Below, piece by piece: positions 1-64,000 of a DNA stretch of 64,000 nt. The DNA is from 'Nostoc azollae' 0708 (GTDB lineage Bacteria; Cyanobacteriota; Cyanobacteriia; Cyanobacteriales; Nostocaceae): positions 1 through 64,000 of the forward strand of contig NC_014249.1 in assembly GCF_000196515.1 (NCBI RefSeq). The letters run 5' to 3'. A program made the position numbers and the translations under genes. Below the pieces are notes generated by a model. It searched no databases, had not been told where the DNA came from, and saw only the letters and a list, made by a program, of their open reading frames with translations. The number at the start of each line of letters is the position of its first letter. Positions within the stretch are counted from its first letter, which is position 1.

Positions 1-2820
1 TATTACCAGTCAAAGTCTAAATGATCAGAAAACTATTTCCTTATTACTATATGATTTACTAATCCAAGAACATAATATTGTAAATCGTAGACCACAAGGC
101 TTCCCCAATGATGGTAAAAGAGCAGTAACTATTCTGCCTAAAATCATTACAGGTGGTTTAGACTTTATTAGTAATTTTTAAGAATCTGCTTTGAAGATAG
201 CAAATACTATATTAGAACACATCTGCCCAATGGGGAATATTAATCAATATTATAAGTTACAACTTAATATTTTATGCAAGGCACTTTTATCTGTTGAAAA
301 CTATGATACACGCTTTAATGGAAGAAACCTAATTGATCAAGGATAAATAATTACACAAGATCAATCCGGGTGGAGAATTAGAGATTCACTTCGTAGCAAA
401 ATCAAAGAGATTCTATCCGAGCGCAAAATTTCATCAAATCAGGCATTACTTTTCTGGGATTTATTAGTTGAATTACATCGAGAAATTAATAATGTGATTT
501 CCTATTCTGAAAAATTTCGTAATGTTTTAATTCAGGATTGACAGTGGGTATTAAACTCGCTAAATAGTTATGAAACTCTAGATACTTAACAACTTACTAC
601 TGCTCGTAACACTTGGGATTGGCATTACTGATTTGATCGAGATCCTGAACTCAAAAAAATAGTAACTAACTCTAAAGATTTTTTTCAGAAAAACTAACTA
701 TTCCCAGAATATGCTCCTCTTCTTGAGAGAGATACTTTCCAATAGAGAGTTTTAGAAAAGTGGGGAGAGGGTATAAACTAAGAACTAGTTAATCCAAATA
801 ACTTACAGAGTATTCATGAATGTATTCAGACTAGACTTCCATTTTTGGGAAATCCTAATCAAATATCTATACCATTCATTGTAGCTGCTAAATTAGGTGA
901 GAAAGCAGCACAATGTGAAGTCATAAATAAGTTTCTTGAACAAGTATTAACACTATCTTTTGAAAACCCCGAGTCTCAGTTTGCTACAATAGTTTGTAAA
1001 AACTGGGTTTGGATAACTAGAAAAAATAATTACTCAGAACTAACATAGGTATTTCAGAAGATTCTACAATGAACTAATAATAATAATAAAGAAAAAATTG
1101 TAAATCTGATTCAAGGAATTTATGAAACTACCTGGGATAGTATCTCAGATACAGAAGTAAATATTTTATTAGAGCAGAAAAATAATTTCTTACAGACTAA
1201 TTCATCTATCCCCTTTCTCAGTTTAATGGGTGGAATTTTCTTTCCCAATTTAGACAGAATCAAAAATACACTACAAAATGTATTTAATGAGCTTGATAAT
1301 CAATAATTGCTTAATCAGTTAACTACATTTTTAGCATTATTAGACTATGCAATACATTCACTGAATATTAGGACTAATAATGTAAATAATCCTTCCTTGA
1401 GTTATGGGATTTTAGATCAAGTTTTACATCCACCTGACATGTATAATCTTAATGGTAGAAGTATTGACCATTTACAAGAAATATTGCAAATATTTGCTAA
1501 ACTAGATTTGGAGTGGCTCTTGAATGCTGTATAAACACGCTTAGAAATGTCTTTAGAATCCGATAGTTCCACTAGAATACGAAATATTACCCAGTTTACA
1601 AAGATTATCTGAATTGGTTATTCCTATTTGTTTAGAACAAGTAAATGATAATAAAGTAAGAAACATACTCACAACTATACTATAATATATTGATACTTCT
1701 CCAATGTTAGTGTATAGTTTACCTCAGCATTTATTTGAGGTTACTCTTAATAGAGTATTTACCAGTGATTTAGTTATAGAAAAGCTGCGAGATTCTAAAG
1801 TAAAGGAAAATCCACAAGAAATTTATCAGTGGTCAAATTTTGCTGGTTATTACCCAGAAGAGTCTCCTAACCGGCGTAAAATTGCCCATGAGACTTACTC
1901 TCTAGCAATTCAATTTAATGATAGTAATAAATATTCAATTCTACAAGCTCTGACTAATCCTAAATAAAAAACATGGATGTCAAGTATAGGAACAGTTGCT
2001 GCAATTTTTGAAGCAGAGGTAGAAACAGCAGAACAAAAACTAGAGACTGAAAATGATTCAGTTCTTAAACCATACTGGGAATGGAGATTGCAATTAGCAT
2101 AAGTAGAAATAGAACGTCAAACTGAACTAGTTAAAGAGGAGATAGAAGAATAAATGCAGAAAGATTAAAAGATTATATAAATAACAGCACTAATAAGTTA
2201 TAATAAATAGTTGATACATTAAATGTATATAGTTTTTCATTATTTTTGCATGATACATCTATCAATAAAATTAAAGAATTTGAACAAATAGGAGGTGATT
2301 TATCTTGTATAAATACTCTTGTGAATGGTAGAGAGGATCCCCATAAACTACTAGAAAAACTACTCTGTGATACTAATACCTGTAATGATATTTTTAGATA
2401 TTCTGGAACAGAAATTACTTTTGAAAATGCCCGACTACTTTAGTTTCAAGCGTATCTTGCAACAACTTAGGCTATATATGACTCAATTACAAGTAAGATT
2501 TCTCTATTTTTTGTCTTGAATCAGCCTGTAAAAATCTGACTAGTCCATCACAATTAATTAGCCACTTTATCAAAGAAAATAAATCTTCTTATATTAGTTA
2601 CTTTATAAAAGTAAATTATGGTTAGTTTATGGGTACTTGTTATGCTATAAGAAATTATTTTGTTCATCATAGTGCTGTCAATTATGGAAATTTTTTCCAG
2701 GGTACAAACCTAGTAGATAAATCTAAGATATCTCAAGATGCCTGGAATTTTATCAATGATAAAATAAGAGGATATAACGTAACAAATGATCAACATCGTT
2801 TAGGCTTAGAATTTGAATAG
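1..2820 (+). pseudogene. Very large unknown gene, heavily decayed, HEPN-like end
   Basis: One protein can be followed across this stretch: frame 2 from base 2 to about 1600, then frame 3 (near 1704-1967), frame 2 (2246-2443) and frame 1 (2629-2820). It is cut by more than a dozen stops and several frameshifts and runs off the left edge. The longest open pieces are only 60-90 codons. The composition is helical and soluble, with no membrane segments. The last piece (2629-2820) contains R-N-Y-F-V-H-H, which fits the R-x4-6-H motif of HEPN domains with Asn after Arg. The MoxR-type ATPase fragment that follows on the same strand suggests an old operon. I do not recognise the full-length family. 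Pseudogene status is clear; the HEPN reading is tentative. Confidence 0.6.
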
Positions 2821-2858
2821 AACTCTTATTTAGATGGAGTTAAGATGCCTGTTCTCAT

Positions 2859-3172
2859 GAAGTACAAAAAGCATTCCATAGCCTAGTTCATAAACACAAA
2901 ATTGGTGAATACCATCTTCCCAAAGATTCAATTGTCATTGGTGCGGGTAATCGCGCTCAAGATAGTGCAATCGTTAAACCCATGTCTTCACCTTTACTCA
3001 ACCGCATAGTTCATGTCCATTTAAAGGTTTCCCATTGAGACTAGTTAGATTGGACAAAAATCATGATATTCATCCCTGGGTAATTGAATATATTAAAACT
3101 CGTCCAGATCATCTCTGGAGTCAACCTCCTAAATATGAAGGACCTTTTTCCTTGATCGGGCGACAAGGAATA
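2859..3172 (+). pseudogene. MoxR-type AAA+ ATPase, C-terminal fragment
   Basis: The translation reads EVQKAFHSLVHKHKIGEYHL, then IVIGAGNRAQDSAIV and PLLNRIVHVHL. This is the sensor I (GAGNR) and arginine-finger-side region (LLNRIVH) of MoxR-family AAA+ ATPases, which usually act as chaperone-like remodellers beside VWA-domain partners. The Walker A half is missing. A frameshift near 3040 moves the reading to HPWVIEYIKTRPDHLWSQPP, the usual continuation in this cyanobacterial family. It sits directly after the large unknown gene on the same strand and is followed by transposase debris, which probably caused or followed its truncation. Confidence 0.7.
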
Positions 3173-3398
3173 TAAAACTAATATAGATAAAGGGTTAAAG
3201 GTAATAGATGCACTCAAAAAATCTGGTGCTTATTAACAATTTTATGGGGTTATTAAACAGCTATTTATAAGGTGCAGTTTGATGGTAAAAAAGAATGGTC
3301 TCATCAAAATAACAAAACAATAAAAATAAATACTACCATCATTTTATCAAGAAATCCTCGAATAATACCTGAGTAATAGACAGTTAATCATCCTGAAA

Positions 3399-3960
3399 AT
3401 GGTGGTGTGGGTACTTCAAACACAGAAAAGAGTCAGAATAGGAAGATTAGCAGCTAACCTGCCATTACCAATAGAAGAAAGTAGCCATCGTCGTCATATA
3501 CAAAGATTTTTGAACTCTAATCAATTGAGTGTAGTGCTGCTATAGTTTCCAACTATTGCACCAATTTTAGCACGATTACTTAAACCACTCTCCCAATTGG
3601 TAATTGCTATAGACAGAACACAATGGAGAAGCAATACCATTTTGGTGGTAAGTGCAATTTATCAGAAAAGAGCATTACCACTATATTAGTGTCTGCTAGA
3701 TAAAGAGGGTTGCAGTAATTTGCAAGAACAAAAAAGTATTACGTTTAATAATTAGGTTATTGAAAAATAATCAATTAGTCATTATTGGGGATAGAGAATT
3801 TCATGGTACTGACTTAAGGAAATGGTTACATACTCAGGGTTTGAAGTATATCTTCAGACAAAAAGGACACCACTTGAGGGGGCGACAAGCAAAGTGAAAC
3901 AAAAATACTGAACTTTAGACTAAATCGGTGATCTTCAATAAAAGAAGGGAGTCTGATTGA
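3399..3960 (+). pseudogene. IS4-family transposase relic
   Basis: Readable pieces are LPLPIEESSHRRHIQRFL, LVIAIDRTQWRSNTILVVSA and VIIGDREFHGTDLRKWLH. The two Asp residues of the DDE catalytic triad (IDRTQW and IGDREF) are recognisable and typical of the IS4 group in cyanobacteria. The frame is broken by TAG and TAA stops (3542, 3689 and others) and frameshifts, and the C-terminal Glu region is missing because another transposase follows directly. No clear terminal inverted repeats were found. Confidence 0.75.
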
Positions 3961-4019
3961 ATACAGTTCCCCTTTTGGCAAAAGCTAAGAGAAGAATCAC
4001 CTACTCTTACTCACCAATA

Positions 4020-5420
4020 TGGAACGTACCTCCTTAAAAGGATTCCGTCAAACCACATATAAGTACTTAGGCAGAGTGAAAGACGCTAACTTTGAATTAA
4101 CAGATGCGATATTACTAACGAGAAATGTTTATTGTCTAGCAGAGTTGTCCCTATCACGCCTTGTTTAGACGAAAATGCACAAGCCTCTAGGAGGCACTAC
4201 AAGACCGCAGACCACAGCGACAGAAATTCATGCACCTAGATTATAGAACAGATACCAACCATGGAGAAACCTCTATTGGGAGGAGATCATACAAACTGGT
4301 CACAACCAGATACAGTCAAATTGAAAGAGAGAACCTATGAAGATAAGTGGTACATCCATAGCTGGAAATAAACCAATAACCATAGGACAGGGGTATAACA
4401 CAATTGCTTGGATACCAGAAAAAGAAGGGAGTTGGGCATTACCTCTAAGACATGAACGAATCACAAGTGCCGAAAGTCCCATCTCAAAAACAATTTGGTA
4501 ACTCAAACAAGTGTGTAAATATTTGGCTACCAGACCAATTTCCGTTTGGGATAGTGAATACGTTGTGGGCCTTTTGTCTTAGAAACTGGTAATATTCCCA
4601 CAGATATTCTCGTTTAGTTGCGTTCAAATTTGTGGTTATAGGGTGAACCGGGAGATTATTCTGGGAAAGGCCGTCCGAAGAAACATGGTGATAAATTTAA
4701 ACTGAATGAGCCAACAACATGAGGTGAGACAACATCTGTATTAAAAATAAATGACCCAAAATTGGGACATGTCCGGGTGAGATTATGGAAAAATTTACAC
4801 TTCCGTCAGGCTGCTACACACCCACTGTTACTAATTAGGGTTAAATATCCCAACGCGCAAGGTAACATGAGAGTATCTAAACGTTTATGGTTGACTTGGG
4901 TAGGAGAAGAAATACCACCCCTAGAAGAAGTTTGGTCTCTTTACTTGCGTCGCTTTAACATTGACCATTGGTATCGCTTTTTAAAGCAACGTTTGCATTG
5001 GAATATACCGAATTTAAGCACTCGTAAGTAGTGTGAACAGTGGAGTGATATCATGCCTCTGATAACTTGGGAATTATGATTAGCCCATGATATCGTTACT
5101 GATCATCCTCTACCTTGGCAGAAGTCTCAGGATAGTTTGACCCCTGGAAGGGTTACTCAATCCATGAGTGGAGTTTTTGCAGCCATTGGTACTCCTGGTT
5201 CTGCACCCAAACCTCGCGGAAAGTCTCTTGGTTGATAACCCGGACAAAAGCTTCACCGTAAAAATCCTTACCCCCTCGTCAAAAAAAGTATCACAGTCAC
5301 CTAAAGAACCATCTGTTGCTGTTTAATACTCAAGGTTATTCATACTTTTTCTAAGTCTCTGATTAACTCAGCCCTACTGGATCATTTTCCATACCTTAGT
5401 CTAAACTCCAGTTAATAAGT
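4020..5420 (+). pseudogene. DDE transposase relic (IS701-like, NF041680 type)
   Basis: The order of pieces matches a cyanobacterial DDE transposase of about 420 residues: an N-terminal piece with FRQTTYKYL, then GGDHTNWSQPDTVKLKERTY, NKPITIGQGYNTIAWIPEK, RPISVWDSEYV, and a long open piece (4762-5031) with RVSKRLWLTWVGEE, LYLRRFNIDHWYRFLKQRL and the acidic HWYRFLKQRLHW helix. The tail LTPGRVTQSMSGVFAAIGTP follows after more stops. At least five stops and several frameshifts make it non-functional. It lies directly against the IS4-type relic, so these are nested or tandem insertions. The family name is from memory and less certain than the transposase assignment. Confidence 0.75.
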
Positions 5421-5439
5421 TTGAAGTAGATATTTTAGC

Positions 5440-5592
5440 TTAAATCAATTCGTAATTCGTAGTTAAAGAGCAGAAGCCTAGTATATTAATTTTGTCTTCT
5501 CTAACATCGTGAATTTTTGAAAATCTCACTCCTGTCACGTTTTTAATTAATTCGGAAATGATGTTTATATCTAACAAGTATAAATACGTCAT
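5440..5592 (-). pseudogene. VapC-type PIN toxin, N-terminal fragment
   Basis: From ATG at 5592 the protein begins MTYLYLLDINIISELIKN. This is the PIN-domain start with the first catalytic Asp (LLD-x-N-I-I-S-E) and the conserved Glu. After about 30 residues the frame loses family resemblance and stops near 5440, about 50 codons against the usual 130, so the second half of the RNase active site is gone. The start is 2 bases after the stop of the upstream antitoxin relic, the normal VapBC arrangement. Confidence 0.65.
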
Positions 5593-5594
5593 CT

Positions 5595-5825
5595 TTAAAA
5601 TTTAATACCGTCTAAAGGTAATAATCCTGCGTCCACCTCAGCAAAGTCTTCGTCCAGTACTTCAAGAGTGGAAAGGATTTGCAAGACCGATTTTCTCTTG
5701 ATGAAGGAAATCATGGCAAAGAGAATACCATTTTGTATAATGGTAAGGGTTTCGGCCGTTTTTTTGGCTAGTTTAAGTAGGATTTGAAGGTTTTTTGGGA
5801 GTTCTACAAGGGTAATTTATGTCAT
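5595..5825 (-). pseudogene. VapB-type antitoxin relic
   Basis: From ATG at 5825 the frame runs 77 codons to TAA at 5595 with one stop at codon 3 (M-T-stop, TAA where CAA would be expected). The rest is fully open: ITLVELPKNLQILLKLAKK and, at the end, EDFAEVDAGLLPLDGIKF. That layout (N-terminal DNA-binding strand/helix, acidic C-terminal toxin-binding tail) fits VapB-like antitoxins. It overlaps nothing and directly precedes the truncated PIN toxin. A later start codon could in principle bypass the stop, but the truncated toxin argues that the module is dead. Confidence 0.6.
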
Positions 5826-6338
5826 GGTGGGTTCTGGTGTTAGGGAATAATAACTTTGGCGTACAAAAAAGGAAACAGGGAACATCTAAGAAACCTTAGT
5901 TCTGAATCTAGAGCTCAGTTGAAAAAAAACAGTGTCATTATTTCAATCTCATGTTTAAAAACATGAGTTTTTTCTGTTCCCTTTTCCCTGTGAAATCTAT
6001 TTTACCTATGAGGGCATTGGTAATTAGAGAAGTAAAATATTTATTTTTTTAACAAAGGAGATTCCTGAGACTGGCAGGGCAAATGCACGCCTAATAGAAT
6101 CAGCCGTAAATCGTTGTGTGTTCCCAAATTCTAATTTGACAATATCTCCTCTATTCGGAAAATAAGAATTAACTACCAATCCTCACTCCCCACAGCATTT
6201 CCCGTTTCCAATTTAGGATGAAATCAGGAGTTATACCAGGAGAGCAAATCATCAAGCGTATATTTTTTTCTTTTTTGTGGTGTAATCACAATACTGTTAG
6301 CGTCCACACTCAAATTTATCGCTATCCCTTCTGTTAAA
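5826..6338. other. Gene-free stretch with one hairpin
   Basis: No reading frame here gives a recognisable protein on either strand. It holds the palindromic hairpin at 5948-5973 and ordinary AT-rich sequence. The stretch 6060-6330 gives short minus-strand pieces that look like old coding DNA, but I could not name them. Confidence 0.5.
5948..5973 (+). terminator. Hairpin followed by a T-run
   Basis: Arms CTCATGTTT and AAACATGAG (9 bp, 2-base loop) are followed by TTTTTT. The form is that of a weak AT-rich intrinsic terminator. It faces plus-strand traffic coming from the transposase relics. Confidence 0.4.
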
Positions 6339-6674
6339 TTATACAACTGCATAATCCACATATCGCCGCATTTCCGGAGCTTGAAACCCTAACACAATAT
6401 CTTCCTTTACTATCCCTCTTTACACAAGTTCTTGAGCTACTCTCATTTCCATCATATTTTGCTCAATCCAAATCTTTCCCTGCTTAATATCCAAATATAA
6501 AACACAACCATATACCTGCCGATGTTCATCCTATACCATATTCATGATCTAGTAATGGTCTTGTTCAAGCTCAAAAACGGTGTAGCAATTTATTAACCCA
6601 TTGGCGATGAGAATAGCTGCATAATCTGTCAACAAAGACTGAATTATATGGGGATAAGAATCTATGGTATCCAT
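6339..6674 (-). pseudogene. xisI: XisI-like protein relic
   Basis: From ATG at 6674 the frame runs exactly 112 codons, the usual XisI length, to TAA at 6339. Family landmarks are LLTDYAAILIANG, VYGCVLYLDIKQGKIWIEQN, RVAQELV and EDIVLGFQAPEMRRYVDYAV. In-frame stops replace residues after EQDHY (TAG), after MNMV (TAG) and after AQELV. XisI and XisH were named as factors needed for excision of the fdxN element in Anabaena heterocysts, but the family occurs in many copies in cyanobacteria and its general role is uncertain. The xisH relic lies just upstream on the same strand. Confidence 0.8.
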
Positions 6675-7079
6675 TATACAATTACCTCTTAGATCGGGTC
6701 ATAAATAATTTGTTTAATTTGATATGTTTACTAATAAAATTTCTGCAAATTCCCGTTTTAAAAAAGTTTCATAAGTAACCACAAGCATAGCTAAATAGAG
6801 AATACGAATTAGATCACTGATTTCTAAAGCCAGGTGATAGTTCAAAAACTGTCCTAACGCAGCATGGTAATTGGTCAGTGGCGAATCACTCGAGAGGGTC
6901 TTAATTTCAACTGCAATTTTTTCTTGGTCTCGCGCTGCTGCTAATAGTTGCTGGGTAACTAAATCAATTTCTTTCCTCTGTTCCGCCTACTTCTAGTCGC
7001 AGGAAATGATCGCTTATCTACCACTGCTCATTTTCCAAAGAAATTCTAACCACAGGATGAATCTATCTTTAGCTGCCAT
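6675..7079 (-). pseudogene. xisH: XisH-like protein relic
   Basis: From ATG at 7079 the protein starts MAAKDRFIPVVRISLENEQW, followed by a TAG stop. The XisH core then appears across frames: HFLRLEVGG, an AVEIKTLSSDS-like strand and YHAALGQFLNYHLALE with LIRILYLAM. XisH has a PD-(D/E)XK nuclease-like fold, and the VEIK strand is its signature; here it is hit by stops and a frameshift. It is placed head-to-tail with xisI. The stop position at the 3' end is approximate. Confidence 0.7.
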
Positions 7080-7452
7080 CGCTATCTTTCTCTGATTTAC
7101 TTGCAATTTATAGAACAGTTGAAATAAAGAATGCACTTCGCCCCATCACACAGCGGAGCTATTCTCCTATTGCGTGGAGATCCGCGGAATATAAATACAT
7201 TCGCGGAGCGTCTCCTAGAGAAACCCCTCCAGGACAATTGAACTGGGGCGGAGTACAAGCCAAGCTCCCCCTGCCATCTACCTCTTCTGACCGTAATTAC
7301 ACGCACCAAAAGCCATCTGGTGTGTTAACCAAATATTCCCAATGAGCGAACGCCAAGTTAGACATGAAATTCCCTGTACATTCACGGGAGGGTAGAATAT
7401 AAAAAAAGCTTCCTGAAACCACGCTTCCAGGAAGCTAGATGTTAATTGTCAT
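7080..7452. other. Intergenic region with repeat-like and hairpin sequence
   Basis: This holds a GC-richer block (about 7130-7265) that looks like a copy of the short interspersed repeats common in Nostoc genomes (cggag/ctccg motifs), not a gene. Just before the recombinase gene there is a perfect 9-bp inverted repeat, AGCTTCCTG / CAGGAAGCT (about 7408-7437), which could be a regulatory or recombinase-binding element. Confidence 0.5.
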
Positions 7453-8556
7453 GTGATGGTTATTTCCCAGATGGATATTACTAATGTTGAGGTAAGCAAC
7501 GTAGAAAGTCTCCCTCCCTCCGCCAGTAGAGTTGTATGTCATGATACTTCTGCATCTGTTACCGCTGAATTAGTAGAGGAGGTGATTCGCCAATATTATT
7601 ACCTTACACCTGCTGTAGCAAATGATGAGGAGTTGATTTTGGCTTGGGCAGGGTCACAGAACCGTGAGCAAACTAAGCGAAAATACTATCGCTTTGGTCA
7701 AAAATTACTCACTTGGTTGAAAAATCAAGGTGTACGAGATTTACGGCTGGTTCAGGCACCAAAGTTACTGGAATTTATTGCTAGTTGGGGTGAGGTTTCT
7801 CCTTATACCAAATCTAACCAGGTGCTAATATTGCGATCACTATGGAGCTATGGTCATGGGGAGAATGTTGGCTATTTCTTACGGAATATTACTAGTAGTA
7901 TAGATTACGATAATTTCAGTGACTTACCAAAGGCAGAGCGTTATTTAGAAGATTGGGAGATGGCACAGTTGGCTGATGTTGCCCAACGATTGAGGGAGCA
8001 GTACTGGCTAGTTTTTTCTTTGCTTTTTTATAGTGGGATGCGGGTGGGTGAGGTTGGTCGGGTGACGGTTCCTGGTGATAAACCGGGTCAGCCGAAGGAA
8101 GATTATCCGGGTTTATATTGGCACAATTTTAAATGGCAGCCCGACCCGATACCAGAAGATAGTTCCAGGGGATATTACACAATTAAGTTTCGGGGCAAGG
8201 GGGGAAAGTACCGGGAAATTGGTTTGGATCACGAAACTTCACGGATCTTTAAGAAGTACCGGGGGATGGCAGGTGAAAAGATGCCAGTGTTTCCGAATAT
8301 GTCACCTAACCCGAAAAAGCGGGGTTTACCGTTGAGTGACCGGGCAATTAAAAGGTTGATTCAGGATATATCTGAGGTGGCGAAGGTAAAGTTTTCTTGC
8401 CACTGGTTACGGCATTCTCACGCATCGCGGGCGGTGGATAGTAAATCACTGTTTGAGGTGCAAGACCAGTTAGGGCATAGTAAGAGCGATACTACTAAGA
8501 CCTATGTTCGTTCTAAAAAGGATGCGGGAACGGGGACTGTATTACCGAGGTTTTGA
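7453..8556 (+). CDS. Tyrosine recombinase/integrase (intact)
   Basis: An intact 367-residue phage-integrase-family recombinase. The N-terminal core-binding (SAM-like) domain spans roughly residues 55-145. The catalytic domain carries the full set of active residues: R197 (SGMRVGE), the beta-hairpin Lys near 249-252 (RGKGGKYRE), H317 and R320 (CHWLRHSH), H342 (QLGHS) and the nucleophile Y351 (KTYV). It should cut and rejoin DNA at specific sites, for example for plasmid dimer resolution or integration. It is one of the few undamaged genes in the window and has higher GC than its surroundings. It lies downstream of xisI/xisH relics of opposite orientation. ATG at 7453 is used; an internal ATG at codon 2 is equally possible. 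Confidence 0.92.
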   Translation: MMVISQMDITNVEVSNVESLPPSASRVVCHDTSASVTAELVEEVIRQYYYLTPAVANDEELILAWAGSQNREQTKRKYYRFGQKLLTWLKNQGVRDLRLVQAPKLLEFIASWGEVSPYTKSNQVLILRSLWSYGHGENVGYFLRNITSSIDYDNFSDLPKAERYLEDWEMAQLADVAQRLREQYWLVFSLLFYSGMRVGEVGRVTVPGDKPGQPKEDYPGLYWHNFKWQPDPIPEDSSRGYYTIKFRGKGGKYREIGLDHETSRIFKKYRGMAGEKMPVFPNMSPNPKKRGLPLSDRAIKRLIQDISEVAKVKFSCHWLRHSHASRAVDSKSLFEVQDQLGHSKSDTTKTYVRSKKDAGTGTVLPRF

Positions 8557-8643
8557 GGAGAAATATCAAAGTTAAAACAAATCCTTCGTTCTGTTAAAAG
8601 TCGCACCTTGGATTAAATCTTGAAATTATTGTTACTTAATTTT

Positions 8644-9048
8644 TTAGGAATGAATAGAAATCATTTTAATACTTAGAGTGTGATAAATGGATCTTTCTGG
8701 TTTTTAATTAGTAATAAATTCTGTTGCCTCTACAGATAAAGTTAGCCCAATATATAAAGCGTCCATTGCCCCTACTCCAAATTTACTTGATTGTTCATAA
8801 GCTGTGGCAATAATTGTATTTATACCCTTTGCCCAGTGAGAAACTTCCTCAAAAAATGCTTCATAAAACTTAACTTCAGTTTTTTAGTGATTATAAATTG
8901 CTTTTGGTAATACCTCTAATTTAAGAAAAATACTAGAAGCAAATTCTCGGTTTTCGTCCTCCAGAATTTGTAAGGCCTGTTCAGCGATCTCTCCTTGAGA
9001 AAGAGCAGTATAAATTAAAATACTAGCCTCAATAAAATTACGATTCAT
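8644..9048 (-). pseudogene. VapC-family PIN toxin relic
   Basis: From ATG at 9048 the protein begins MNRNFIEASILIYTAL and runs 135 codons to TAA at 8644, normal PIN toxin length. Recognisable parts are FASSIFLKLEVLPKAIYN, the HWAKGINTIIATAYEQ helix and GVGAMDALYIGLTLSVEATEFITN, which contains the second catalytic Asp (AMDALYIG). The first catalytic position reads E in IEAS where families have D, and TAG and TAA stops interrupt after AIYNH and FITN. It overlaps the antitoxin stop by ATGA, the usual translational coupling. The RNase function is lost. Confidence 0.75.
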
Positions 9049-9263
9049 ATCAGGTCTTCTCCATATCTACCTCGACATTCTGCTTTCTCTTTGTCTACTT
9101 CTTCAGCCGTTAATAAAGGCATACCAGAATCAATTATCTCTTGGCGGATTTTTCCTAACTTTTGGCCCAACTTAGAAGCAGATTGTTTTTGGTATTTTAG
9201 AGAATCAATAAAAGCTAAAATTTTTGATTATTCATCTGTATTTAAATCTTACTATTTGTACAT
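9045..9263 (-). pseudogene. Antitoxin partner of the PIN toxin (relic)
   Basis: From ATG at 9263 the frame reads MYK and then two stops, DLNTDE and a third, before a clean run: ILAFIDSLKYQKQSASKLGQ, KIRQEIIDSG and PLLTAEEVDKEKAECRGRYG. Its TGA overlaps the toxin ATG. This is the arrangement of cyanobacterial VapB-like antitoxins. Damage is limited to the first 13 codons. Confidence 0.65.
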
Positions 9264-9365
9264 GAACAAATGACAAAATAGTCGAAAAGGACTATCAGAT
9301 AAAGATTATACTGCTTTATAGTAAGAAAAGATAGAAGCAGTCTTTTCAATAAAGACTATCTATTA

Positions 9366-9830
9366 ATGGAGTTACAAGAATTCTATAAGACAGACCTAAA
9401 AAATCAGTTGAATCTAGCAGAGTATATATTGCTCAGAATGATGATCATTCTGCTGCGATCATTAGAAAAAGTAAGTTTAGAAGCTTTGCTTACTGACATA
9501 ACAATTCCGATTAAATCTGAAAGTAGAAAAAGAAAAATACAGAGACTTATATCTTTACCAAACCTAACAATTGATAAAATCTGGTTCTCGATTATGAAAA
9601 CATTTTTAGAAACATATTTCAGAAATGAAAAATTAATTTATATACTGATGAATAGGATAGCTTGGGGACATATCAATTTATTCATGATTAATATAGTTTG
9701 GGATCAAAGAGCATTTCCTATATATTTTGAATTATTACCAAAGTTAGGTAGGAGTAGCTTTGAGAGATAATCACGGATAGTGAAGAAAAGTTTACCCATT
9801 TTAAATAACCACAAAATCTGCTGCCACTCG
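9366..9830 (+). pseudogene. IS4-family transposase, N-terminal fragment
   Basis: A 134-residue open piece followed by a stop. It has ESRKRKIQRLISLPNLTIDK, KLIYILMNRIAWGHINLFM and VWDQRAFPIYFELLPKLG, the N-terminal half of the IS4 group. The first DDE Asp (normally IDRTSW) reads Asn in LMNRIAW, so catalysis would fail even if the gene were complete. Weak similarity continues past the stop (KKSLPILNNHKIC), where the next catalytic block should be. It is a second, independent IS4-type relic. Confidence 0.75.
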
Positions 9831-9874
9831 TAATCCATGACTTTAGATCAACAAAATTAAATTAGGGTCGAGTC

Positions 9875-10048
9875 TCAATAAGCGTAGCGACCCTTGGATT
9901 TTTGGATAGCTGACCGCATCGCCTCAACTTCTTCCAGTAACGAATGTTCTCTAGTCCTGACCTCGCAATATTTGCGAGAGTTAGGCGATTGACGCTCAAG
10001 TTTTTCTGTTTTACCAATTTTCGGTAATTGGACAAGTTCTTTACTCAT
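9875..10048 (-). CDS. Small hypothetical protein, intact
   Basis: A 57-residue frame from ATG at 10048 to TGA at 9875, beginning MSKELVQLPKIGKTEKLERQ and ending KSKGRYAY. It is basic, without Cys pairs or membrane segments. The coding-like composition and the absence of stops in a decayed area suggest that it may be real. No family is recognised. Confidence 0.4.
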   Translation of the reverse strand: MSKELVQLPKIGKTEKLERQSPNSRKYCEVRTREHSLLEEVEAMRSAIQKSKGRYAY

Positions 10049-10204
10049 GACCCAAACTCCTAAAAAGCTTGGGGTATACCAACTAATTTTACCAACTTAA
10101 GCACAAAAGTTAGTTTTGCACAGTTTCTTAGAAAAGAAATCAACCTTCCACAGAAATTTGTGTTGATCCGGTAAATTGAATTACATGAATATTGAGTATC
10201 TAAG

Positions 10205-11075
10205 CAGCATAAGATATTAGCTGATTCTGTTAGTTATCGACTCTAAATCCGGGATACCATTACTGGAATTTACTGGTTAATTCTTCATTTAAAACTTGTG
10301 TCCGTACCTGAATCAAAAGATGGCTACCTTTGGGTATCCAACATATTTATTGCTTTTTCAAAAACCGCTTGCTGACAATCTAGTTTACTGCTGATTCTGT
10401 AAAACTAGTGGAAATAGTTTCACCACAGCAACAACGTTCTCAATAATTGGGAATATAGCTTTCATTATTAGAGATATAACTCTCCAACTCCCTCACTATT
10501 TTTAGCAGTTTATTGAACTCTTTTGATGCTTTATCATCTAGTTGAACTATTTCTAAAATATCAATCACTAGGTCAATTAACTCTAATACCATGAATACAT
10601 TACCATGCCAAAGATAGCACTTAATACGTTTAATTTGTTTGAGGCTATCTTCTTGAATCTGCTGATATTTCCGACCCAAACCCCTGACCATTTGCTTGAT
10701 TAATATTATTCTTATTCGCATTGTGATATAAAACCAATCCAGTAAATACTGTGTATCGGGGTTTAAGTAAGATATTAGCTTGGGAAGTTTATCATCACCA
10801 TCTGATAGAAAAGTTATTTGTTGGTTCATTTGCATTCCTTAAAACTTTAACACCTTAAAGATACGGCGTTGAAGTTTATTATCGTAGCAATAAGTCATGC
10901 AAAAACGTTTTGATGTGCCGTCTGCTTTTATACTTTTACCAACAAAAACTTCAAAGTTACTCGCTTTTTTCAACTTCTTACCATAGGAACGAACATACTC
11001 GCCATCCAAACCAACTAGAAGTGGAAAATCAGGTCTAGGTAACTAGTTCCAGTCTTATGGGCATCCTTCAATATA
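10205..11075 (-). pseudogene. ISKra4-family transposase relic
   Basis: Reading the minus strand from about 11070: PRPDFPLLVGLDGEYVRS, SNFEVFVGKSIKADGTSKRF, then an open 131-codon piece (10440-10835) with QITFLSDGDDKLPKLISYL, YLLDWFYITMRIRIIL and IKCYLWHGNVF. After a stop it continues YGERYRCGETISTSFTESAVN and VLNEELTSKFQ. This order (GLDGEYV, FLSDG, LDWFHITMR, ESAVN) is that of ISKra4 transposases, with the DDE Asp residues in GLDG and SDGD. TGA and TAA stops and at least two frameshifts inactivate it. Confidence 0.8.
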
Positions 11076-11099
11076 TCCCCCCCCTTTTCTTCGTACCGG

Positions 11100-12310
11100 A
11101 AACATTTAACCAGTTCCTTGTACGCTATCAAGGCATATTTACAAGATGGTTTAGAGTGTTTATTAACTAAACAAGGAAGTTTCATCACTGAAGATTAATA
11201 TACAGATATTGATAAAGCTAATGATGCAGTAATTTTGCGGACGGAATCCTACTTTGAAGAGGTAGATCCCCAGAAAAATCAATATTTAAAGGATTTACTG
11301 CGCCAACTTGACATACCGGAGAAGACACCAAGCTTTTCCATTTTATTCAGACTTTACGCCAAGAATTAACCCAAGGAGAAAGTGCCATTGTCTTTACCCA
11401 GTACACAGACAGAATGGACTATCTGCAAGATGCTTTAAAACAATTGTATGGTAGTCAATTAGCTTGTTACTCTGGACAAGGTGGGTAAGTATTAACTGTT
11501 AACAATTCACCGTTGACTGAACAAAATAGTCAGGATTCAACAGTCAATAATCAAACTACTTGGCGTATAGTTCCCAAAGAAGAGATTAAACATAAATTTC
11601 GCCAAGATGAAATCAAAATTCTGCTTTGTACGAAATCTGCATCAGAAGGATTAAACTTGCAAAATTGTGGAGTGTTAATCAATTATGAGATCCTCTGGAA
11701 TCCAATGCGCATAGAACAACCTATAAGCGGAATTGAAAGAATTGGACAAAGATATCAAACTGTCCGCATCCAGAATTTTTATTGTGATGGCACTCTAGAA
11801 ACAAAAGTTTATAGAAAATTACGCGATCGCATCAATGCCTTTGCTACTGTTGTGGGTAATCTCCAACCCATTTTAGCCAAAGTTCCCACTTTCATTGAAT
11901 AGGTAGCTATGAGCGTAGATCCAAAAGAAGAGGATGTATCGATGTATGAGTTTGACTCGGTATTAGACACACCTCTTCGTCCAGGAATTGAAGCAATGGT
12001 GACAATGGATTTGGATGCTGATTTGGCAGAAATTGAAAAAGCTATTCCACCCACTCCTTTTACACCAGAAAGCATTGAGCATTTATTTACGACATCGGCA
12101 ATTTTAAAATCTACTGGGGTGATTTTTGAGCCAAACGGGAAAGGACTTAGTTACTGACTTATAAAGGCAAGGAACACCAGGTTACTTTTTACACAGCTGT
12201 ATTTGATAAAATGTCTTCTCTGAGATTGATGAATTTTAGAGAAACTTTGTTTGCAGGATTGTTACAGTCTTTCCTATCTAACTGACAAACTCAAGAGATA
12301 ATGTAAAGTG
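11100..12310 (+). pseudogene. SNF2-type helicase, C-terminal half (relic)
   Basis: The pieces ESAIVFTQYTDRMDYLQDAL, ILLCTKSASEGLNLQNCGVL and IERIGQRYQTVRIQNFYCDG are helicase motifs IV, V and VI of SF2/SNF2 enzymes. The adjacent C-terminal part (VDPKEEDVSMYEFDSVLDTP and later LTYKGKEHQVTFYTAVFD) is in the same frame and separated only by one TAG at 11900. The ATPase N-terminal half is not recognisable upstream. Enzymes of this build occur both in chromosomal repair and in defence islands, and the sequence does not decide between them. Further frameshifts lie near 11200-11340 and 12150. Confidence 0.75.
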
Positions 12311-12392
12311 GTTAAGCCATTAAGGAGGTTCTTTATAGTGATCTAGCTGTAATGAACAACGAAGATAAAGTTTGGAAATACTACTTTATTCG

Positions 12393-12623
12393 CTATTGCC
12401 ACTCTTTGGGAATCACATTAAACAATTCACCCATTCCACAGCCGAAAAAATCACACACAACTGCTAAAATATCAACATCATAACAATTTTCAGAGTTATG
12501 ATACAATCCCCTAACAACAGTAAAAGTTAGCCCATTCGCCTGAGCCAGCACCAACCTGGTCAAATATTGGTCATCAATTAAATCCTGTAAGCGACAACGA
12601 AGTTAGACTTTCAACTGCTGCAC
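12393..12623 (-). pseudogene. Xre/Cro-type HTH regulator relic
   Basis: A 77-codon frame from GTG at 12623 to TAG at 12393 with one internal TAA near codon 8. The body reads LRCRLQDLIDDQYLTRLVLA, then QANGLTFTVVRGLYHN (helix-turn-helix) and DILAVVCDFFGCGMGELFNV. The last is the conserved C-terminal block of short Cro/C1-type regulators found with cyanobacterial toxin or plasmid genes. It lies on the opposite strand to the helicase relic. Confidence 0.6.
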
Positions 12624-12855
12624 AACTTTTCTGTCACTTCATTTAGTAAATTTTGGTGAAACGTTACGATTCATTAAGGATACTGTTATTTAAAAGTCTT
12701 TCTTTTCTATTGTGTTTATACTTAACGCTATTATGGCGATTAGATAATTAAATAGTTAATCGCTATAATTGAAAAAGCAAAAAGGCGATCGCCCCATTCC
12801 AGCAAGAATATGCGATCACCCTTTAAAAACTAGACGTAACATTTGAGGTCAAAAC

Positions 12856-14318
12856 TATGATGACACAAGATCAGGGTTTTAAGGTAGCTCTAGGCGATAT
12901 CCAAGTAAGCAACTGCACAGCTAGAGTTAAAGAAATACATTAATAAACAAGCCGATACCATTACGCTATTTGCAGTCAATTACAGCTTTGATTACAACCG
13001 ATTTACAGAACGCGCACTGCAAAACAAAGCCAAAACCACGCTAGCTAACTTTATCGGCTTTCTCCGTCAGACCTTTGATAGATTATTAGCTAGTGGTAAA
13101 GCATTACAGAATTTGTACTACGATTGCCTTACTTTTTGCCCAAATGGTAAACAAGTTTTTCACACTTGGCTTGAAAGTGAAGATTTTGGCATATCTTGCC
13201 ATATTGCCTCCTCAGCCATGAAAATTTTCACTTAGTTTGACTAACTACCAAAGCAAATCCAAAGCTTAGTACGAAAAAAAGTCCATAAATGGAGCGTTGG
13301 AGCCCTGAGCCAATTGAGTAAAGTAGCTCATCACCTCATCAAAGAACGGGTAGATTCTGGCAAGAAAACAGCGGCACAAGTCAAGGGAACAGCAGAGAAA
13401 ACTGCAACCAGCGCCAAAAAACTAATTCCACCGTTGTTGCTACTACGAGTAACGAAAGAATAGATGCACCAGAGTTGGCTCCTGGGATACAGATTGTCGT
13501 TATTGCTGATGGAGACTGAAAAAGTTACAAAGGCATTATTACCGCCAAATGAGAGATAAATGGCCATGAATCCTGGTGGGTACTATTAGAAAATGTGGTT
13601 TCTCAAGAGTCATTCACCAAAATATTGTTTGAACCAGAACAAATTCAATTAGGAGTACTAACAAATCAGGGCGGAAGGAAGACTAGTCCAAAAGAGACTT
13701 TCACTGCACAACAAGTAGAACAAAAGATTGCTGAGGCTTTAGCAGAACGAGAAAGAGAACAAATAAAAGCCGAACTGAGGAAATTTATTGAAATTCATGA
13801 TACTGCTATTCAAGCGGCCACAGTTGAGTTAAAAGCTACTCAGGAACACTCACAAAAAATGGCGTAAGAGAAGGAGAAATTAATTGGGCAGTTAATTGAA
13901 AAAGAGAGACAGTTAGACAGAATGCAGGATCTCTCTATAAAAAACCAACAATTAGAACAACGGGTAGCCTAGTTAGAGAAAGCATTAGAACAAGCAGGTC
14001 AAAACAGTTGGCAGAATACATTTTCCAGACAAACAGCGGCGCTAGTTAATTCACAATTAGAAGAAGCAACAATTACACCATTGATATCAGAAGTTGAGCG
14101 ATTCAATAAAGTAGTTTCCAGTAGGGAACAAGAAGTTGCACAAGTCAAAGCTGTTAACCACAGGCAATAAGCTAAATTAACGAATATTGTCAATTTGATC
14201 ACCAATACGAACGAGATAAATTCAGACCAAACAGAAGTTTTCGAACAATTTTTACAAATAAAAATTTTGCTTCAGGAGATTAGGATCAATAATACCTCTA
14301 TAGATCCAAAAGTATAAT
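12856..14318 (+). pseudogene. Unknown plasmid protein with long coiled coil (relic)
   Basis: The N-terminal part (FAVNYSFDYNRFTERALQNK, HTWLESEDFGISCHIASSAM) is followed by a basic helical linker (KKTAAQVKGTAEKTATSAKK), a small beta segment (APGIQIVVIADGDWKSYKG, WEINGHESWWVLLENV) and then about 200 residues of Glu/Lys/Gln-rich coiled coil (13690-14280). The coil makes a structural or nucleoid-binding role plausible, as in KfrA-like plasmid proteins, but I do not recognise the family. TAA, TAG and TGA stops (12941, 13461, 13519, 13866, 13970, 14168) and frameshifts break it. Confidence 0.55.
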
Positions 14319-14609
14319 TTAAAGAAGATTAAAACTCCTCCCAATCGCAAGCGCCATATAAATAGCAGGGTTTTTAAGCCTTGTTACCACAGTCAGGGAG
14401 CAACGCGATTTTATAAAATCCGGCAAAAATGTAATTTTAGCTACTCGCACTAGAAGTATAGCTAAAATATTTTTCTAGTATCCAAGTAAATTCAATCATA
14501 TTAAAGAATAAAATTGCACAACAAAGTATCCTCTCAAAATATCGTAGGAAGACTTTTATCCAATGCTTTAATAAGCAAGTACTGATTAATACAAATACCT
14601 ATTAAACAG
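14319..14609. other. Gene-free stretch
   Basis: AT-rich sequence with dense stops in all frames. I see no gene, repeat or convincing hairpin. Confidence 0.4.
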
Positions 14610-14880
14610 CAGTTAGAAGTCTAAAATATTAGATAGTTTGAGGACAAATAAAAAAGGTGAAAATCGAATTACAGAAATTATTCCAGTTTCCAGCTATCCA
14701 TTGATAACGCAGATGTAACATAATTTCCGCATTTTCCCTTAACCAAGATTTACTGTTTCCTTTCATTCTTGAAATAAACTTAACTTGCTCGTAATTCCCT
14801 GTCAAATCAATGCGAGTTTATTGCTGTTATTTCTATTAACCTAACTGCTTTCCAGTATATATTCGTGGTTAGACTTCTGT
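14610..14880 (-). pseudogene. Probable transposase C-terminal relic
   Basis: On the minus strand a short run reads DLTGNYEQVKFISRM, then WLRENAEIMLHLRYQWIAGN. The pattern (basic strand, then a W-L-R-E-N-A-E helix and an L-R-x-x-W segment at the end) resembles the C-terminus of cyanobacterial transposases. The catalytic part is missing upstream. The family is not certain. Confidence 0.35.
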
Positions 14881-15275
14881 TCCAAGTATCAAATTTTTAA
14901 TGGTGGTTTTTCATCCCTTTAATCCAGTAAATATAACAGAAGAAGAACATAATAATAAAATTATACTTTTATTTGCACTTTTGCATGAGTAAGCTTGGAT
15001 AAAAAGTACTGGCATAAGAACTATTTCAGTCAAAGAAATTAACACAAAATTTATACCAATTCATCTGGCTCCAACTTGAACACAGGATTCAACTTAATCA
15101 CTAATTGTGGTGGGAACTGAATTTAGGAATAATTAAACAAAATATATCAAAAAGCATAGTATTTTACATCAAATAATATCCTTTAAATAGGGAAATAATC
15201 TGTAGCAATATAACTAACACATTTCATAAACTTGAGAATTATGTGGAGTAAATCATAACTAACAAGAGGAAGAAA
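14881..15275. other. Gene-free stretch
   Basis: Stops are frequent in all frames and nothing is recognisable. A Shine-Dalgarno-like AGAGGA lies at the end, just before the ATG of the ParA-like relic. Confidence 0.4.
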
Positions 15276-16090
15276 ATGACTATGAATGGAAATGTACAGA
15301 TACCAGCAAGTGAAGAAACTACAAAAAATAAACAATTAGAGACAACTAAATAAACAAGAAGAATAGTAATTATGACTGGTAATAAAGGAGGTGTAAGTAA
15401 ATCCACATTTGCAAGAGGATTACTGCATTTATATCTCAACAAACAGCTAAAGTATTGAGCGTATAACTCACATCATCGCAATGCCAGATTGTATAGACAT
15501 TACAACTCAGCATAACCTAGAGTCAAGCTACTTGATATTTTTACAAGAGGAGGTACAGATGACTTACCAATGGACTTAGAAAAAGAACTTCCCCCATTGG
15601 TATTAGTAGATTTACCCACTCAATCAGGTCTGCTTTTTAAGAATTCTGAGAAAAATTTGGGTGTATTTGATGCTATCAAAGGCTTAGGATACAGAGTCAT
15701 AAGGGTGAGTGTACCATCTAGGGCAAAAGACTCAGTGAGTCTATTACAAATCCCTCAGAAATACTGTGAAGATCACGTTAATTATGTAGTTATAAAAATA
15801 TATTCCATAGTGAAGCTGATAAGTTTAAACGCTATGACAGTTCTGATACTCGCACTACACTTTTAGATGCTAGCACGGTAAAAATTAAAATACCCAATTT
15901 GTATTTCAAGCCCTATAAATATATTGATAAAAAACTTGACTTTTAGTGAAGTTTTACAAGATAAACAAGCCAATATTGTCATTAAATCTTGTGTTTAATT
16001 TTGGTTGGAAAAATCAGAGGAAAGCGTATTGAATGCTAATGAACTATTAGGGATAAAAGAAAATATAGTCATCACAGATCAAGCCGCATA
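15276..16090 (+). pseudogene. ParA-like (MobD-type) ATPase relic
   Basis: ATG at 15276 follows AGAGGA. The frame reads MTMNGNVQIPASEETTKN and then IVIMTGNKGGVSKSTFARGL. This is a ParA/MinD deviant Walker A (KGGxxKST), with Ser where Gly is usual before Lys. After frameshifts, PPLVLVDLPTQSG gives the Walker A' strand (LVDLP), followed by RVIRVSVPSRAKDSVSLLQI. The end reads SEADKFKRYDSSDT and KYIDKKLDF. This order matches MobD-like ParA proteins of Nostoc plasmids. More than five stops and shifts inactivate it. Confidence 0.65.
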
Positions 16091-16091
16091 G

Positions 16092-16768
16092 CCAAAATAA
16101 TCCAGGAATTATCCCCACTACTAAACAACTAGTAATGACAGTTGGCAATCCTAGCGTAGGTAAGTCAAAAACAGCAAGGTTATTACTAGAGTTTTATCTA
16201 GAATCAAAACTGGACTCAGAGTTTATTACAGTGGTAATCGCAATAAGTTATATGCTTATCAGCTATTATTAGCTATTGCTCAATTACCATTAACCCAAGG
16301 TGGTGCAGACCAATTATTAATTGATTTAGAAAGTTTTTATGATGTACAATTAGCTTTGAGTGATTTACCCAGACCAAGTTTTGAAGGATCCAGACAATTT
16401 GCAGAAGAAGTTATGCTGTGGGATGCAATTGCACAATTAGGTTATCGTATCACCTTTATACATCCAATTTCTTATCGGAGAGATTATATAGATTATCTAC
16501 AAAAGCTTTTTAATTGTTATCACAATAAAGCAGACCAGATCATTACTAAGAATGTGCATTTTAGTGATGATTTTCCCTAGTATAATGGTTCTAATATTCA
16601 ACAGCGTATTCAAGCAAGTGGAAGAGATAAATTATATTTAGGAAAAGTATGGAGAGATACTTATGAATTAGTAGAATCTCTGGATTCACCTTATAACTAT
16701 GCCATCCAAAATTCTGAAATAGATTTTATGAACCGTTCTTATGTCTTTAACTAGATAGAATAATTTAG
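16092..16768 (+). pseudogene. Second ParA/MobD-like P-loop ATPase relic
   Basis: It starts in TTKQLVMTVGNPSVGKSKTA, a P-loop (GNPSVGKSK) at the same position as in the preceding relic, and continues LDSEFITVV. A 74-codon open piece (16356-16580) reads LPRPSFEGSRQFAEEVMLWD and AQLGYRITFIHPISYRRDYI. The end (SPYNYAIQNSEIDFMNRS) lies behind a TAG. It follows the first ParA-like relic directly, so the two were probably a tandem pair. One large frameshift lies near 16220-16350. Confidence 0.55.
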
Positions 16769-17339
16769 TTAGTAAATCCAGAATAATCAACATACTGGGA
16801 AACTATTAGCTTTATTAAACATTACATCAGTACTGAACTTCCACAATCAATTAAATAGCGGTTTTTAAGCTTTGTTCTAAATATGCAGAATCAGGAATAA
16901 CTAGGAATAGAATTATGCAGAGAAAAGCCATAATTCAGAACACTTCTAAGATTTGCAGTAAATTAATATAAAGCTGAATAGAATAAAATTTCAAGAATAA
17001 TTGACCACCCATAAACACAGATAAAGATGGATAAAATAATAGATTTTCCAGTCCGTGCAACCTCATATAAAATTGGTCTTAGAGTTATCTTTTATTTGTC
17101 TTGAAAAGACCAATTCCTCTATATTACTGAACCTTTACTTTTTAAAATTCTAGTTTCTAACTCCTGAATTGTTACTTTTTAGCTACTACCTAAAATAGAA
17201 TTATGTTAGAAAATTTCAGCACAATCAAAAACTGACATATAGGACTCCTATATCATCTCTATCAAGAAACTTAAAAAAGGCACACAAACTTATAAACACC
17301 TCTGTAAAAGCTTCTTTAGATACAACATTAGCAGGATAA
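16769..17339. other. Intergenic region with one interspersed repeat
   Basis: No gene is seen. It holds a copy of the roughly 115-bp interspersed repeat (16967-17079). The remainder is AT-rich with stops in all frames. Confidence 0.5.
16967..17079 (+). repeat. Interspersed repeat, copy A
   Basis: This shares its layout with 63547-63670: TATAAAG, then AGAATAAAAT, GAATAATTGA, CAGATAAAGATGGATAAA, TAGATTTT/GGATTATAG and GTGCA-CCT-ATATAA-ATTGGT. The two copies agree over most of their length with short indels. Similar elements are typical of Nostoc intergenic DNA. Confidence 0.65.
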
Positions 17340-17944
17340 TCAGATCATTTTAAGCAGAAACCTCTCGATGTGGTGAGACGTTCTGGTATCAATCCTAAAG
17401 ACCCATTTTTCTTGATATTGAGTTCCTTCAGTAAATTTGAAGTATTAATAGAAGACATTGTCGGTAAAACCAATACTGTAGTCGAGGGTTGGACAACAAA
17501 AATAGATGACAAACTTAATCAAGTATCAAGCATAGCTATTGTTCAAAAAAAAAGTGCTATTGCTAAAGTAGCATCAACCTTGTTAAGCAAAGCAGAACAA
17601 AAAAATCTAAATCCGTCTTTAGTCCCTTAATAGCCACTGCCCTAGTATTATCTGGTGTAGTTGGTGTTGTTATGCCGGCTGGTAATATATTTTTTATTTG
17701 AAGAGCTAGAGGATCAACAGAAGCAATTCGCTTAACTTGAGAAGAACAAGAAACTTTGAATTGGACTAGGTCAAAAGACGGAGAATTTGCCCATCAGATT
17801 ATAAGGTGGAACGATTTTGACCTGAGTATTTGTCGAGCAAAAAAAGCTCAACTGAAAGGCAGATGTATGATTTGGGTTGTAAATAATGACGAACGACAAC
17901 ATTATCTAGACCAATTAGATCAAAAATCAAGATCAAGCCATTAA
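17340..17944 (+). pseudogene. Unknown membrane-anchored plasmid protein (relic)
   Basis: The first open piece (from about 17370) reads VRRSGINPKDPFFLILSSFS, then KSAIAKVASTLLSKAEQKNL. A frameshift near 17628 leads to PLIATALVLSGVVGVVMPAG, one hydrophobic segment. After two stops it continues EEQETLNWTRSKDGEFAHQI and CMIWVVNNDERQ. It resembles a family I know only as a cyanobacterial plasmid DUF (possibly DUF6753) that sits near mobilisation genes. It follows the two MobD-like relics on the same strand, which supports a mobilisation-linked context. Confidence 0.5.
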
Positions 17945-18306
17945 ACTGATTTGATTTGTTTCTGAACTATCTATCAGTTCCTCTACAATTACTTCTGTAG
18001 CAGCTTGAGCACGATTTTGACAATCGAGTTTAGTTAGGACACGATGGACATGAGACCTCACAGTACCTACATTCAAAAAAAGTTTGTCGGCAATTTCATT
18101 GTTTCTATCACGAATAGCAATGAACTGTCATCTGCAAAATGCAGATTAACAAAAGCTATGTGTGGAGTATGAATATTAATGGTTTCTAGTTCTTCTACTA
18201 CTGTTTGAGCCTCTGCAAAAATCTCGATATTTTTGTCAGCAGATAGTAGCATTTTGATACTATATCGAGTGAAATCATAGTCATCAATAATTACTATTTT
18301 GATCAT
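17945..18306 (-). pseudogene. Response regulator (REC + LuxR HTH) with internal deletion
   Basis: From ATG at 18306 the receiver domain reads MIKIVIIDDYDFTRYSIKML with the acidic pair DD, followed at the phosphoacceptor position by IAFVNLHFADDSS, where Asn stands in place of the usual Asp. The frame then fails near 18075 and LuxR-type HTH sequence follows directly: NNEIADKLFLNVGTVRSHVH and RVLTKLDCQNRAQAATEVIV. A normal NarL/LuxR regulator has about 90 more residues between these parts, so the second half of the receiver and the linker are deleted. It lies convergent with the plus-strand membrane-protein relic. Confidence 0.75.
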
Positions 18307-19029
18307 CTGATTTACATATAATGTGCAGTTTATTCTGATTTACTCGTATTAATGATGATATTTAGAAATGGTTAAGTATCTCTTAACTTAGATAGATAGA
18401 TGACAAATATCTTAATTTAATATTTTCTTAGAATTTGTCTATTAAATTTAATGTCTGCATTATAAAATAATGAGTTCTGTTCGCTGTATCGCTGCATAGG
18501 AAAGAAAACGTAGTGTGTCACAGAGACGATCAAGGGAGTCGTTAGTTTATTTATACTGTGTTGTGATACGGAAAAACTTCAACCGATAATATGCAAATTA
18601 CTTCTCTTGAGCTAAAAATTGTCACATGATAGTCTAAAGACAGATTTTTACAAGATTTTCAGTGCGTAAACTAGGAGATATAAGAATTTTTTCTTGTGTT
18701 GCTTACTGCTAAATATAAAGATAGATTTTTATGAGGAAAATAAAAAATCATTTTTTTATACCTTTAGATAGGAGTGCAATTAAGAGAGCTATGTATAGTA
18801 GGCAAATAATTTATGCTCTGTTTGCTGTTAAGAAGTCACTTTTTTCTGCTAAAAAGTCAGCAGTTTTAGATCTAATATCTAAAACTGCTGGTTTGACTAA
18901 AGTGATTTATACTAAATCATCTTGTTTAATCTCCTCAACAGGACGATTTTTAAAGTTTCTAGTATGATTGAATGAACTATCATTCAAAATGTGACAGTAG
19001 CCAGATAAAGATATATAACTATCCTAGTA
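18307..19029. other. Gene-free region with a strong hairpin
   Basis: No recognisable gene is present. A plus-strand frame at 18731-18967 (78 codons) contains the hairpin below, lacks homology that I recognise and is probably spurious. The rest is AT-rich. Confidence 0.45.
18858..18890. terminator. Perfect 14-bp hairpin
   Basis: Arms CAGCAGTTTTAGAT and ATCTAAAACTGCTG are perfectly complementary, with a 5-base loop (CTAAT). There is no clear T-run on either side, so it may be a Rho-independent terminator of poor quality, a protein site or a folded RNA element. Confidence 0.4.
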
Positions 19030-19237
19030 CTATTGTAGAAGTTCACTATCACCTCCACTCAGTTTTGATAAACGCAAGAAATTTTTAGAGTCATTCTCAC
19101 GAACAAATTTCACTTTTAAGCATGTGTATACAGTTGTAGAATCAACACCAATTTTCTCAGCTAACTTTTTTTTGAGTCCAGACTTCTTGTAATAACTGTT
19201 CAATTAACTGAACTAATTGTTTTTGGTATTCTTGCAT
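19030..19237 (-). pseudogene. Small HTH regulator relic
   Basis: From ATG at 19237 the frame reads MQEYQKQLVQLIEQLLQEVW and, after a frameshift in an A8 run, TQKKLAEKIGVDSTTVY, a helix-turn-helix. It then reads DSKNFLRLSKLSGGDSELLQ before a TAG at 19030. The A-run shift is the main damage. Short Cro-like regulators of this sort occur on cyanobacterial plasmids. Confidence 0.55.
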
Positions 19238-19239
19238 AG

Positions 19240-19800
19240 CAGAAAAACTAGTTCTACTATTTATAAGATTTAGTTTTTATTCCACTTTATACTTATCGGA
19301 TTATGTTAGCGAATTCAAATAATATCTAAATTATTGAATTTGGTTGAGAATAACGGCTACATCAGGCTTTTAGAATTTTGTATTTTATTCGCCAATAATA
19401 TGCTTGTTTTAATATAAGAGTTTAGCAAAGCTAAATTGGATAAAACCTGCGTACTTATTTTATTCTCTAATTGTAAGACTAAACATCTTTTCTTTACAAG
19501 AGGTTCAGCAAAATAATAAAGCCGAAATTTCTGACAAGCCAATCAAGCATTTTAGATCACATCTTGACATACTTTCCAGAATTCTCTTAGAAATCACGGC
19601 TCCTAATGAAATTTTTAAGAAATTATAAGTAAAAATAGAACCTACCCTGCATTGTACAACCATAATTAGTGCAGGGCGAAAAAGTTACAGAATGGACTTT
19701 AAAAAGCATCCGTCAACAAAAAAGGTGTCATCACTCCCAAAGCAAAGTTATACGTATATGAGGGAATTGACTCAAACTTCTACTAATAGAGGAGAGAAGC
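19240..19800. other. Gene-free stretch
   Basis: No recognised gene is present. A 61-codon minus-strand frame at 19357-19542 lacks homology that I recognise. A weak plus-strand continuation into the next gene starts around 19690. Confidence 0.4.
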
Positions 19801-20850
19801 AAACTAACTCATCCTCTAAATTCTACTATCTTTTTGGATACACAAAATCTTACTGTTGCCGAAGATATTGATCCAATAGAGTTGGAGACAAACTCTGAAC
19901 AAAATCAGGCAGCTAATCAATACCTATCAAACAGAGCGGATCATCTAAATGAAGTTGATAGCCTGCATGGCAAAGCCATAAATGTGGAACTAGGTAGATT
20001 AGAGGACAGAATTGAAAAGGGTTTAAGAGCTTTTTGGGAAATTGGAAACTCCTTGGATCAAATTCGAGATAAACAGCTTTATCAGCAAAGTTAAACAACC
20101 TTTGATGAATATTGCCTTAACCATTGGGAAATGTCGCAACGGTCTGCTTATCACTTGATACAAGCTGCAGTGGTTTATAAAAATGTGACCCGTAGACACA
20201 AAGTTTTGTAAATGTGATCCATGGATCACAAAATCAAATTCTGCATACCAATGAATGCCAAATCAGACCCTTAGCAACACTACCCCCAGAAAAACAACGC
20301 GAAGCCTGGGCTACAGCAGTTTCTACAGCCCCCAATAGTAAAGTCACAGGTGCTCATATTACCGAAGTAGCAAGAGAGTATCACCGAGAGAACTCAGCAG
20401 ATAAATCTAGGCAAAAGCATTCTTTTAAACAACAACACCAATCAACTGATAATTCTGAGCAATCATTAAACCATAGTTACTGGAATTGCCGTTATTCTAG
20501 TTAAGAGTTGGTAAAAGATGATCACCAAAGTTTTTATTGCGATCGCTTGGATAAGTTAAATTCTGTGGAAAAAAACAGCAACCAACGGGGTGCAGAATGT
20601 GAACACTGGACTTATCCCTTTGGAGAATCATCTCAAGTCAGAAATAATTTAGTCTCCTTACGAGAAACTTTTAACCTCACTTCATAACTAGCAACATACT
20701 TGCAAGCATTAATACAAGATGCTGCTAAAAAATCAGACTTAGCATTGATGGAATAAGTAGCAAAACTTGTGGAAGAGGCAATTTTCAAAAAGAAAACTCC
20801 TCCAAATAGAGATATTCACCAAAATTTTATAGATATTATAGTTTGAGAAG
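19801..20850 (+). pseudogene. Unknown plasmid protein, DNA-binding-like (relic)
   Basis: The reading from about 19801 includes VELGRLEDRIEKGLRAFWEI and GNSLDQIRDKQLY, then after a TAA the segment TFDEYCLNHWEMSQRSAYHL. A frameshift near 20200 continues with TNECQIRPLATLPPEKQREA and VTGAHITEVAREYHREN. The features (Leu-rich helices, the WEMSQRSAYHLIQAA helical pair, then a small basic domain) suggest a ParB-related or replication-control protein of plasmids, but I do not recognise a named family. A tail to 20850 holds ALMEXVAKLVEEAIFKKKTP. At least five stops or shifts break it. Confidence 0.5.
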
Positions 20851-21037
20851 TTACCTGACATTCAAAAAAAATACCCTTATGCAGGGAGAGGGAGAACAGG
20901 GGGACATGAAAAAAGAACGCACGGTGGAAGTCTTCGTTATACCCCGCGCCTCTAATTCTTCTGTTTAAAATGCCGTCTCAGGCATTAGGATTTATAAAGG
21001 AAGTGCTGTTTCCACACCACTAATTTTTAAAGTTGTA

Positions 21038-21760
21038 ATGTTGACTGTGAAAGACCGACCAACCAATTTTCAACTTCCGCCGCACAACGAAGCGGCTTTA
21101 GAAGGACTTAGGGAAGCAAAAAACGTCGACTCCACTGTGGCTCTAGCAACTAGTCGTTCAGCAATTGCTACAAGTACAATTGCCCCCGCTGGCTGGTTGC
21201 TTTTTGGCTTAGCTTACAAACCATTGGTGAGGGTGGAGAAGATTACGCGACTGGAAAAGCTAACAACTGTATTGTTAGATGAATTTAAAGACCAAGGAAT
21301 ACAAGTCTTTCCAGTCCTTCAAATTGAAGATAAGAACCCTATTGACTTTTTTATCAGGTTTCCACGCAAAACTCACCTGTTTATCTCCATCAGATCATTA
21401 GGAGACAGGGAAGTAGTCTACAACGAAACTAGGGAAATTATCCAAGTTCGCAAGAAAAATAAGGGTGGTTTAACAAGCTGGAAACCTTGTCCATTGCTTG
21501 AGCTAGCAGATTACGAAAAGTGGCTCAACAAGAAGAGAGACTTATTTGGAATGTCTTCAAGGGAGGCCACAAAAATACGTACTGCAAAAGTTCTAGTCTT
21601 ATGGCATCCTACTAAGAAAGCTTCAAATCTCAAAGAACATCTTTATACTGAAGTGGGAAGTATGAAAACTCTAGCTCTCAGGAGAAAAGGTACTATGTTT
21701 GTTATTCAAGAGGAGGAAGTAACTGAGTTCGTCAAATCTTGGTTAGCTACGTGCGAATAA
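21038..21760 (+). CDS. Conserved-looking hypothetical protein (240 aa), intact
   Basis: An open frame of 240 residues with no damage. Residues 25-70 hold a mildly hydrophobic stretch (TSTIAPAGWLLFGLAY). Further on come VFPVLQIEDKNPIDFFIRFP and THLFISIRSLGDREVVYNET, and basic helices near the end. The D-x-x-x-F-P...F-I-S-I-R-S-L-G pattern resembles a restriction-endonuclease-like strand layout, but no full PD-(D/E)XK motif is seen and I cannot assign a function. It lies upstream of the CyRepA1-type gene on the same strand with a 516-bp gap. Preservation amid ruins suggests selection. Confidence 0.75.
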   Translation: MLTVKDRPTNFQLPPHNEAALEGLREAKNVDSTVALATSRSAIATSTIAPAGWLLFGLAYKPLVRVEKITRLEKLTTVLLDEFKDQGIQVFPVLQIEDKNPIDFFIRFPRKTHLFISIRSLGDREVVYNETREIIQVRKKNKGGLTSWKPCPLLELADYEKWLNKKRDLFGMSSREATKIRTAKVLVLWHPTKKASNLKEHLYTEVGSMKTLALRRKGTMFVIQEEEVTEFVKSWLATCE

Positions 21761-22276
21761 ATTAAATAGATTGAAAAGGCGAAAACCCCACGTCCAGTTA
21801 GGACAGCGAGGTTTTCCACATACATTCCATCATCGGAATTGGAGCGGGGTATTGGGTTTGCAGCCTAATATTTATATCCCTGTTAGTGATCTTATCTCAA
21901 AAAGTTGAGATGTAAAACCAGAAGAACACTGATTTTACAAGAAAATTAGGATTTACGCAATTACGATGCCTTCGGTGTAACCCTTTGGGGAAACAAGGTC
22001 AAGCTACGAGCAGCGTCTCTTAACGCTAAATCGTTAGCATGGTATGATGCAAATATTAGCTCTGCTAAAGCGCACCGTCTCCAGCAGGAGAAGCAAAGAA
22101 AACGTAGATATCACGGGAAAACAATTTGAAACCCATATTGTTTGTACCCCTTGCGTAAGTCCTAGTAAAAAAGCAATTCAGGAATTATATCTTCTTATCT
22201 TCCTGAGTGTGTGTCTCAAAGATTACTAATATGGGATAGCTCCAATTCCTCCAAAACACTTACTGGAGGATTGGCT
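21761..22276. promoter_or_regulatory. Leader region of the replication gene
   Basis: This intergenic stretch holds an inverted repeat (GAAAACC ... GGTTTTC, about 21781-21818) just after the upstream gene, which could end its transcript. Repeat-like GC-richer sequence lies at about 21960-22045. At the end, GGAGGA (22265-22270) stands 6 bases before ATG 22277, a good ribosome site that decides the start of the replication gene. Iteron-like repeats are not obvious to me. Confidence 0.45.
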
Positions 22277-25200
22277 ATGATCTCACAACAACAATTTCAT
22301 AACGAATTAGAACCACAGCAGCCTGAAGAAAAGAAACAGGGGGCAAGGGAGCAAGGAGCAGGGAGCAGGGAGGACACTATCCTGCGGGAAGCTGGCGCAA
22401 CAGGTGGAGATTCGACACTTCGACCAAGCTCAGTGACCACCCTACCTGGACAAGAACTTTGTAGAAATGGGAGACTCAAACATGAGTTCTGCTCCGCTTT
22501 ACCGCAGGAGGAAGGAGTCATTTCTCCCTGCCCTAGTTCGGCTTACGCTCACGGCAAAAGCCTGCCCACTTCCCCCTACCTCTTCATTAAACAAGATCAA
22601 TTTACACCACAGTTAGAACTAGAGCCTATTCAGAACGACAAAATTAAATTCGCATTTAACGCCACGGGTAAAGATAAAAACTGGGATTTTCGGAAACTAG
22701 CAGCCAACTTCCAAGACAAAAAAGGAACTATTTGGGATGTAGCTAGACATGTAGAAGCAGGACACGCCTTATGTGCTGGGTTACTTGATGGGCAATGGCG
22801 AAGTAAATCTCATATTATTGGTTCTCAGTGGTTGTTACTAGATATTGACAACTCACAAACTTGGTTAGATAAAAATGGTAATCCATTAGATAAAAATGGT
22901 AGACCAATCAAAATTAATAGAGCCTGGGTAGATATTGACGGTAATGTCATTGAAAAATCAGATGGTAGACAAGCCAAGAAAATCTACCAACATCAGCTAA
23001 AATTAGACGAAGCGATAAAACACCCATTCATCAAACAACATTGCGCTTTAATCTACACCACAGCCAGCCATCAACCAAACTGGGACAAATTCCGGTTAGT
23101 ATTCGTACTACCTGAATACGTTCAGGGTGCAGATACAGTAGAAGTATTAACACGCTACTTAATGAAGCATCTACCACATGACCCAGCCTGTAAAGATGCT
23201 TCACGGGTATTTTATGGCAATACTAAAGCCACATTCCCCTTAATTCAACCTCATGTCAGACTACCCCAATCTTGGATAGATAAAGCTGTAAACACTGCTT
23301 ATCAAGAAAAAATTGAGTACGAGAAACGGATAGCAGAAATTACAACACGTCGTCTACAATTCAAAGAACGGGCAAAAGCTAACAACTGGGATATTGATCA
23401 GCTAATTCAACAAGCATTAACTTATATTCCCTCACGTAGTCCTGGTAGTAACAACTATAAAGAGTGTATAGATGTATTAATAGCGCTAAATTCTCATTAT
23501 GATGCTGTAGATGCAGAAATTATTGGTGAACAGTGGAGTCCATCAATTAAGGGAACAACTTGGAATATTCGAGACAAAATTAGGAGTTTTCGCGGTCGTT
23601 CTGGTATATCAATTGGTACGCTATTTCATATTGCTAAACAGTATGGATTCAGGTTTCCAAAAGTTGAAAATACAACTTTTAATAGTAATCACCAAAATAA
23701 CAAGTATAACCACTACCAAATAAAGACATTCAGGGATTACCGACAAGAAGAATTAAACAATTATCAAAAGGAGATATTTAAAGATTACCGCAGAAGAAAC
23801 TTTGGTAATAATTTACACATTACCTTAACAAATGCCAAAATCAGCAAACAAGAATGGCTTGCTAAATATGGTATAAAGAGAGACTTTCAAGAGTTACTGC
23901 AAACTTTAGTCACTGTTACTCATAAAGCCCAACAATTGATAGGTAATATTGTTTACCAACCACAACCAACCATACTTTTACCAACTAATAACCTAGATGT
24001 TGATATCTGGTTTGAACCGAAAACCCGCACCCAGACTTACCTAGATGCGACTCAATCAGGTAAGAAATTTATCTTAGATTTATCACACACTGGTGCTGGA
24101 AAATCTCACACCGTGGGGGAATTTATGCCAGAACAATTTGGAGTCAATACACTTTTCTACGTCAGCAATGAACACCGTAATCCCAGTGTAGCAACTATTG
24201 AACAGTGGACAGACTTACCAGTACGCCACAACGGATTAGTAGCAGATAATAAGAGACTCACACCATTGGGAAACCCACAAATACACTGGCCGCAACGGGG
24301 GGAAGAACCAAACGTTGAGGGAACTTGTCCTCTTACAGATTTTTTTAATGCCCTTGCAACCAAAGGATACAAAAAAGAAACATCCGTAGAAGCCAGCCTT
24401 AACCCCATCTGCAATGGCTGTAAACACAGAGCTAATTGTGCGGGTAGAGATGCTGCTGGTAATGTCCTCCCGAAAGTCAATGGTGCTACCTTCCGACGTG
24501 ATAGAAGGGATGCTCTAGCATCTAAGCGAATTCGTGCTAATATCAACTCTTTACCCCAAGCTACAGATATCACTGGCATGAAGGGAGGTGCTTTTATTGA
24601 CGAAGCTTCTAGACAACTACAACCAGTTGATTTTATTAAAGTTAGTTTACGAGATTTTAACTCCTCGATGATGGAGGTGCAAAGTAAATTACCGACAGTA
24701 TATGACAAAATCAGAGGTTTAGTTCTACCTCTACGGGTACTACTAACTGGTGAAATTCCCCCTGTTGAGGAAACATATCATGGGTATAACGATGAGTTAA
24801 TCAGAGCCTTATTAGGGAAAATCCCTACAGATTTACCAGAAATTATCGCTGAACTGGAAACTATTGCTCCAAATATTGAAAAATTGGTACAAGAGGCTGA
24901 TAGTATTACATTGGATGGGGTTGATAAATGCGATCGCAATTCTTTCAGCAGAAAAACATTGAAGTTTATCCGTAGCCACCTCAGTAAACAAGCTGCTCAA
25001 GAGACTTACAGGAATATTGACAGTTTACCCGTTAGATGGTTGATTCCCCTTCTAGAAGTGATTGGAGACATTCAACCAGGGGCTTTACGAGTTAAGAACA
25101 AACATCTAATTATTGCTACTAAAAATAGCCGTCAAGTTGATATTCTCAAAGCTTTTGACTTTGTTTTCTTGATGGACGCTACTGCTAACCGTGAAAATGT

Positions 25201-26287
25201 CGCTATGCAGTTAGGCATTAATCCAGAGGAAATACTGGTGATTTCGGAAATCCCACCAGATTACAGTAACCTGATTATTCACCAAATCACAGGCTTTGGA
25301 TTACTGAATAAAGACCGAGGTAATAAATTAAAAGAACGAATTGCGGCATTGCGCGAAGAATTAAATCAACGTCATGATGGTAATATTGCTTACATAGACC
25401 ACTTAGTACATAAAAATAAGGGTGATGGACATTGGTTTGCTGATAATCGTGGCAGTAATGCCTATCAAGATAGGCAAGCCATTTGCAGTTTTGGCACTCC
25501 ATATCAGGATATTGGCGCATCAGGGCAAGTTTATATAACTTTAACAGGAGACAAAAATGTGAGTAAAAAAAATAAGGCTTTTCAAGATGTAATTAACCAT
25601 TTGGTTCACACTGAAGTTGTTCAGTGTGCAGGTAGAACTAGAGCGAGTCGTAGGACGGAGGAGGTTACTTTTTATGTAGTTAGTGACAAGAATTTATCCT
25701 ATTTAGCAGATTACTACCCTAATGCTAGGTTTATTAAATCTGATGCTTTTAATATTTGTCCAAGAGCAGGTAATGAGATACAACAGACACATAAGGGTAT
25801 ATTAACAGGTTTTAAGTTGCTGGTAGCAGAAGGGGTGACGGATTGGCAGAAAGTTAGTCAGGGGGCTTTAGCTAAAGCTGCTGGTATTTCTCAATCATGG
25901 TTAAGTCAGGTTGCTAAGAGGTATTTGGGGGGGTGGAATAGCTTTAGAAAATTATTACTACTCCTATATAATTCTCTATATAGGGTTAGTAATAATTCTC
26001 TAGAAGTTTTGACTAAAGAACAGAAGTGGTTTATTGATGAGTATTTACCTTTGTTGCAGCAGGATCGAGAAGCTGGTTATGAATCTGTGGATTTGGTGAT
26101 TGAACATTTGATTATCTTTAGTGAACATCTTGGCTGGCAAGGGTTTTCTAGGGCTGTAAATGCCGCTACGATGGGAATTAAAGCTTTTTTAATAGATTGT
26201 TTGATAGCTGTGTTGCCGAAGGAGGTTCATGATCATGTTAAACACAACTGGGCTTTCTATTTAGCTAAACTAGAACCTGAATACTGA
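22277..26287 (+). CDS. CyRepA1-family plasmid replication protein
   Basis: An intact 1,336-residue protein from ATG 22277 (GGAGGA 6 bases upstream; the frame is open from 22211, but that leader has no ribosome site). It resembles the CyRepA1 family of large cyanobacterial plasmid replication proteins. Residues about 120-330 form the N-terminal catalytic-looking part (LLLDIDNSQ; IYTTASHQPNWDKFRLVFVL, as in primase-polymerase folds). A helicase-like ATPase follows: Walker A GAGKSHT at 606, Walker B FIDEAS near 775, and FLMDATANREN near 967. A Cys cluster (NPICNGCKHRANCAG) lies between Walker A and B. The C-terminus holds a small HTH (GALAKAAGISQSWLSQVAKR). Residues about 18-103 are repeat-derived filler. 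It likely starts replication of this plasmid. Family naming is from memory; the motifs are seen. Confidence 0.85.
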   Translation: MISQQQFHNELEPQQPEEKKQGAREQGAGSREDTILREAGATGGDSTLRPSSVTTLPGQELCRNGRLKHEFCSALPQEEGVISPCPSSAYAHGKSLPTSPYLFIKQDQFTPQLELEPIQNDKIKFAFNATGKDKNWDFRKLAANFQDKKGTIWDVARHVEAGHALCAGLLDGQWRSKSHIIGSQWLLLDIDNSQTWLDKNGNPLDKNGRPIKINRAWVDIDGNVIEKSDGRQAKKIYQHQLKLDEAIKHPFIKQHCALIYTTASHQPNWDKFRLVFVLPEYVQGADTVEVLTRYLMKHLPHDPACKDASRVFYGNTKATFPLIQPHVRLPQSWIDKAVNTAYQEKIEYEKRIAEITTRRLQFKERAKANNWDIDQLIQQALTYIPSRSPGSNNYKECIDVLIALNSHYDAVDAEIIGEQWSPSIKGTTWNIRDKIRSFRGRSGISIGTLFHIAKQYGFRFPKVENTTFNSNHQNNKYNHYQIKTFRDYRQEELNNYQKEIFKDYRRRNFGNNLHITLTNAKISKQEWLAKYGIKRDFQELLQTLVTVTHKAQQLIGNIVYQPQPTILLPTNNLDVDIWFEPKTRTQTYLDATQSGKKFILDLSHTGAGKSHTVGEFMPEQFGVNTLFYVSNEHRNPSVATIEQWTDLPVRHNGLVADNKRLTPLGNPQIHWPQRGEEPNVEGTCPLTDFFNALATKGYKKETSVEASLNPICNGCKHRANCAGRDAAGNVLPKVNGATFRRDRRDALASKRIRANINSLPQATDITGMKGGAFIDEASRQLQPVDFIKVSLRDFNSSMMEVQSKLPTVYDKIRGLVLPLRVLLTGEIPPVEETYHGYNDELIRALLGKIPTDLPEIIAELETIAPNIEKLVQEADSITLDGVDKCDRNSFSRKTLKFIRSHLSKQAAQETYRNIDSLPVRWLIPLLEVIGDIQPGALRVKNKHLIIATKNSRQVDILKAFDFVFLMDATANRENVAMQLGINPEEILVISEIPPDYSNLIIHQITGFGLLNKDRGNKLKERIAALREELNQRHDGNIAYIDHLVHKNKGDGHWFADNRGSNAYQDRQAICSFGTPYQDIGASGQVYITLTGDKNVSKKNKAFQDVINHLVHTEVVQCAGRTRASRRTEEVTFYVVSDKNLSYLADYYPNARFIKSDAFNICPRAGNEIQQTHKGILTGFKLLVAEGVTDWQKVSQGALAKAAGISQSWLSQVAKRYLGGWNSFRKLLLLLYNSLYRVSNNSLEVLTKEQKWFIDEYLPLLQQDREAGYESVDLVIEHLIIFSEHLGWQGFSRAVNAATMGIKAFLIDCLIAVLPKEVHDHVKHNWAFYLAKLEPEY
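22332..22584 (+). repeat. Interspersed repeat inserted in frame in the rep gene
   Basis: The DNA GGGAGCAAGGAGCAGGGAG and the following blocks (GATTCGACACTTCGACC; CGCAGGAGGAAGGAGTC; TACGCTCACGGCAAAAGCC) have the look of Nostoc extragenic repeats (short tandem heptamer-like repeats plus palindromic modules). Here they are translated as Gly/Ser/Pro/Cys-rich sequence without a break. The flanks read as normal replication protein on both sides. The total length keeps the reading frame. Confidence 0.65.
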
Positions 26288-26482
26288 GTTTATACTTAGA
26301 CTTGCTGATTTTTTATAGTTGGATTAAACCAATACAATATTGCGGTGTAGCTTGCTACTTTTTTCATGAGTAGGAGTAATTTCCTCTTGTCAAGAAAAAC
26401 TACATTGCCGCATAATATACTATTTTGATTTATTGGAATAGCAACTAAATGCGGTAGAATTGAAAATGATAAGGTAGTACAA
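26288..26482. other. Short intergenic gap
   Basis: AT-rich spacer between the replication gene and the next relic. I see no gene, repeat or clear terminator. Confidence 0.4.
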
Positions 26483-27081
26483 ATGGCTTATATTGATTTT
26501 AAATTAAGTAAATTTAAAAAGAATTTCCAGATTCACATTGATGAAGAAATGGATTTATTTGCTAACATTAGATCTACCCAAATAAGTGAACAACTTCAAA
26601 ATACTTTAGAAGAAACTACTGAATTTGTATTAGCAATCAATACTGGAAAAGCCGCTCTGAAATGATTATTACACCTATTTTATTAGAGGTAAGACGAAGG
26701 GCTAATTCTCAGATTAGTTTATTGTCAGGAACTGATTTTAATGTTGATGTTGAAAAAGGTTTAAATAGTTATTGTGATTTTGTAATCAGTCGTTCTAAGG
26801 AACAGTTAACAATTAACGCACCTGTGATGATTATTGTAGAAGTAAAAAATGAAAAAATTAAAGGTAGCTTAGGATAATGTAGGGCAGCAATGTTAGCAGT
26901 ACAGTTGTTTAATGATCAGGAAGATAATAAAACTAAAACTATTTATGGGGCTGTTATTATCGGAGATATTTGGAAGTTTTTGAAGTTGGAAGGAACTGGT
27001 GTATTTATTGACTTAAATAATTATTATATTAAGGAGTTAAACAAGATTTTGGGCATTTTGTGTCAAGGAGTTCAATGGTGA
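26483..27081 (+). pseudogene. PD-(D/E)XK nuclease-like conserved protein (relic)
   Basis: The protein starts MAYIDFKLSKFKKNFQIHID at 26483. A single frameshift near 26650 (reading ...KARSEMIITPILLEVRRR) leads to DFNVDVEKGLNSYCDFVISR, then APVMIIVEVKNEKIKGSLG, a TAA (26875) in place of Gln, and AAMLAVQLFND, then TIYGAVIIGDIWKFLKLEG. The D-F-x-I-S and V-E-V-K-N strands plus a following Gln-containing helix are the PD-(D/E)XK fold of a common cyanobacterial protein family of unknown role. Only two lesions are present, so inactivation looks recent. Confidence 0.7.
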
Positions 27082-27344
27082 AAATTATTTCAATATATTC
27101 AATATGATATTTTTACTTTCAATAACAATATCATTTCTGATGGTAAAAATATCAAAACTCATTTTTGTAAAATTATTGGTTCTACCGCTCTTCTTATAGA
27201 AAAGAATATTAATTTAGTTTTTCTAGCGACTATCTTGATTGTCAAGTGATAATTTAGGCAGTCGCTGCAATAAATTCTGTTTTACATAAAGGCAAAGGTA
27301 GAGTCATTATTATTAATTTCTTCTAAAAACCTTTGTTCATTAAT
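27082..27344. other. Gap without a gene
   Basis: AT-rich sequence with no recognised gene on either strand. Confidence 0.4.
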
Positions 27345-27617
27345 TTAAAAATCTATATCTGCATAACTTTCCGTCAAGGTCAATAATCTTAAAGAATGAA
27401 CTGGAAGATTTGCATATAAGGAAGTCTTAAAAGCTGTATCATCCTGAGAACCTACCATCTGTCTCAATTCATTAACATTAACATATCCTTCTAAAAAAGC
27501 TTCTCTAGCTAATGTATTGAGAACTCCTTGACATATATCCCCTAATTTATCCTGGATTTTATGTGTTAAATTATCTGCTAAGTTAATTATGATTTGTATA
27601 AATTGAGAATCTCCCAA
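27345..27617 (-). CDS. Hypothetical fragment
   Basis: A 90-codon frame (MGDSQFIQIIINLADNLTHK ... NLPVHSLRLLTLTESYADID). No domain is recognised. It sits in a minus-strand series of decayed genes and may be the C-terminal part of a longer lost gene, since upstream bases to about 27840 show coding-like but broken pieces. Confidence 0.35.
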   Translation of the reverse strand: MGDSQFIQIIINLADNLTHKIQDKLGDICQGVLNTLAREAFLEGYVNVNELRQMVGSQDDTAFKTSLYANLPVHSLRLLTLTESYADIDF

Positions 27618-27839
27618 CTCTACATTTTTATTTTACTTCTTAAAAGACTTTAAAAGTTCCTGCCATAAAAAAAGATGTTTAACAATTAAATAGGAGTTCT
27701 ATGTAACGTCTCTCTATCCAGGAATCAACCATATTTTTATAAAAAAGTCTATTACTCTGCTAACTCTTTGTCCTCCTTAACCAATTCATTAATTTGATTA
27801 TACTCCATTAACGCTATCAGTTTAAAGTATATAAGTATT

Positions 27840-29048
27840 ATTTTATTTTCAGAATTAAAATTTGCTCGTCTTCCACTGTAATTTGTAGTGAAGTGGTAAG
27901 TTCATCTGATTGATAGACTATAATCTCTCCATCTTCACTATTTTCTATTAAACTTTCTTCGCTTATTAACCTTGCTATCATCAAAGGAATAGTGTACAAT
28001 ATAATGTCTTCCTCATATATTTCTGTTTAGTTTTCTTCCTATTTATTCACCGCAGCTATAATTGAATTATTATTAATTTGGTTGAAATTATCTTGCTGAT
28101 TTTTTATTGTACTCACCTTTAACTCATCTGATAATATAACTGGTAATTTACGAATAAACTCTGGATTTTCTACCTGGACTTTACTTGGCTCAAATGTTAT
28201 TACAACAGGTTCTTACACAGTCCTTCCAGAGTCGAGATTAGCAATAATAGATGCCAGTGTTTTAATAGCATTATTTGTTGTTCAATGCTTACAGTTTCTA
28301 TGAATTGAATTGATTCTAATTCATTAAAATCAACATATTTGAGAAGTTTGCTTAATATTCTATATATAAATAAGCAGTTTTAGCAGGGGAAATATTAGGG
28401 GATATTCTACTTAATTCTTCAGTGAGTATAGTTAAAGGACTACTTATCATGAATTTATGCCAACCAATTGAACAAAAACTAAATTGATTAAATATTAAAC
28501 TTGAAGATACTGATTTTTGACTGATCTTAAGGATTGATTAATATCATTGTTGATTTCTTCAGATATATCAATAAGTTCACCCGATATTTGACTCTGCTTA
28601 ATTTGTCCTAATTTAATATCCAGTCACACAGTTCTATGTTTTTCTATATTTATTAAATCTTTATCGGAGTTCGTGATTAAGATTAAGTATTCTTTACCTT
28701 GTACTATAACTTCTCCATTATCTTCAGAAATACCGAATACATCCCCATTTTTTGAGTAATTTCTGTGATTTGATTGATAGAATGTAATCCTTTAAAATTA
28801 TTATTTATTGCTAAGACTACTTTTTCTGTTAATTCTGTGCCTGATTTAAATTCACTACCAATCTTTGCAATTCGCTGAATATATTCTGCTGACTTATCTA
28901 ACTTTTGTGCAGTCAAATACCATGTTCTTAATTTTTTCAATGGTGTTTCTTTATTCTTAATAGTTTTATCAGCAACTACTTCCTTTTGAATATTTTTAGA
29001 TGAGGAAATGCCTGTAGAGTTAGGCAACTTTATCTCATGAGATGACAC
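27840..29048 (-). pseudogene. Unknown minus-strand gene (relic)
   Basis: From ATG 29048 a 114-codon piece reads MSSHEIKLPNSTGISSSKNI, then KKLRTWYLTAQKLDKSAEYI and VLAINNNFKGLHSINQITEI. Behind stops and shifts come SQISGELIDISEEINNDINQ, TLASIIANLDSGRTV, VVITFEPSKVQVENPEFIRK and DEQILILKIK at the end. It is an acidic, helix-rich soluble protein of about 400 residues that I cannot assign. It is directly downstream of the SLOG-like gene. Confidence 0.45.
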
Positions 29049-29071
29049 ACAGATGATTGCTATCTAGGTAC

Positions 29072-29380
29072 TTAGAAAGATACTTCTGGAGCTGTTGGTG
29101 TAATAGGTTGTGGTTCTTGGTTACTAAGCGTAGTATTTTGTTCTAGCTTGGCTGTGTGTGTATATCCATTACTCACAAATTCTAACTTATATCCCTGTGT
29201 CTCTAAATATTGTTTTACCAGTTGGTCAATACCAGCAGTATTACCTACTATAAAAGAACTTTTGGAAGCGATCACTCTATCAATTAGTAGTACATAATGT
29301 TTATCAAAAGTTTCCAAAATTTCTTCTTGAGTAACACCCCTCCAAGGACCAGAACCTGAAACCATAATTAATTGTGTCAT
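29072..29380 (-). CDS. SLOG-like nucleotide-binding small protein
   Basis: An open 102-residue frame: MTQLIMVSGSGPWRGVTQEE, then YVLLIDRVIASKSSFIVGNT and AGIDQLVKQYLETQGYKLEF. The GSG start, the glycine-rich VGNTAGIDQLVKQYL and the closing hydrophobic strand fit the Rossmann-like SLOG superfamily (YpsA/DprA-like), which binds nucleotides or derived ligands. It is intact, in contrast to both neighbours. It lies downstream of a NADAR-like gene end on the same strand, which would suit a shared NAD+/ADP-ribose theme; that link is inference. Confidence 0.6.
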   Translation of the reverse strand: MTQLIMVSGSGPWRGVTQEEILETFDKHYVLLIDRVIASKSSFIVGNTAGIDQLVKQYLETQGYKLEFVSNGYTHTAKLEQNTTLSNQEPQPITPTAPEVSF

Positions 29381-29465
29381 TAGCTGAGTACACCCCTGTA
29401 TTTCCCCCCTCTAAACTTCCTGATAGTTACGGGTGCTAGAGGGTGTTTTAGGTGGTGCAGATCAC

Positions 29466-32400
29466 ATACCAATGAATTCAGTAGCTACTTTAGCCATTGC
29501 TATATCTTTTTGCATATGTGTTGCTACAGTATCGTTCAGGGGTTGCAGATTAGTAAGTGGGTTAGAAGTTTTAGGAGAATTAATAAGTACCTGTCCAGGA
29601 TTTTTGGCTTGAGGTGTGGATAAAGTAGTAGTTCTTGCTACAGATTACTTTGTTGGTAACTTTGAGGATACTTGGGTAATAGTCTGCGAATTTTCTAATA
29701 CTTTAGAATATCCTTTAATCAAAGCGGGAATAAACGGAGATTCTTTACCCTTGCCTTCTCAGTAGTTATCTTTGGTAGAAGTGACATAGTGAGTACAGTT
29801 TTCCAACTATTTCACTCCTCCCCTTTGGGTGATAGCTGTAAACAACTTGGAGTGCTGTTCTAACTTGGCTTGAATGATTTCTGCCATTAACTGTATTCGT
29901 GGTTCTCCCAAAGGTACTGTAGTTTTGTAGTGTTGGTAAGCTTGTTCAGCAGAGACAAAAGGCACTCCAGCAGGTTTATCTTGGGCATAAGTTTCTGGTC
30001 CATATTTATCGGCGGGTACTGCGATGTTATCATGGAAAGATACAGGATACTCCCCTTGAATTGTGCCTAATTCCTTGGCTTTAATAGTAGGATTAGTTAT
30101 AGCTACATCTAGAGGCTGAGAACTTCTCGAACCGATATTCACCGGAGAAGTAATAACAGATGTCAGCCGTATGGCTGTAGATAAAGGTGGTGGTATAGCA
30201 GGTGTAACCGATGACTGTTCAAGTTTTGCGCTGGCGAAAGGTATTATTTTTCTGTTCATATAATCTCCCAGTGCTTCTATATTCAGTCCCCACACTTCCG
30301 GTTTATCCCTAAAGGTAGTAAGTTCTCGACTACTATGTTTTTCCATTACTGCCCACTGTTACTGATATGCTTGATCTGCAATCATTTCTGGGCTGATGCG
30401 GTATTGTTTGCCTACTCGAAAGGCAACTTGTTGAGAACCTCCAGTAGGAATATTGGAATCCCTACTGGAGGCGATGGTATAAATTCTACTTTAGGCGATT
30501 GCGCGGAGTGCACTGCCGGAGGTAATCACACTATTAGACGTACTGGAAGCGATAGTGAAGCGCTCCGTAGGAATCCCAGAATGGCCGGCCACCTATAGCG
30601 TTTGTCAAAGACGTGCTGGAGGTAATCGCAATATCCCCCTCTTTAAATCCATAAGCTTTGTACGGTTCATAAGTTCTAGTTGTATGATATCTACCATATC
30701 CCTGCATAGCACCAATAGTAGTGCTGATGGGTAAAGGGTTGGGTTCATTGTGTATTTCCAGAGGAAACATCATTTGCACACGTTTACCCGAAATTACAAC
30801 ATCCTTTTGTTCAGGTTTTAAGACAATGGTGCTATTAGCAGGTAATACTTGATATACTGCGGATATAGTTTGCAGATTTTTAGGAACTACAATTGTTCGC
30901 TGTAGTGGATTGTCATTTGATAAATTGGGTGTAACTATAACAGGTATTGTAGGTGTAGCTAATTCCTGAACTTCATCGAGTCTTTCCTCTATTATATGTG
31001 GTCTATTGGGAAGGGCATTAAGATATTGATTGTAAGCACTATTTTTTCTGTCAGCACTTAATGCTTCTTCGAGCTTTGCCTTGAAAGCATCAAAGTCATT
31101 AGATGAAATTGTACTACTAACCAAGTAAATTATATAAATACCTTTTCGTTCTTAGTGATACATCTTGTGGAGATAAAACATTAAATTGAATACTTTTAGA
31201 TTTAAAGCAATTCTGAACTAATTCTATTTTGTGGTTGTCTAGTACTATTCCTATTAATCCCAGTACCTTATCTTCTTGACTAGTAAACAATCTTGTTGGA
31301 AGTTCTTGGATTTTCTCTAGTAATAGTCCACTTTTTTCAACTATCACCTCTTGCTTTGTTACCGTAGTTGGTTGGGAATTATCTTTAAAAGCTTGATTCC
31401 TTTGTCCAAATTTGGGGATGTTTTATTGTGCTGGGTTCAATGTTAAGCAAACTGTGAGAAAAACTACTTTCTAATGTAAAGTGTACGGAACTTTATTGAC
31501 CATGTTTAAGTATTTCTAAATTTTGTAGTACTTCCTTATATTTTTTATAGTGAAGAACTTCTAATAATTCTCTATTGAGAAAAATGGCATTCCTATTTTT
31601 ACTGCTTGGTACTTCTAAACTAATACCTTTATATTCTCCTCCCGTAAGAACTTGATCTTTCAACTGATAAACATTAATTGTGTTAGCTTTTAATAAATTG
31701 CTATGAGGTGATTCAGCAATAATAGAACTACCTTCATTTGGACTATCACTAATACATTTTAATTTAAATTAAAGCAGATTACCATTAGCTAAATAATTTA
31801 TTTTTCTTAATTCTTGAATCGAATCATTATCCAATTCTCCTAATGTTTGACCAGCCAATTTAATTTTAGCTGTGTCAATAGGAACTGCTATGCTACCAAT
31901 AGCGACTGTAACTTGTTCATTATTGAAAGTCTTACCTGTATGAGAAAATTTGCTAATTTCTCTAAAATTAATGTTGATTAGTGGTTGCGATGGTAAATTA
32001 ATAGTTGCCGTAGCTGTATAAGATTCACCTGGTTTAATATATGCTTGTGCCTGAGTATCAATTGGTAATTGGCCTGTTCTTTGTTCCAAAGCAGCAAATT
32101 CTTTGTATTGTTTATTATTGTCTTTGATAAATACCAATCTAGAATTATGTCTTTCATGTCCTGGAGGATAGCAACTGACTTGTATTTTTATCGAATAATT
32201 ATCTTGGGGATTCCATTTCCTACCAACAACATTATCTCCTTTCCTACCAATTCTTAATGCCTTGATTCGTGAAGATTTTAACTTCTCTAATCGCTTAATT
32301 ATTCCCTTGCCAAAGGTTGCAAATACAAAATTAGATTCCTTCTTACGGGAGCTTAAACCTCAATTATTTCCTTGTTTTAATTCATCTTATTGAGAAATTG

Positions 32401-35100
32401 ATATACTCCATGTTACGGCTACAATTTCTAATTTTTGGTCTTCAGTAATTAAATTATATGAATTTTTAGAAATAGCATAAGCTTCTTGGAATAGTAATTT
32501 GATTTGACTTTCTCTCAATTTATTTTTAAGTTCAACTAATCTTGCTCTCTGAGTTATTATTCCTGGTTTAAGGAATATAGGCAATTACACGTTGTTGACT
32601 AAGTATTCCCAGTTTTGAATATTTAGGTCCTCCATTTTCCGTTTCTCTATCAATTTGTTATACTTTTAATAAAGTATGGGGATTCTGCAAAGACTAATAT
32701 TTTTTCTGGAATTTCTTCTAAATAAACGTTAAGTGTAGAACCTTTCTAAATTCCTGGATGTTCCTAGCGAGTAAGATTAGTGATGGTAATTTCTGTACCA
32801 TTGTTTGTTTTGACAATAGCATAAGGTCCTTGTTCAGTTCCTAGACATTTATTTAATCTAGTAGGTACATTGAATTTATCATCAAATTCCTGTTTGGCTA
32901 ATATATCTTGAAAGTTTTGTTGGGGAGTAAATTCTACACCTTTAAATAAATTTTGAAATTGGATAATAGGATGTAATTCTAAATGAGATATTTCGGAATA
33001 TTTATTAACTTGCTTAATAAGTAACTTGACTGGTGAATAGCCAGTAGTTATAATACTTTCACTCACGTAGGCAGATGAAGATTTTTTATCTTTTATATGA
33101 TTAACATCTCGATAAAGATAACGTTTATTTTCAGCTATTACCTCCATATCAATCAGGTTTTTTGGCACTTTTGAATAAATCCACCGCAATTTGATGGTGG
33201 AAATAAGCTGCTTTAATTACTTGTCGGTACATATTGCGATCAATTACTAGTGTTTATAGTATCACTTGAGAATTTACATTTTGAACAGATACAAGTTTGA
33301 GAAATTCCTGCATTTCTTTTCTGTATTCTTTCCTTATGACTTGAGGATGGTTTTGATTATTTTCTAAATTGACTAATTTTTATAATGACTACCAATTTGG
33401 TCTAAATTTTTTATTGTTGAGAATCCTATAACTTATTAAAGTTTTAATTTCTGACTCTAAAGCCTTTAGTCCTGTCACATGATTACTGATAATAATAACG
33501 CTAATACCACCACTCATATGAATAGCAATCTTTTTACATAGAAGGTGGTACACAACCTTCTATGTAAAAAGATTGCTATTTCAGTTTGACTGTGGGACCA
33601 TAAGCATTTTAAGGTAGGTTTCTGTATTCAGCTTCGGCGGTAAAATTATGATACTTACTGGCTAATTCTATACCAATATATTTACCATTAAAATTCCGAT
33701 CTTGACGTTCTGCTTCGGTTTCTATGGAGTCTAATTCTTTGGTTTTAATACCTTGTAATTTAGGAATTCAAGCTAAGAGGCTACCATCTGGCCCTAAGTA
33801 ATCTTTAATGTCTTTGTTGATGGAAACATATAAACTATTAGTATTGAGGAAGTGGGAGCAAAGGTTAAGAATTTTTTCGCCCTCAGCTATTCAAGGCACA
33901 GAAATTTCATCATTTTTAAGTTCTCTAGAGGTAATAATCATTCCCCAGTCCAAGGTTAGGAAACGACCAAGGGTAATATCCCGCTATTCATTTTGTACAA
34001 AGCAGCTAAGTTCTTGTTTAACTTTCTCAGTTTCTAGAAGTTAGTTATGGATAAGTAAGTCTGCGTTGATAATTTTGTACATTAACAAGTCATCTTGTTC
34101 AGATTTACTATTTTCCTCCGATAAATTATTTGTATATGAATTTCTATCTATTTTAGGGTCATCAGTAGATAATTCCGCTGCTTCATTTAGTAATTATTCA
34201 GTTTTTTGTTGTTTAATAAAAGCTTTGCGTTCTTCGTATTTCTCACAATATAACTGTGCTACTTTCCTTGGGTCTTTCTAGATTTCTGCGAGTTCTTGTG
34301 CTTACTTTTCTAATTCTTTGGCAAAGTCTTTGATACCTTGTGGGAAAGAAGCCAGTAGTTGAGAAATGGCAGTCTTACCTTTTTGAGACTGTGATTTTCC
34401 AGCTAACCAAATATTTTGATTATATAAACCCGGTTTGATTTCGGTTTTAATTGGTGTAGATGGGTTATTTTTATTCGTTCCATTGAAGCTAGATATGGGG
34501 GTAGTGAGGTCGATTTTACGTAAATCTTTTTGCCAAGAAGGCTCCTCTAAATTCTGCGGATGCAATGTTCTTTTGCCAAATCTCTCTTTGGTATCTTCTC
34601 TATCACTTACTTTTCAACCAAAGCGGTGCTGTATTAGATGATAACTTTTATCTTTTTATTCCTTTGTATTACTTAATTTGTCGTATAGCTCAGTTGAAAT
34701 CTTTCCGTAGCAATCACCTAGTAACTTCCAGGCATCTTCATTTTTAAGAAATTCTCCACTTCCTCCAGTAGCATAATATACTAGTAAAATGTTTAGCTTT
34801 CCGTGGATAGTATTTGTAAGAATCTAGAACAATAGAAACGTAAGCACTATGATCTTTACGATCTGGACAGAGTTTTCAATTACTTCCAGACATTCTGGTG
34901 AAACGTATAGTAGCTTAGTTCTAAATAACAATAGTAATATCTCACCATTTGGGTGGTTATTTGATTCTTCTGCTGATGTATATTCATCTATTGGACCGAA
35001 GGAAAAATCTCTTTCTGGTCAAAAGAACTCCAAAAGTGTATTATCTGATTTTTTAGTTCAAAGTGAATTGTTATTCTGGAGATTACCATCTGTGTAAATC
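29466..35100 (-). pseudogene. Giant unknown plasmid gene with NADAR-like C-terminus (relic)
   Basis: Minus-strand pieces join end to end for about 5.6 kb (roughly 1,850 codons). From the start: NEDAWKLLGDCYGKI, NIWLAGKSQSQKGKTAISQL, DPRKVAQLYCEKYEERKAFI, ELDSIETEAERQDRNFNGKY, MEVIAENKRYLYRD, ESYTATATINLPSQPLININ, LTGGEYKGISLEVPSSKNRN, and GYGRYHTTRTYEPYKAYGFK (30534-31124). The end (29807-30346 and on) has VPFVSAEQAYQHYKTTVPLG, MAEIIQAKLEQH, LENCTHYVTSTKDNY and EGKGKESPFIPALIKGYSKV, as in NADAR/YbiA-like ADP-ribose N-glycosidases. Two stops there replace Trp. Dozens of other stops and shifts occur. A short palindromic repeat splits it at about 30440-30610. Continuity as one gene is my reading; the N-terminal function is unknown. 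Confidence 0.55.
30440..30610. repeat. Palindromic repeat cluster inside the giant gene
   Basis: The stretch holds several GCGATTGC/GGAGG-type modules: TACTGGAGGCGATGG, GGCGATTGCGCGGAGTGCAC, GCCGGAGGTAATCAC, CGTACTGGAAGCGATAG, GACGTGCTGGAGGTAATCGC. The flanking protein reads ...EGDIAI before and ...VAFRVGKQYRISPEM after it, so the cluster is an insertion that the ORF 30534-31124 runs into and translates as an alien tail. Confidence 0.65.
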
Positions 35101-35229
35101 CACTTTTTTAGTCGAGTATGAAAGTGTTTAAATTCTAGAGTTATGAGTTTATAATTGATTTTTAATTGATAGTTAATTTGTAGGATTTTTCAATATATCC
35201 AGGATTAAAATCTCAGCTAAATATCACTA

Positions 35230-35710
35230 AGAATAAGGTCAATGAAGACAGTTTCTTGCAAGAAGAGTATTATCAGCAATTAACTGATAATTGTATGGTT
35301 TCCCATCTTATTCAGCAACAGGCTATAACATTGAGGAAAAATTATGATCAGTTCAAAAATTTGGTTAAACTAAGCCTGAACATTGGATAAATTTCACTGC
35401 TTATGACTTTTTCACAGAAGAAGAGAAGCAGCATTTTGATAGTGATGCTTTACTGAAACCGGAGTATGTGAAATATGCTTATGGTATTGATGTTAGCATT
35501 CAATCACTGGAAGAAATGGAACGTTGTAAAGAAATTGGAGTTGACAATTAAAATAATTTGTCTGCTCGATATGCTGGACAGGGTATCAATTTTAGTGAAT
35601 AGCAGATGCAAGCAAGAATTATTGATAACAGAACCTATTTACAATGCAGGGAGTAGATGGAAATAGATTTGCGTAATTTTGAGGATGTTGATACTTTACT
35701 ATTTGATTAA
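35230..35710 (+). pseudogene. Unknown gene fragment
   Basis: Plus-strand pieces with good coding character: EYYQQLTDNCMVSHLIQQQA, HWINFTAYDFFTEEEKQHFD, KPEYVKYAYGIDVSIQSLEE, then LSARYAGQGINFSE and TYLQCREXMEIDLRNFEDVD before TAA at 35708. Frames switch once near 35370 and stops occur at 35552, 35600 and 35656. I do not recognise the family. It lies between the minus-strand giant gene and the relaxase. Confidence 0.45.
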
Positions 35711-35904
35711 GACACACGATATTGAAACAAAGCGAAATTAGTAACTTAGATATCATAGATAACTACTAATAGTTCCCTCAAATTAGATTCTAAAAGTTAC
35801 TTCAGTGATGGTGCTAGTGAAAGAAGTAGAATTGGAGGTAGGTTTTATTTTGTGTTTTATATCATTTGATATAAATGTGAAGCATTGTTGATAGAAACGT
35901 AAAT

Positions 35905-37400
35905 TTACGCCAATTCTCCTTGATTTTCTGGTTCTTGATGCTGGTTGTGATTTAGTAGTAACTCTTTGAATCTTTCCAGTATTATTAAATCTTGGGGCGT
36001 CAAATCTTTATCTTTGCTCTCAGGACTATTACGGAGGGTAATTTCTGCAATTTCTTCTCCACTTTTTTTGCGTCGCAATTTGAGAATGTCTCTTTCTAGT
36101 TCAAGGTCGTAGTATTTTCCTGAATATGTTTCAGGTTGTCCTGCCTGTTACCAGAATAGATGGATAATATGGCTGATGCTGTTATGCTAGTGTAGTTTTT
36201 TGGTTTAGTACCCTGCTACTTTGTGATTAGGGACGGTATTATATCACTTACCAAACTGGAAGTTTGTCCATCTCCGTCTACAGAAATTGCACTTCTAGCT
36301 TCACTGTCAAGAGCATTTTTTGAAGACTTTCCTGAAGCGATTGCGCTTCGTGTAATTCCTGCGGGGTGCTTTACCATGGTTTGATTAGTGTCGTTGATAT
36401 TTGTATTAACTAATGTTATTTCGTCTTCTGGGGATAATCCTGCTATCATTGTTTCGATAGTAGTTTCTGGCATTTCAACCTGTTTTGTACCCCGATAGGA
36501 ATGTATTACAGGTAAGTCTCGTTCCGGCTTATAAGATACACCTCGTTTTCTCTGAGTCCCTGGAAAGCTATATGTTGAACCTAATTTATAGCCACTAACT
36601 TTGACATCATTTAACTCGAAAGCGATCGCTTCTTTAAACAACCCCACAGTATTAAATTGAGGATAAACTACAACACATTTTTGCCGAAGTCTTTGTATCA
36701 ATTGGGTAACAGTTGGTTGATCTCTCGTAGCTGCATCAATGATGTCTGCTAATAGTTGGGTAATAGGTGGTTGATTGGAAGAGTGACTTTTCTGTTTTTC
36801 GGTTTGGGCGTGACGGTTACTAACAGTTGTTTCAAGCCCATTCTCCTTTTGGACTGTTTGAGTTATTCTGTCACTCCTACAAGATACAGCTACCAAGCCG
36901 TACTTTTTTTCCAATTGTCGTAATATTATCTCACTGCGGCGATAATCCCAGGAATCTGGTACAACCGAGCTATTTATACGAATACGAGAAGTAATAATTA
37001 TGAATATGTGTGTGTTTGGTGTTATGGTGACGGGAAATAACGTACTGTTTTTGATTTAATTCCTCTCCTAAGAATTTCGTGGACTTGAGCTAATGCTGGG
37101 CAATTTCTCTGTATTGCTCATCCTCTAAATGTTCATGATATTCCCCTTTGTTATGGCATACATCATGGTGACGAATACAAAGAATGGCATGAGCGCCAGC
37201 ATGTTGGAGATTAGGTCAAAATCTTCTGGCTGCACCAAATTCTTTAGTTAGTTGTATGGGTGTAGTTCCACTCATATTGCTGTTGATCATGGTTGTTTTC
37301 TTCTTACCCAGCAGATATTCTAAGGTGGAGCGAAAGCTGTGATTTTTTAACTGCTTGCCAATCAATGGGACTTCTTTCAGCGATGTCTACTAAAGGTTCT
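35905..37400 (-). pseudogene. Relaxase (MobP/VirD2-like) relic
   Basis: Read from about 37400: LIGKQLKNHSFRSTLEYLLG, then HAGAHAILCIRHHDVCHNKG, EEQYREIAQH-type helix, NQKQYVISRHHNTKHTHIHI and RINSSVVPDSWDYRRSEIIL. The H-x-x-x-x-H-x-H-I-H core is the metal-binding motif III of relaxases, the enzymes that nick oriT for plasmid transfer. A 232-codon open piece (36216-36914) follows with TQLLADIIDAATRDQPTVTQ and KPERDLPVIHSYRGTK. A clean C-terminal run (35905-36150) ends GELA. TAG/TGA stops at the motif side and in the middle, plus frameshifts, inactivate it. mobC lies just upstream. Confidence 0.8.
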
Positions 37401-37459
37401 CTAGGTGGGGACTGAATACTTGATTGTATTAGAGATTTTAGAAAATGTGGTAAGTTTTA

Positions 37460-37520
37460 GAGCGATAGCGTTCGCGGAGTGTCCCGGAGGGAAATAGCAC
37501 TACTGCAAGCAGTTCGCCTA
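37460..37520 (+). repeat. Palindromic interspersed repeat, copy 1
   Basis: GCGATAGCGTTCGCGGAG, GTCCCGGAGGGAAATAGCAC and TACTGCAAGCAGTTCGCC. The reverse complement of 49435-49495 matches it over about 55 bases with a small gap (GGAGG, TAGCACT, CTGCAAGCAGTTC in the same order). Confidence 0.65.
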
Positions 37521-37556
37521 CTGTATTTTGATCCGTGCAATTCCCTTCGTGGCTCA

Positions 37557-38020
37557 TCAAATATTTTCTTCTAGTTCATTACCTGTCACTCCACACTCCA
37601 GCAGTTGCATTTGTATTTCCTTAATGGATGTACGCAGGGATTCTACTAAGTTTTGTAGCTGCTCCGGATCAATATTTACGGCTTGTCCTATTTTCGCTGT
37701 GTTAGTTGCTGCTGTAGCTATTTGGTTAAGATTTATCCCAATAGTATTTAGTTCTGTGTACAACTTCTAATTTAACTGAGGGAGAGGGGCCATTCTACAA
37801 CACGCCGTCGAAATCTAGCACGTCGAATAAATTTTGTGATACTCACTCTACCTTATTTTGCTTTTTGTTTAAGTTGCTCGTATTCATCAGTAGCAAAACG
37901 AACTGAAAGCTTAATTTTTCTGATAACTCCAGGTGAAGTAGTTCTGAAGATTTTGCTTTTACTAATTTTACCCTGTTCAAGTATACTTTTACCATAATGC
38001 TTAGATCAGGTCTTACCAAA
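37557..38020 (-). pseudogene. mobC: MobC-type relaxosome accessory protein (relic)
   Basis: Reading from about 38010: GKSILEQGKISKSKIFRTTS, then IKLSVRFATDEYEQLKQKAK, a TAA stop, and GRVSITKFIRRARFRRRVVE. This is the ribbon-helix-helix MobC domain that binds oriT and helps the relaxase nick. After a frameshift near 37780 an open 68-codon piece reads LNTIGINLNQIATAATNT and IDPEQLQNLVESLRTSIKEI, the conserved MobC C-terminal block. It lies upstream of the relaxase relic in the usual mob order. Confidence 0.8.
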
Positions 38021-38595
38021 ATAAAAATATATCAAAAATTATATCTCGCTTATATTATCTGTTACTTTTCCATTTAGTGTTAGTTATTGCAATCTAGTTA
38101 TTATCCTCTATAAATTGGTGTCCTAATCAGTAACAAACCCTTTGTGGCTTGTACTGGTGATTATGTAGCTATTAATTCTTTATCCACAAACAGAAGTAAT
38201 ATATGGCAAGCCAGAAAATTTTAGACAAGAGACTGAGATTTCAATTTTGAGAAAATACCCTAGATGGAATGTTGTTGAATTATTTGGTCAACCATTCTCA
38301 TGAAAATATTGATGAATTAATATGATAAGCAATACGAATATATTTTATGCTATTAGCATATATCAATGTAGATGGAGTTAATAATAACTTCTTAGGTTAA
38401 GTAAGTTTATCATTATTGATGGATTGTTTAAATTATTGGGATTATATTCAAATAAAGTTAAATTTTAATTTAACCTTAGCTAAAATAGTTTTTTAAGGGA
38501 TGGACAGTTTTAGTACTATTTTTATTACACACGATTCTGTAATAAAATAGAATTTTGATATTTATCAAAACTGAGTGGAATAATTAGTTACTAAT
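38021..38595. other. Gene-free region upstream of mobC
   Basis: No gene is seen here. It lies between divergent mobC (minus) and the ParM-like operon (plus), where an oriT and partition promoters/centromere would be expected. I find only imperfect short inverted repeats and cannot place a nic site. Confidence 0.4.
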
Positions 38596-38727
38596 AATAT
38601 CACAGTTACTCAATCTCCAGAAGCTACGCAATATGATGACTTTTGGGACGAAGATGTAGAGGTACAGATGGAATTAACCAATGAACAAAAGGCTGTTAGA
38701 CAGGATATTCGTTTTTTATTTGGATAA
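38596..38727 (+). other. Possible small acidic peptide gene
   Basis: A clean stretch of about 43 codons reads NNITVTQSPEATQYDDFWDE, then DVEVQMELTNEQKAVRQDIR, and ends with TAA at 38725. No ATG is evident. It sits 106 bp upstream of the ParM-like gene and could be a small upstream partner or a remnant. Confidence 0.3.
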
Positions 38728-38833
38728 ACAAACACTATAACTAAATGATTTAGTTACTTCCTGAATTTATACTTAATAAAATTAAATCACGAAGAATATA
38801 TTTTACTTAATTGGTGGAAAAGTGAGTAATAAA

Positions 38834-39963
38834 ATGACTAAAATTACATACAGTGTAACCCCGGATTTAATGCTGGCTATAAATTTAGGTGGTTCTCAAA
38901 CTAAAGCAATTGGAAGTGTATCTTAAAAAGTGACTTTTCTACTTTGCCGTGTATGGAACCAGAAATAGCAGATGTATGAGTTGCGTCACTAGAAAAGTAG
39001 GAAAAAACTAAATCACTTGAAACAGATCCAGATAATACCTGCTGGGTGAGTATTAGTGAGGAATATTATACTATTGGTCTCCTAGCGAGAAATAAATATA
39101 GTGGTAATTCCTTACTCAAGCATTTGAAAAAAGAAAATGCATTACAGAAAATCTGTGGTGTTTTGTGGGTGGTTAGTCAAAAATTGAAACTGATGAATAA
39201 ATTCACAGTTTTATTGGCTGTTTTATTACCACCTTCCGAATATCAAGATAAGGAGCATTTTGAATCTAAATTAAAACAGGTACTAAAATATTTTAATACA
39301 CCTACTAGTGAAATTAGAATCAAATTGATAGACTTAAATGTTGTTCCTGAAGGAGTTGGTATTTATCTCCATAGACGTACTATTTGGGAACAAATATTTA
39401 GATGTCATAGATGTTGGATCATTTTGTTAGACGTTGTAGTGGTTTATTGAAAGACGATCCACATCTGATAGCTGCGATGGTAGCAGCAGGATCTGAATGT
39501 AAGTCGGAAGTTTTAGCTACTTTATCATGACGTAAAAGTGAAGCTGAGGTTTTAGCACAAGGCCAAGATATCTCTTTTACCCTCAAACTTAGTCGGGATG
39601 AATATTTTTGGGCATTAGTACGTTAGTTATTACAACAAATACCCTATAATATTAATGAACTGGTTTTATGTAGTCGTACTGTCGAGTATCGTAGGTCAGA
39701 ATTAGAGGCATATTACAGTAACGTGAAATTGATTTGGAATGGTAGTGGAGAAATTCCCCCAGTACTTGATAAAGTAGGAATCGGTATGTGATTAGCAGAT
39801 GTATGGACTTTGTATCACGTATTGTTTATTAGTACAGATTTAAGTACTAAAAATAGTAATACTACGACTAATAATTCTGGTTCTACTGGTTCAGAGAACA
39901 AGGTTGTTAACCTGCCTTCACCAAAGCCAAATGGCTTTTTGGAAATGCCAGATAGACTTTAAA
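38834..39963 (+). pseudogene. ParM/StbA-like actin-type segregation protein (relic)
   Basis: From ATG 38834: MTKITYSVTPDLMLAINLGG and SQTKAIG, the phosphate-1 loop of actin-like ATPases (I-N-L-G-G-S-Q-T-K, where D-x-G is usual, so the key Asp reads Asn). A 134-codon piece (39046-39450) holds YYTIGLLARNKYSGNSLLKH and KFTVLLAVLLPPSEYQDKEH. Later pieces are KSEAEVLAQGQDISFTLKLS and GSGEIPPVLDKVGIG, with the end LPSPKPNGFLEMPDRL. ParM-type filaments push plasmid copies apart. Stops and shifts at 38924, 38979, 39448, 39527, 39625 and 39788 break the frame. Confidence 0.7.
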
Positions 39964-40029
39964 TTTTTTAATAAAGTCGAATTTCTGTAGCTGGTAGTTT
40001 ATTGTGATGATTAAACCTTTAAGAATTAG

Positions 40030-40073
40030 GATAGGCGATTTCCTTTGGCAGTGTGCTACGTACAATCGCCTGA
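40030..40073. repeat. Inverted-repeat element
   Basis: AGGCGAT ... ATCGCCT arms enclose about 26 bases (TTCCTTTGGCAGTGTGCTACG). It belongs to the GCGATTGC-flanked palindromic repeats seen at 30494, 37460, 49435 and 58816. Confidence 0.5.
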
Positions 40074-40189
40074 GACAACTCCTCCTTTTTTTCTGTTATT
40101 TCTCTACTGAATTTGGTCTATTTTATAACCATTATTCTAGATCAGTTATTCCTGAGAAATCTAAAAGTGCTTCCCTAGTAGTCCTAACT

Positions 40190-41060
40190 GTTTAACAGTT
40201 AGTTGATGAATGTACTCAATTAAGGTGGATGTAATTACACCAAATCGCTGATTAAGTTGTTGTATAATTAACTGTTCTTCACCTATTAGTTCACCATGTT
40301 CCATGGCCAGTTTTTCTGTTGGGCCAACTAGGGGCATTTTCTTTCCTCCTCCAAACGTTTAATTTTAGTGATTAATCCTTCTTGTAAAAGCTGAGGTAAA
40401 CTCATCATTTTATCAATGATTTTGAATAGCTTAACTATTTGTTCTTTTGTTAATCCTCATTCGTAAAGTCCTCTAATTAACTTCCATTTCCACATCTCCC
40501 ATTCAGTAAGATTAGTGGTTATACTTTTAGTCTTCAAGTGCACTATCGTAGTGATACTAAAGGGATTGTTACTAGATTCTAATTCATTTCAACACAATTC
40601 GTAATCAAGGAGTTTAGTAGTAAAAATCTAACGTGATCTTCACTATTTCCAATAGAATAATGATAGAATTAGCTCGCCAATTTGGTCTATAATCACCTGA
40701 AATTGCTAGACTAAGTACCTTGTTGTAGTAAAGATCGAAAGCGCGGTAGCGGTAGATAAACATTCGTTCTGTAAAATTAACCTTATAATGACTTTGGACT
40801 TCAAGGTGAATCAAAATCCATACCTGTTGTTTATCTAATAACCAAACTTGATAAAGTTTATTTGCAATCCGTTTTTCTGTTTCTGATGAAGCTGTAATCT
40901 CTTGTAGTTCTTGTCTAGAGGTTGAGGGGATTTCTTCCAATCAATTAATTCATAGATTTGACGAAAGAAAAAGAATAATAAGCGTTTAAAACATTCATTT
41001 AATGCTTCTTTCTATGATTCATCATAGTTAGCTGTTAATTCAGTCTTTTTTTAGTAGATC
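40190..41060 (-). pseudogene. Rpn-family PD-(D/E)XK nuclease (relic)
   Basis: Minus-strand pieces in order: an N-terminal FRQIYELIDWKKSPQPLDKN, the open piece 40614-40940 with ASSETEKRIANKLYQVWLLD, VWILIHLEVQSHYKVNFTER, MFIYRYRAFDLYYNKVLSLA, and after stops MPLVGPTEKLAMEHGELIGE and LNQRFGVITSTLIEYIHQLT (a DUF4351-type tail). The I-H-L-E-V-Q-S strand is the catalytic E-x-Q of Rpn/RpnA recombination-promoting nucleases, once annotated as transposases. Multiple stops and shifts are present. Confidence 0.8.
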
Positions 41061-41109
41061 AGCATGATTAGAAAAAATATTATATACAGATTCTGCTACG
41101 AGTATATTT

Positions 41110-41660
41110 TCCTTTTACAATGGATATGATTTGTAAAATGCCTGAACTTTCAAGATTATTGAAGATAATTTCACAGCATTAGCAAATAAAACAATTATCC
41201 CAGTTTTTATAAAGTCTAGGGTATCTATATGAGTATAGGAGTATAGAATACTTTTTCTTACTGCCCAGGATAGATAGATTAGAAAAACTACAAATATTAA
41301 TAATTCAAGTAGAGTTAAGGCTTTAAAAACTGTGAATACTATAATACCTATCCAGGTAATAAAAATAATTTTAATAATGAGTATAATATTTAATTTTGGT
41401 TTTTCTGGTGGTGCTCCTATCTTGCCAAGTGATGTAGTATTACTTTTATTTTTATAAGTAGCAGCAGACTTTGAACCAATAGAATCTCTGACTTTGCTAG
41501 TGCTATGAGTGATAAATCTTGTAAATTATTCTTAATTTAGGAGAGTTATGAGTTTGGCATTTAGGGCAAATGATTAGCATAGTTATCTAGATGATATTTA
41601 CAGCAGTTTATATTTTGATGAATTGCATTTCTAGGTTGGTTTTCAATCATTAAGTGGTAT
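41110..41660 (-). pseudogene. Unknown two-TM protein (relic)
   Basis: A stop-free run without an ATG reads DSIGSKSAATYKNKSNTTSL, GKIGAPPEKPKLN, then IILIIKIIFITWIGIIVFTV and LTLLELLIFVVFLIYLSWAV, two membrane spans, and SYTHIDTLDFIKTGIIVLFA. Upstream, MIENQPRNAIHQNINCCKYH with broken C-x-x-C positions suggests an N-terminal zinc ribbon. I do not recognise the family. Confidence 0.4.
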
Positions 41661-41838
41661 GAACTAGACTTGATAATGCTATAAATTTATTCAAAGTGTA
41701 TGATTTCATCTCTGGAGTAACTTTAATTTTTAAATATGCGAATTTAATAGTTCCTATTATAGACATAATAAATTTCACTTTAAATCAAAAGAACTCTTTT
41801 TCCTGGCTTTATGAGCTTATAGTAACTCATTTATTTAG

Positions 41839-41879
41839 CGAAAGAAAGAAGCCTAATTTTTTAGCCTCCTTTCTTTCCC
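41839..41879 (+). terminator. Hairpin at the end of a plus-strand frame
   Basis: GAAAGAAAGAAGCCT and AGCCTCCTTTCTTTC pair almost perfectly around a T-rich loop. It could act as an intrinsic terminator in either direction. Confidence 0.45.
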
Positions 41880-42049
41880 TGTAATAATAAAGTCTGCTAA
41901 GGATTGACACCTAAACCATAGGTTAAGATTTAAAAATGTTATGCTTTGGGTTTTTGGATTTTTTACATATTTTCCAAAGATGTTTTAGATAGTGAGTGAT
42001 TATCTTTGCTTATTCACGCAGCAGCTTTCTGAGGTGATTTGCGTTTGCG

Positions 42050-42431
42050 TGTAGAATAATCTTTGGACTAGTGGATGTATTATTTTTTCTGGTCTTCCTA
42101 AGTGTCTTGGTTATGATTTAATTTCTTTTGCAGGTAGTAACAGTTTTAGTGTAGGAAGAGGAAAGGGAATAGTTTCACTTTTCATGGTTTTTTAAGATGA
42201 CATATCATTTTCTAGTTCCATTGTCTAAGGGGTAGATAATGTTTGATAATTAATTAGTTTATTAACTCTAGGAATTGACATTGATCTGTTGTCTGGTGTA
42301 ACTGATGCTATAGCTTGTATTAATTGAGAAACTCCAGCAATAAAATCTATAAATATTACTACAGAGAAAGTAACACAGATAGCTTCAATCATTAAAGTAA
42401 GTACATATTGCATAATTATCTCCTTAAACAC
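42050..42431 (-). pseudogene. Small membrane-anchored protein (relic)
   Basis: A 68-codon frame from 42431 has one hydrophobic stretch (VLTLMIEAICVTFSVVIFID, continuing FIAGVSQL). After a TAG at 42222 the same frame continues TMELENDMSS, and further on sits the basic PRHLGRPEKIIHPLV. No family is recognised. Confidence 0.35.
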
Positions 42432-43324
42432 AGTGATTTTTGGTTTTCATGATTCTTACAAATGTTTTGCGTAGCGATATATCAATATCGCCACTGTATT
42501 AAAGCAAGATTCCTATGTCTTGATTTGAGTTTTCTGATGTATATGTAAGACTCACTACTGTCCGGTTAATTTTTGTGACAACCGGCTTAAATTTTAAGCC
42601 ATCAGTACAGAATTTTATTTTTTGAAATCACCTAATAAGTATTGATATAAGACTAGATTAATATGAAGCCGCATAGAATAATTATAGCTTACTTCCCGTA
42701 GGGTACGCTGATGTATCTAGATAATAGCGGATGAAAATAGATAAATTAATGGATTTCGGAATTAGGTGAGATCTAAAAGAAAAATCTCTAGATTTATTTT
42801 TATTTAAAAATAGACAATTATCCTATACTTGATATGACTGAACTGTAAAGTTCATAAAGGGAAGAGAGTTTCACAAAGTTTTTGGTGTGGCTACATTTAT
42901 TTTTCAGGTAAATTGGGATGCTTCTAATTTAGCTGAAAATGCTCTATGTACTGTTTTTGAACTATTTATTATCTAACTTAAAAAATAAAAACTGGGTATT
43001 GGGGAACTGTTTACCAAATACCCAGTTTTAAAGTAATCAAAAACTCCAAGTAGGTGGACGAAATAAAAATGAGGGGTATTGCGTTTTGTAAAATGCCTGA
43101 AACTCAATTAGAGTATTATATTGAGATAACTTTAGATACCGTTACATACCTTTAAAATTTTCTATTTACCTACTTAGTCGTAATCTCTAAAATAGACTTA
43201 GTTGAATAACTGCTACCTTCTTTATACTGCTACGGAAATCATGAATTTTGCTAATTGTACTAGATACAGGTGGTTGGGAGTTAATAGGTTTGATAGTCGT
43301 GATAATTTGAGAAATATTACTCAT
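42432..43324. other. Gene-free region with repeat and terminator
   Basis: No gene is supported. It holds a partial, diverged copy of the interspersed repeat (around 42661-42757, GAAGCCGCATAGAATAATTA) and the terminator hairpin at 42987-43030. A 70-codon plus-strand frame near 43202 overlaps the end of the helicase relic and is probably spurious. Confidence 0.45.
42987..43030. terminator. Strong bidirectional terminator hairpin
   Basis: AAAACTGGGTATT and AATACCCAGTTTT pair perfectly around a 16-base loop, with A- and T-rich flanks on both sides. It lies downstream of the minus-strand methylase/helicase relic. Confidence 0.6.
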
Positions 43325-46300
43325 CTATTCAATATCTTCCATGCTGTGACTAAACAATTTATCTACTATTCCTCGGTGAATATGGTATTCTTGCATATAC
43401 CTTTCATCATTTAGCTGAAAGTCATTATCACTGCCTTCACTATTTTCATCATTGGAAGATAATTCTGATGTATCTAAAGCAGCTTCATCTTCTTGTAAGA
43501 TAGCATCAATTTCCTGCAATCGCCTGGAAACATCATTAATCTTTTCTGAATGTGGAAAAGATTGTCCTACAAGAGATTCCAATCTTGCTTTTTCAACCTT
43601 TGTATTTTCCAATTCTTCCTGCAATTTTGGTAGATATTTCGGTAATAAATCTATCATACTATCAAGACTGATTAAAGGATGAGAATGTTGAAACTCAATA
43701 CTTCCTTTTCGTTGAGTAAGGTTAGATGGTCGCTAAGGGGTATCTAGGTAGTATATAGCCCATAGTCCGCGACGGTGGACATTGCAACCAGTACTTAATT
43801 TCTTCGTGCTTCCCAGTAGAATATGTACCTCACCAGAATCAATTAACTCAGACAACTTAGTCCGGTTAGATTTATTAAAATCATGAACGAACGCAATTTG
43901 TGATTCTGGAATTTCTAATGCTATAAACAGCATTCTGAAATACCAATAGGTGCTGTATTTGTCTGTTTTAGGAATACTTGTATCACAGAATATTAATTGA
44001 GTCCTCTTGAGAGTATTTGTTAGATTCCAAATTTGCCAACTATTCTAAATAAATTCATGCAACTTGCTTATATATACTTCTTTAGTTTCTCCCAATAAGC
44101 GTATTGTTAAAGTAGCTTTTATGAGATCCGTAGTTGCACCCAGCATATTATCAATGCTGGGTGCAACGTACTGAGTGTAGATTTTTTCAGACCTTTCTGG
44201 AGCTTCCATAATAAATTGGAACTGTGCTAAAGATAGTTCTATAACGACATCAATAAACTTAGCTTTTCGATGTTTTAAAACATCAGCAATGTTATCATTT
44301 GTGCGGAGGTTAATAAACTGATCCATCAGCCATTGCAGAGCCTGAATATTGCAGAAATTCTTAAATCGATTTACTACTTTGTATTTACCACTAACAGTAA
44401 CTTCAGCCGAAGAAGTGGGTTCTATAAATTGACTGGCTCATTCATCAAAAGTTTCTATTGCCAATTCTCGTAATTTAGGAAGTTGAAATATCCGTATCCA
44501 ATTAAATAATTTTGCCATAGTATTGAATGGAATTATACCCGTTATACCAATTACTTTTCCTGTGAATTGAGAACAAGTTTCTGTGAGGATATCTCCCAGA
44601 ATATACAGAATCTTTATCTAGGTATCACTAGCAGTTTGACTCCAACTTTTGGGAATGCCTCTGATGTTGTATATATTGGTAGTAATTGAGAGATTCTTAA
44701 ATTCATGAACCTTATCTATTACCAATATATCTGTAAAATTATCAAAATCAATGTGATTATCTTTTTTTGTTAATGGTTTTAACTTGTTGATTTTATTTTC
44801 TAGGCTTTTTAATACCTTTTGAATTGTTTACTGGTGATTCTATCATTTGACTCGTTTCTCAAAAAAGCTTAGAGAATTTTTTTTCTTGATTGTGGAATGC
44901 TAATTGATAATCCTCCGATAATAGTAAACTAACGAATTGGCAATCAGTAATGATAGTGCAATCAAAATCCCCTGTCTGAATGGCAGCAGTGAAGATTTTT
45001 TCCCTTCTGTATCTAACTTTTCAGGAGCTAATAAGTTTCCCATTAGATAGAGATATCTAAAACTCTGTTTAATTTGCTTTTCAGTACCACTTAGAATAAC
45101 TAATATTGGCCTATTAGCTAATCTTAACCACCGACATTTCATCATAGATGCTATCATGGTATATATTTTACCAAATCCTACATCATGGGCTAGAAAAGTG
45201 GTATTTTTTTTAAGGATTATTGAAATACTCTCTAATTGCTAATAGTTTAATTGCATATCAGAATTACTACCTGGAAGCTAGAGGTAATTACCATTATATT
45301 TCGGGCAGAGAAAACATTAATTTGTGTGTTGTAATATGTATTGTATACAGTTCCACACATTTTGTTTATTCTCCCAAATCCAATTTCTAAAGGCAAATTT
45401 GATGACTTCTAATTTAGCTCGTGCTTCTTCTGTTGCTTTGTTAGATGCTAGAGTATTAATGGTATCCTTGCTTTCGTAAATAATGATTCGGGGGTCTTGA
45501 CAATTTAATCCTTTTCCCAAAAGTTTGGTACTATCTATATAGTTCGTGCCGTATTCAGCAAGGTCGTCAGAATTCCTTCCTATTTTCTAAAAAGATGTGC
45601 TGGATGAAGTAATATGAGATATCATTACTTTAATTTGTAATATCTCTTTTGCAAACTACTGGTGAATTTCTAGTTTCATCCAGTTTGTAACCAATATTAT
45701 GTGAATCTTCCTGGCCAAGATTTTGTTTTTTTAGGAATCTGTGAGATGATTCCAATCAATATTTGATGTTTCTAGATAAGCAAGTTTGATATCTTCCGTA
45801 GCATCGCGAAGCATTGTTAACGTTTGAACTGCCTTGGGTGCTTCTATATTTTTTGGTAAATTAGCACCAATCGCTTCTTCCAGTTTTCTGTAAATGTTAC
45901 CAGATAAATATTGAGTAGCAAGTTCCTGTTTCTGGTTAATTGGATTATAAGAGATGAGATTATCAGTATCGAGTTCTTGACTGATTTTTTCTTGACTCAG
46001 GTTGCTAATTTCTGAGATATAATCCAAATCTAGGCAACTTTTTATATTCACGGAATATATTAAGGCATCTTGGGATGAATTAACTTTTGTGGGAGCAGAA
46101 TATGAACGACAAACTCATTTAGAGAAAATATCAGCTAATTTGTAATTGCTCTTTTCTAGAGTTGTGACTAAGTAATAGTTGTGGTCTTTACCAACATATA
46201 TTAGATTATACTTGCTAGTGATTCTTCCCCATTTGTGAGTGAATGAGTTATAGCTGTTTTTAGTTCTTGTTGGAGTTATATTAATTCCTAATCATTTACT

Positions 46301-47682
46301 GTTGATTGGGTATTTATGACTTTTATTAAACAGCTACGTAGCTGCTAGAAATCCTCAATTCGATTTCTCTCTACTGTTTCTACTAAAACTAAATGGTTTT
46401 TCTCTCTTTGATAAATTTGGTTTGTATGAATACAAAAAGCTATTTCTTTAATATGTTACAGTTCAGGTGGAACTAAGAGAAGTTATTCAGTTTCTTCTCT
46501 AGGAGAGTAGTTAAGATTTACAGGTATTTTACAAATGGCTTTAGATAAATCTCTGCCATCATCTAAAAGAGTAAAACCTTCACCGTATAGTTCATTAATG
46601 CTTAGTGTACCTAATAAGTGATCTACATGAGGATAGATTCTTTCTCGTAAATGTATGTATTGGGTAAATTCTTGCAGTTGGTTTTGATAATTTTTATTAA
46701 AACTTCCGCCTGTAAATTCACTTAGGAAATATTCTTTGGGATGAGCTTTAGTTTTGTTAACTTTATTACCTTCATCTTGAGGAACAATTTGCATTTCTTG
46801 AGTATTCATCCATTTTTATATATTAGCATGATAAGGATTTTGGCTTTTTACAAGATTAGTAGAAGGGGGGTAATTTGATTTGTAGCTATGCTTTTAAATA
46901 CTCGGTTAAGAAGTTTTATAGCTGTTACTAGTTCTAGTTTTTATCCTAATCAAGCTCAGAATTTTTGAGAACTGGGAGCATCTAAAGTTTATGTTGAAGT
47001 AATGACTGTAATTAACCATTTTCTCTCACTAATTCAGCAGATTTAGCCGGACAATAGTTATGGATGCTGACTCTGGGAAAGTTATATTTTGAGTTATTTA
47101 CTCCATAGCCACCAAAGGGAAAATTCCTACATACCAAATCAAAATATTCTTCTGGGAAGATGACCTTTTCAAATCCTTGATTGTACAACTTAGCTTTACC
47201 ATACAAATATTTGGCTATAGTAGCGGGTGTTTTACCTAATTAAATGCAAACAGTTTTGACTTGCAGCATAGATCTTCTGGCATGAGTTTAAAGAATAAGC
47301 TATTACCGCAAGCTGGTTCTAAGATTTTGTCTCCTGTAAATTCTGTACGTGATAGCATTTCCTAAATACTACGAATAATTTTTGCTTCTGTATAATGGGC
47401 ATTTAATATGCTACTGCTAGTGTTATTAACTTTATCTTATTTCACTAAACTTGGCAATTCTTTTTGTGTTTTAGTAACCTATCTACTTTGTGGATTTAAG
47501 CTAAATATTTCTGGTAAATAACCCCATCTGTTAATTTGTCTAATGTTTGTAGTTCCTCTTAGTGGGGAGTGTTGTTTAAATTTTATAGAGTAATAATTGC
47601 CTGTTTATTGTTTTCCCATTTTTGCTGGGGTGTGGTTTTTGATTCTGATCCTATTGTTGAGTTGATTATAAACATATTCCAT
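43325..47682 (-). pseudogene. N6-adenine methylase-helicase fusion (relic)
   Basis: From ATG near 47682: LNAHYTEAKIIRSI, KILEPACGNSLFFKLMPEDL (SAM motif I, EPACG) and DLVCRNFPFGGYGVNN (motif IV; N-x-P-F where NPPF/Y is usual). The helicase half follows: VGFGKIYTMIASMMKCRWLR (Walker A, with Ile for Thr in GKT), DILVIDKVHEFKNL (DEAH-like box, D-K for D-E), IDSGEVHILLGSTKKLSTGC and YYLDTPXRPSNLTQRKGSI (motif VI side). The coiled C-terminus ends at 43325. It resembles the large phage/plasmid methylase-helicase proteins that combine modification with SF2 helicase. Many stops and shifts; catalytic substitutions in three motifs. Confidence 0.75.
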
Positions 47683-47939
47683 TACTAAAACTATTTTTTG
47701 GTAATGGGTGTATAGTGTAAAGATACAATTTAAATAGTTAATTTTTACAATCTAAGTGTTACTATAGTAAAAAGAAAAAATATAGCTTACTCATAAATCT
47801 AAGCTATTTCAATTATCTCAAAGCTACGTGAGTATTTAGGTAGTTGATAATATTTGGCGATGGTTTAAAAGCATATAAATAATTATATAAACCGATAGAC
47901 TTCTTATAATCGTTTACCTAAGTTCGCATGGCGGCAACT
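47683..47939. other. Gap without a gene
   Basis: AT-rich sequence between the methylase and the HEPN-like relic. Nothing is recognised. Confidence 0.4.
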
Positions 47940-48355
47940 ATAATTCTTTATTAGTAATGCTTTGGGGCTATCTTTCCCCTCATAATAAGCTTGGTATATC
48001 TACCCCAATTTCTTCAAATTTAAAATTTAATTCCGAAATAAAATTAAACCATTTATATAGAAAAATGCAAAAACTGCTAGGTAATACTATTACGGTATAA
48101 AGTTCCGTCTTTGGCCTTTTGGGTTGAGCAATAAGAAATATTTGTCAGTATCATTTTGTCTCCTTCTGTAAATATTCTCCCATGCGCTAATGCGTTTCTC
48201 AAAATGGGAAGTATTACGGAAAGTTTATCCACTCTCTCTATGTTAAGATACTTTTTTATTCCTACCCAATTATTAATATCATTATCTTTAGGTTTAAGAT
48301 TTCTGGAAATATTCCAAGAGGAATTTGATTTCTTATCATCACTGAATATTGACAT
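47940..48355 (-). pseudogene. HEPN-like protein relic
   Basis: The 92-codon open piece (48077-48355) reads DKKSNSSWNISRNLKPKDND, VDKLSVILPILRNALAHGRI and FTEGDKMILTNISYC. R-N-A-L-A-H is an R-x4-H motif with Asn after Arg, the RNase signature of HEPN domains. After a frameshift near 48090 the sequence continues LPSSFCIFLYKWFNFISELN with KFEEIGVDIP. It is not tied to a neighbouring MNT or AbiF-type partner that I can see. The truncation is probably N-terminal. Confidence 0.5.
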
Positions 48356-49539
48356 AAAAAGCTTATCAAATACCTTTAAGTATAATCTAGAGGGTTATTC
48401 TCTTCTTTTCTTTATCTTATTTTTCATTTTATTATTTTCATGTTAGTCTATCCTTTGAGAATGTATGAAAACCCTTAATGAAGTAATTGATATTATTAGA
48501 GTTACTGCTTTATTATCTATTAGTGCGGATTCATAATACTTGTCCAATAACAATGAGTATCTACGTAGAAAATCTGTGTAAAAAGGGCAATATAACTTTA
48601 TAAAGTATATATTAAACGACTGATCTAATACAGATCAGTAAAAAAAATGGTTCTTTGGTTATTTTATGAAAACCCTAGTTTAAAATTATTTAAGGCCTTA
48701 TTCTGTGTGCATTTCATTTAAAATGACGTGGTAAATAATCCTTAACTACTATAGAAACAATGCAAGAGCCCAAAAATCTTCCCATTCTAGTAATCTTGAA
48801 TGCTGACAATTTTTAGTGGTAAAACTTTGGGTAATTGTTCTCACTTCTTAGTTTACAAAATGCTTATTCTGGTATAGTCTAGTCCTTTTGTGAGGTGTTA
48901 AAGTTGATAGAAAGTCATAGTTTATGATATTTAATAATAATGCGATTGCTCATTATTTTCCTCTTGTTTTAATTTAGCTAATTTTTCCCTTTGATCATTA
49001 GTTGTGTAGCCTTTAGTCTCTGCGTCAGTGTATAATTTATCAGTTCTCTTCTTTCTTTCCGATCAATTTTTTTAATTCTTCAGTTAGATTTCTAGTATTT
49101 GCATATGACCTAATAATTGGTTATATGCAGTAACATCTATTACTATTGACCTGATACCTATTATCATTTTATCATTTTTGTTCTGATATTTATTGAAATA
49201 CTAGATTTATTTTCTATACCTCGACCATCACTATTACCAAATAATACTGACAAAGATTTGTTTAACCTAACTTTATGTTGTAAAACTTGTTATTAATTTA
49301 TATTAAACTTGGAAATTGGCCATTTTAAACCGAACCGAAAGTATTGGTCTTTGGTTATCTATTCACTCGCCCATTAATAATATACAAGTATTTGGCATAG
49401 TCTAGTCTCTACTAAAAGTATCGAGAGGAAACTTACTGCTAAAGGTGAACTGCTTGCAGCAGTGCTAGTTTCCTCCAGGATGCTCCACGATCGCTTTTTT
49501 CCTGTGTACTAATTAGTACAAAACCTAAAAGTACTAAGA
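48356..49539. other. Long stretch with only fragments
   Basis: No complete gene is present. On the minus strand around 48950-49080 a run TDKLYTDAETKGYTTNDQRE and KLAKLKQEENNEQSH is coding-like, but I cannot name it. Near 48465 a plus-strand start reads MKTLNEVIDIIRVTALLSIS before a TAA. Copy 2 of the palindromic repeat lies at 49435-49495. Confidence 0.4.
49435..49495 (-). repeat. Palindromic interspersed repeat, copy 2
   Basis: The reverse complement of this stretch matches 37460-37520 over about 55 bases: GCGATCGTGGAG, CCTGGAGGAAACTAGCACT, GCTGCAAGCAGTTCACC. One small indel distinguishes the copies. Confidence 0.65.
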
Positions 49540-51207
49540 CTTCTCTTAGAAATTTCTACAGGACTAGAAGCTGGTCGTGTAACCTTTGGCCAAGACTACA
49601 TCCGCTCAATAGTAGCAGTATCTTGAACAGCTAAACGTGTAATGTTTACTGGCAATTTTTTAAATCGGCTATTGTTACCTGCTGCGGTCTTCCTTCATCA
49701 AAAGCCAGTAGTGCGGCTTCTGAGGCCAGAGTGTCTCATGCAGCACTGCTAAACTTGCTAGTACTAGCAGCGATCACTTCCAGATACTCTTCAGCAACTT
49801 TTATACCGTAGCGTTCCAGATGAATTCTGAGAATGTGACAGCGTTCAATTTCTGTGGGTAGATTAACAAAGAAGTTCTTATCAAACCGCCCTTTACGCTT
49901 GAACTCAGTCCGTAAAGCAGTTAGGTTATTACAAGTTGCCACCACAAATACCCCTACTATACACTTAGACATGAACGTGAGGATATTTCCTAAAATTCTT
50001 TGTGAAACTCTAGAAGTGTCGCCATTAGCGAAAAGTGCTTTCTCTACTTCATTAATCCATAACACACAAGGTGCGATCCCTTTAGCTTTAATGATTGTGC
50101 GGTGGACATTACTTTCAGATTCTCCCACTAGACTACCAAGCATTGAGCCAATGTCTAGTTGCAATAATAGAAGATTAAGGATAGTTGCAATGTTCTTGGC
50201 TACTATTGATTTACCTGTCCCTATTGCTCCCGCTAATAGCACTCCTTTAGGTTGAGGCCGATTTAATGATCGCGCTTCTTGGGAAAATAACTGACGATGG
50301 CCTTGTAGCTAATCCCGCAGTAAATCCAAACGGCGAAAAGGTATTGTCGTGGGTTTACCCACGACAATACCCATTTGAGCCAGTAGCCTCGTTTTGTATT
50401 CGATACAAAGGAAAGTTTAGCATTAATCACAATGCCTTGAGGAGTTAGGCGTTCTTTCACAGTCAACCGGAGAAAGTTTCTAACTTCTTCCAGCATCAAG
50501 GTTAATACTCCTCTTACTAAGGTTTTTTTATCTTCAGTGGTCAGAGAAACTGTAAAATTCACCTCTTGCTCACTGACAGATTCTTACAAATATAGCAGAT
50601 ATGATTCTAAGTGGTCTTGAATTTGCTCAATGCTGGGTAAAGGAACTTCGCAGCACCGAATTAGCCTCAGTAAAGATTCATGCAGTTGAATGTTTTGACC
50701 CAGAAGTATAATGCGCTTTTCAGTTGGTTTGAGATGATGATACAAGTTCTTGACTCTAGTGAGAATTTTCCAACTCAATTGTAGGTAATTTTTACCTACA
50801 AAAGGGTGAATATCTCCCAGAATGAAAACTCCATTCCCCTCGGAATTGTTGATGTACTCGAATACATATATTAGAGGGTCTATGTAAGGAGGCTTTTTGT
50901 AAGTCTCAATTGATTTGAATACCATTCCACCGTCGTCAGCCATTAGACATTGCTCCAAGCTGGAAACTCCCAAATTCCAGAAATACACAGGATTGTTGAG
51001 TTTCTCCATGACTTCAGTAGTTAACTATTGAATGATAGTAGCTTCTTCAGGAGATAGAACCTCTAAAGCCACAATGGGTATGTGAGAGTCAATGGTGGTA
51101 ATTAGGTTTGATACTTTTATGGTTGTTAATAAGGAATTTTGTTTGTTTCCCAGTGAAAATGTATTGATGAAATAGCAAACGTTGTTTAGGCGAAGTGTAA
51201 TGAGCAA
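49540..51207 (-). pseudogene. Ycf46-like AAA+ ATPase (relic)
   Basis: The reading starts near 51207: KVSNLITTIDSHIPIVALEV, one TAG (51025), then MEKLNNPVYFWNLGVSSLEQ, EYINNSEGNGVFILGDIHPF and RIILLGQNIQLHESLLRLIR, the Ycf46-type N-terminal fold. The ATPase core (49736-50242) is open: VLLAGAIGTGKSIVAKNIAT (Walker A), LGSLVGESESNVHRTIIKA, VLWINEVEKALFANG (Walker B with Asn for Asp), FVVATCNN (sensor I) and FKRKGRFDKNFFVNLP (Arg finger). Frameshifts lie near 50250-50340 and a stop near 49735 cuts off the C-terminal helical lid. It is in one operon with DUF2997 and DUF1257. Confidence 0.8.
50340..50371. repeat. Perfect 15-bp inverted repeat inside the AAA gene
   Basis: GGTATTGTCGTGGGT and ACCCACGACAATACC are perfectly complementary with 2 bases between them. 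It lies in coding sequence (protein ...GIVVGKPTTIPFRRLD). Confidence 0.6.
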
Positions 51208-51250
51208 AGGGAGGAATATTGAAGATATTTTCCTCCTCCCTGCTTTGAAT

Positions 51251-51457
51251 TTATTGATGTAGTCGGTGTTGATGGGTATTAGTAGTGCGAACTTGTTGTT
51301 GAGATTCTGGTTTGTAAGAGTGATTGCCCTGTACTATCCCCAAAGCTTCCTCAAAAGGTTGTATTGCTTCTAGACAGGAAAATCCTTCAAATCCTTCAGC
51401 TTCTATTTTTATTTTACCTGTAGCAGTGTCAAAATGTATCAAGATTGCCCTTTTCAT
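51251..51457 (-). CDS. DUF2997 protein
   Basis: An intact 68-residue protein: MKRAILIHFDTATGKIKIEA, then EGFEGFSCLEAIQPFEEALG. This is the DUF2997 signature (two beta strands, G-x-x-C-L-x-A). Families of this type are encoded beside DUF1257 (Ycf35-like) and AAA+ proteins in cyanobacteria, and the neighbours here match. The function is not established. It is the only undamaged member of the operon. Confidence 0.8.
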   Translation of the reverse strand: MKRAILIHFDTATGKIKIEAEGFEGFSCLEAIQPFEEALGIVQGNHSYKPESQQQVRTTNTHQHRLHQ

Positions 51458-51460
51458 AAA

Positions 51461-51907
51461 TTATCTCCGTACTTGTTGAATTTGTTGATGTTCTGACAAT
51501 ATAAGACGCAGGTTATGTACTTGATCTGTGGTTTCTTCTGTGATGGTGCATTTTTCTAGCTGTTCCTGTAACTGTGCTGCTTTAGCGCGAACCATGTTTT
51601 TATCGTAGGTTTGCATGAGGGTATGAGAAAAGAAGTTTTCTCCCAGTCGGGGTACGGTTTCATGGGCAGCCTGAATGATTTGATACAGTTTTACTTCTTG
51701 ATCCCGCAGAGAACCGATATCTGCGCGGGCATTTAAAGTAGAACTAGGGATAATAATCTCTGCACGTTCTCCTTCAGAGTCATTGTAATAACCTTTGAGC
51801 AATTGTGGTTTTTTATAAACCTGCACGGTAAGCTATAAATCTTGTAGAGCATCAACTAAAAATTTACGATTAATTAATTCTGTGGTGACAGTTGAGAAAT
51901 GTGACAT
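51461..51907 (-). pseudogene. DUF1257 (Ycf35-like) protein, one in-frame stop
   Basis: From ATG 51907 the frame runs 149 codons to 51461: MSHFSTVTTELINRKFLVDA, then one TAG, then LTVQVYKKPQLLKGYYNDSE. MSHF and the following basic strand are the DUF1257 hallmark. The rest (LRDQEVKLYQIIQAAHETVP, MVRAKAAQLQEQLEKCTITE) continues without a break. The start is upstream of and nearly abuts DUF2997 (3 bases apart). A GTG start just past the stop could give a shorter product. Confidence 0.7.
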
Positions 51908-51979
51908 CTTAGTTACTGTGAATTGGGAAATTAATACTGATAAATAGGGAAGCAAATAGTTGCTATTACTTCCTCTTTT

Positions 51980-53080
51980 AATTGTGTAGCAAGTGTATGA
52001 GGTATATTATTCTCATCTATACCTCATACCTTGTTTTTGCTCAAGGATGATACAGACAGGTTTTTTTACCGAAGTTTGAGAGACATAGCTGGAGGTTTGC
52101 CTACCCCCATACCTTGATTACTTGCTAACCTTTGAATATGACGTTGTTAATCCAGCAGCTTGGCGTAAATTTCGTCTATTTTTCTATCTTATTGAGAACG
52201 CCTCTGTGAATCAGGTCTTTTGGTATCTATAGAAGCATTTTTGAGAATATCTTCTAGATGAGTCATTATTGCTTCCAGACTGCTACCTGTTTCAAAATTG
52301 GCGTTATCCAAAAGCATTTGCACTTTCTTGAAATAATGTTCCATCTTCTTTTTGAATTTGACTGGTTTGCATCCTAGTTCCCAATTGCTCAAATTTTCGA
52401 GTAATTGCGCTGCTAGTTGTTCACCTCCAGCGATCGCCGATTCTCTTAGTGTTTGTTCTAAATTTGTATCATACTGCTCAATGAATCGAGTTATTTGCTA
52501 CAAACATTAAGCTTTTTGTTCTGACAATTGCTTGCTAATAGCAGGAATGATCACAGGAGGACCAATTATTACTTGTAAATAGTCTTCTACTTCCTCTAGA
52601 CAGGGAAGAGCTTTTACTAAATTTTGCTTAACTTTTTGTTGTTGTTCTACAGATAACTGCCAAGAACTCAGCGAGATGAATTTATCAATATGTTCTTGGT
52701 AATATGTGTAGGCCTTCTCATATTCTCCTCTCAATTGGGTGTGTAAATTAGGGGTAATATTATCTTGGATTTCGATTAATTGACTCCAGACTATGGGCAC
52801 TAAATCTATGAAATGAATCCAATCACCATTATCATAATTTATCCATTCTTGGACTGAAGCAATTTCTTATCTTGATTTGTTTCCGGCTTCATCTAAAGCT
52901 TTGAAAACTTTGATGCTCTTTAAACCAACTTCTAAGGTCGTAACTTTTACTAATTCTGATGCTTGCTCATTTTGGGATGTTTTAATTACATCTGCCCATT
53001 TTGGAGCATTGCTTCTGGTAGTTTTCTGTAACTTAACTTTGAACCTGATTCGTGTTTTGTTTAGTTTGGAGAAGTTGTAT
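51980..53080 (-). pseudogene. Unknown gene upstream of the DUF1257 operon (relic)
   Basis: Pieces in order: FKVKLQKTTRSNAPKWADVI, EQASELVKVTTLEVGLKSIK, SVQEWINYDNGDWIHFIDL, then the 97-codon run 52507-52800 (PIVWSQLIEIQDNITPNLHT, HIDKFISLSSWQLSVEQQQK) and, after stops, the 67-codon run 52189-52392 (LEQTLRESAIAGGEQLAAQL upstream of it, KKMEHYFKKVQMLLDN inside). It is a soluble helical protein that I cannot name. A 12-bp perfect hairpin (51995-52029, GTATGAGGTATA / TATACCTCATAC) separates it from the DUF1257 gene and may be a terminator or operator. Confidence 0.45.
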
Positions 53081-53085
53081 TATTA

Positions 53086-53496
53086 AATAATAGCATTTTG
53101 GAGGAAGGTTCTATTTGACTTGGGAATGATTCCTTATAGCGTATTATTTTGGAAGTTAAATTGTTTACTTTCTTAGAAAAGCGTCAGCTTTTTTTGAGAG
53201 CTACAGCCCAAATTACGTAGTGTGATTTTAAGTTTGAGCTTGCCGCAAAGACAAAAGTTTTTTTTGAAAAAATTGGCGTGGTTAAATCCTCAACTTGACC
53301 TCATTCAAATCGAAGTTTTGTATGTTTTTATGTTGTGTTATTTGATTAATCACAAGCTTTGTTTGACTGTCTCGAACTTAAAGCTAAAACTATGCTTACT
53401 TATACTAGTTTATACACGCCTCTACTTACCACTTTATCAATATGTAGATGCTTTTGTCCTGTGTTATGTAATAATTTTCAATATAGATTGAAAGTT
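53086..53496. other. Gene-free stretch
   Basis: Plus-strand frames here (to 89 codons) are Leu/Tyr-rich, without homology that I recognise, and are probably spurious. No hairpins were noticed. Confidence 0.4.
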
Positions 53497-53931
53497 TTAA
53501 GTCAAACTAAAATTAGTCTCTTCAGGACTAATTTGCCATAATTCTAATAGCTCAAGTATTGCTTTTTGAACATCCCAACGCATTAAAGTTTTTTGATTTA
53601 GGCTTGTGAATGGTCCATCAGTTTCAGTTAACATACGCTCTTTTGGTATCTCCTTAACTAAGTGTTTTCCTTTTTTAGTCGCAAGCATTGCTGGACTAAC
53701 TGAAAACCAACATCCTAAAGATGTAGCTCTTTTAAGCTATGTTTGTGTACCAGTAAACCAATGTAATATTGGAATATCTGCATCTTGAGACTGATCAAAA
53801 CAATTAAGAACTGAATCAACAGCAGATCTACTATGAATTGATATTATGCGTCCACCAGCTTTTTCTGTAGAGTCTAGAATATGTTCTAAAACACGGGTTT
53901 GAATATCTTTAATGTACAATTTATTTTGCAC
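53497..53931 (-). pseudogene. TatD-type nuclease relic, QatD-like
   Basis: From 53931: MQNKLYIKDIQTRVLEHILD, then GGRIISIHSRSAVDSVLNCF and DIPILHWFTGTQT. After a TAG: GCWFSVSPAMLATKKGKHLV, then PKERMLTETDGPFTSL and LMRWDVQKAILELLELWQI. The metal ligands H (SIHSR), H (ILHWFTG) and D (TETDGPF) of TatD amidohydrolases are kept. The wording is closer to QatD, the TatD component of the Qat anti-phage system, than to housekeeping TatD. The N-terminal third (first H-x-H) is missing and no qatA/B/C remains were found nearby. Confidence 0.7.
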
Positions 53932-53942
53932 GATTACTTACT

Positions 53943-54098
53943 CTAATTTAACTCCAAAAAACTATGGTTTTCAATGTAGACGTGATTTATAAGTGGTCGG
54001 ACAAAAATAAACGCTTTTTCAAACTGCAATCCTTGGGCTTCTGCAATTTTACAAGCAGTATTTACTGCCCGTTTTAAACGCAAGTCATCAGCTGACAT
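53943..54098 (-). CDS. Small unknown protein between parB and the QatD remnant
   Basis: A 51-residue frame: MSADDLRLKRAVNTACKIAE, AQGLQFEKAFIFVRPLINHV and YIENHSFLELN. In frame, upstream sequence to about 54120 (VDLNLKVRLQ) suggests that the original start may lie earlier. It follows parB by about 30 bases and could be the third gene of the par operon. No family is recognised. Confidence 0.4.
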   Translation of the reverse strand: MSADDLRLKRAVNTACKIAEAQGLQFEKAFIFVRPLINHVYIENHSFLELN

Positions 54099-54131
54099 TT
54101 GTAGCCTTACTTTTAAATTCAAGTCAACATT

Positions 54132-55289
54132 TTAAACCTTATTATCGTTGACAGCTTTCTCCTGGATTACCTCTTCAATCTCTGCCAGTTTCTTGCGAAG
54201 GACTTCCTGAAACTCTATTAATTGAGAAACTTCAACTTTCTTTAGCGCGTCCCCAGAAACTTTATACAAAGAGCGTGTTGCCGTAGTTATTGGTTTAACT
54301 TGTCTTTCCATTTTCTCAGCGTCGGTACTTTGTAAGGCCATCGCCTCAGTTACTAATTGCCGGGTTTTTTGTACAGATAATTTTTCTGCTAACACCTTTT
54401 GGGTGACATTGATTCTAATTTCTTCTGCCTCTGATTCTGGTACTCCCAAATTTTTCGTAGAAATTTTTTGTAATGCTATGGCATGAACACCTTTAAGACC
54501 AGAAGACCTAATTGCAGTTTTCAAGTCTTCTGCTAAAGAAAGCATAGGAAAAATATTGGCATCAATAGAAGCGGGATTGAGTTGTAAATCTAAAAGTACA
54601 GTGAGAATTGCTGCTTCGCGTTCATCTAGGTCCAAAACAGCTAAATCTTGTTGTTGTTCTTCTGGTGTTACTGTAATCAGTGCTACAATAGAATTCATTC
54701 GTTTTTGTGCATTCAACCGTCGTACTACTGTTGAGAGAATCCGGGGAATATCTTGAGGTTCTAAACTAGTATTTATTGCCAATTCCCGTACAATGGCTTC
54801 AGCCTTATCCAAAGGATTGAGCTCTTCCCGATGTAATGAAGTAATTAAAGCTTTACGGTGCAAAGCATCAGGTTCAGGAATAATCACAGCTTGCAGATTT
54901 TCCCAACTCAAGTTTTTAGCACTGCGCCAACGTCGTTCACCATCAAAGATAACTAAGTGTTCTCGTTGAATTAAAATAATTGGTTCTAGTTGTCCATCTG
55001 ATACTAGGGAACGAGACATAGAATCAATACTTTCTGATAAAAATGTTTGTCTCGGTTGCTCTGGGTTGGCTTGGATTCTTTCTAAAGAAATAGATTGGAT
55101 ACCTGATTGTGACTGAAGTTGTGCCCTGAGAGTTTGTAGCTGTGTTTCTAACTCACTTGATCCTTGAGAGCGAAGTTCTTCTATTTTGGCTTTGAGACGT
55201 TGAATTTCTGCCTCAGCTTCTGATAATCGTTGGCATTGCTTTGCGCCTGAAAAATAGTTGGTGAGGTCAGGAGATTTACGAGTGGTCAT
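54132..55289 (-). CDS. parB: ParB-type partition protein
   Basis: An intact 385-residue protein. Residues 20-65 form a coiled coil (RLSEAEAEIQRLKAKIEELR). The ParB/Srx nuclease-like CTP-binding domain follows: NPEQPR at 75-80, DGQLEPIIL near 98-106 and the conserved GERRWRSAK at 117-125. A helical DNA-binding part follows (HREELNPLDKAEAI and on), and the C-terminus is helical and acidic/basic (dimerisation). It pairs with the parA gene 110 bp upstream on the same strand. The N-terminal coiled coil before the Srx-like domain is unusual for chromosomal ParB but common in cyanobacterial plasmid ParB. Confidence 0.9.
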   Translation of the reverse strand: MTTRKSPDLTNYFSGAKQCQRLSEAEAEIQRLKAKIEELRSQGSSELETQLQTLRAQLQSQSGIQSISLERIQANPEQPRQTFLSESIDSMSRSLVSDGQLEPIILIQREHLVIFDGERRWRSAKNLSWENLQAVIIPEPDALHRKALITSLHREELNPLDKAEAIVRELAINTSLEPQDIPRILSTVVRRLNAQKRMNSIVALITVTPEEQQQDLAVLDLDEREAAILTVLLDLQLNPASIDANIFPMLSLAEDLKTAIRSSGLKGVHAIALQKISTKNLGVPESEAEEIRINVTQKVLAEKLSVQKTRQLVTEAMALQSTDAEKMERQVKPITTATRSLYKVSGDALKKVEVSQLIEFQEVLRKKLAEIEEVIQEKAVNDNKV

Positions 55290-55399
55290 AAATTAGCACA
55301 GATTTAATTTGCACATTGAGACGATGATTGAGCAGGAGAGAGGATTCAAAACTTCTAGCCAAAATCAAAAAGGTACAACTTTTGGGTGCAACAGATTAG

Positions 55400-56212
55400 T
55401 TAAACTTTCACCCTTTCTTTACTCTTGCTGCCAATCAAAGCTGCTAATTGCGAGGCAATTTCTTTAAAGTCATCCTTTGCTTGATGACTAGGACGGTGAA
55501 TAGGTAATGGTAATCCTTGTCCACTGGCGTTAACAAATTCAGCACTATCCCGAATTTCTGAAAAAGCATGGATATTCATCTGCTCTAACTGAGATGGTAA
55601 TGCAGCTAACATTTGTCTATGGGCTGCGCGTCGAGCATCGTATTGGTTGGGAACAAAGCCGAGAATTTCTGGTGTGGGTTTCAAGCGTAAGTGTTTACAA
55701 TGGTAGTAATACCATTCCAGTAAATGAGCTGCTCCTTGAATGGATTTTGGCTCTAGTTGGACAGGGATAATTATGTGTGTACTGGCTGCCAGTGCCATTA
55801 AAGGTAAGGGACCCAGGGTAGCTGGACAATCGAAGATCATTAAATCATGTTCTAGAGGATAGTCAGTTAAGCGATCACCTAATAAGTAAGCTCCTCGTTT
55901 GTGTAAAACCAATTCATCTGCTGTTTCGGTAAGAACCATACCACCCTGACAAATAACTACTTTATCGGTGTGTTTACTCCAGCAAGGTGTTAACGGCCAG
56001 TTACCATCAAAATCATCTTTGAGGACAGCAGCTAAAGTATGTTCTGGTTCTGGTTGATTTAAACCACAAAACAGTGTCAGTGATCCTTGCGAGTCAAGGT
56101 CAAATAGTGCTACCTTATACCTGTGTTTTGCTAGACTATAAGCTAGGTGGACAGAAAGGGTTGTCTTACCACTTCCTCCGGCATTACTTATTACAGCTAA
56201 TCTAATTTGCAT
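55400..56212 (-). CDS. parA: ParA-type partition ATPase
   Basis: An intact 270-residue protein: MQIRLAVISNAGGSGKTTLS. The Walker A is NAGGSGKTT, so the Lys that opens the ParA signature (KGGxGKT) is absent and replaced by Ala. Walker A' reads VALFDLDSQG and Walker B LMIFDCPATLG. The HIIIPVQLEPKSIQGAAHLL segment and the C-terminal GLPLPIHRPSHQAKDDFKEI fit plasmid ParA proteins. It drives segregation with the ParB downstream. Palindromic sites lie upstream of its start. ATG 56212 is the only good start. Confidence 0.9.
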   Translation of the reverse strand: MQIRLAVISNAGGSGKTTLSVHLAYSLAKHRYKVALFDLDSQGSLTLFCGLNQPEPEHTLAAVLKDDFDGNWPLTPCWSKHTDKVVICQGGMVLTETADELVLHKRGAYLLGDRLTDYPLEHDLMIFDCPATLGPLPLMALAASTHIIIPVQLEPKSIQGAAHLLEWYYYHCKHLRLKPTPEILGFVPNQYDARRAAHRQMLAALPSQLEQMNIHAFSEIRDSAEFVNASGQGLPLPIHRPSHQAKDDFKEIASQLAALIGSKSKERVKV

Positions 56213-56238
56213 GACTATTTTTTTGATGTTATTTGAGT

Positions 56239-56419
56239 ATCATATATCGGATTTTCTACATCATATATTGATATATGATTTGAGAATATATTAGAATTGC
56301 TGGGTAATAACCCTTAAAATTCTTTGATTCCCTTCCCGGAAAGTATTTTAGTGAGTTTCACCATCTATTTCCTAATAGGTCTAATATTTATTCATTTGTA
56401 TCATATATCAATATATGAG
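56239..56419. promoter_or_regulatory. Palindromic sites upstream of parA (candidate operator/parS)
   Basis: Two palindromes, ATCATATATTGATATATGAT (56260-56279) and ATCATATATCAATATATGAG (56400-56419), are reverse complements of each other apart from the last base. A half copy, ATCATATATCGG, lies at 56239-56250. They stand 27-207 bases upstream of the parA start. Their repeat, symmetry and place suggest binding sites for ParA, ParB or a partner that regulates parAB or serves as centromere. Function is inferred. Confidence 0.65.
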
Positions 56420-56607
56420 AATTAATCGAATCTTGAAATAGAAATTTCCTCTCGTGTTGCAGCCTGTAGACTATTGCTCAAATTAGGGGTTAAAAAAATA
56501 ATAGTTCCTACATCTATGATTGAAGTCATAGCCTAGCACTGATATGTGAAAAAAATTATCTACTCATAGAAAAAAATACCTCTGCCAGCAAGCCAGAAGT
56601 AATATCC
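56420..56607. other. Gap without a gene
   Basis: AT-rich sequence between the parA upstream sites and the next minus-strand gene. No feature was noticed. Confidence 0.4.
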
Positions 56608-57052
56608 TTAAAAGCGAATGTGAGAAATATCAGTATTCCGAGAATGACCATTTTGAGAAGCTGTAGCTACACCAGCACCAACTAGCTGTTGAGTATTTTC
56701 CTGTGGTGTGGGTGGTTGAATAACACGGGTAACAGTAGGTGTATGAGTGCGACTACCAGCAGTAGTGCAGATAAAGTTGCGGATAACTGGTGGTGTTCTT
56801 CTCCTTATATCCTTTACCGCTATCTACTACGTTAAGATCCAGATAGCTAATAGCGCTACCAGTGGCCTTAATTCCAGATTCAGCAATGGAAACTGCTGCT
56901 GCTCCCTTGGTTCTGTAAGGAATTGAATCTTCTACTACTCCATCTTTTGAATAGTAGGAGAAAGTACATTCACCATAGAGAATTGTTACACCTTGATTGT
57001 CACAAGCTTTATCAATATTGAGCAGTTGAATGGTTTGGTTTGAGTTAATCAT
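56608..57052 (-). pseudogene. Unknown protein with one frameshift, near ssb
   Basis: From ATG 57052: MINSNQTIQLLNIDKACDNQ, then TILYGECTFSYYSKDGVVED and AAAVSIAESGIKATGSAISY. Near 56800 the frame slips, and the other frame reads ICTTAGSRTHTPTVTRVIQP and continues LVGAGVATASQNGHSRNTDI before TAA 56608. Only this slip separates it from a complete protein of about 148 residues. It is next to the ssb relic and may work in the same DNA-replication context; no named family is recognised. Confidence 0.5.
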
Positions 57053-57161
57053 GGTCTATTCCTTGTGATGAAGTTGTCCAATGTTCATAAAAATTGCGCT
57101 TTGCGCTTTTAACCAAAACATCCCATAAATAAAAGTTATGCTGCGGGATGTATTTGAATGA

Positions 57162-57545
57162 CTAGAAGTTGGCTTTAATTATGGAGTCTTGGTCTTCACC
57201 AGTTTCATTTGAGTCTTTGTGTTTGGTAGAACTGATGAGTTCTAAATTGTTGATACCAATAATGGGTTTATGTCTGGGTTCGTTGGTGTTTTTATCTATC
57301 CATCTGTTCAAGACTATTTCACTAGTGATACCAATAGTTGAACCTTTTTTAACCTAATCTGCTGCTACTTGAGCGATATTTCCCCAAAGTTCTAGATCAA
57401 AGTAAAGGGGAGTTTCACTTCTGTAGGGAGGTTTAACAGCAAGGGTCAATGATGTTTTCATTGCACCTGATTCAAAATAGCGTATCTCAAGTGTTTGACC
57501 AACGCGACCAACTAAATCAACTTTATCGATGTATTGCTGAGTCAT
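57162..57545 (-). pseudogene. ssb: Single-strand DNA-binding protein, one in-frame stop
   Basis: From ATG 57545 (MTQQYIDKVDLVGRVGQTLE) 128 codons run to TAG 57162. The OB-fold strands are visible (YIDKVDLVGRVGQTL, KTSLTLAVKPPY, LYFDLELWGNIAQVAAD), followed by a single TAG (57354) and KKGSTIGITSEIVLNRWIDK, then PIIGINNLELISSTKHKDSN. The length is that of a short plasmid SSB. One base restores the frame, so the loss is recent or a sequencing artefact. Confidence 0.8.
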
Positions 57546-57765
57546 GATATTTTCCTTTGGTAATAAATTTTTCCACGGTATTAGCACGATGGCACATTTT
57601 TGGTTATGCAACGAAATGAATGATGTGCTGCTAATTTGGTACTGGTATTGGATACAGCCCTATACCAAACCTGATTGCGGCTAGCGCATTGATTACTGGT
57701 TATATTGGGGAAAATTACGTAAGAAAATAACCCCAAATCTCCTGGAGATTTAAGGTTGATGGCTA

Positions 57766-58422
57766 TTACAAAACTAGTTCCTTGATTGCTAAACCATGTA
57801 GTTTAGTTACTAATTTCTCTTCTTTCATGCGAGAGAAACCAGGGACTTTGTGCAATTTGGCTAACTTCCTTAGTCTTTTTAAAGTTAGTGTTTGTAAATT
57901 TTCCAAATTTGCTAACTCTGGAGAATCGGAAATATTTGTTATTTCTAAGGAAGAGTAAGCAGGTGTAGGAAAATTAGTTGAATTGGTGATAATTTCTGCT
58001 GTGTTGTCACAAATAATATCTTTACTGTAACCAGTATGACTTTCATCTAGTGGAGAAGTAGATTCAGATAGTGTTTCAGTGATCACCTTAACTACTGAAT
58101 TATCTTCAATCTCTTTGTTTACGGTAGGTGCTATATTAGCACCATTTTCACTACGGGTATCATCTGTTGATGAAGTGATTTCAGTAGGTGAACTAATCGC
58201 ATTATTACTGCTGAGGTTACGAGTTTCTGTTTTTGCGTTTGTGGCACCAACAATTTGCTCAATAGTGGCTACAGTGGGTTGTTTTGAAACTGTAATTCTG
58301 TGTACATTTCCCACTTTTCTCACTGAGATTCTTACCCCAGCAGTGCGGAGTTTTATTCTCAAGTTGTTGAGTAGTAGAAATGCTACATCCAATTGACGGT
58401 AATTAGTGATAATGGCACTCAT
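57766..58422 (-). CDS. Unknown protein with Rho-N/SAP-like C-terminus
   Basis: An intact 218-residue protein. The N-terminus (MSAIITNYRQLDVAFLLLNN, SVRKVGNVHRITVSKQPT) is followed by a low-complexity, Ser/Thr/Asn/Glu-rich linker (about residues 75-170) and a compact basic C-terminus (173-218) with LTLKRLRKLAKLHKVPGFSR and MKEEKLVTKLHGLA. This is the L-x-x-L-R-x-L-A-K-x-x-x-V-x-G-x-S-x-x-x-K-x-x-L pattern of Rho-N/SAP-like modules that bind nucleic acid. It lies between ssb and dnaX relics and is preserved. A DNA-binding helper in replication is a reasonable guess. Confidence 0.7.
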   Translation of the reverse strand: MSAIITNYRQLDVAFLLLNNLRIKLRTAGVRISVRKVGNVHRITVSKQPTVATIEQIVGATNAKTETRNLSSNNAISSPTEITSSTDDTRSENGANIAPTVNKEIEDNSVVKVITETLSESTSPLDESHTGYSKDIICDNTAEIITNSTNFPTPAYSSLEITNISDSPELANLENLQTLTLKRLRKLAKLHKVPGFSRMKEEKLVTKLHGLAIKELVL

Positions 58423-58554
58423 GGTTTTTTATTTGATTTAGTTCACGACAAGAGCGCATAGCGCAATCCCTTTATCCAAAAATGTTTTTGGTATCTTTGA
58501 TAATGTTTAGACAGATTGCGTTGAAAATGTAGTTTTTGGTATTAATCAGGAAAT
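58423..58554. other. Short intergenic gap
   Basis: Upstream spacer of the intact gene 57766-58422. No clear promoter was seen. Confidence 0.3.
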
Positions 58555-59030
58555 AGTAAAACTTCCCATACCAATCGGGGAAATACAATTTTCAACAGCG
58601 AGTTGTTGGTATCTTCCAGTTTCAACAGCCAATTTTGAACACTGAGAAATTCCTTCCAGTAATATTTGGAGGTAATCTATCAGTCATAGTTTTTGATGGA
58701 AATCTAATTGCACCTCAATATCTTTGGCAATACTTAATGCTATTAACAGATTGCTAGGTGGTTGAATTAGTTGTTCCAAAATTAATTGTGGGATAGATTG
58801 GAGTTCATCATAGTAAGCGATTGCGCCGAGTGCAGTGCTGCAGGCAATCGCTATCCTTGGAGAACCACCCGTAAACTGTATAGAATGAAGGTAGAAATTG
58901 TAAGAGGATACCAGGTGATTGTTGATAAATTCACATAATTCCTCTAAAGTATTTAAACTTTTTGTACATGATTCTCCATTTTTAGATTGGCAAGATATCT
59001 GTATTATTATTACTCCACTAGTAATAAATA
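58555..59030 (-). pseudogene. Small unknown gene with repeat insertion (relic)
   Basis: Reading from about 59020: VIIIQISCQSKNGESCTKSL, LEELCEFINNHLVSSYNFYL and HSIQFTGGSP; then the repeat-derived RIAIACSTALGAIAYYDELQ; then IPQLILEQLIQPPSNLLIAL and KDIEVQLDFHQKL. After a frameshift: DYLQILLEGISQCSKLAVET and GRYQQLAVENCISPIGMGSF. No family is recognised. Confidence 0.4.
58816..58852. repeat. Palindromic repeat element
   Basis: AGCGATTGC and GCAATCGCT are perfect 9-bp arms around GCCGAGTGCAGTGCTGCAG. It is the same kind of element as at 30494 (GGCGATTGCGCGGAGTGCAC). Confidence 0.6.
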
Positions 59031-59339
59031 ATTTGGAATAGATAGACTGAGCTATTATGAATTATTAATTGCTCTCTTTCTTGTAGGAAATACTGATTGA
59101 ACCACGAAGGCACGAAGGAAGCGAAGAAAGAAGAGAAAATGAAGGAGATAGGTAGACTGACAGTACGAAGGAAGTATTAATTACAGCAGATTCAAGGTTT
59201 ATGAGGTACAGTAACCAATTAAATTTTAAGTTTTAAAGCTACTTCCTAAAAATGATCTACCCCATTTACTACAAAATTGCTGTATTTATTTGAATAGCTA
59301 CTGTTTAATTTTCCATTTGTATTGAGAATTTCTATCGGG
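59031..59339. other. Gap without a gene
   Basis: This holds a short repeat-like stretch (ACCACGAAGGCACGAAGGAAG, 59100-59120) that resembles Nostoc interspersed repeats. No gene was recognised. Confidence 0.4.
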
Positions 59340-60645
59340 AAGATGCTAACTGCTGTACAGCTTCCACCCAAATAGGAGTTTTCTTTCCATTGACTGGAAT
59401 CAACAAATTTCAATGTTTTTGCAAAGGTTCAACACTCATATTTGGTAACTTCTATTGCGCCCAAACAATAGCATCAGTAGGTATTTCCTAGTTCGTCTAA
59501 GCTGGATCCTTACAAATTGGAACGGATTGATTTGAATTGCTGGAATTAATAGAATTAGCAGCAGGTGGTAAACCCAAAATACCAAATTCTAAGCATAACG
59601 GTGGTTGAGTAGATAATTTGACTTGTACTTCACATTGTCTCAAGTGGTGCTGTCCTGCTAAAATAGTTGTAGCCTCATAATCTTTAGCTGTTTGACATAC
59701 TTGTTGCCAAGTATCTTTAGTTAGCATTACCATTTCTTTACTGCTAGGAGATGTTTTAGCAATTAATTTATCTTGATAAAAGCTAGTAAGATTTTGCAGA
59801 ATTACTCAAGGTTCTTTCCCCCATTCCGATAAATTCCGAATAATATTAATCACAGAATCGCCGTCATTTTCAGTAATTTTTTCTACCATTGTTAGCAATT
59901 TATACTCAGCCACATCTCCCACCATTTCCCATACCAAATTTGGTCAATGCTAATATTTCGTAAACTCAATTGATCTAGTAAATATTGACTATCCCGTAAA
60001 TATCCAGAAGAATTTTGTGTAATCGAATGTAATATTTTGTAGTAATACTAATTGATTCCTCATTCACAATTTGGTTAACATTTTGTATCATATACTTCAT
60101 ACCAATTCTCTTGAAATTGAACCTTTGACAATGAGGAATAATCGTCGCAGTAACTTTGTGGATTTCTGTTGTGCAGAGGATGAACACTACATTTCTTGGT
60201 GGTTTTTCCAAGCTTTTGAGTAAAGCCTGGAATCCTTTTGAACTGAGGCTATGTACTTCATCTAAAACAAACACCTTGTAGCAGCTGTTGACAGGTATAA
60301 TGTGGGTGCGGTCAATAATTTATCTGATATTCTCAACACCAGAATTACTAGCAGCATCTATTTCTACCACATCTAGGGATAAACCTTGAGAAATGTTAGT
60401 ACAGTAATTGCATAGTCCGCAGGGTGTGGGAGTAGGAAAATCGCCATGTTGACAATTGAGAGATTTAGTAAAGATGTGTGTGCTGGAAGTTTTACTTCTA
60501 CCTCTCGGACCAGTAAATAGATATACCGGAGCAATTCATTGAGATGTGATAGCATTGGTAAGAGTAGTTGCAATTGCTCTTTGACCAATAAGTTCAGCAA
60601 AAGACTGGGGATGATATTTCAGATCAAGTGTTTGGTATGTCTACT
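59340..60645 (-). pseudogene. dnaX: DNA polymerase III gamma/tau subunit (DnaX) relic
   Basis: Reading from about 60645: DLKYHPQSFAELIGQRAIAT, then VYLFTGPRGRSKTSSTHIF. The Walker A should read GPRGTGKTS, and the change to R-S-K hits the P-loop. Then DFPTPTPCGLCNYCTNISQG (four-Cys zinc module), LDVVEIDAASNSGVENIR, YKVFVLDEVHSLSSKGFQAL (Walker B), LCTTEIHKVTATIIPHCQRF (sensor I and Arg-finger side) and NVNQIVNEESISIT. The last readable part ends near 59497. Stops and shifts occur throughout. This is a plasmid-borne clamp-loader homologue, distinct from the housekeeping one by context. Confidence 0.85.
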
Positions 60646-60860
60646 TTTCTAAAACTAGATAAGTTGAATTTTCCCAAGCTTATGTATTAGTAATAAGCTT
60701 GGGGTGTGAGTAATTTTTACTGTAGTTATTAAAACAGATTTGATGTAACAAATTACAGAGATATAGAGTACACAGAGAAATGAGGTTTAAGAGATATTTG
60801 CAGAATTTTTAACTAACAAGTATTGATAGTTGTTTAGCTAAATCTAAACCGTTACAATTT

Positions 60861-62301
60861 TTATTCAGTCAACCTATGCAGCAGTAACTTTCTTTTTTCT
60901 CCCCCTAGTTTTGGAAGTAGAATTTGTAGAAGTTTGAGAATTAGTTTTACTTTCTGCTGGGTTTTTTGTCGAGAATAATTTGTGTTTATTAGATTATTTG
61001 CCTCCTTAACAACTTCTTCCATATTCCCAGCTTTAGCAGCTATATTTATTTCCTCATTTACTTGAGTTCCAGAGGAAATATTTTCTATAATTATAACTTC
61101 TTTATCATCTCGAGTATCTTCTTCCATAGTTGTGCTGTTATTACCAATAAGTTGAATCGGTATCACCAGAATTAATTGATTGAGAATGCTATCAAAAGGA
61201 GTAATAACCACATGATTTGTAGTTTAGCTCATATTAATTAATACCTCACTTGTAGGTAGAAATTTGAGATCTTGTTCCAGATATTCGATATTAAAATCCA
61301 TGATCAATTGTTGCTGATAATTATCTTGAGGTTTAATATTTAAAGATTTCACACAGCAGCAATATCTGAAGATTTACTAGATAAAGTTACTTCTTAATGC
61401 TGGTAGTCATAGATAATTTCAATAATCTTAGTCTTTTGGTCAGCTAAAATTCCCACTTGTTTGAGAGCATGATCTAATAATTTTGTATCAACAAAAAATT
61501 GATGTTGAAATTGTTGGGTAATCAAAGATGAATATTTCGGATAATGTCCTTCTAATAATCTGGTGGTAATTTGGATATTGGGTAATGTAAATACCGCAAT
61601 TCCATTTTTGATGTTAATAGTACATTTGCTGTTATTTCCTACACTACCTAAAATTTTTTGTAATTCTATTAGTGTAAGTTGAGGAATTGTGAATCCTACT
61701 GTATTTAAATCAGCATTACTTTATCAAGTTTCTATTAAAGTTTCATCTATTTTTATCGTTCTAGAAATAACTGCTAACCGATTTCTATCTGTTGCAGCCG
61801 CTTGTCAACTACTTTTAGTAAATTGAAAATGAACTCCAGCTAAAACTTGTTTATTTTCATCATTACTAGCAGTAAATAATGCTGCTTCTAATGCTTGTAA
61901 TAATTTGGTTGCGGGTAATATAATACTCTTACCTTCAATCTCAGGTAAACATTGAAACTCTTGATGACTAACTATTTGAATCTGGTATTTACCATAAGAG
62001 TCAGTAATAATGGCAGCATTATCTACCATTTCTAAAAAAATATCTCGTTTAGGAAGACTTGAAATTACTTTTGTGAATAATTTAGCAGGTAAAGCAATTT
62101 TACCTTCTAGTTCTATTCTGGATTTGCATTGAACTCGAATTCCTAAACTCAAATCAAGAGCAGTCACTAAGATTTGTTGTTTGTGTTTATCTTCAACCAA
62201 CAATATATTGTTGAGAATGGGATGATGAGGTTTTTAGGTACAGTGTAACTAACTAGATTAAACGTATTAGCGAGGTCTTTTAGAGAAATTGTGAATCTCA
62301 T
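60861..62301 (-). pseudogene. dnaN: DNA polymerase III beta clamp (DnaN) relic with C-terminal extension
   Basis: From ATG 62301: MRFTISLKDLANTFNLVSYT, VTALDLSLGIRVQCKSRIEL, LPAKLFTKVISSLPKRDIFL, YQIQIVSHQEFQCLPEIEGK and QALEAALFTASNDENKQVLA. After a TGA: QAAATDRNRLAV, then TLIELQKILGSVGNNS, LPNIQITTRLLEGHYPKY and IAAV. The open C-terminal piece (60861-61211) reads VVITPFDSILNQLILVIPIQ (beta-clamp end) and then an acidic to basic extension (TMEEDTRDDKEVIII, KLLQILLPKLGGEKRKLLLH). Several stops and shifts break it. It lies next to dnaX. Confidence 0.8.
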
Positions 62302-62681
62302 AATTTTGGGTTAATTGATATCAATAAAGCCATGAAATGACAGGTGCTTAGTTTGTCACTAAGCACCTTGATTTACTCTGTACTTTGTATACAGAGTAGT
62401 TATGTTCTGGAATTTATGTTTGGTAAGTTTTAATTAATCGCTAAAAACTATTAGCATAAAAATTGTTAGCGTTTTATTAAAGATAAAATTTTCTCAATTT
62501 TTACGTCTTTTCATCATCTACTTTGCTTGAAGTAGTAATTCATCTTAAGTCATGGTCTAAATTAATAAAGAATGTCTCTTTATGAACCTATTTCTACTGT
62601 ATGAGATTTGCCGTTATTACTTGGAGAAACTGGGATTAGACTATGAGTATTTCACTGTTCAATCTCATTTGTAATTTGCTG
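62302..62681. promoter_or_regulatory. Intergenic region with two adjacent hairpins
   Basis: AGGTGCTTAG / CTAAGCACCT (62342-62368) is a perfect 10-bp hairpin with a 7-base loop. Next to it TACTCTGTA / TACAGAGTA (62374-62400) has perfect 9-bp arms. They lie 41-100 bp upstream of the dnaN start and could be control elements or ends of an upstream transcript. No gene is supported in the rest. Confidence 0.5.
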
Positions 62682-62906
62682 TTATCGTTGTTGAGAAAGA
62701 GATTGATAAATTTGTTGAAGAGCTCTGGTATTTTGTTCTTCTTTGTGAAGACGATTAGTATAATAATTTATTGTAACTGTTTTTTCATTTTCAAAAAATG
62801 AACAACATTGGTTATTACCATTGTTATATAAACTGACATAAGTGTTTTTAGTAATACTCGCTGTAAATGAATGAGATAGTTTCCTAGTTTGATAGAGATT
62901 ATACAA
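62682..62906 (-). CDS. Hypothetical short frame
   Basis: A 74-codon frame (MYNLYQTRKLSHSFTASITK ... NTRALQQIYQSLSQQR). Composition is plausible but no family is recognised. It may be a remnant or chance. Confidence 0.3.
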   Translation of the reverse strand: MYNLYQTRKLSHSFTASITKNTYVSLYNNGNNQCCSFFENEKTVTINYYTNRLHKEEQNTRALQQIYQSLSQQR

Positions 62907-63189
62907 GCTTTAGCAATAAAATATGATGATTTTATTGACAATGAAGGAGTTTTCTATATACAACTATTATGTTGATATATACCTCTGCAATATTAAAAAT
63001 ATGATCTGAAATATAGGTTGTGCCTTCTGATTAGAATCATCAAATACTTAGCGCGTAGCGACTAATAAATTAGTTGTTTTAGTGTCAAATAATTTATTGA
63101 TCAAATTAATTCTGTTAATTTTTAGTCTGGTTCTGTTGCTTTATATCAAGTTTGGCCATTTGAATAATTAACTCTGTTGGTACATTTCA

Positions 63190-63520
63190 ACATTTACATT
63201 TCCAGTTTTGACTTAATTATTCTGCTTTTCTGATAAAAATAGTCGAATTTCTTGAATTTTTAAGAAGGCATCTTTAAAATTCAATTGCCTTTGCTTCAGT
63301 TTTAAAACCGAAGTATGTGACTTTTTCTTTTCCCAAAAGACTGGTGATAGTAGCAACTCTAGGTGCAAGCATATTGAGAGTCCATCTACTAGCGCTAAGT
63401 TGTACTTTAGTAATATTGAGCATGGATTTTATTTGTGGTAGTTTAATTTCAACTTTGGGAACAGGCTTTAGGTATTCAGTAATCGCTTTTTTTTATTTTA
63501 CAAATATTTCTCAGAACTTA
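63190..63520 (-). pseudogene. Unknown gene fragment
   Basis: A run reads ITEYLKPVPKVEIKLPQIKS, MLNITKVQLSASRWTLNMLA, VATITSLLGKEKVTYFGFKT and EAKAIEFXRCLLKIQEIRLF with single stops. It has a fairly coding-like character but no recognised family. Confidence 0.35.
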
Positions 63521-64000
63521 CAAAAATATCTTTCAATACCAAATTGATATAAAGCGCCATAGAATAAAATAACAGGAATAATTGAATGCAGATGAATGCA
63601 GATAAAGATGGATAAATATAGATAAGTCAATGGATTATAGTATTCTGTGCAGCCTTATATAAGATTGGTAAAACTCTCACTCTCTGTATTTTCTATGCCT
63701 TTGTAGTTAATTATAAAGACCTAAAATATACAAAAGGTGAAATTTTAAAAAGTATTTTTGCGTAAGTACCATAAATAATTTTCCCCCTTGAATTCCTGCA
63801 AGGAAGAACCGCGTCAGCGAAAGTTATTTGATACTATATTGATAAACTGAGATTGAACGACCTGGTGAAATTATTAGCTCATTTATAAATTTTTGTAGAG
63901 AATTTACACCGGTATATAGTGAATGACAAGAACCTGTAGTCCTATGGAAATAGGTTGCAAATTTTCTCCAACTTCTAGTTAATATTAATGCCAGCAAATA
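63521..64000. other. Window end with one interspersed repeat
   Basis: No gene was recognised. It holds repeat copy B (63547-63670). The right edge is cut in AT-rich sequence. Confidence 0.5.
63547..63670 (+). repeat. Interspersed repeat, copy B
   Basis: The order of blocks is the same as in copy A (16967-17079): AGAATAAAAT, GGAATAATTGA, CAGATAAAGATGGATAAA, GCAGCCT-ATATAAGATTGGT. Copy B has an extra ATGAATGCA duplication. Confidence 0.65.

Follow-up and report, generated by a model that had tools for sequence, protein, structure and literature searches.

A decayed giant plasmid gene in 'Nostoc azollae' 0708 whose intact relatives probably carry an RNA-polymerase-like core and an exchangeable tail

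The window analysed here comprises the first 64,000 nucleotides of contig NC_014249.1 of 'Nostoc azollae' 0708, and its central part is occupied by the remains of a very large gene on the minus strand together with a set of similarly decayed neighbours. A tblastn comparison identifies this gene as a full-length pseudogene of a giant plasmid protein, the intact homologue being WP_015364293.1, a 2186-aa protein encoded by plasmid pANACY.02 of Anabaena cylindrica. The features of the locus are as follows.

27755–28450, minus strand: decayed downstream gene with a 261-aa homologue in pANACY.02 (tblastn)
28498–35144, minus strand: gene of the giant plasmid protein, decayed but present over its full length (tblastn against WP_015364293.1)
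28498–28946, minus strand: conserved C-terminal domain
29138–29398, minus strand: SLOG-like module (same ORF in intact homologues)
29708–30097, minus strand: NADAR-like module (hhalign against cyanobacterial NADAR)
30236–30782, minus strand: ASCH-like (PUA-like) module (AlphaFold model of the C-terminus of relative L075)
33167–33499, minus strand: positions of VGxxNN and VDxxKS of the intact homologue, ordered as the similar YonO motifs
33681–33863, minus strand: second-barrel-like motifs, the site of the family-profile matches to YonO and beta-prime
33695–33681, minus strand: DFDGD position, reading NFNGK (alignment to the intact homologue)
33863–33849, minus strand: RSP position of the second-barrel-like motifs (alignment to the intact homologue)
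34479–34718, minus strand: first-barrel-like motif region, degenerate here (window letters; weak profile match to the YonO N-half)
34493–34479, minus strand: position of SSFKG of the intact homologue, within the first-barrel-like region
34577–34557, minus strand: position of its GKGTLRP, within the same region
34718–34695, minus strand: position of its GDCYGQIS, within the same region
35205–35722, plus strand: decayed divergent neighbour, a 176-aa gene in pANACY.02 (tblastn)
35911–37380, minus strand: decayed MOBP relaxase gene (tblastn; Pfam Relaxase on the intact homologue)
37560–37930, minus strand: decayed CopG-like gene (tblastn)
38203–39959, plus strand: decayed homologues of the pANACY.02 ParM gene and its neighbour, ParR-like by position (tblastn)

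The pseudogene is recovered as 10 tblastn segments with 9 frame changes and 34 in-frame stops (each counted once), which together cover 2183 of the 2186 residues of WP_015364293.1, with 1584 of the 2183 aligned residues identical and per-segment amino-acid identities of 65–83%. Identities this high make a chance joining of the minus-strand pieces untenable and confirm a single ancestral gene of very large size, as initially annotated, although it spans about 2186 codons rather than the roughly 1,850 then proposed. The adjacent intact gene for a SLOG-like protein that had also been claimed is instead an open stretch (29072–29410) of the broken giant gene; two plasmids each have one unbroken ORF, of 2186 and 2170 aa respectively, intact homologues carry SLOG inside the giant ORF, and a separate SLOG gene is thereby ruled out. 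The peptides AEQAYQHYK, CTHYVT and KESPFI, highlighted earlier as C-terminal landmarks, do lie in the C-terminal part of the intact homologue. All four core motifs are lost from the window copy (DFDGD to NFNGK, RSP to CSH, KGT to KRT, SSFKG to SSFNG), which is the only copy in its genome, and stops or frame breaks are found by tblastn in all the flanking genes, namely relaxase, CopG, ParM, ParR-like, divergent and downstream. No working protein should be expected from a gene so decayed.

A 10-row profile in which several family types are already included matches 64 of 291 cyanobacterial genomes, the window's own among them. In another search 77 plasmid records matched, at least one of which (pC052_F) matches the ASCH-like part alone; of these, 36 are typed conjugative, 14 mobilizable and 27 non-mobilizable. 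The members are large multidomain proteins of mobile elements, shorter ones including WP_015217609.1 (1123 aa) and a type of about 790 aa; the giant type measures about 1,400–3,300 aa and is annotated in the plasmid rows listed as hypothetical protein and once as ribonuclease H, a label that Pfam does not support on the C-terminal half of the Gloeothece protein concerned. Scans of viral contigs for relatives of the giant family found none, and the relative P0003 has no match among 50,697 phage records. The divergent neighbour is kept in 67 of 73 loci, the six without it (L088–L093) belonging to the larger type related to Trichormus. Among 50 ORFs taken from 80 loci because they start 9 kb or further into the locus and have the motif in place, a relaxase accompanies 45 and ParM 44, counting a match anywhere in the locus and using reference relaxases drawn from the family's own plasmids; the relaxases are MobV in 22 loci, MobF in 11, MOBP in 11 and both MOBP and MobV in one, with none in five. 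Since many loci are close relatives, such locus counts do not represent independent events.

The N-terminal part of the protein, which had been described as matching nothing, instead resembles an RNA polymerase core: it bears motifs of two-barrel RNA polymerases and is linked by profile to distant members and to YonO. Two peptide patterns retrieve 185 relatives, and the best 80 of these supplied the loci from which ORFs were picked by BLAST, independently of D(F/Y)DGD: all 80 contain RSP and 79 contain D(F/Y)DGD with its three Asp retained, the DGD-type motif being lost in a Leptolyngbya member, whereas S(S/A)FKG occurs in 79 of 79 and KGT in 78 of 79, the latter count being biased because one of the two locus-fetching patterns ends in KGTL. 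In three intact pairs the dN/dS of the core is 0.14–0.17, and in every one of these pairs it is the core that shows the lower ratio; the intact giant-gene pairs are, judging from these comparisons, under purifying selection.

Profile comparisons were made with a 39-row family alignment restricted to sequences matching D[FYLWI]DGD, so that the invariance of DGD within it is circular, and leaving out the Leptolyngbya member, the window copy, L136 and short ORFs. This alignment matches YonO (hhalign 90.8%, E 1.2e-6; at most 0.3% in 60 column shuffles) and, over 52 columns only and with 31% identity, beta-prime (57.3%, E 1e-4; at most 0.8% in 60 shuffles), both alignments spanning R-x-P to DFDGD, and five control pairs with the family reach 0.1–1.0%. 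With DFDGD masked the beta-prime match, which thus depends on that motif, is gone (0.1%), and the YonO match falls to 8.7% with an unchanged alignment start and a score of 36 against a shuffle maximum of 21.8 (shuffles with unmasked YonO). The sensitivity of hhalign is low here, as YonO against beta-prime, known relatives, yields 0.9%; an alignment of close relatives only (A5) gives 0.2% against YonO, and the YonO profile finds nothing significant in the 291 cyanobacterial genomes. The N-terminal barrel region matches the N-half of YonO weakly (5.6–11.6%), with KGT and S(S/A)FKG of the giant family lining up in this weak match with KG and S-x-x-K of YonO.

A further line of evidence passes through a distant family member on pANACY.01, which is detected by a profile built from the giant type only (57 rows; E 3.7e-28, no reversed decoys) and which itself matches the Pfam family of eukaryotic RdRPs, PF05183, over residues 306–578 (E 3.5e-6, 26.4 bits against a cut-off of 23.8). 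The cut-off is passed by L017, with L013, L011 and L015 absent from the matches listed. Of 281 cyanobacterial genomes, 8 have above-cut-off PF05183 matches, and each of the nine places concerned overlaps a family-profile match. The giant type itself lies below Pfam detection: P0001, P0002, P0003 and P0006 have no PF05183 match at E up to 1, its scans against Pfam, PHROG, NCBIfam and PADLOC give weak matches at best (E 0.06 or worse), and an HMM search of solved structures returns a best E of 0.21, to an unrelated entry. The motif series GDCxGxIS ... Q(F)R ... KGT of the giant family resembles the motifs of RdRPs. The AlphaFold model of the putatively two-barrel core is poor (pLDDT 58.6, mostly below 50 in the second-barrel region), and a fold search with it is uninformative, with a best E of 0.01 and none at 0.001 or better. 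Taken with the motifs, the YonO and beta-prime profiles and the PF05183 match of the distant member argue that the core most likely belongs to the YonO/RdRP/beta-prime clan.

YonO, like the giant family, consists of one polypeptide, and by eye its motifs KG, S-x-x-K, R-S-P, DxDGD, G-x-x-x-N and D-x-x-K follow one another as they do in the family; hhalign comparisons of the two give 91–92%. It differs in being phage-borne and of 839 aa, whereas the family is mostly plasmid-borne, about 1,400–3,300 aa in the giant type, provided with cassette tails and located near relaxase genes. YonO, from the SPbeta prophage, is described in PMC5467207 as an active DNA-dependent RNA polymerase that requires its Asp triad.

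The tail, surveyed in 54 closed ORFs (five further closed ORFs end before it), behaves as a cassette slot for ASCH-like, NADAR-like and SLOG-like modules and, once, a PIF1-like helicase, followed in 53 of the 54 by the conserved C-terminal domain, partial in some, which corresponds to no Pfam family. The ASCH-like module is predicted to have an ASCH/PUA-like fold: the model of the L075 C-terminus aligns with YqfB over 95 residues (VIA-align Z 8.7), the top 12 rows (Z 6.5–8.7) all lie over model residues 26–170, seven of their titles name YqfB or ASCH, and Foldseek returns a best E of only 0.012 at probability 1.00. NADAR occurs in 14 tails, and 16 have SLOG. The NADAR-like domain initially annotated close to the C-terminus is plausible by profile comparison with cyanobacterial NADAR (hhalign 30%, E 5.5e-4, 41 columns, shuffles at most 1.6%), but lies below Pfam detection, P0001 and P0002 having no PF08719 match at E up to 1 and the three PF08719 matches in the window's genome falling elsewhere; the corresponding region of the tail model is of moderate confidence. 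A SLOG-like segment within the giant protein is likewise plausible (11.7% against YAcAr, a 4-row target with one unrelated row, shuffles at most 2.3%; 0.0% against cpYpsA), and the tails of two relatives, L093 and L099, contain a Pfam cpYpsA SLOG. Rossmann-type rows (methyltransferases) appear at Z about 5 among the fold matches of the tail model, a list filled by one domain in which the absence of NADAR and SLOG is uninformative. The pairing of NADAR-like with SLOG-like sequence first noticed in this locus recurs in the tails, SLOG being present in 13 of the 14 NADAR tails, although as modules of one protein and not as two genes.

From these sequence comparisons we infer that the intact relatives are probably single-chain two-barrel RNA polymerases of the YonO/eukaryotic-RdRP clan that serve their plasmids and bear an RNA- and ADP-ribose-processing tail. 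The two-barrel catalytic core would be made up of the N-terminal ~700 residues and would synthesise RNA on DNA templates. The location of the gene within the transfer and partition region suggests that the enzyme serves the plasmid itself, in transcription or priming, perhaps shortly upon arrival in a new cell. The tail would contribute RNA binding through its ASCH-like module, ADP-ribose or nucleotide processing through its NADAR- and SLOG-like modules, and a helicase in one member, and these modules may protect the polymerase step, or tune it, against host defences. A bolder version, in which an ancient-type single-chain RNA polymerase is a constant element of the mobility region of cyanobacterial conjugative plasmids and works on newly arriving plasmid DNA ahead of host transcription, while its exchangeable tail disarms the defences, based on ADP-ribose or on RNA, that it meets in every new host, is speculative and in our judgement rather unlikely.

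An alternative that we consider unlikely is that the core is a two-barrel primase or DNA-synthesis enzyme priming the conjugated single strand instead of transcribing genes. The presence of relaxase genes of three types (MobV, MobF, MOBP) near the giant gene and of the PIF1-like helicase in one member would suit such a role, as would the frequency of primases in polyvalent proteins of conjugative elements described in PMC5512222; against it, the motif is DFDGD with an upstream R-x-P, the profile matches are to RNA polymerases, and a PriCT_2 (primase-associated) domain is already encoded on the window replicon, in an open ORF of 1372 aa. Less probable still is a structural or regulatory descendant of an ancient polymerase with its catalysis lost, a reading consistent with the AlphaFold model lacking a clear barrel and with the Leptolyngbya member, but one under which the three Asp kept in 79 of 80 ORFs would not be required. 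It is very improbable that the protein acts in NAD+/ADP-ribose counter-defence or as a toxin-antitoxin protein with the N-terminal part as a scaffold. NADAR-like and SLOG-like modules do occur in the closest relatives, SLOG-NADAR fusions are described in phages (PMC9503650, PMC7824862), and a search for the module pair matches 8 of the 291 genomes (both halves in two, G205 and the window copy, and the SLOG half alone in six), six of the eight places lying inside ORFs of 1635–2217 aa likewise recognised by the family profile; yet NADAR is missing from 40 of 54 tails while the core motifs are near-invariant, and dN/dS is lower in the core in all three pairs. Since NADAR and SLOG are optional cargo, the NAD+/ADP-ribose system initially suggested fits the tail of a minority of members and not the gene. 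Several unrelated neighbour genes seemingly joined by decay, a view that the splitting of the window copy over many frames might invite, deserve virtually no credence in the face of the two intact ORFs and the comparably long ORFs found in many genomes.

The proposed plasmid-serving polymerase may be set beside other known systems. P0001 has no match at all in Pfam, which presumably includes the LPD models of polyvalent proteins, and hence none of these models matches it. Polyvalent proteins resemble the giant family in their very large size and in their mixture of modules (polymerase-like, helicase, RNA-binding-like and nucleotide-processing); their founding paper (PMC5512222) describes primases, with N4-type RNA polymerases in phages only, and DPBB and NADAR are absent from its main text. 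The phage NADAR/SLOG fusions likewise place both module types in one polypeptide, but in the giant family both are cargo carried in the tail, behind a polymerase-like core. Phages and transposons are recorded as sources of clan members, as are yeast killer plasmids (PMC7824862), the last of which, linear cytoplasmic elements, encode RNA polymerases of the same clan (PMC7824862, PMC6211774); these are eukaryotic, linear and two-subunit systems, compared with the giant family by description only.

YonO-like proteins of cyanobacteria are already mentioned in print, and our literature search for a plasmid-borne multidomain form found no report. The abstract of Iyer and Aravind 2012 reportedly mentions homologues from bacterial selfish elements, and that work may already include some of these plasmid proteins. 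If the giant proteins are active, they would represent RNA polymerases encoded by bacterial plasmids in the clan of the cellular RNA polymerase and the eukaryotic RNAi polymerases, mobility-linked bacterial plasmids would join the known hosts of this clan, many new sequences would bear on the origin of RNA polymerase, and plasmids might supply their own transcription, like phage N4. The cassette tail, for its part, constitutes a natural panel of defence-related modules on one core.

The initial annotation had joined scattered pieces of the window into one giant ancestral gene, and this reconstruction is borne out by an intact homologue, WP_015364293.1 of Anabaena cylindrica plasmid pANACY.02, of which 2183 of 2186 residues align by tblastn to window positions 28498-35144 (minus strand). 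The window copy, the only one in a source genome whose contig 2 begins with the window, falls into 10 tblastn segments with 1584 identical residues and 34 in-frame stops. The separate intact SLOG gene that had been proposed beside it is in fact a still-open stretch of the giant gene: a stand-alone gene is ruled out by the presence of the SLOG segment within a single ORF both in pANACY.02 (2186 aa) and in a Sphaerospermopsis plasmid (2170 aa).

The claim that the N-terminal part matches nothing holds insofar as giant-type proteins have no significant match there in Pfam, PHROGs or NCBIfam; it fails in profile-profile comparison, where a 39-row family profile matches YonO, the single-chain RNA polymerase of prophage SPbeta, at 90.8% (E 1.2e-6) and cyanobacterial beta-prime at 57.3% (E 1e-4). 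Five control alignments against the same profile gave 0.1-1.0%, 60 column shuffles reached at most 0.3% (YonO) and 0.8% (beta-prime), and reversed profiles scored 0.0% and 0.6%. A 10-row family alignment matched YonO at 92%. Other results count against the relationship: an alignment restricted to close relatives does not match YonO (0.2%), although, since YonO and beta-prime, despite their known kinship, reach only 0.9% in the same comparison, the test misses true relatives. Masking of DFDGD lowers the YonO match to 8.7%, with the same start, and the beta-prime match to 0.1%. Against YonO, the KGT/SSFKG block yields 11.6% (score 22.7; shuffle maximum 15.4), the N-terminal half 5.6%, and the segment after DFDGD alone 0.3%, its best 13 columns being the VGxxxN motif.

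A profile of 57 giant-type sequences retrieves other types of the family, from WP_015217609.1 of pANACY.01 (E 3.7e-28) to the weakest at 5.9e-16, and matches no reversed decoys, YonO or beta-prime. WP_015217609.1 itself matches Pfam RdRP PF05183 (3.5e-6, 26.4 bits; cut-off 23.8), a cut-off not reached by three other distant members examined alongside it; PF05183 exceeds the cut-off in 8 of 281 cyanobacterial genomes, and all nine places overlap family-profile matches. A YonO profile finds nothing significant among 291 cyanobacterial genomes. The AlphaFold model of residues 1-1150, built with 57 sequences, was poor and its fold search uninformative, and membership in the clan of two-barrel RNA polymerases therefore rests on sequence, which argues strongly for the second barrel and is suggestive for the first.

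The motifs K-G-T, S-x-x-K-G, R-S/Y-P and D-F/Y-D-G-D are visible in an alignment of distant plasmid homologues, and YonO has similar motifs in the same order. Among BLAST-selected ORFs from 80 loci, R-S-P is present in 80 of 80, D(F/Y)DGD in 79 of 80 and S(S/A)FKG in 79 of 79; for KGT the figure is 78 of 79, biased because one locus-fetching pattern ended in KGTL. YonO is described as a proven DNA-dependent RNA polymerase whose activity needs the Asp triad (PMC5467207). A 924-aa Leptolyngbya boryana member (L016:5137-7911) has lost both this triad and the R-S-P motif, and is presumably a natural inactive relative.

Single-chain two-barrel polymerases are already known; yeast killer plasmids are reported to carry clan members (PMC7824862), and YonO-like proteins are mentioned for cyanobacterial main genomes (PMC5467207). 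No report of a plasmid-borne multidomain form was found in the literature covered.

The family profile finds matches in 64 of 291 cyanobacterial genomes, a count that takes in the source genome and spans 32 of 131 genera, as well as in 77 plasmid records (36 typed conjugative); phage records gave no match, and viral contigs found by pattern none. For three intact pairs, dN/dS is 0.18-0.21 across the whole gene, and within the core it is 0.14-0.17. An 894-aa member at 4107738-4108847 of G178 contig 1 aligns with positions 16-427 of the 692 in the profile; as the genome has 6 Mb in just two contigs, this gene on contig 1 is probably chromosomal. In genus g45 of family f33 (e.g. contigs G144:C2, G219:C49 and G213:C67), two paralogues of about 1480-1640 and about 790 aa share a contig, some 4-9 kb apart.

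The giant gene stays constant while the relaxase type varies: in the 50 loci that include 9 kb or more of upstream DNA, raw counts give a relaxase in 45 (MobV 22, MobF 11, MOBP 11, MOBP together with MobV 1) and ParM in 44. A conserved divergent gene of about 176 aa lies within 250 bases in 67 of the 73 loci with enough upstream DNA, the six loci without it forming one subgroup; in L004 (8466-8996, minus strand) 48 bases separate its start from the giant gene, and it has no significant Pfam family. Several loci have a TPR-repeat gene downstream (e.g. L008:14776-15552); loci of the window's own subgroup have a different gene there, of 261 aa in pANACY.02.

The tail holds a slot for optional modules, in the order ASCH-like, NADAR-like, SLOG-like; it is flanked by a middle domain and a C-terminal domain, both conserved (the latter in 53 of 54 closed tails). 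Of the 54, 14 contain NADAR, 16 SLOG and 22 the ASCH-like module, of which one further tail has a fragment. The suspected co-occurrence of NADAR and SLOG stands, in 13 of 14 NADAR tails, as modules of one protein and not as a gene pair. The remaining tail, in a 3331-aa Hassallia protein (L093:9620-19612), combines its NADAR-like module with a PIF1-like helicase and a cpYpsA SLOG; locus L099, outside the 54, likewise has a cpYpsA SLOG. The NADAR-SLOG stretch matches 8 of 291 genomes, at full length in G205 and the window copy and by its SLOG half only in the other six genomes. At six of the eight places the enclosing ORF has 1635-2217 aa and is matched by the family profile too; another place falls in G158, within an ORF of 591 aa whose contig also carries family genes. 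Distant profiles suggest the NADAR-like and SLOG-like identities. The ASCH-like assignment is based on a structure predicted for the C-terminus of L075 (mean pLDDT 65.7), which VIA-align matches to YqfB (Z 8.7, 95 residues, 2.8 A), with YqfB or ASCH named in 7 of the 12 top titles. A separate 293-aa gene on Nostoc plasmid pC052_F (L019:5521-6402), immediately preceding a phage terminase gene, is related to the ASCH-like part, with which it shares 42% identity across 131 residues. Contig 1 of the source genome carries an intact NADAR gene (3263809-3264237) and a split one (4517212-4517747), whose two matches are not in the same frame and one of which contains a TAG.

Given the established motifs, homology, constraint, neighbourhood and modular tail, we propose that the core would synthesise RNA in the service of the plasmid, and that the tail may bind RNA and process ADP-ribose or nucleotide derivatives. 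Double-stranded DNA, incoming single strands and RNA are candidate templates, indistinguishable from sequence. A plasmid-serving polymerase might be likened to that of phage N4, which is injected by the phage, and to the primases that conjugative elements send with their DNA (PMC5512222); the tail might be likened to the NADAR and SLOG domains of phages, for which a role against ADP-ribose signals has been suggested (PMC9503650).

The decay in the window is regional and affects the plasmid's mobility and partition backbone. Over most of 27744-43046 the sequence corresponds to the pANACY.02 backbone, with 79-88% DNA identity, but in broken form: all seven genes tested (relaxase, CopG, ParM, ParM neighbour, divergent 176-aa gene, giant gene, downstream gene) contain stops or frame breaks. 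Only six stop-to-stop ORFs in the 64 kb exceed 250 aa, a relaxase fragment included; the longest open ORF is the following:

22169-26287, putative Rep with a PriCT_2 domain

This gene has stayed open while the mobility and partition backbone decayed.
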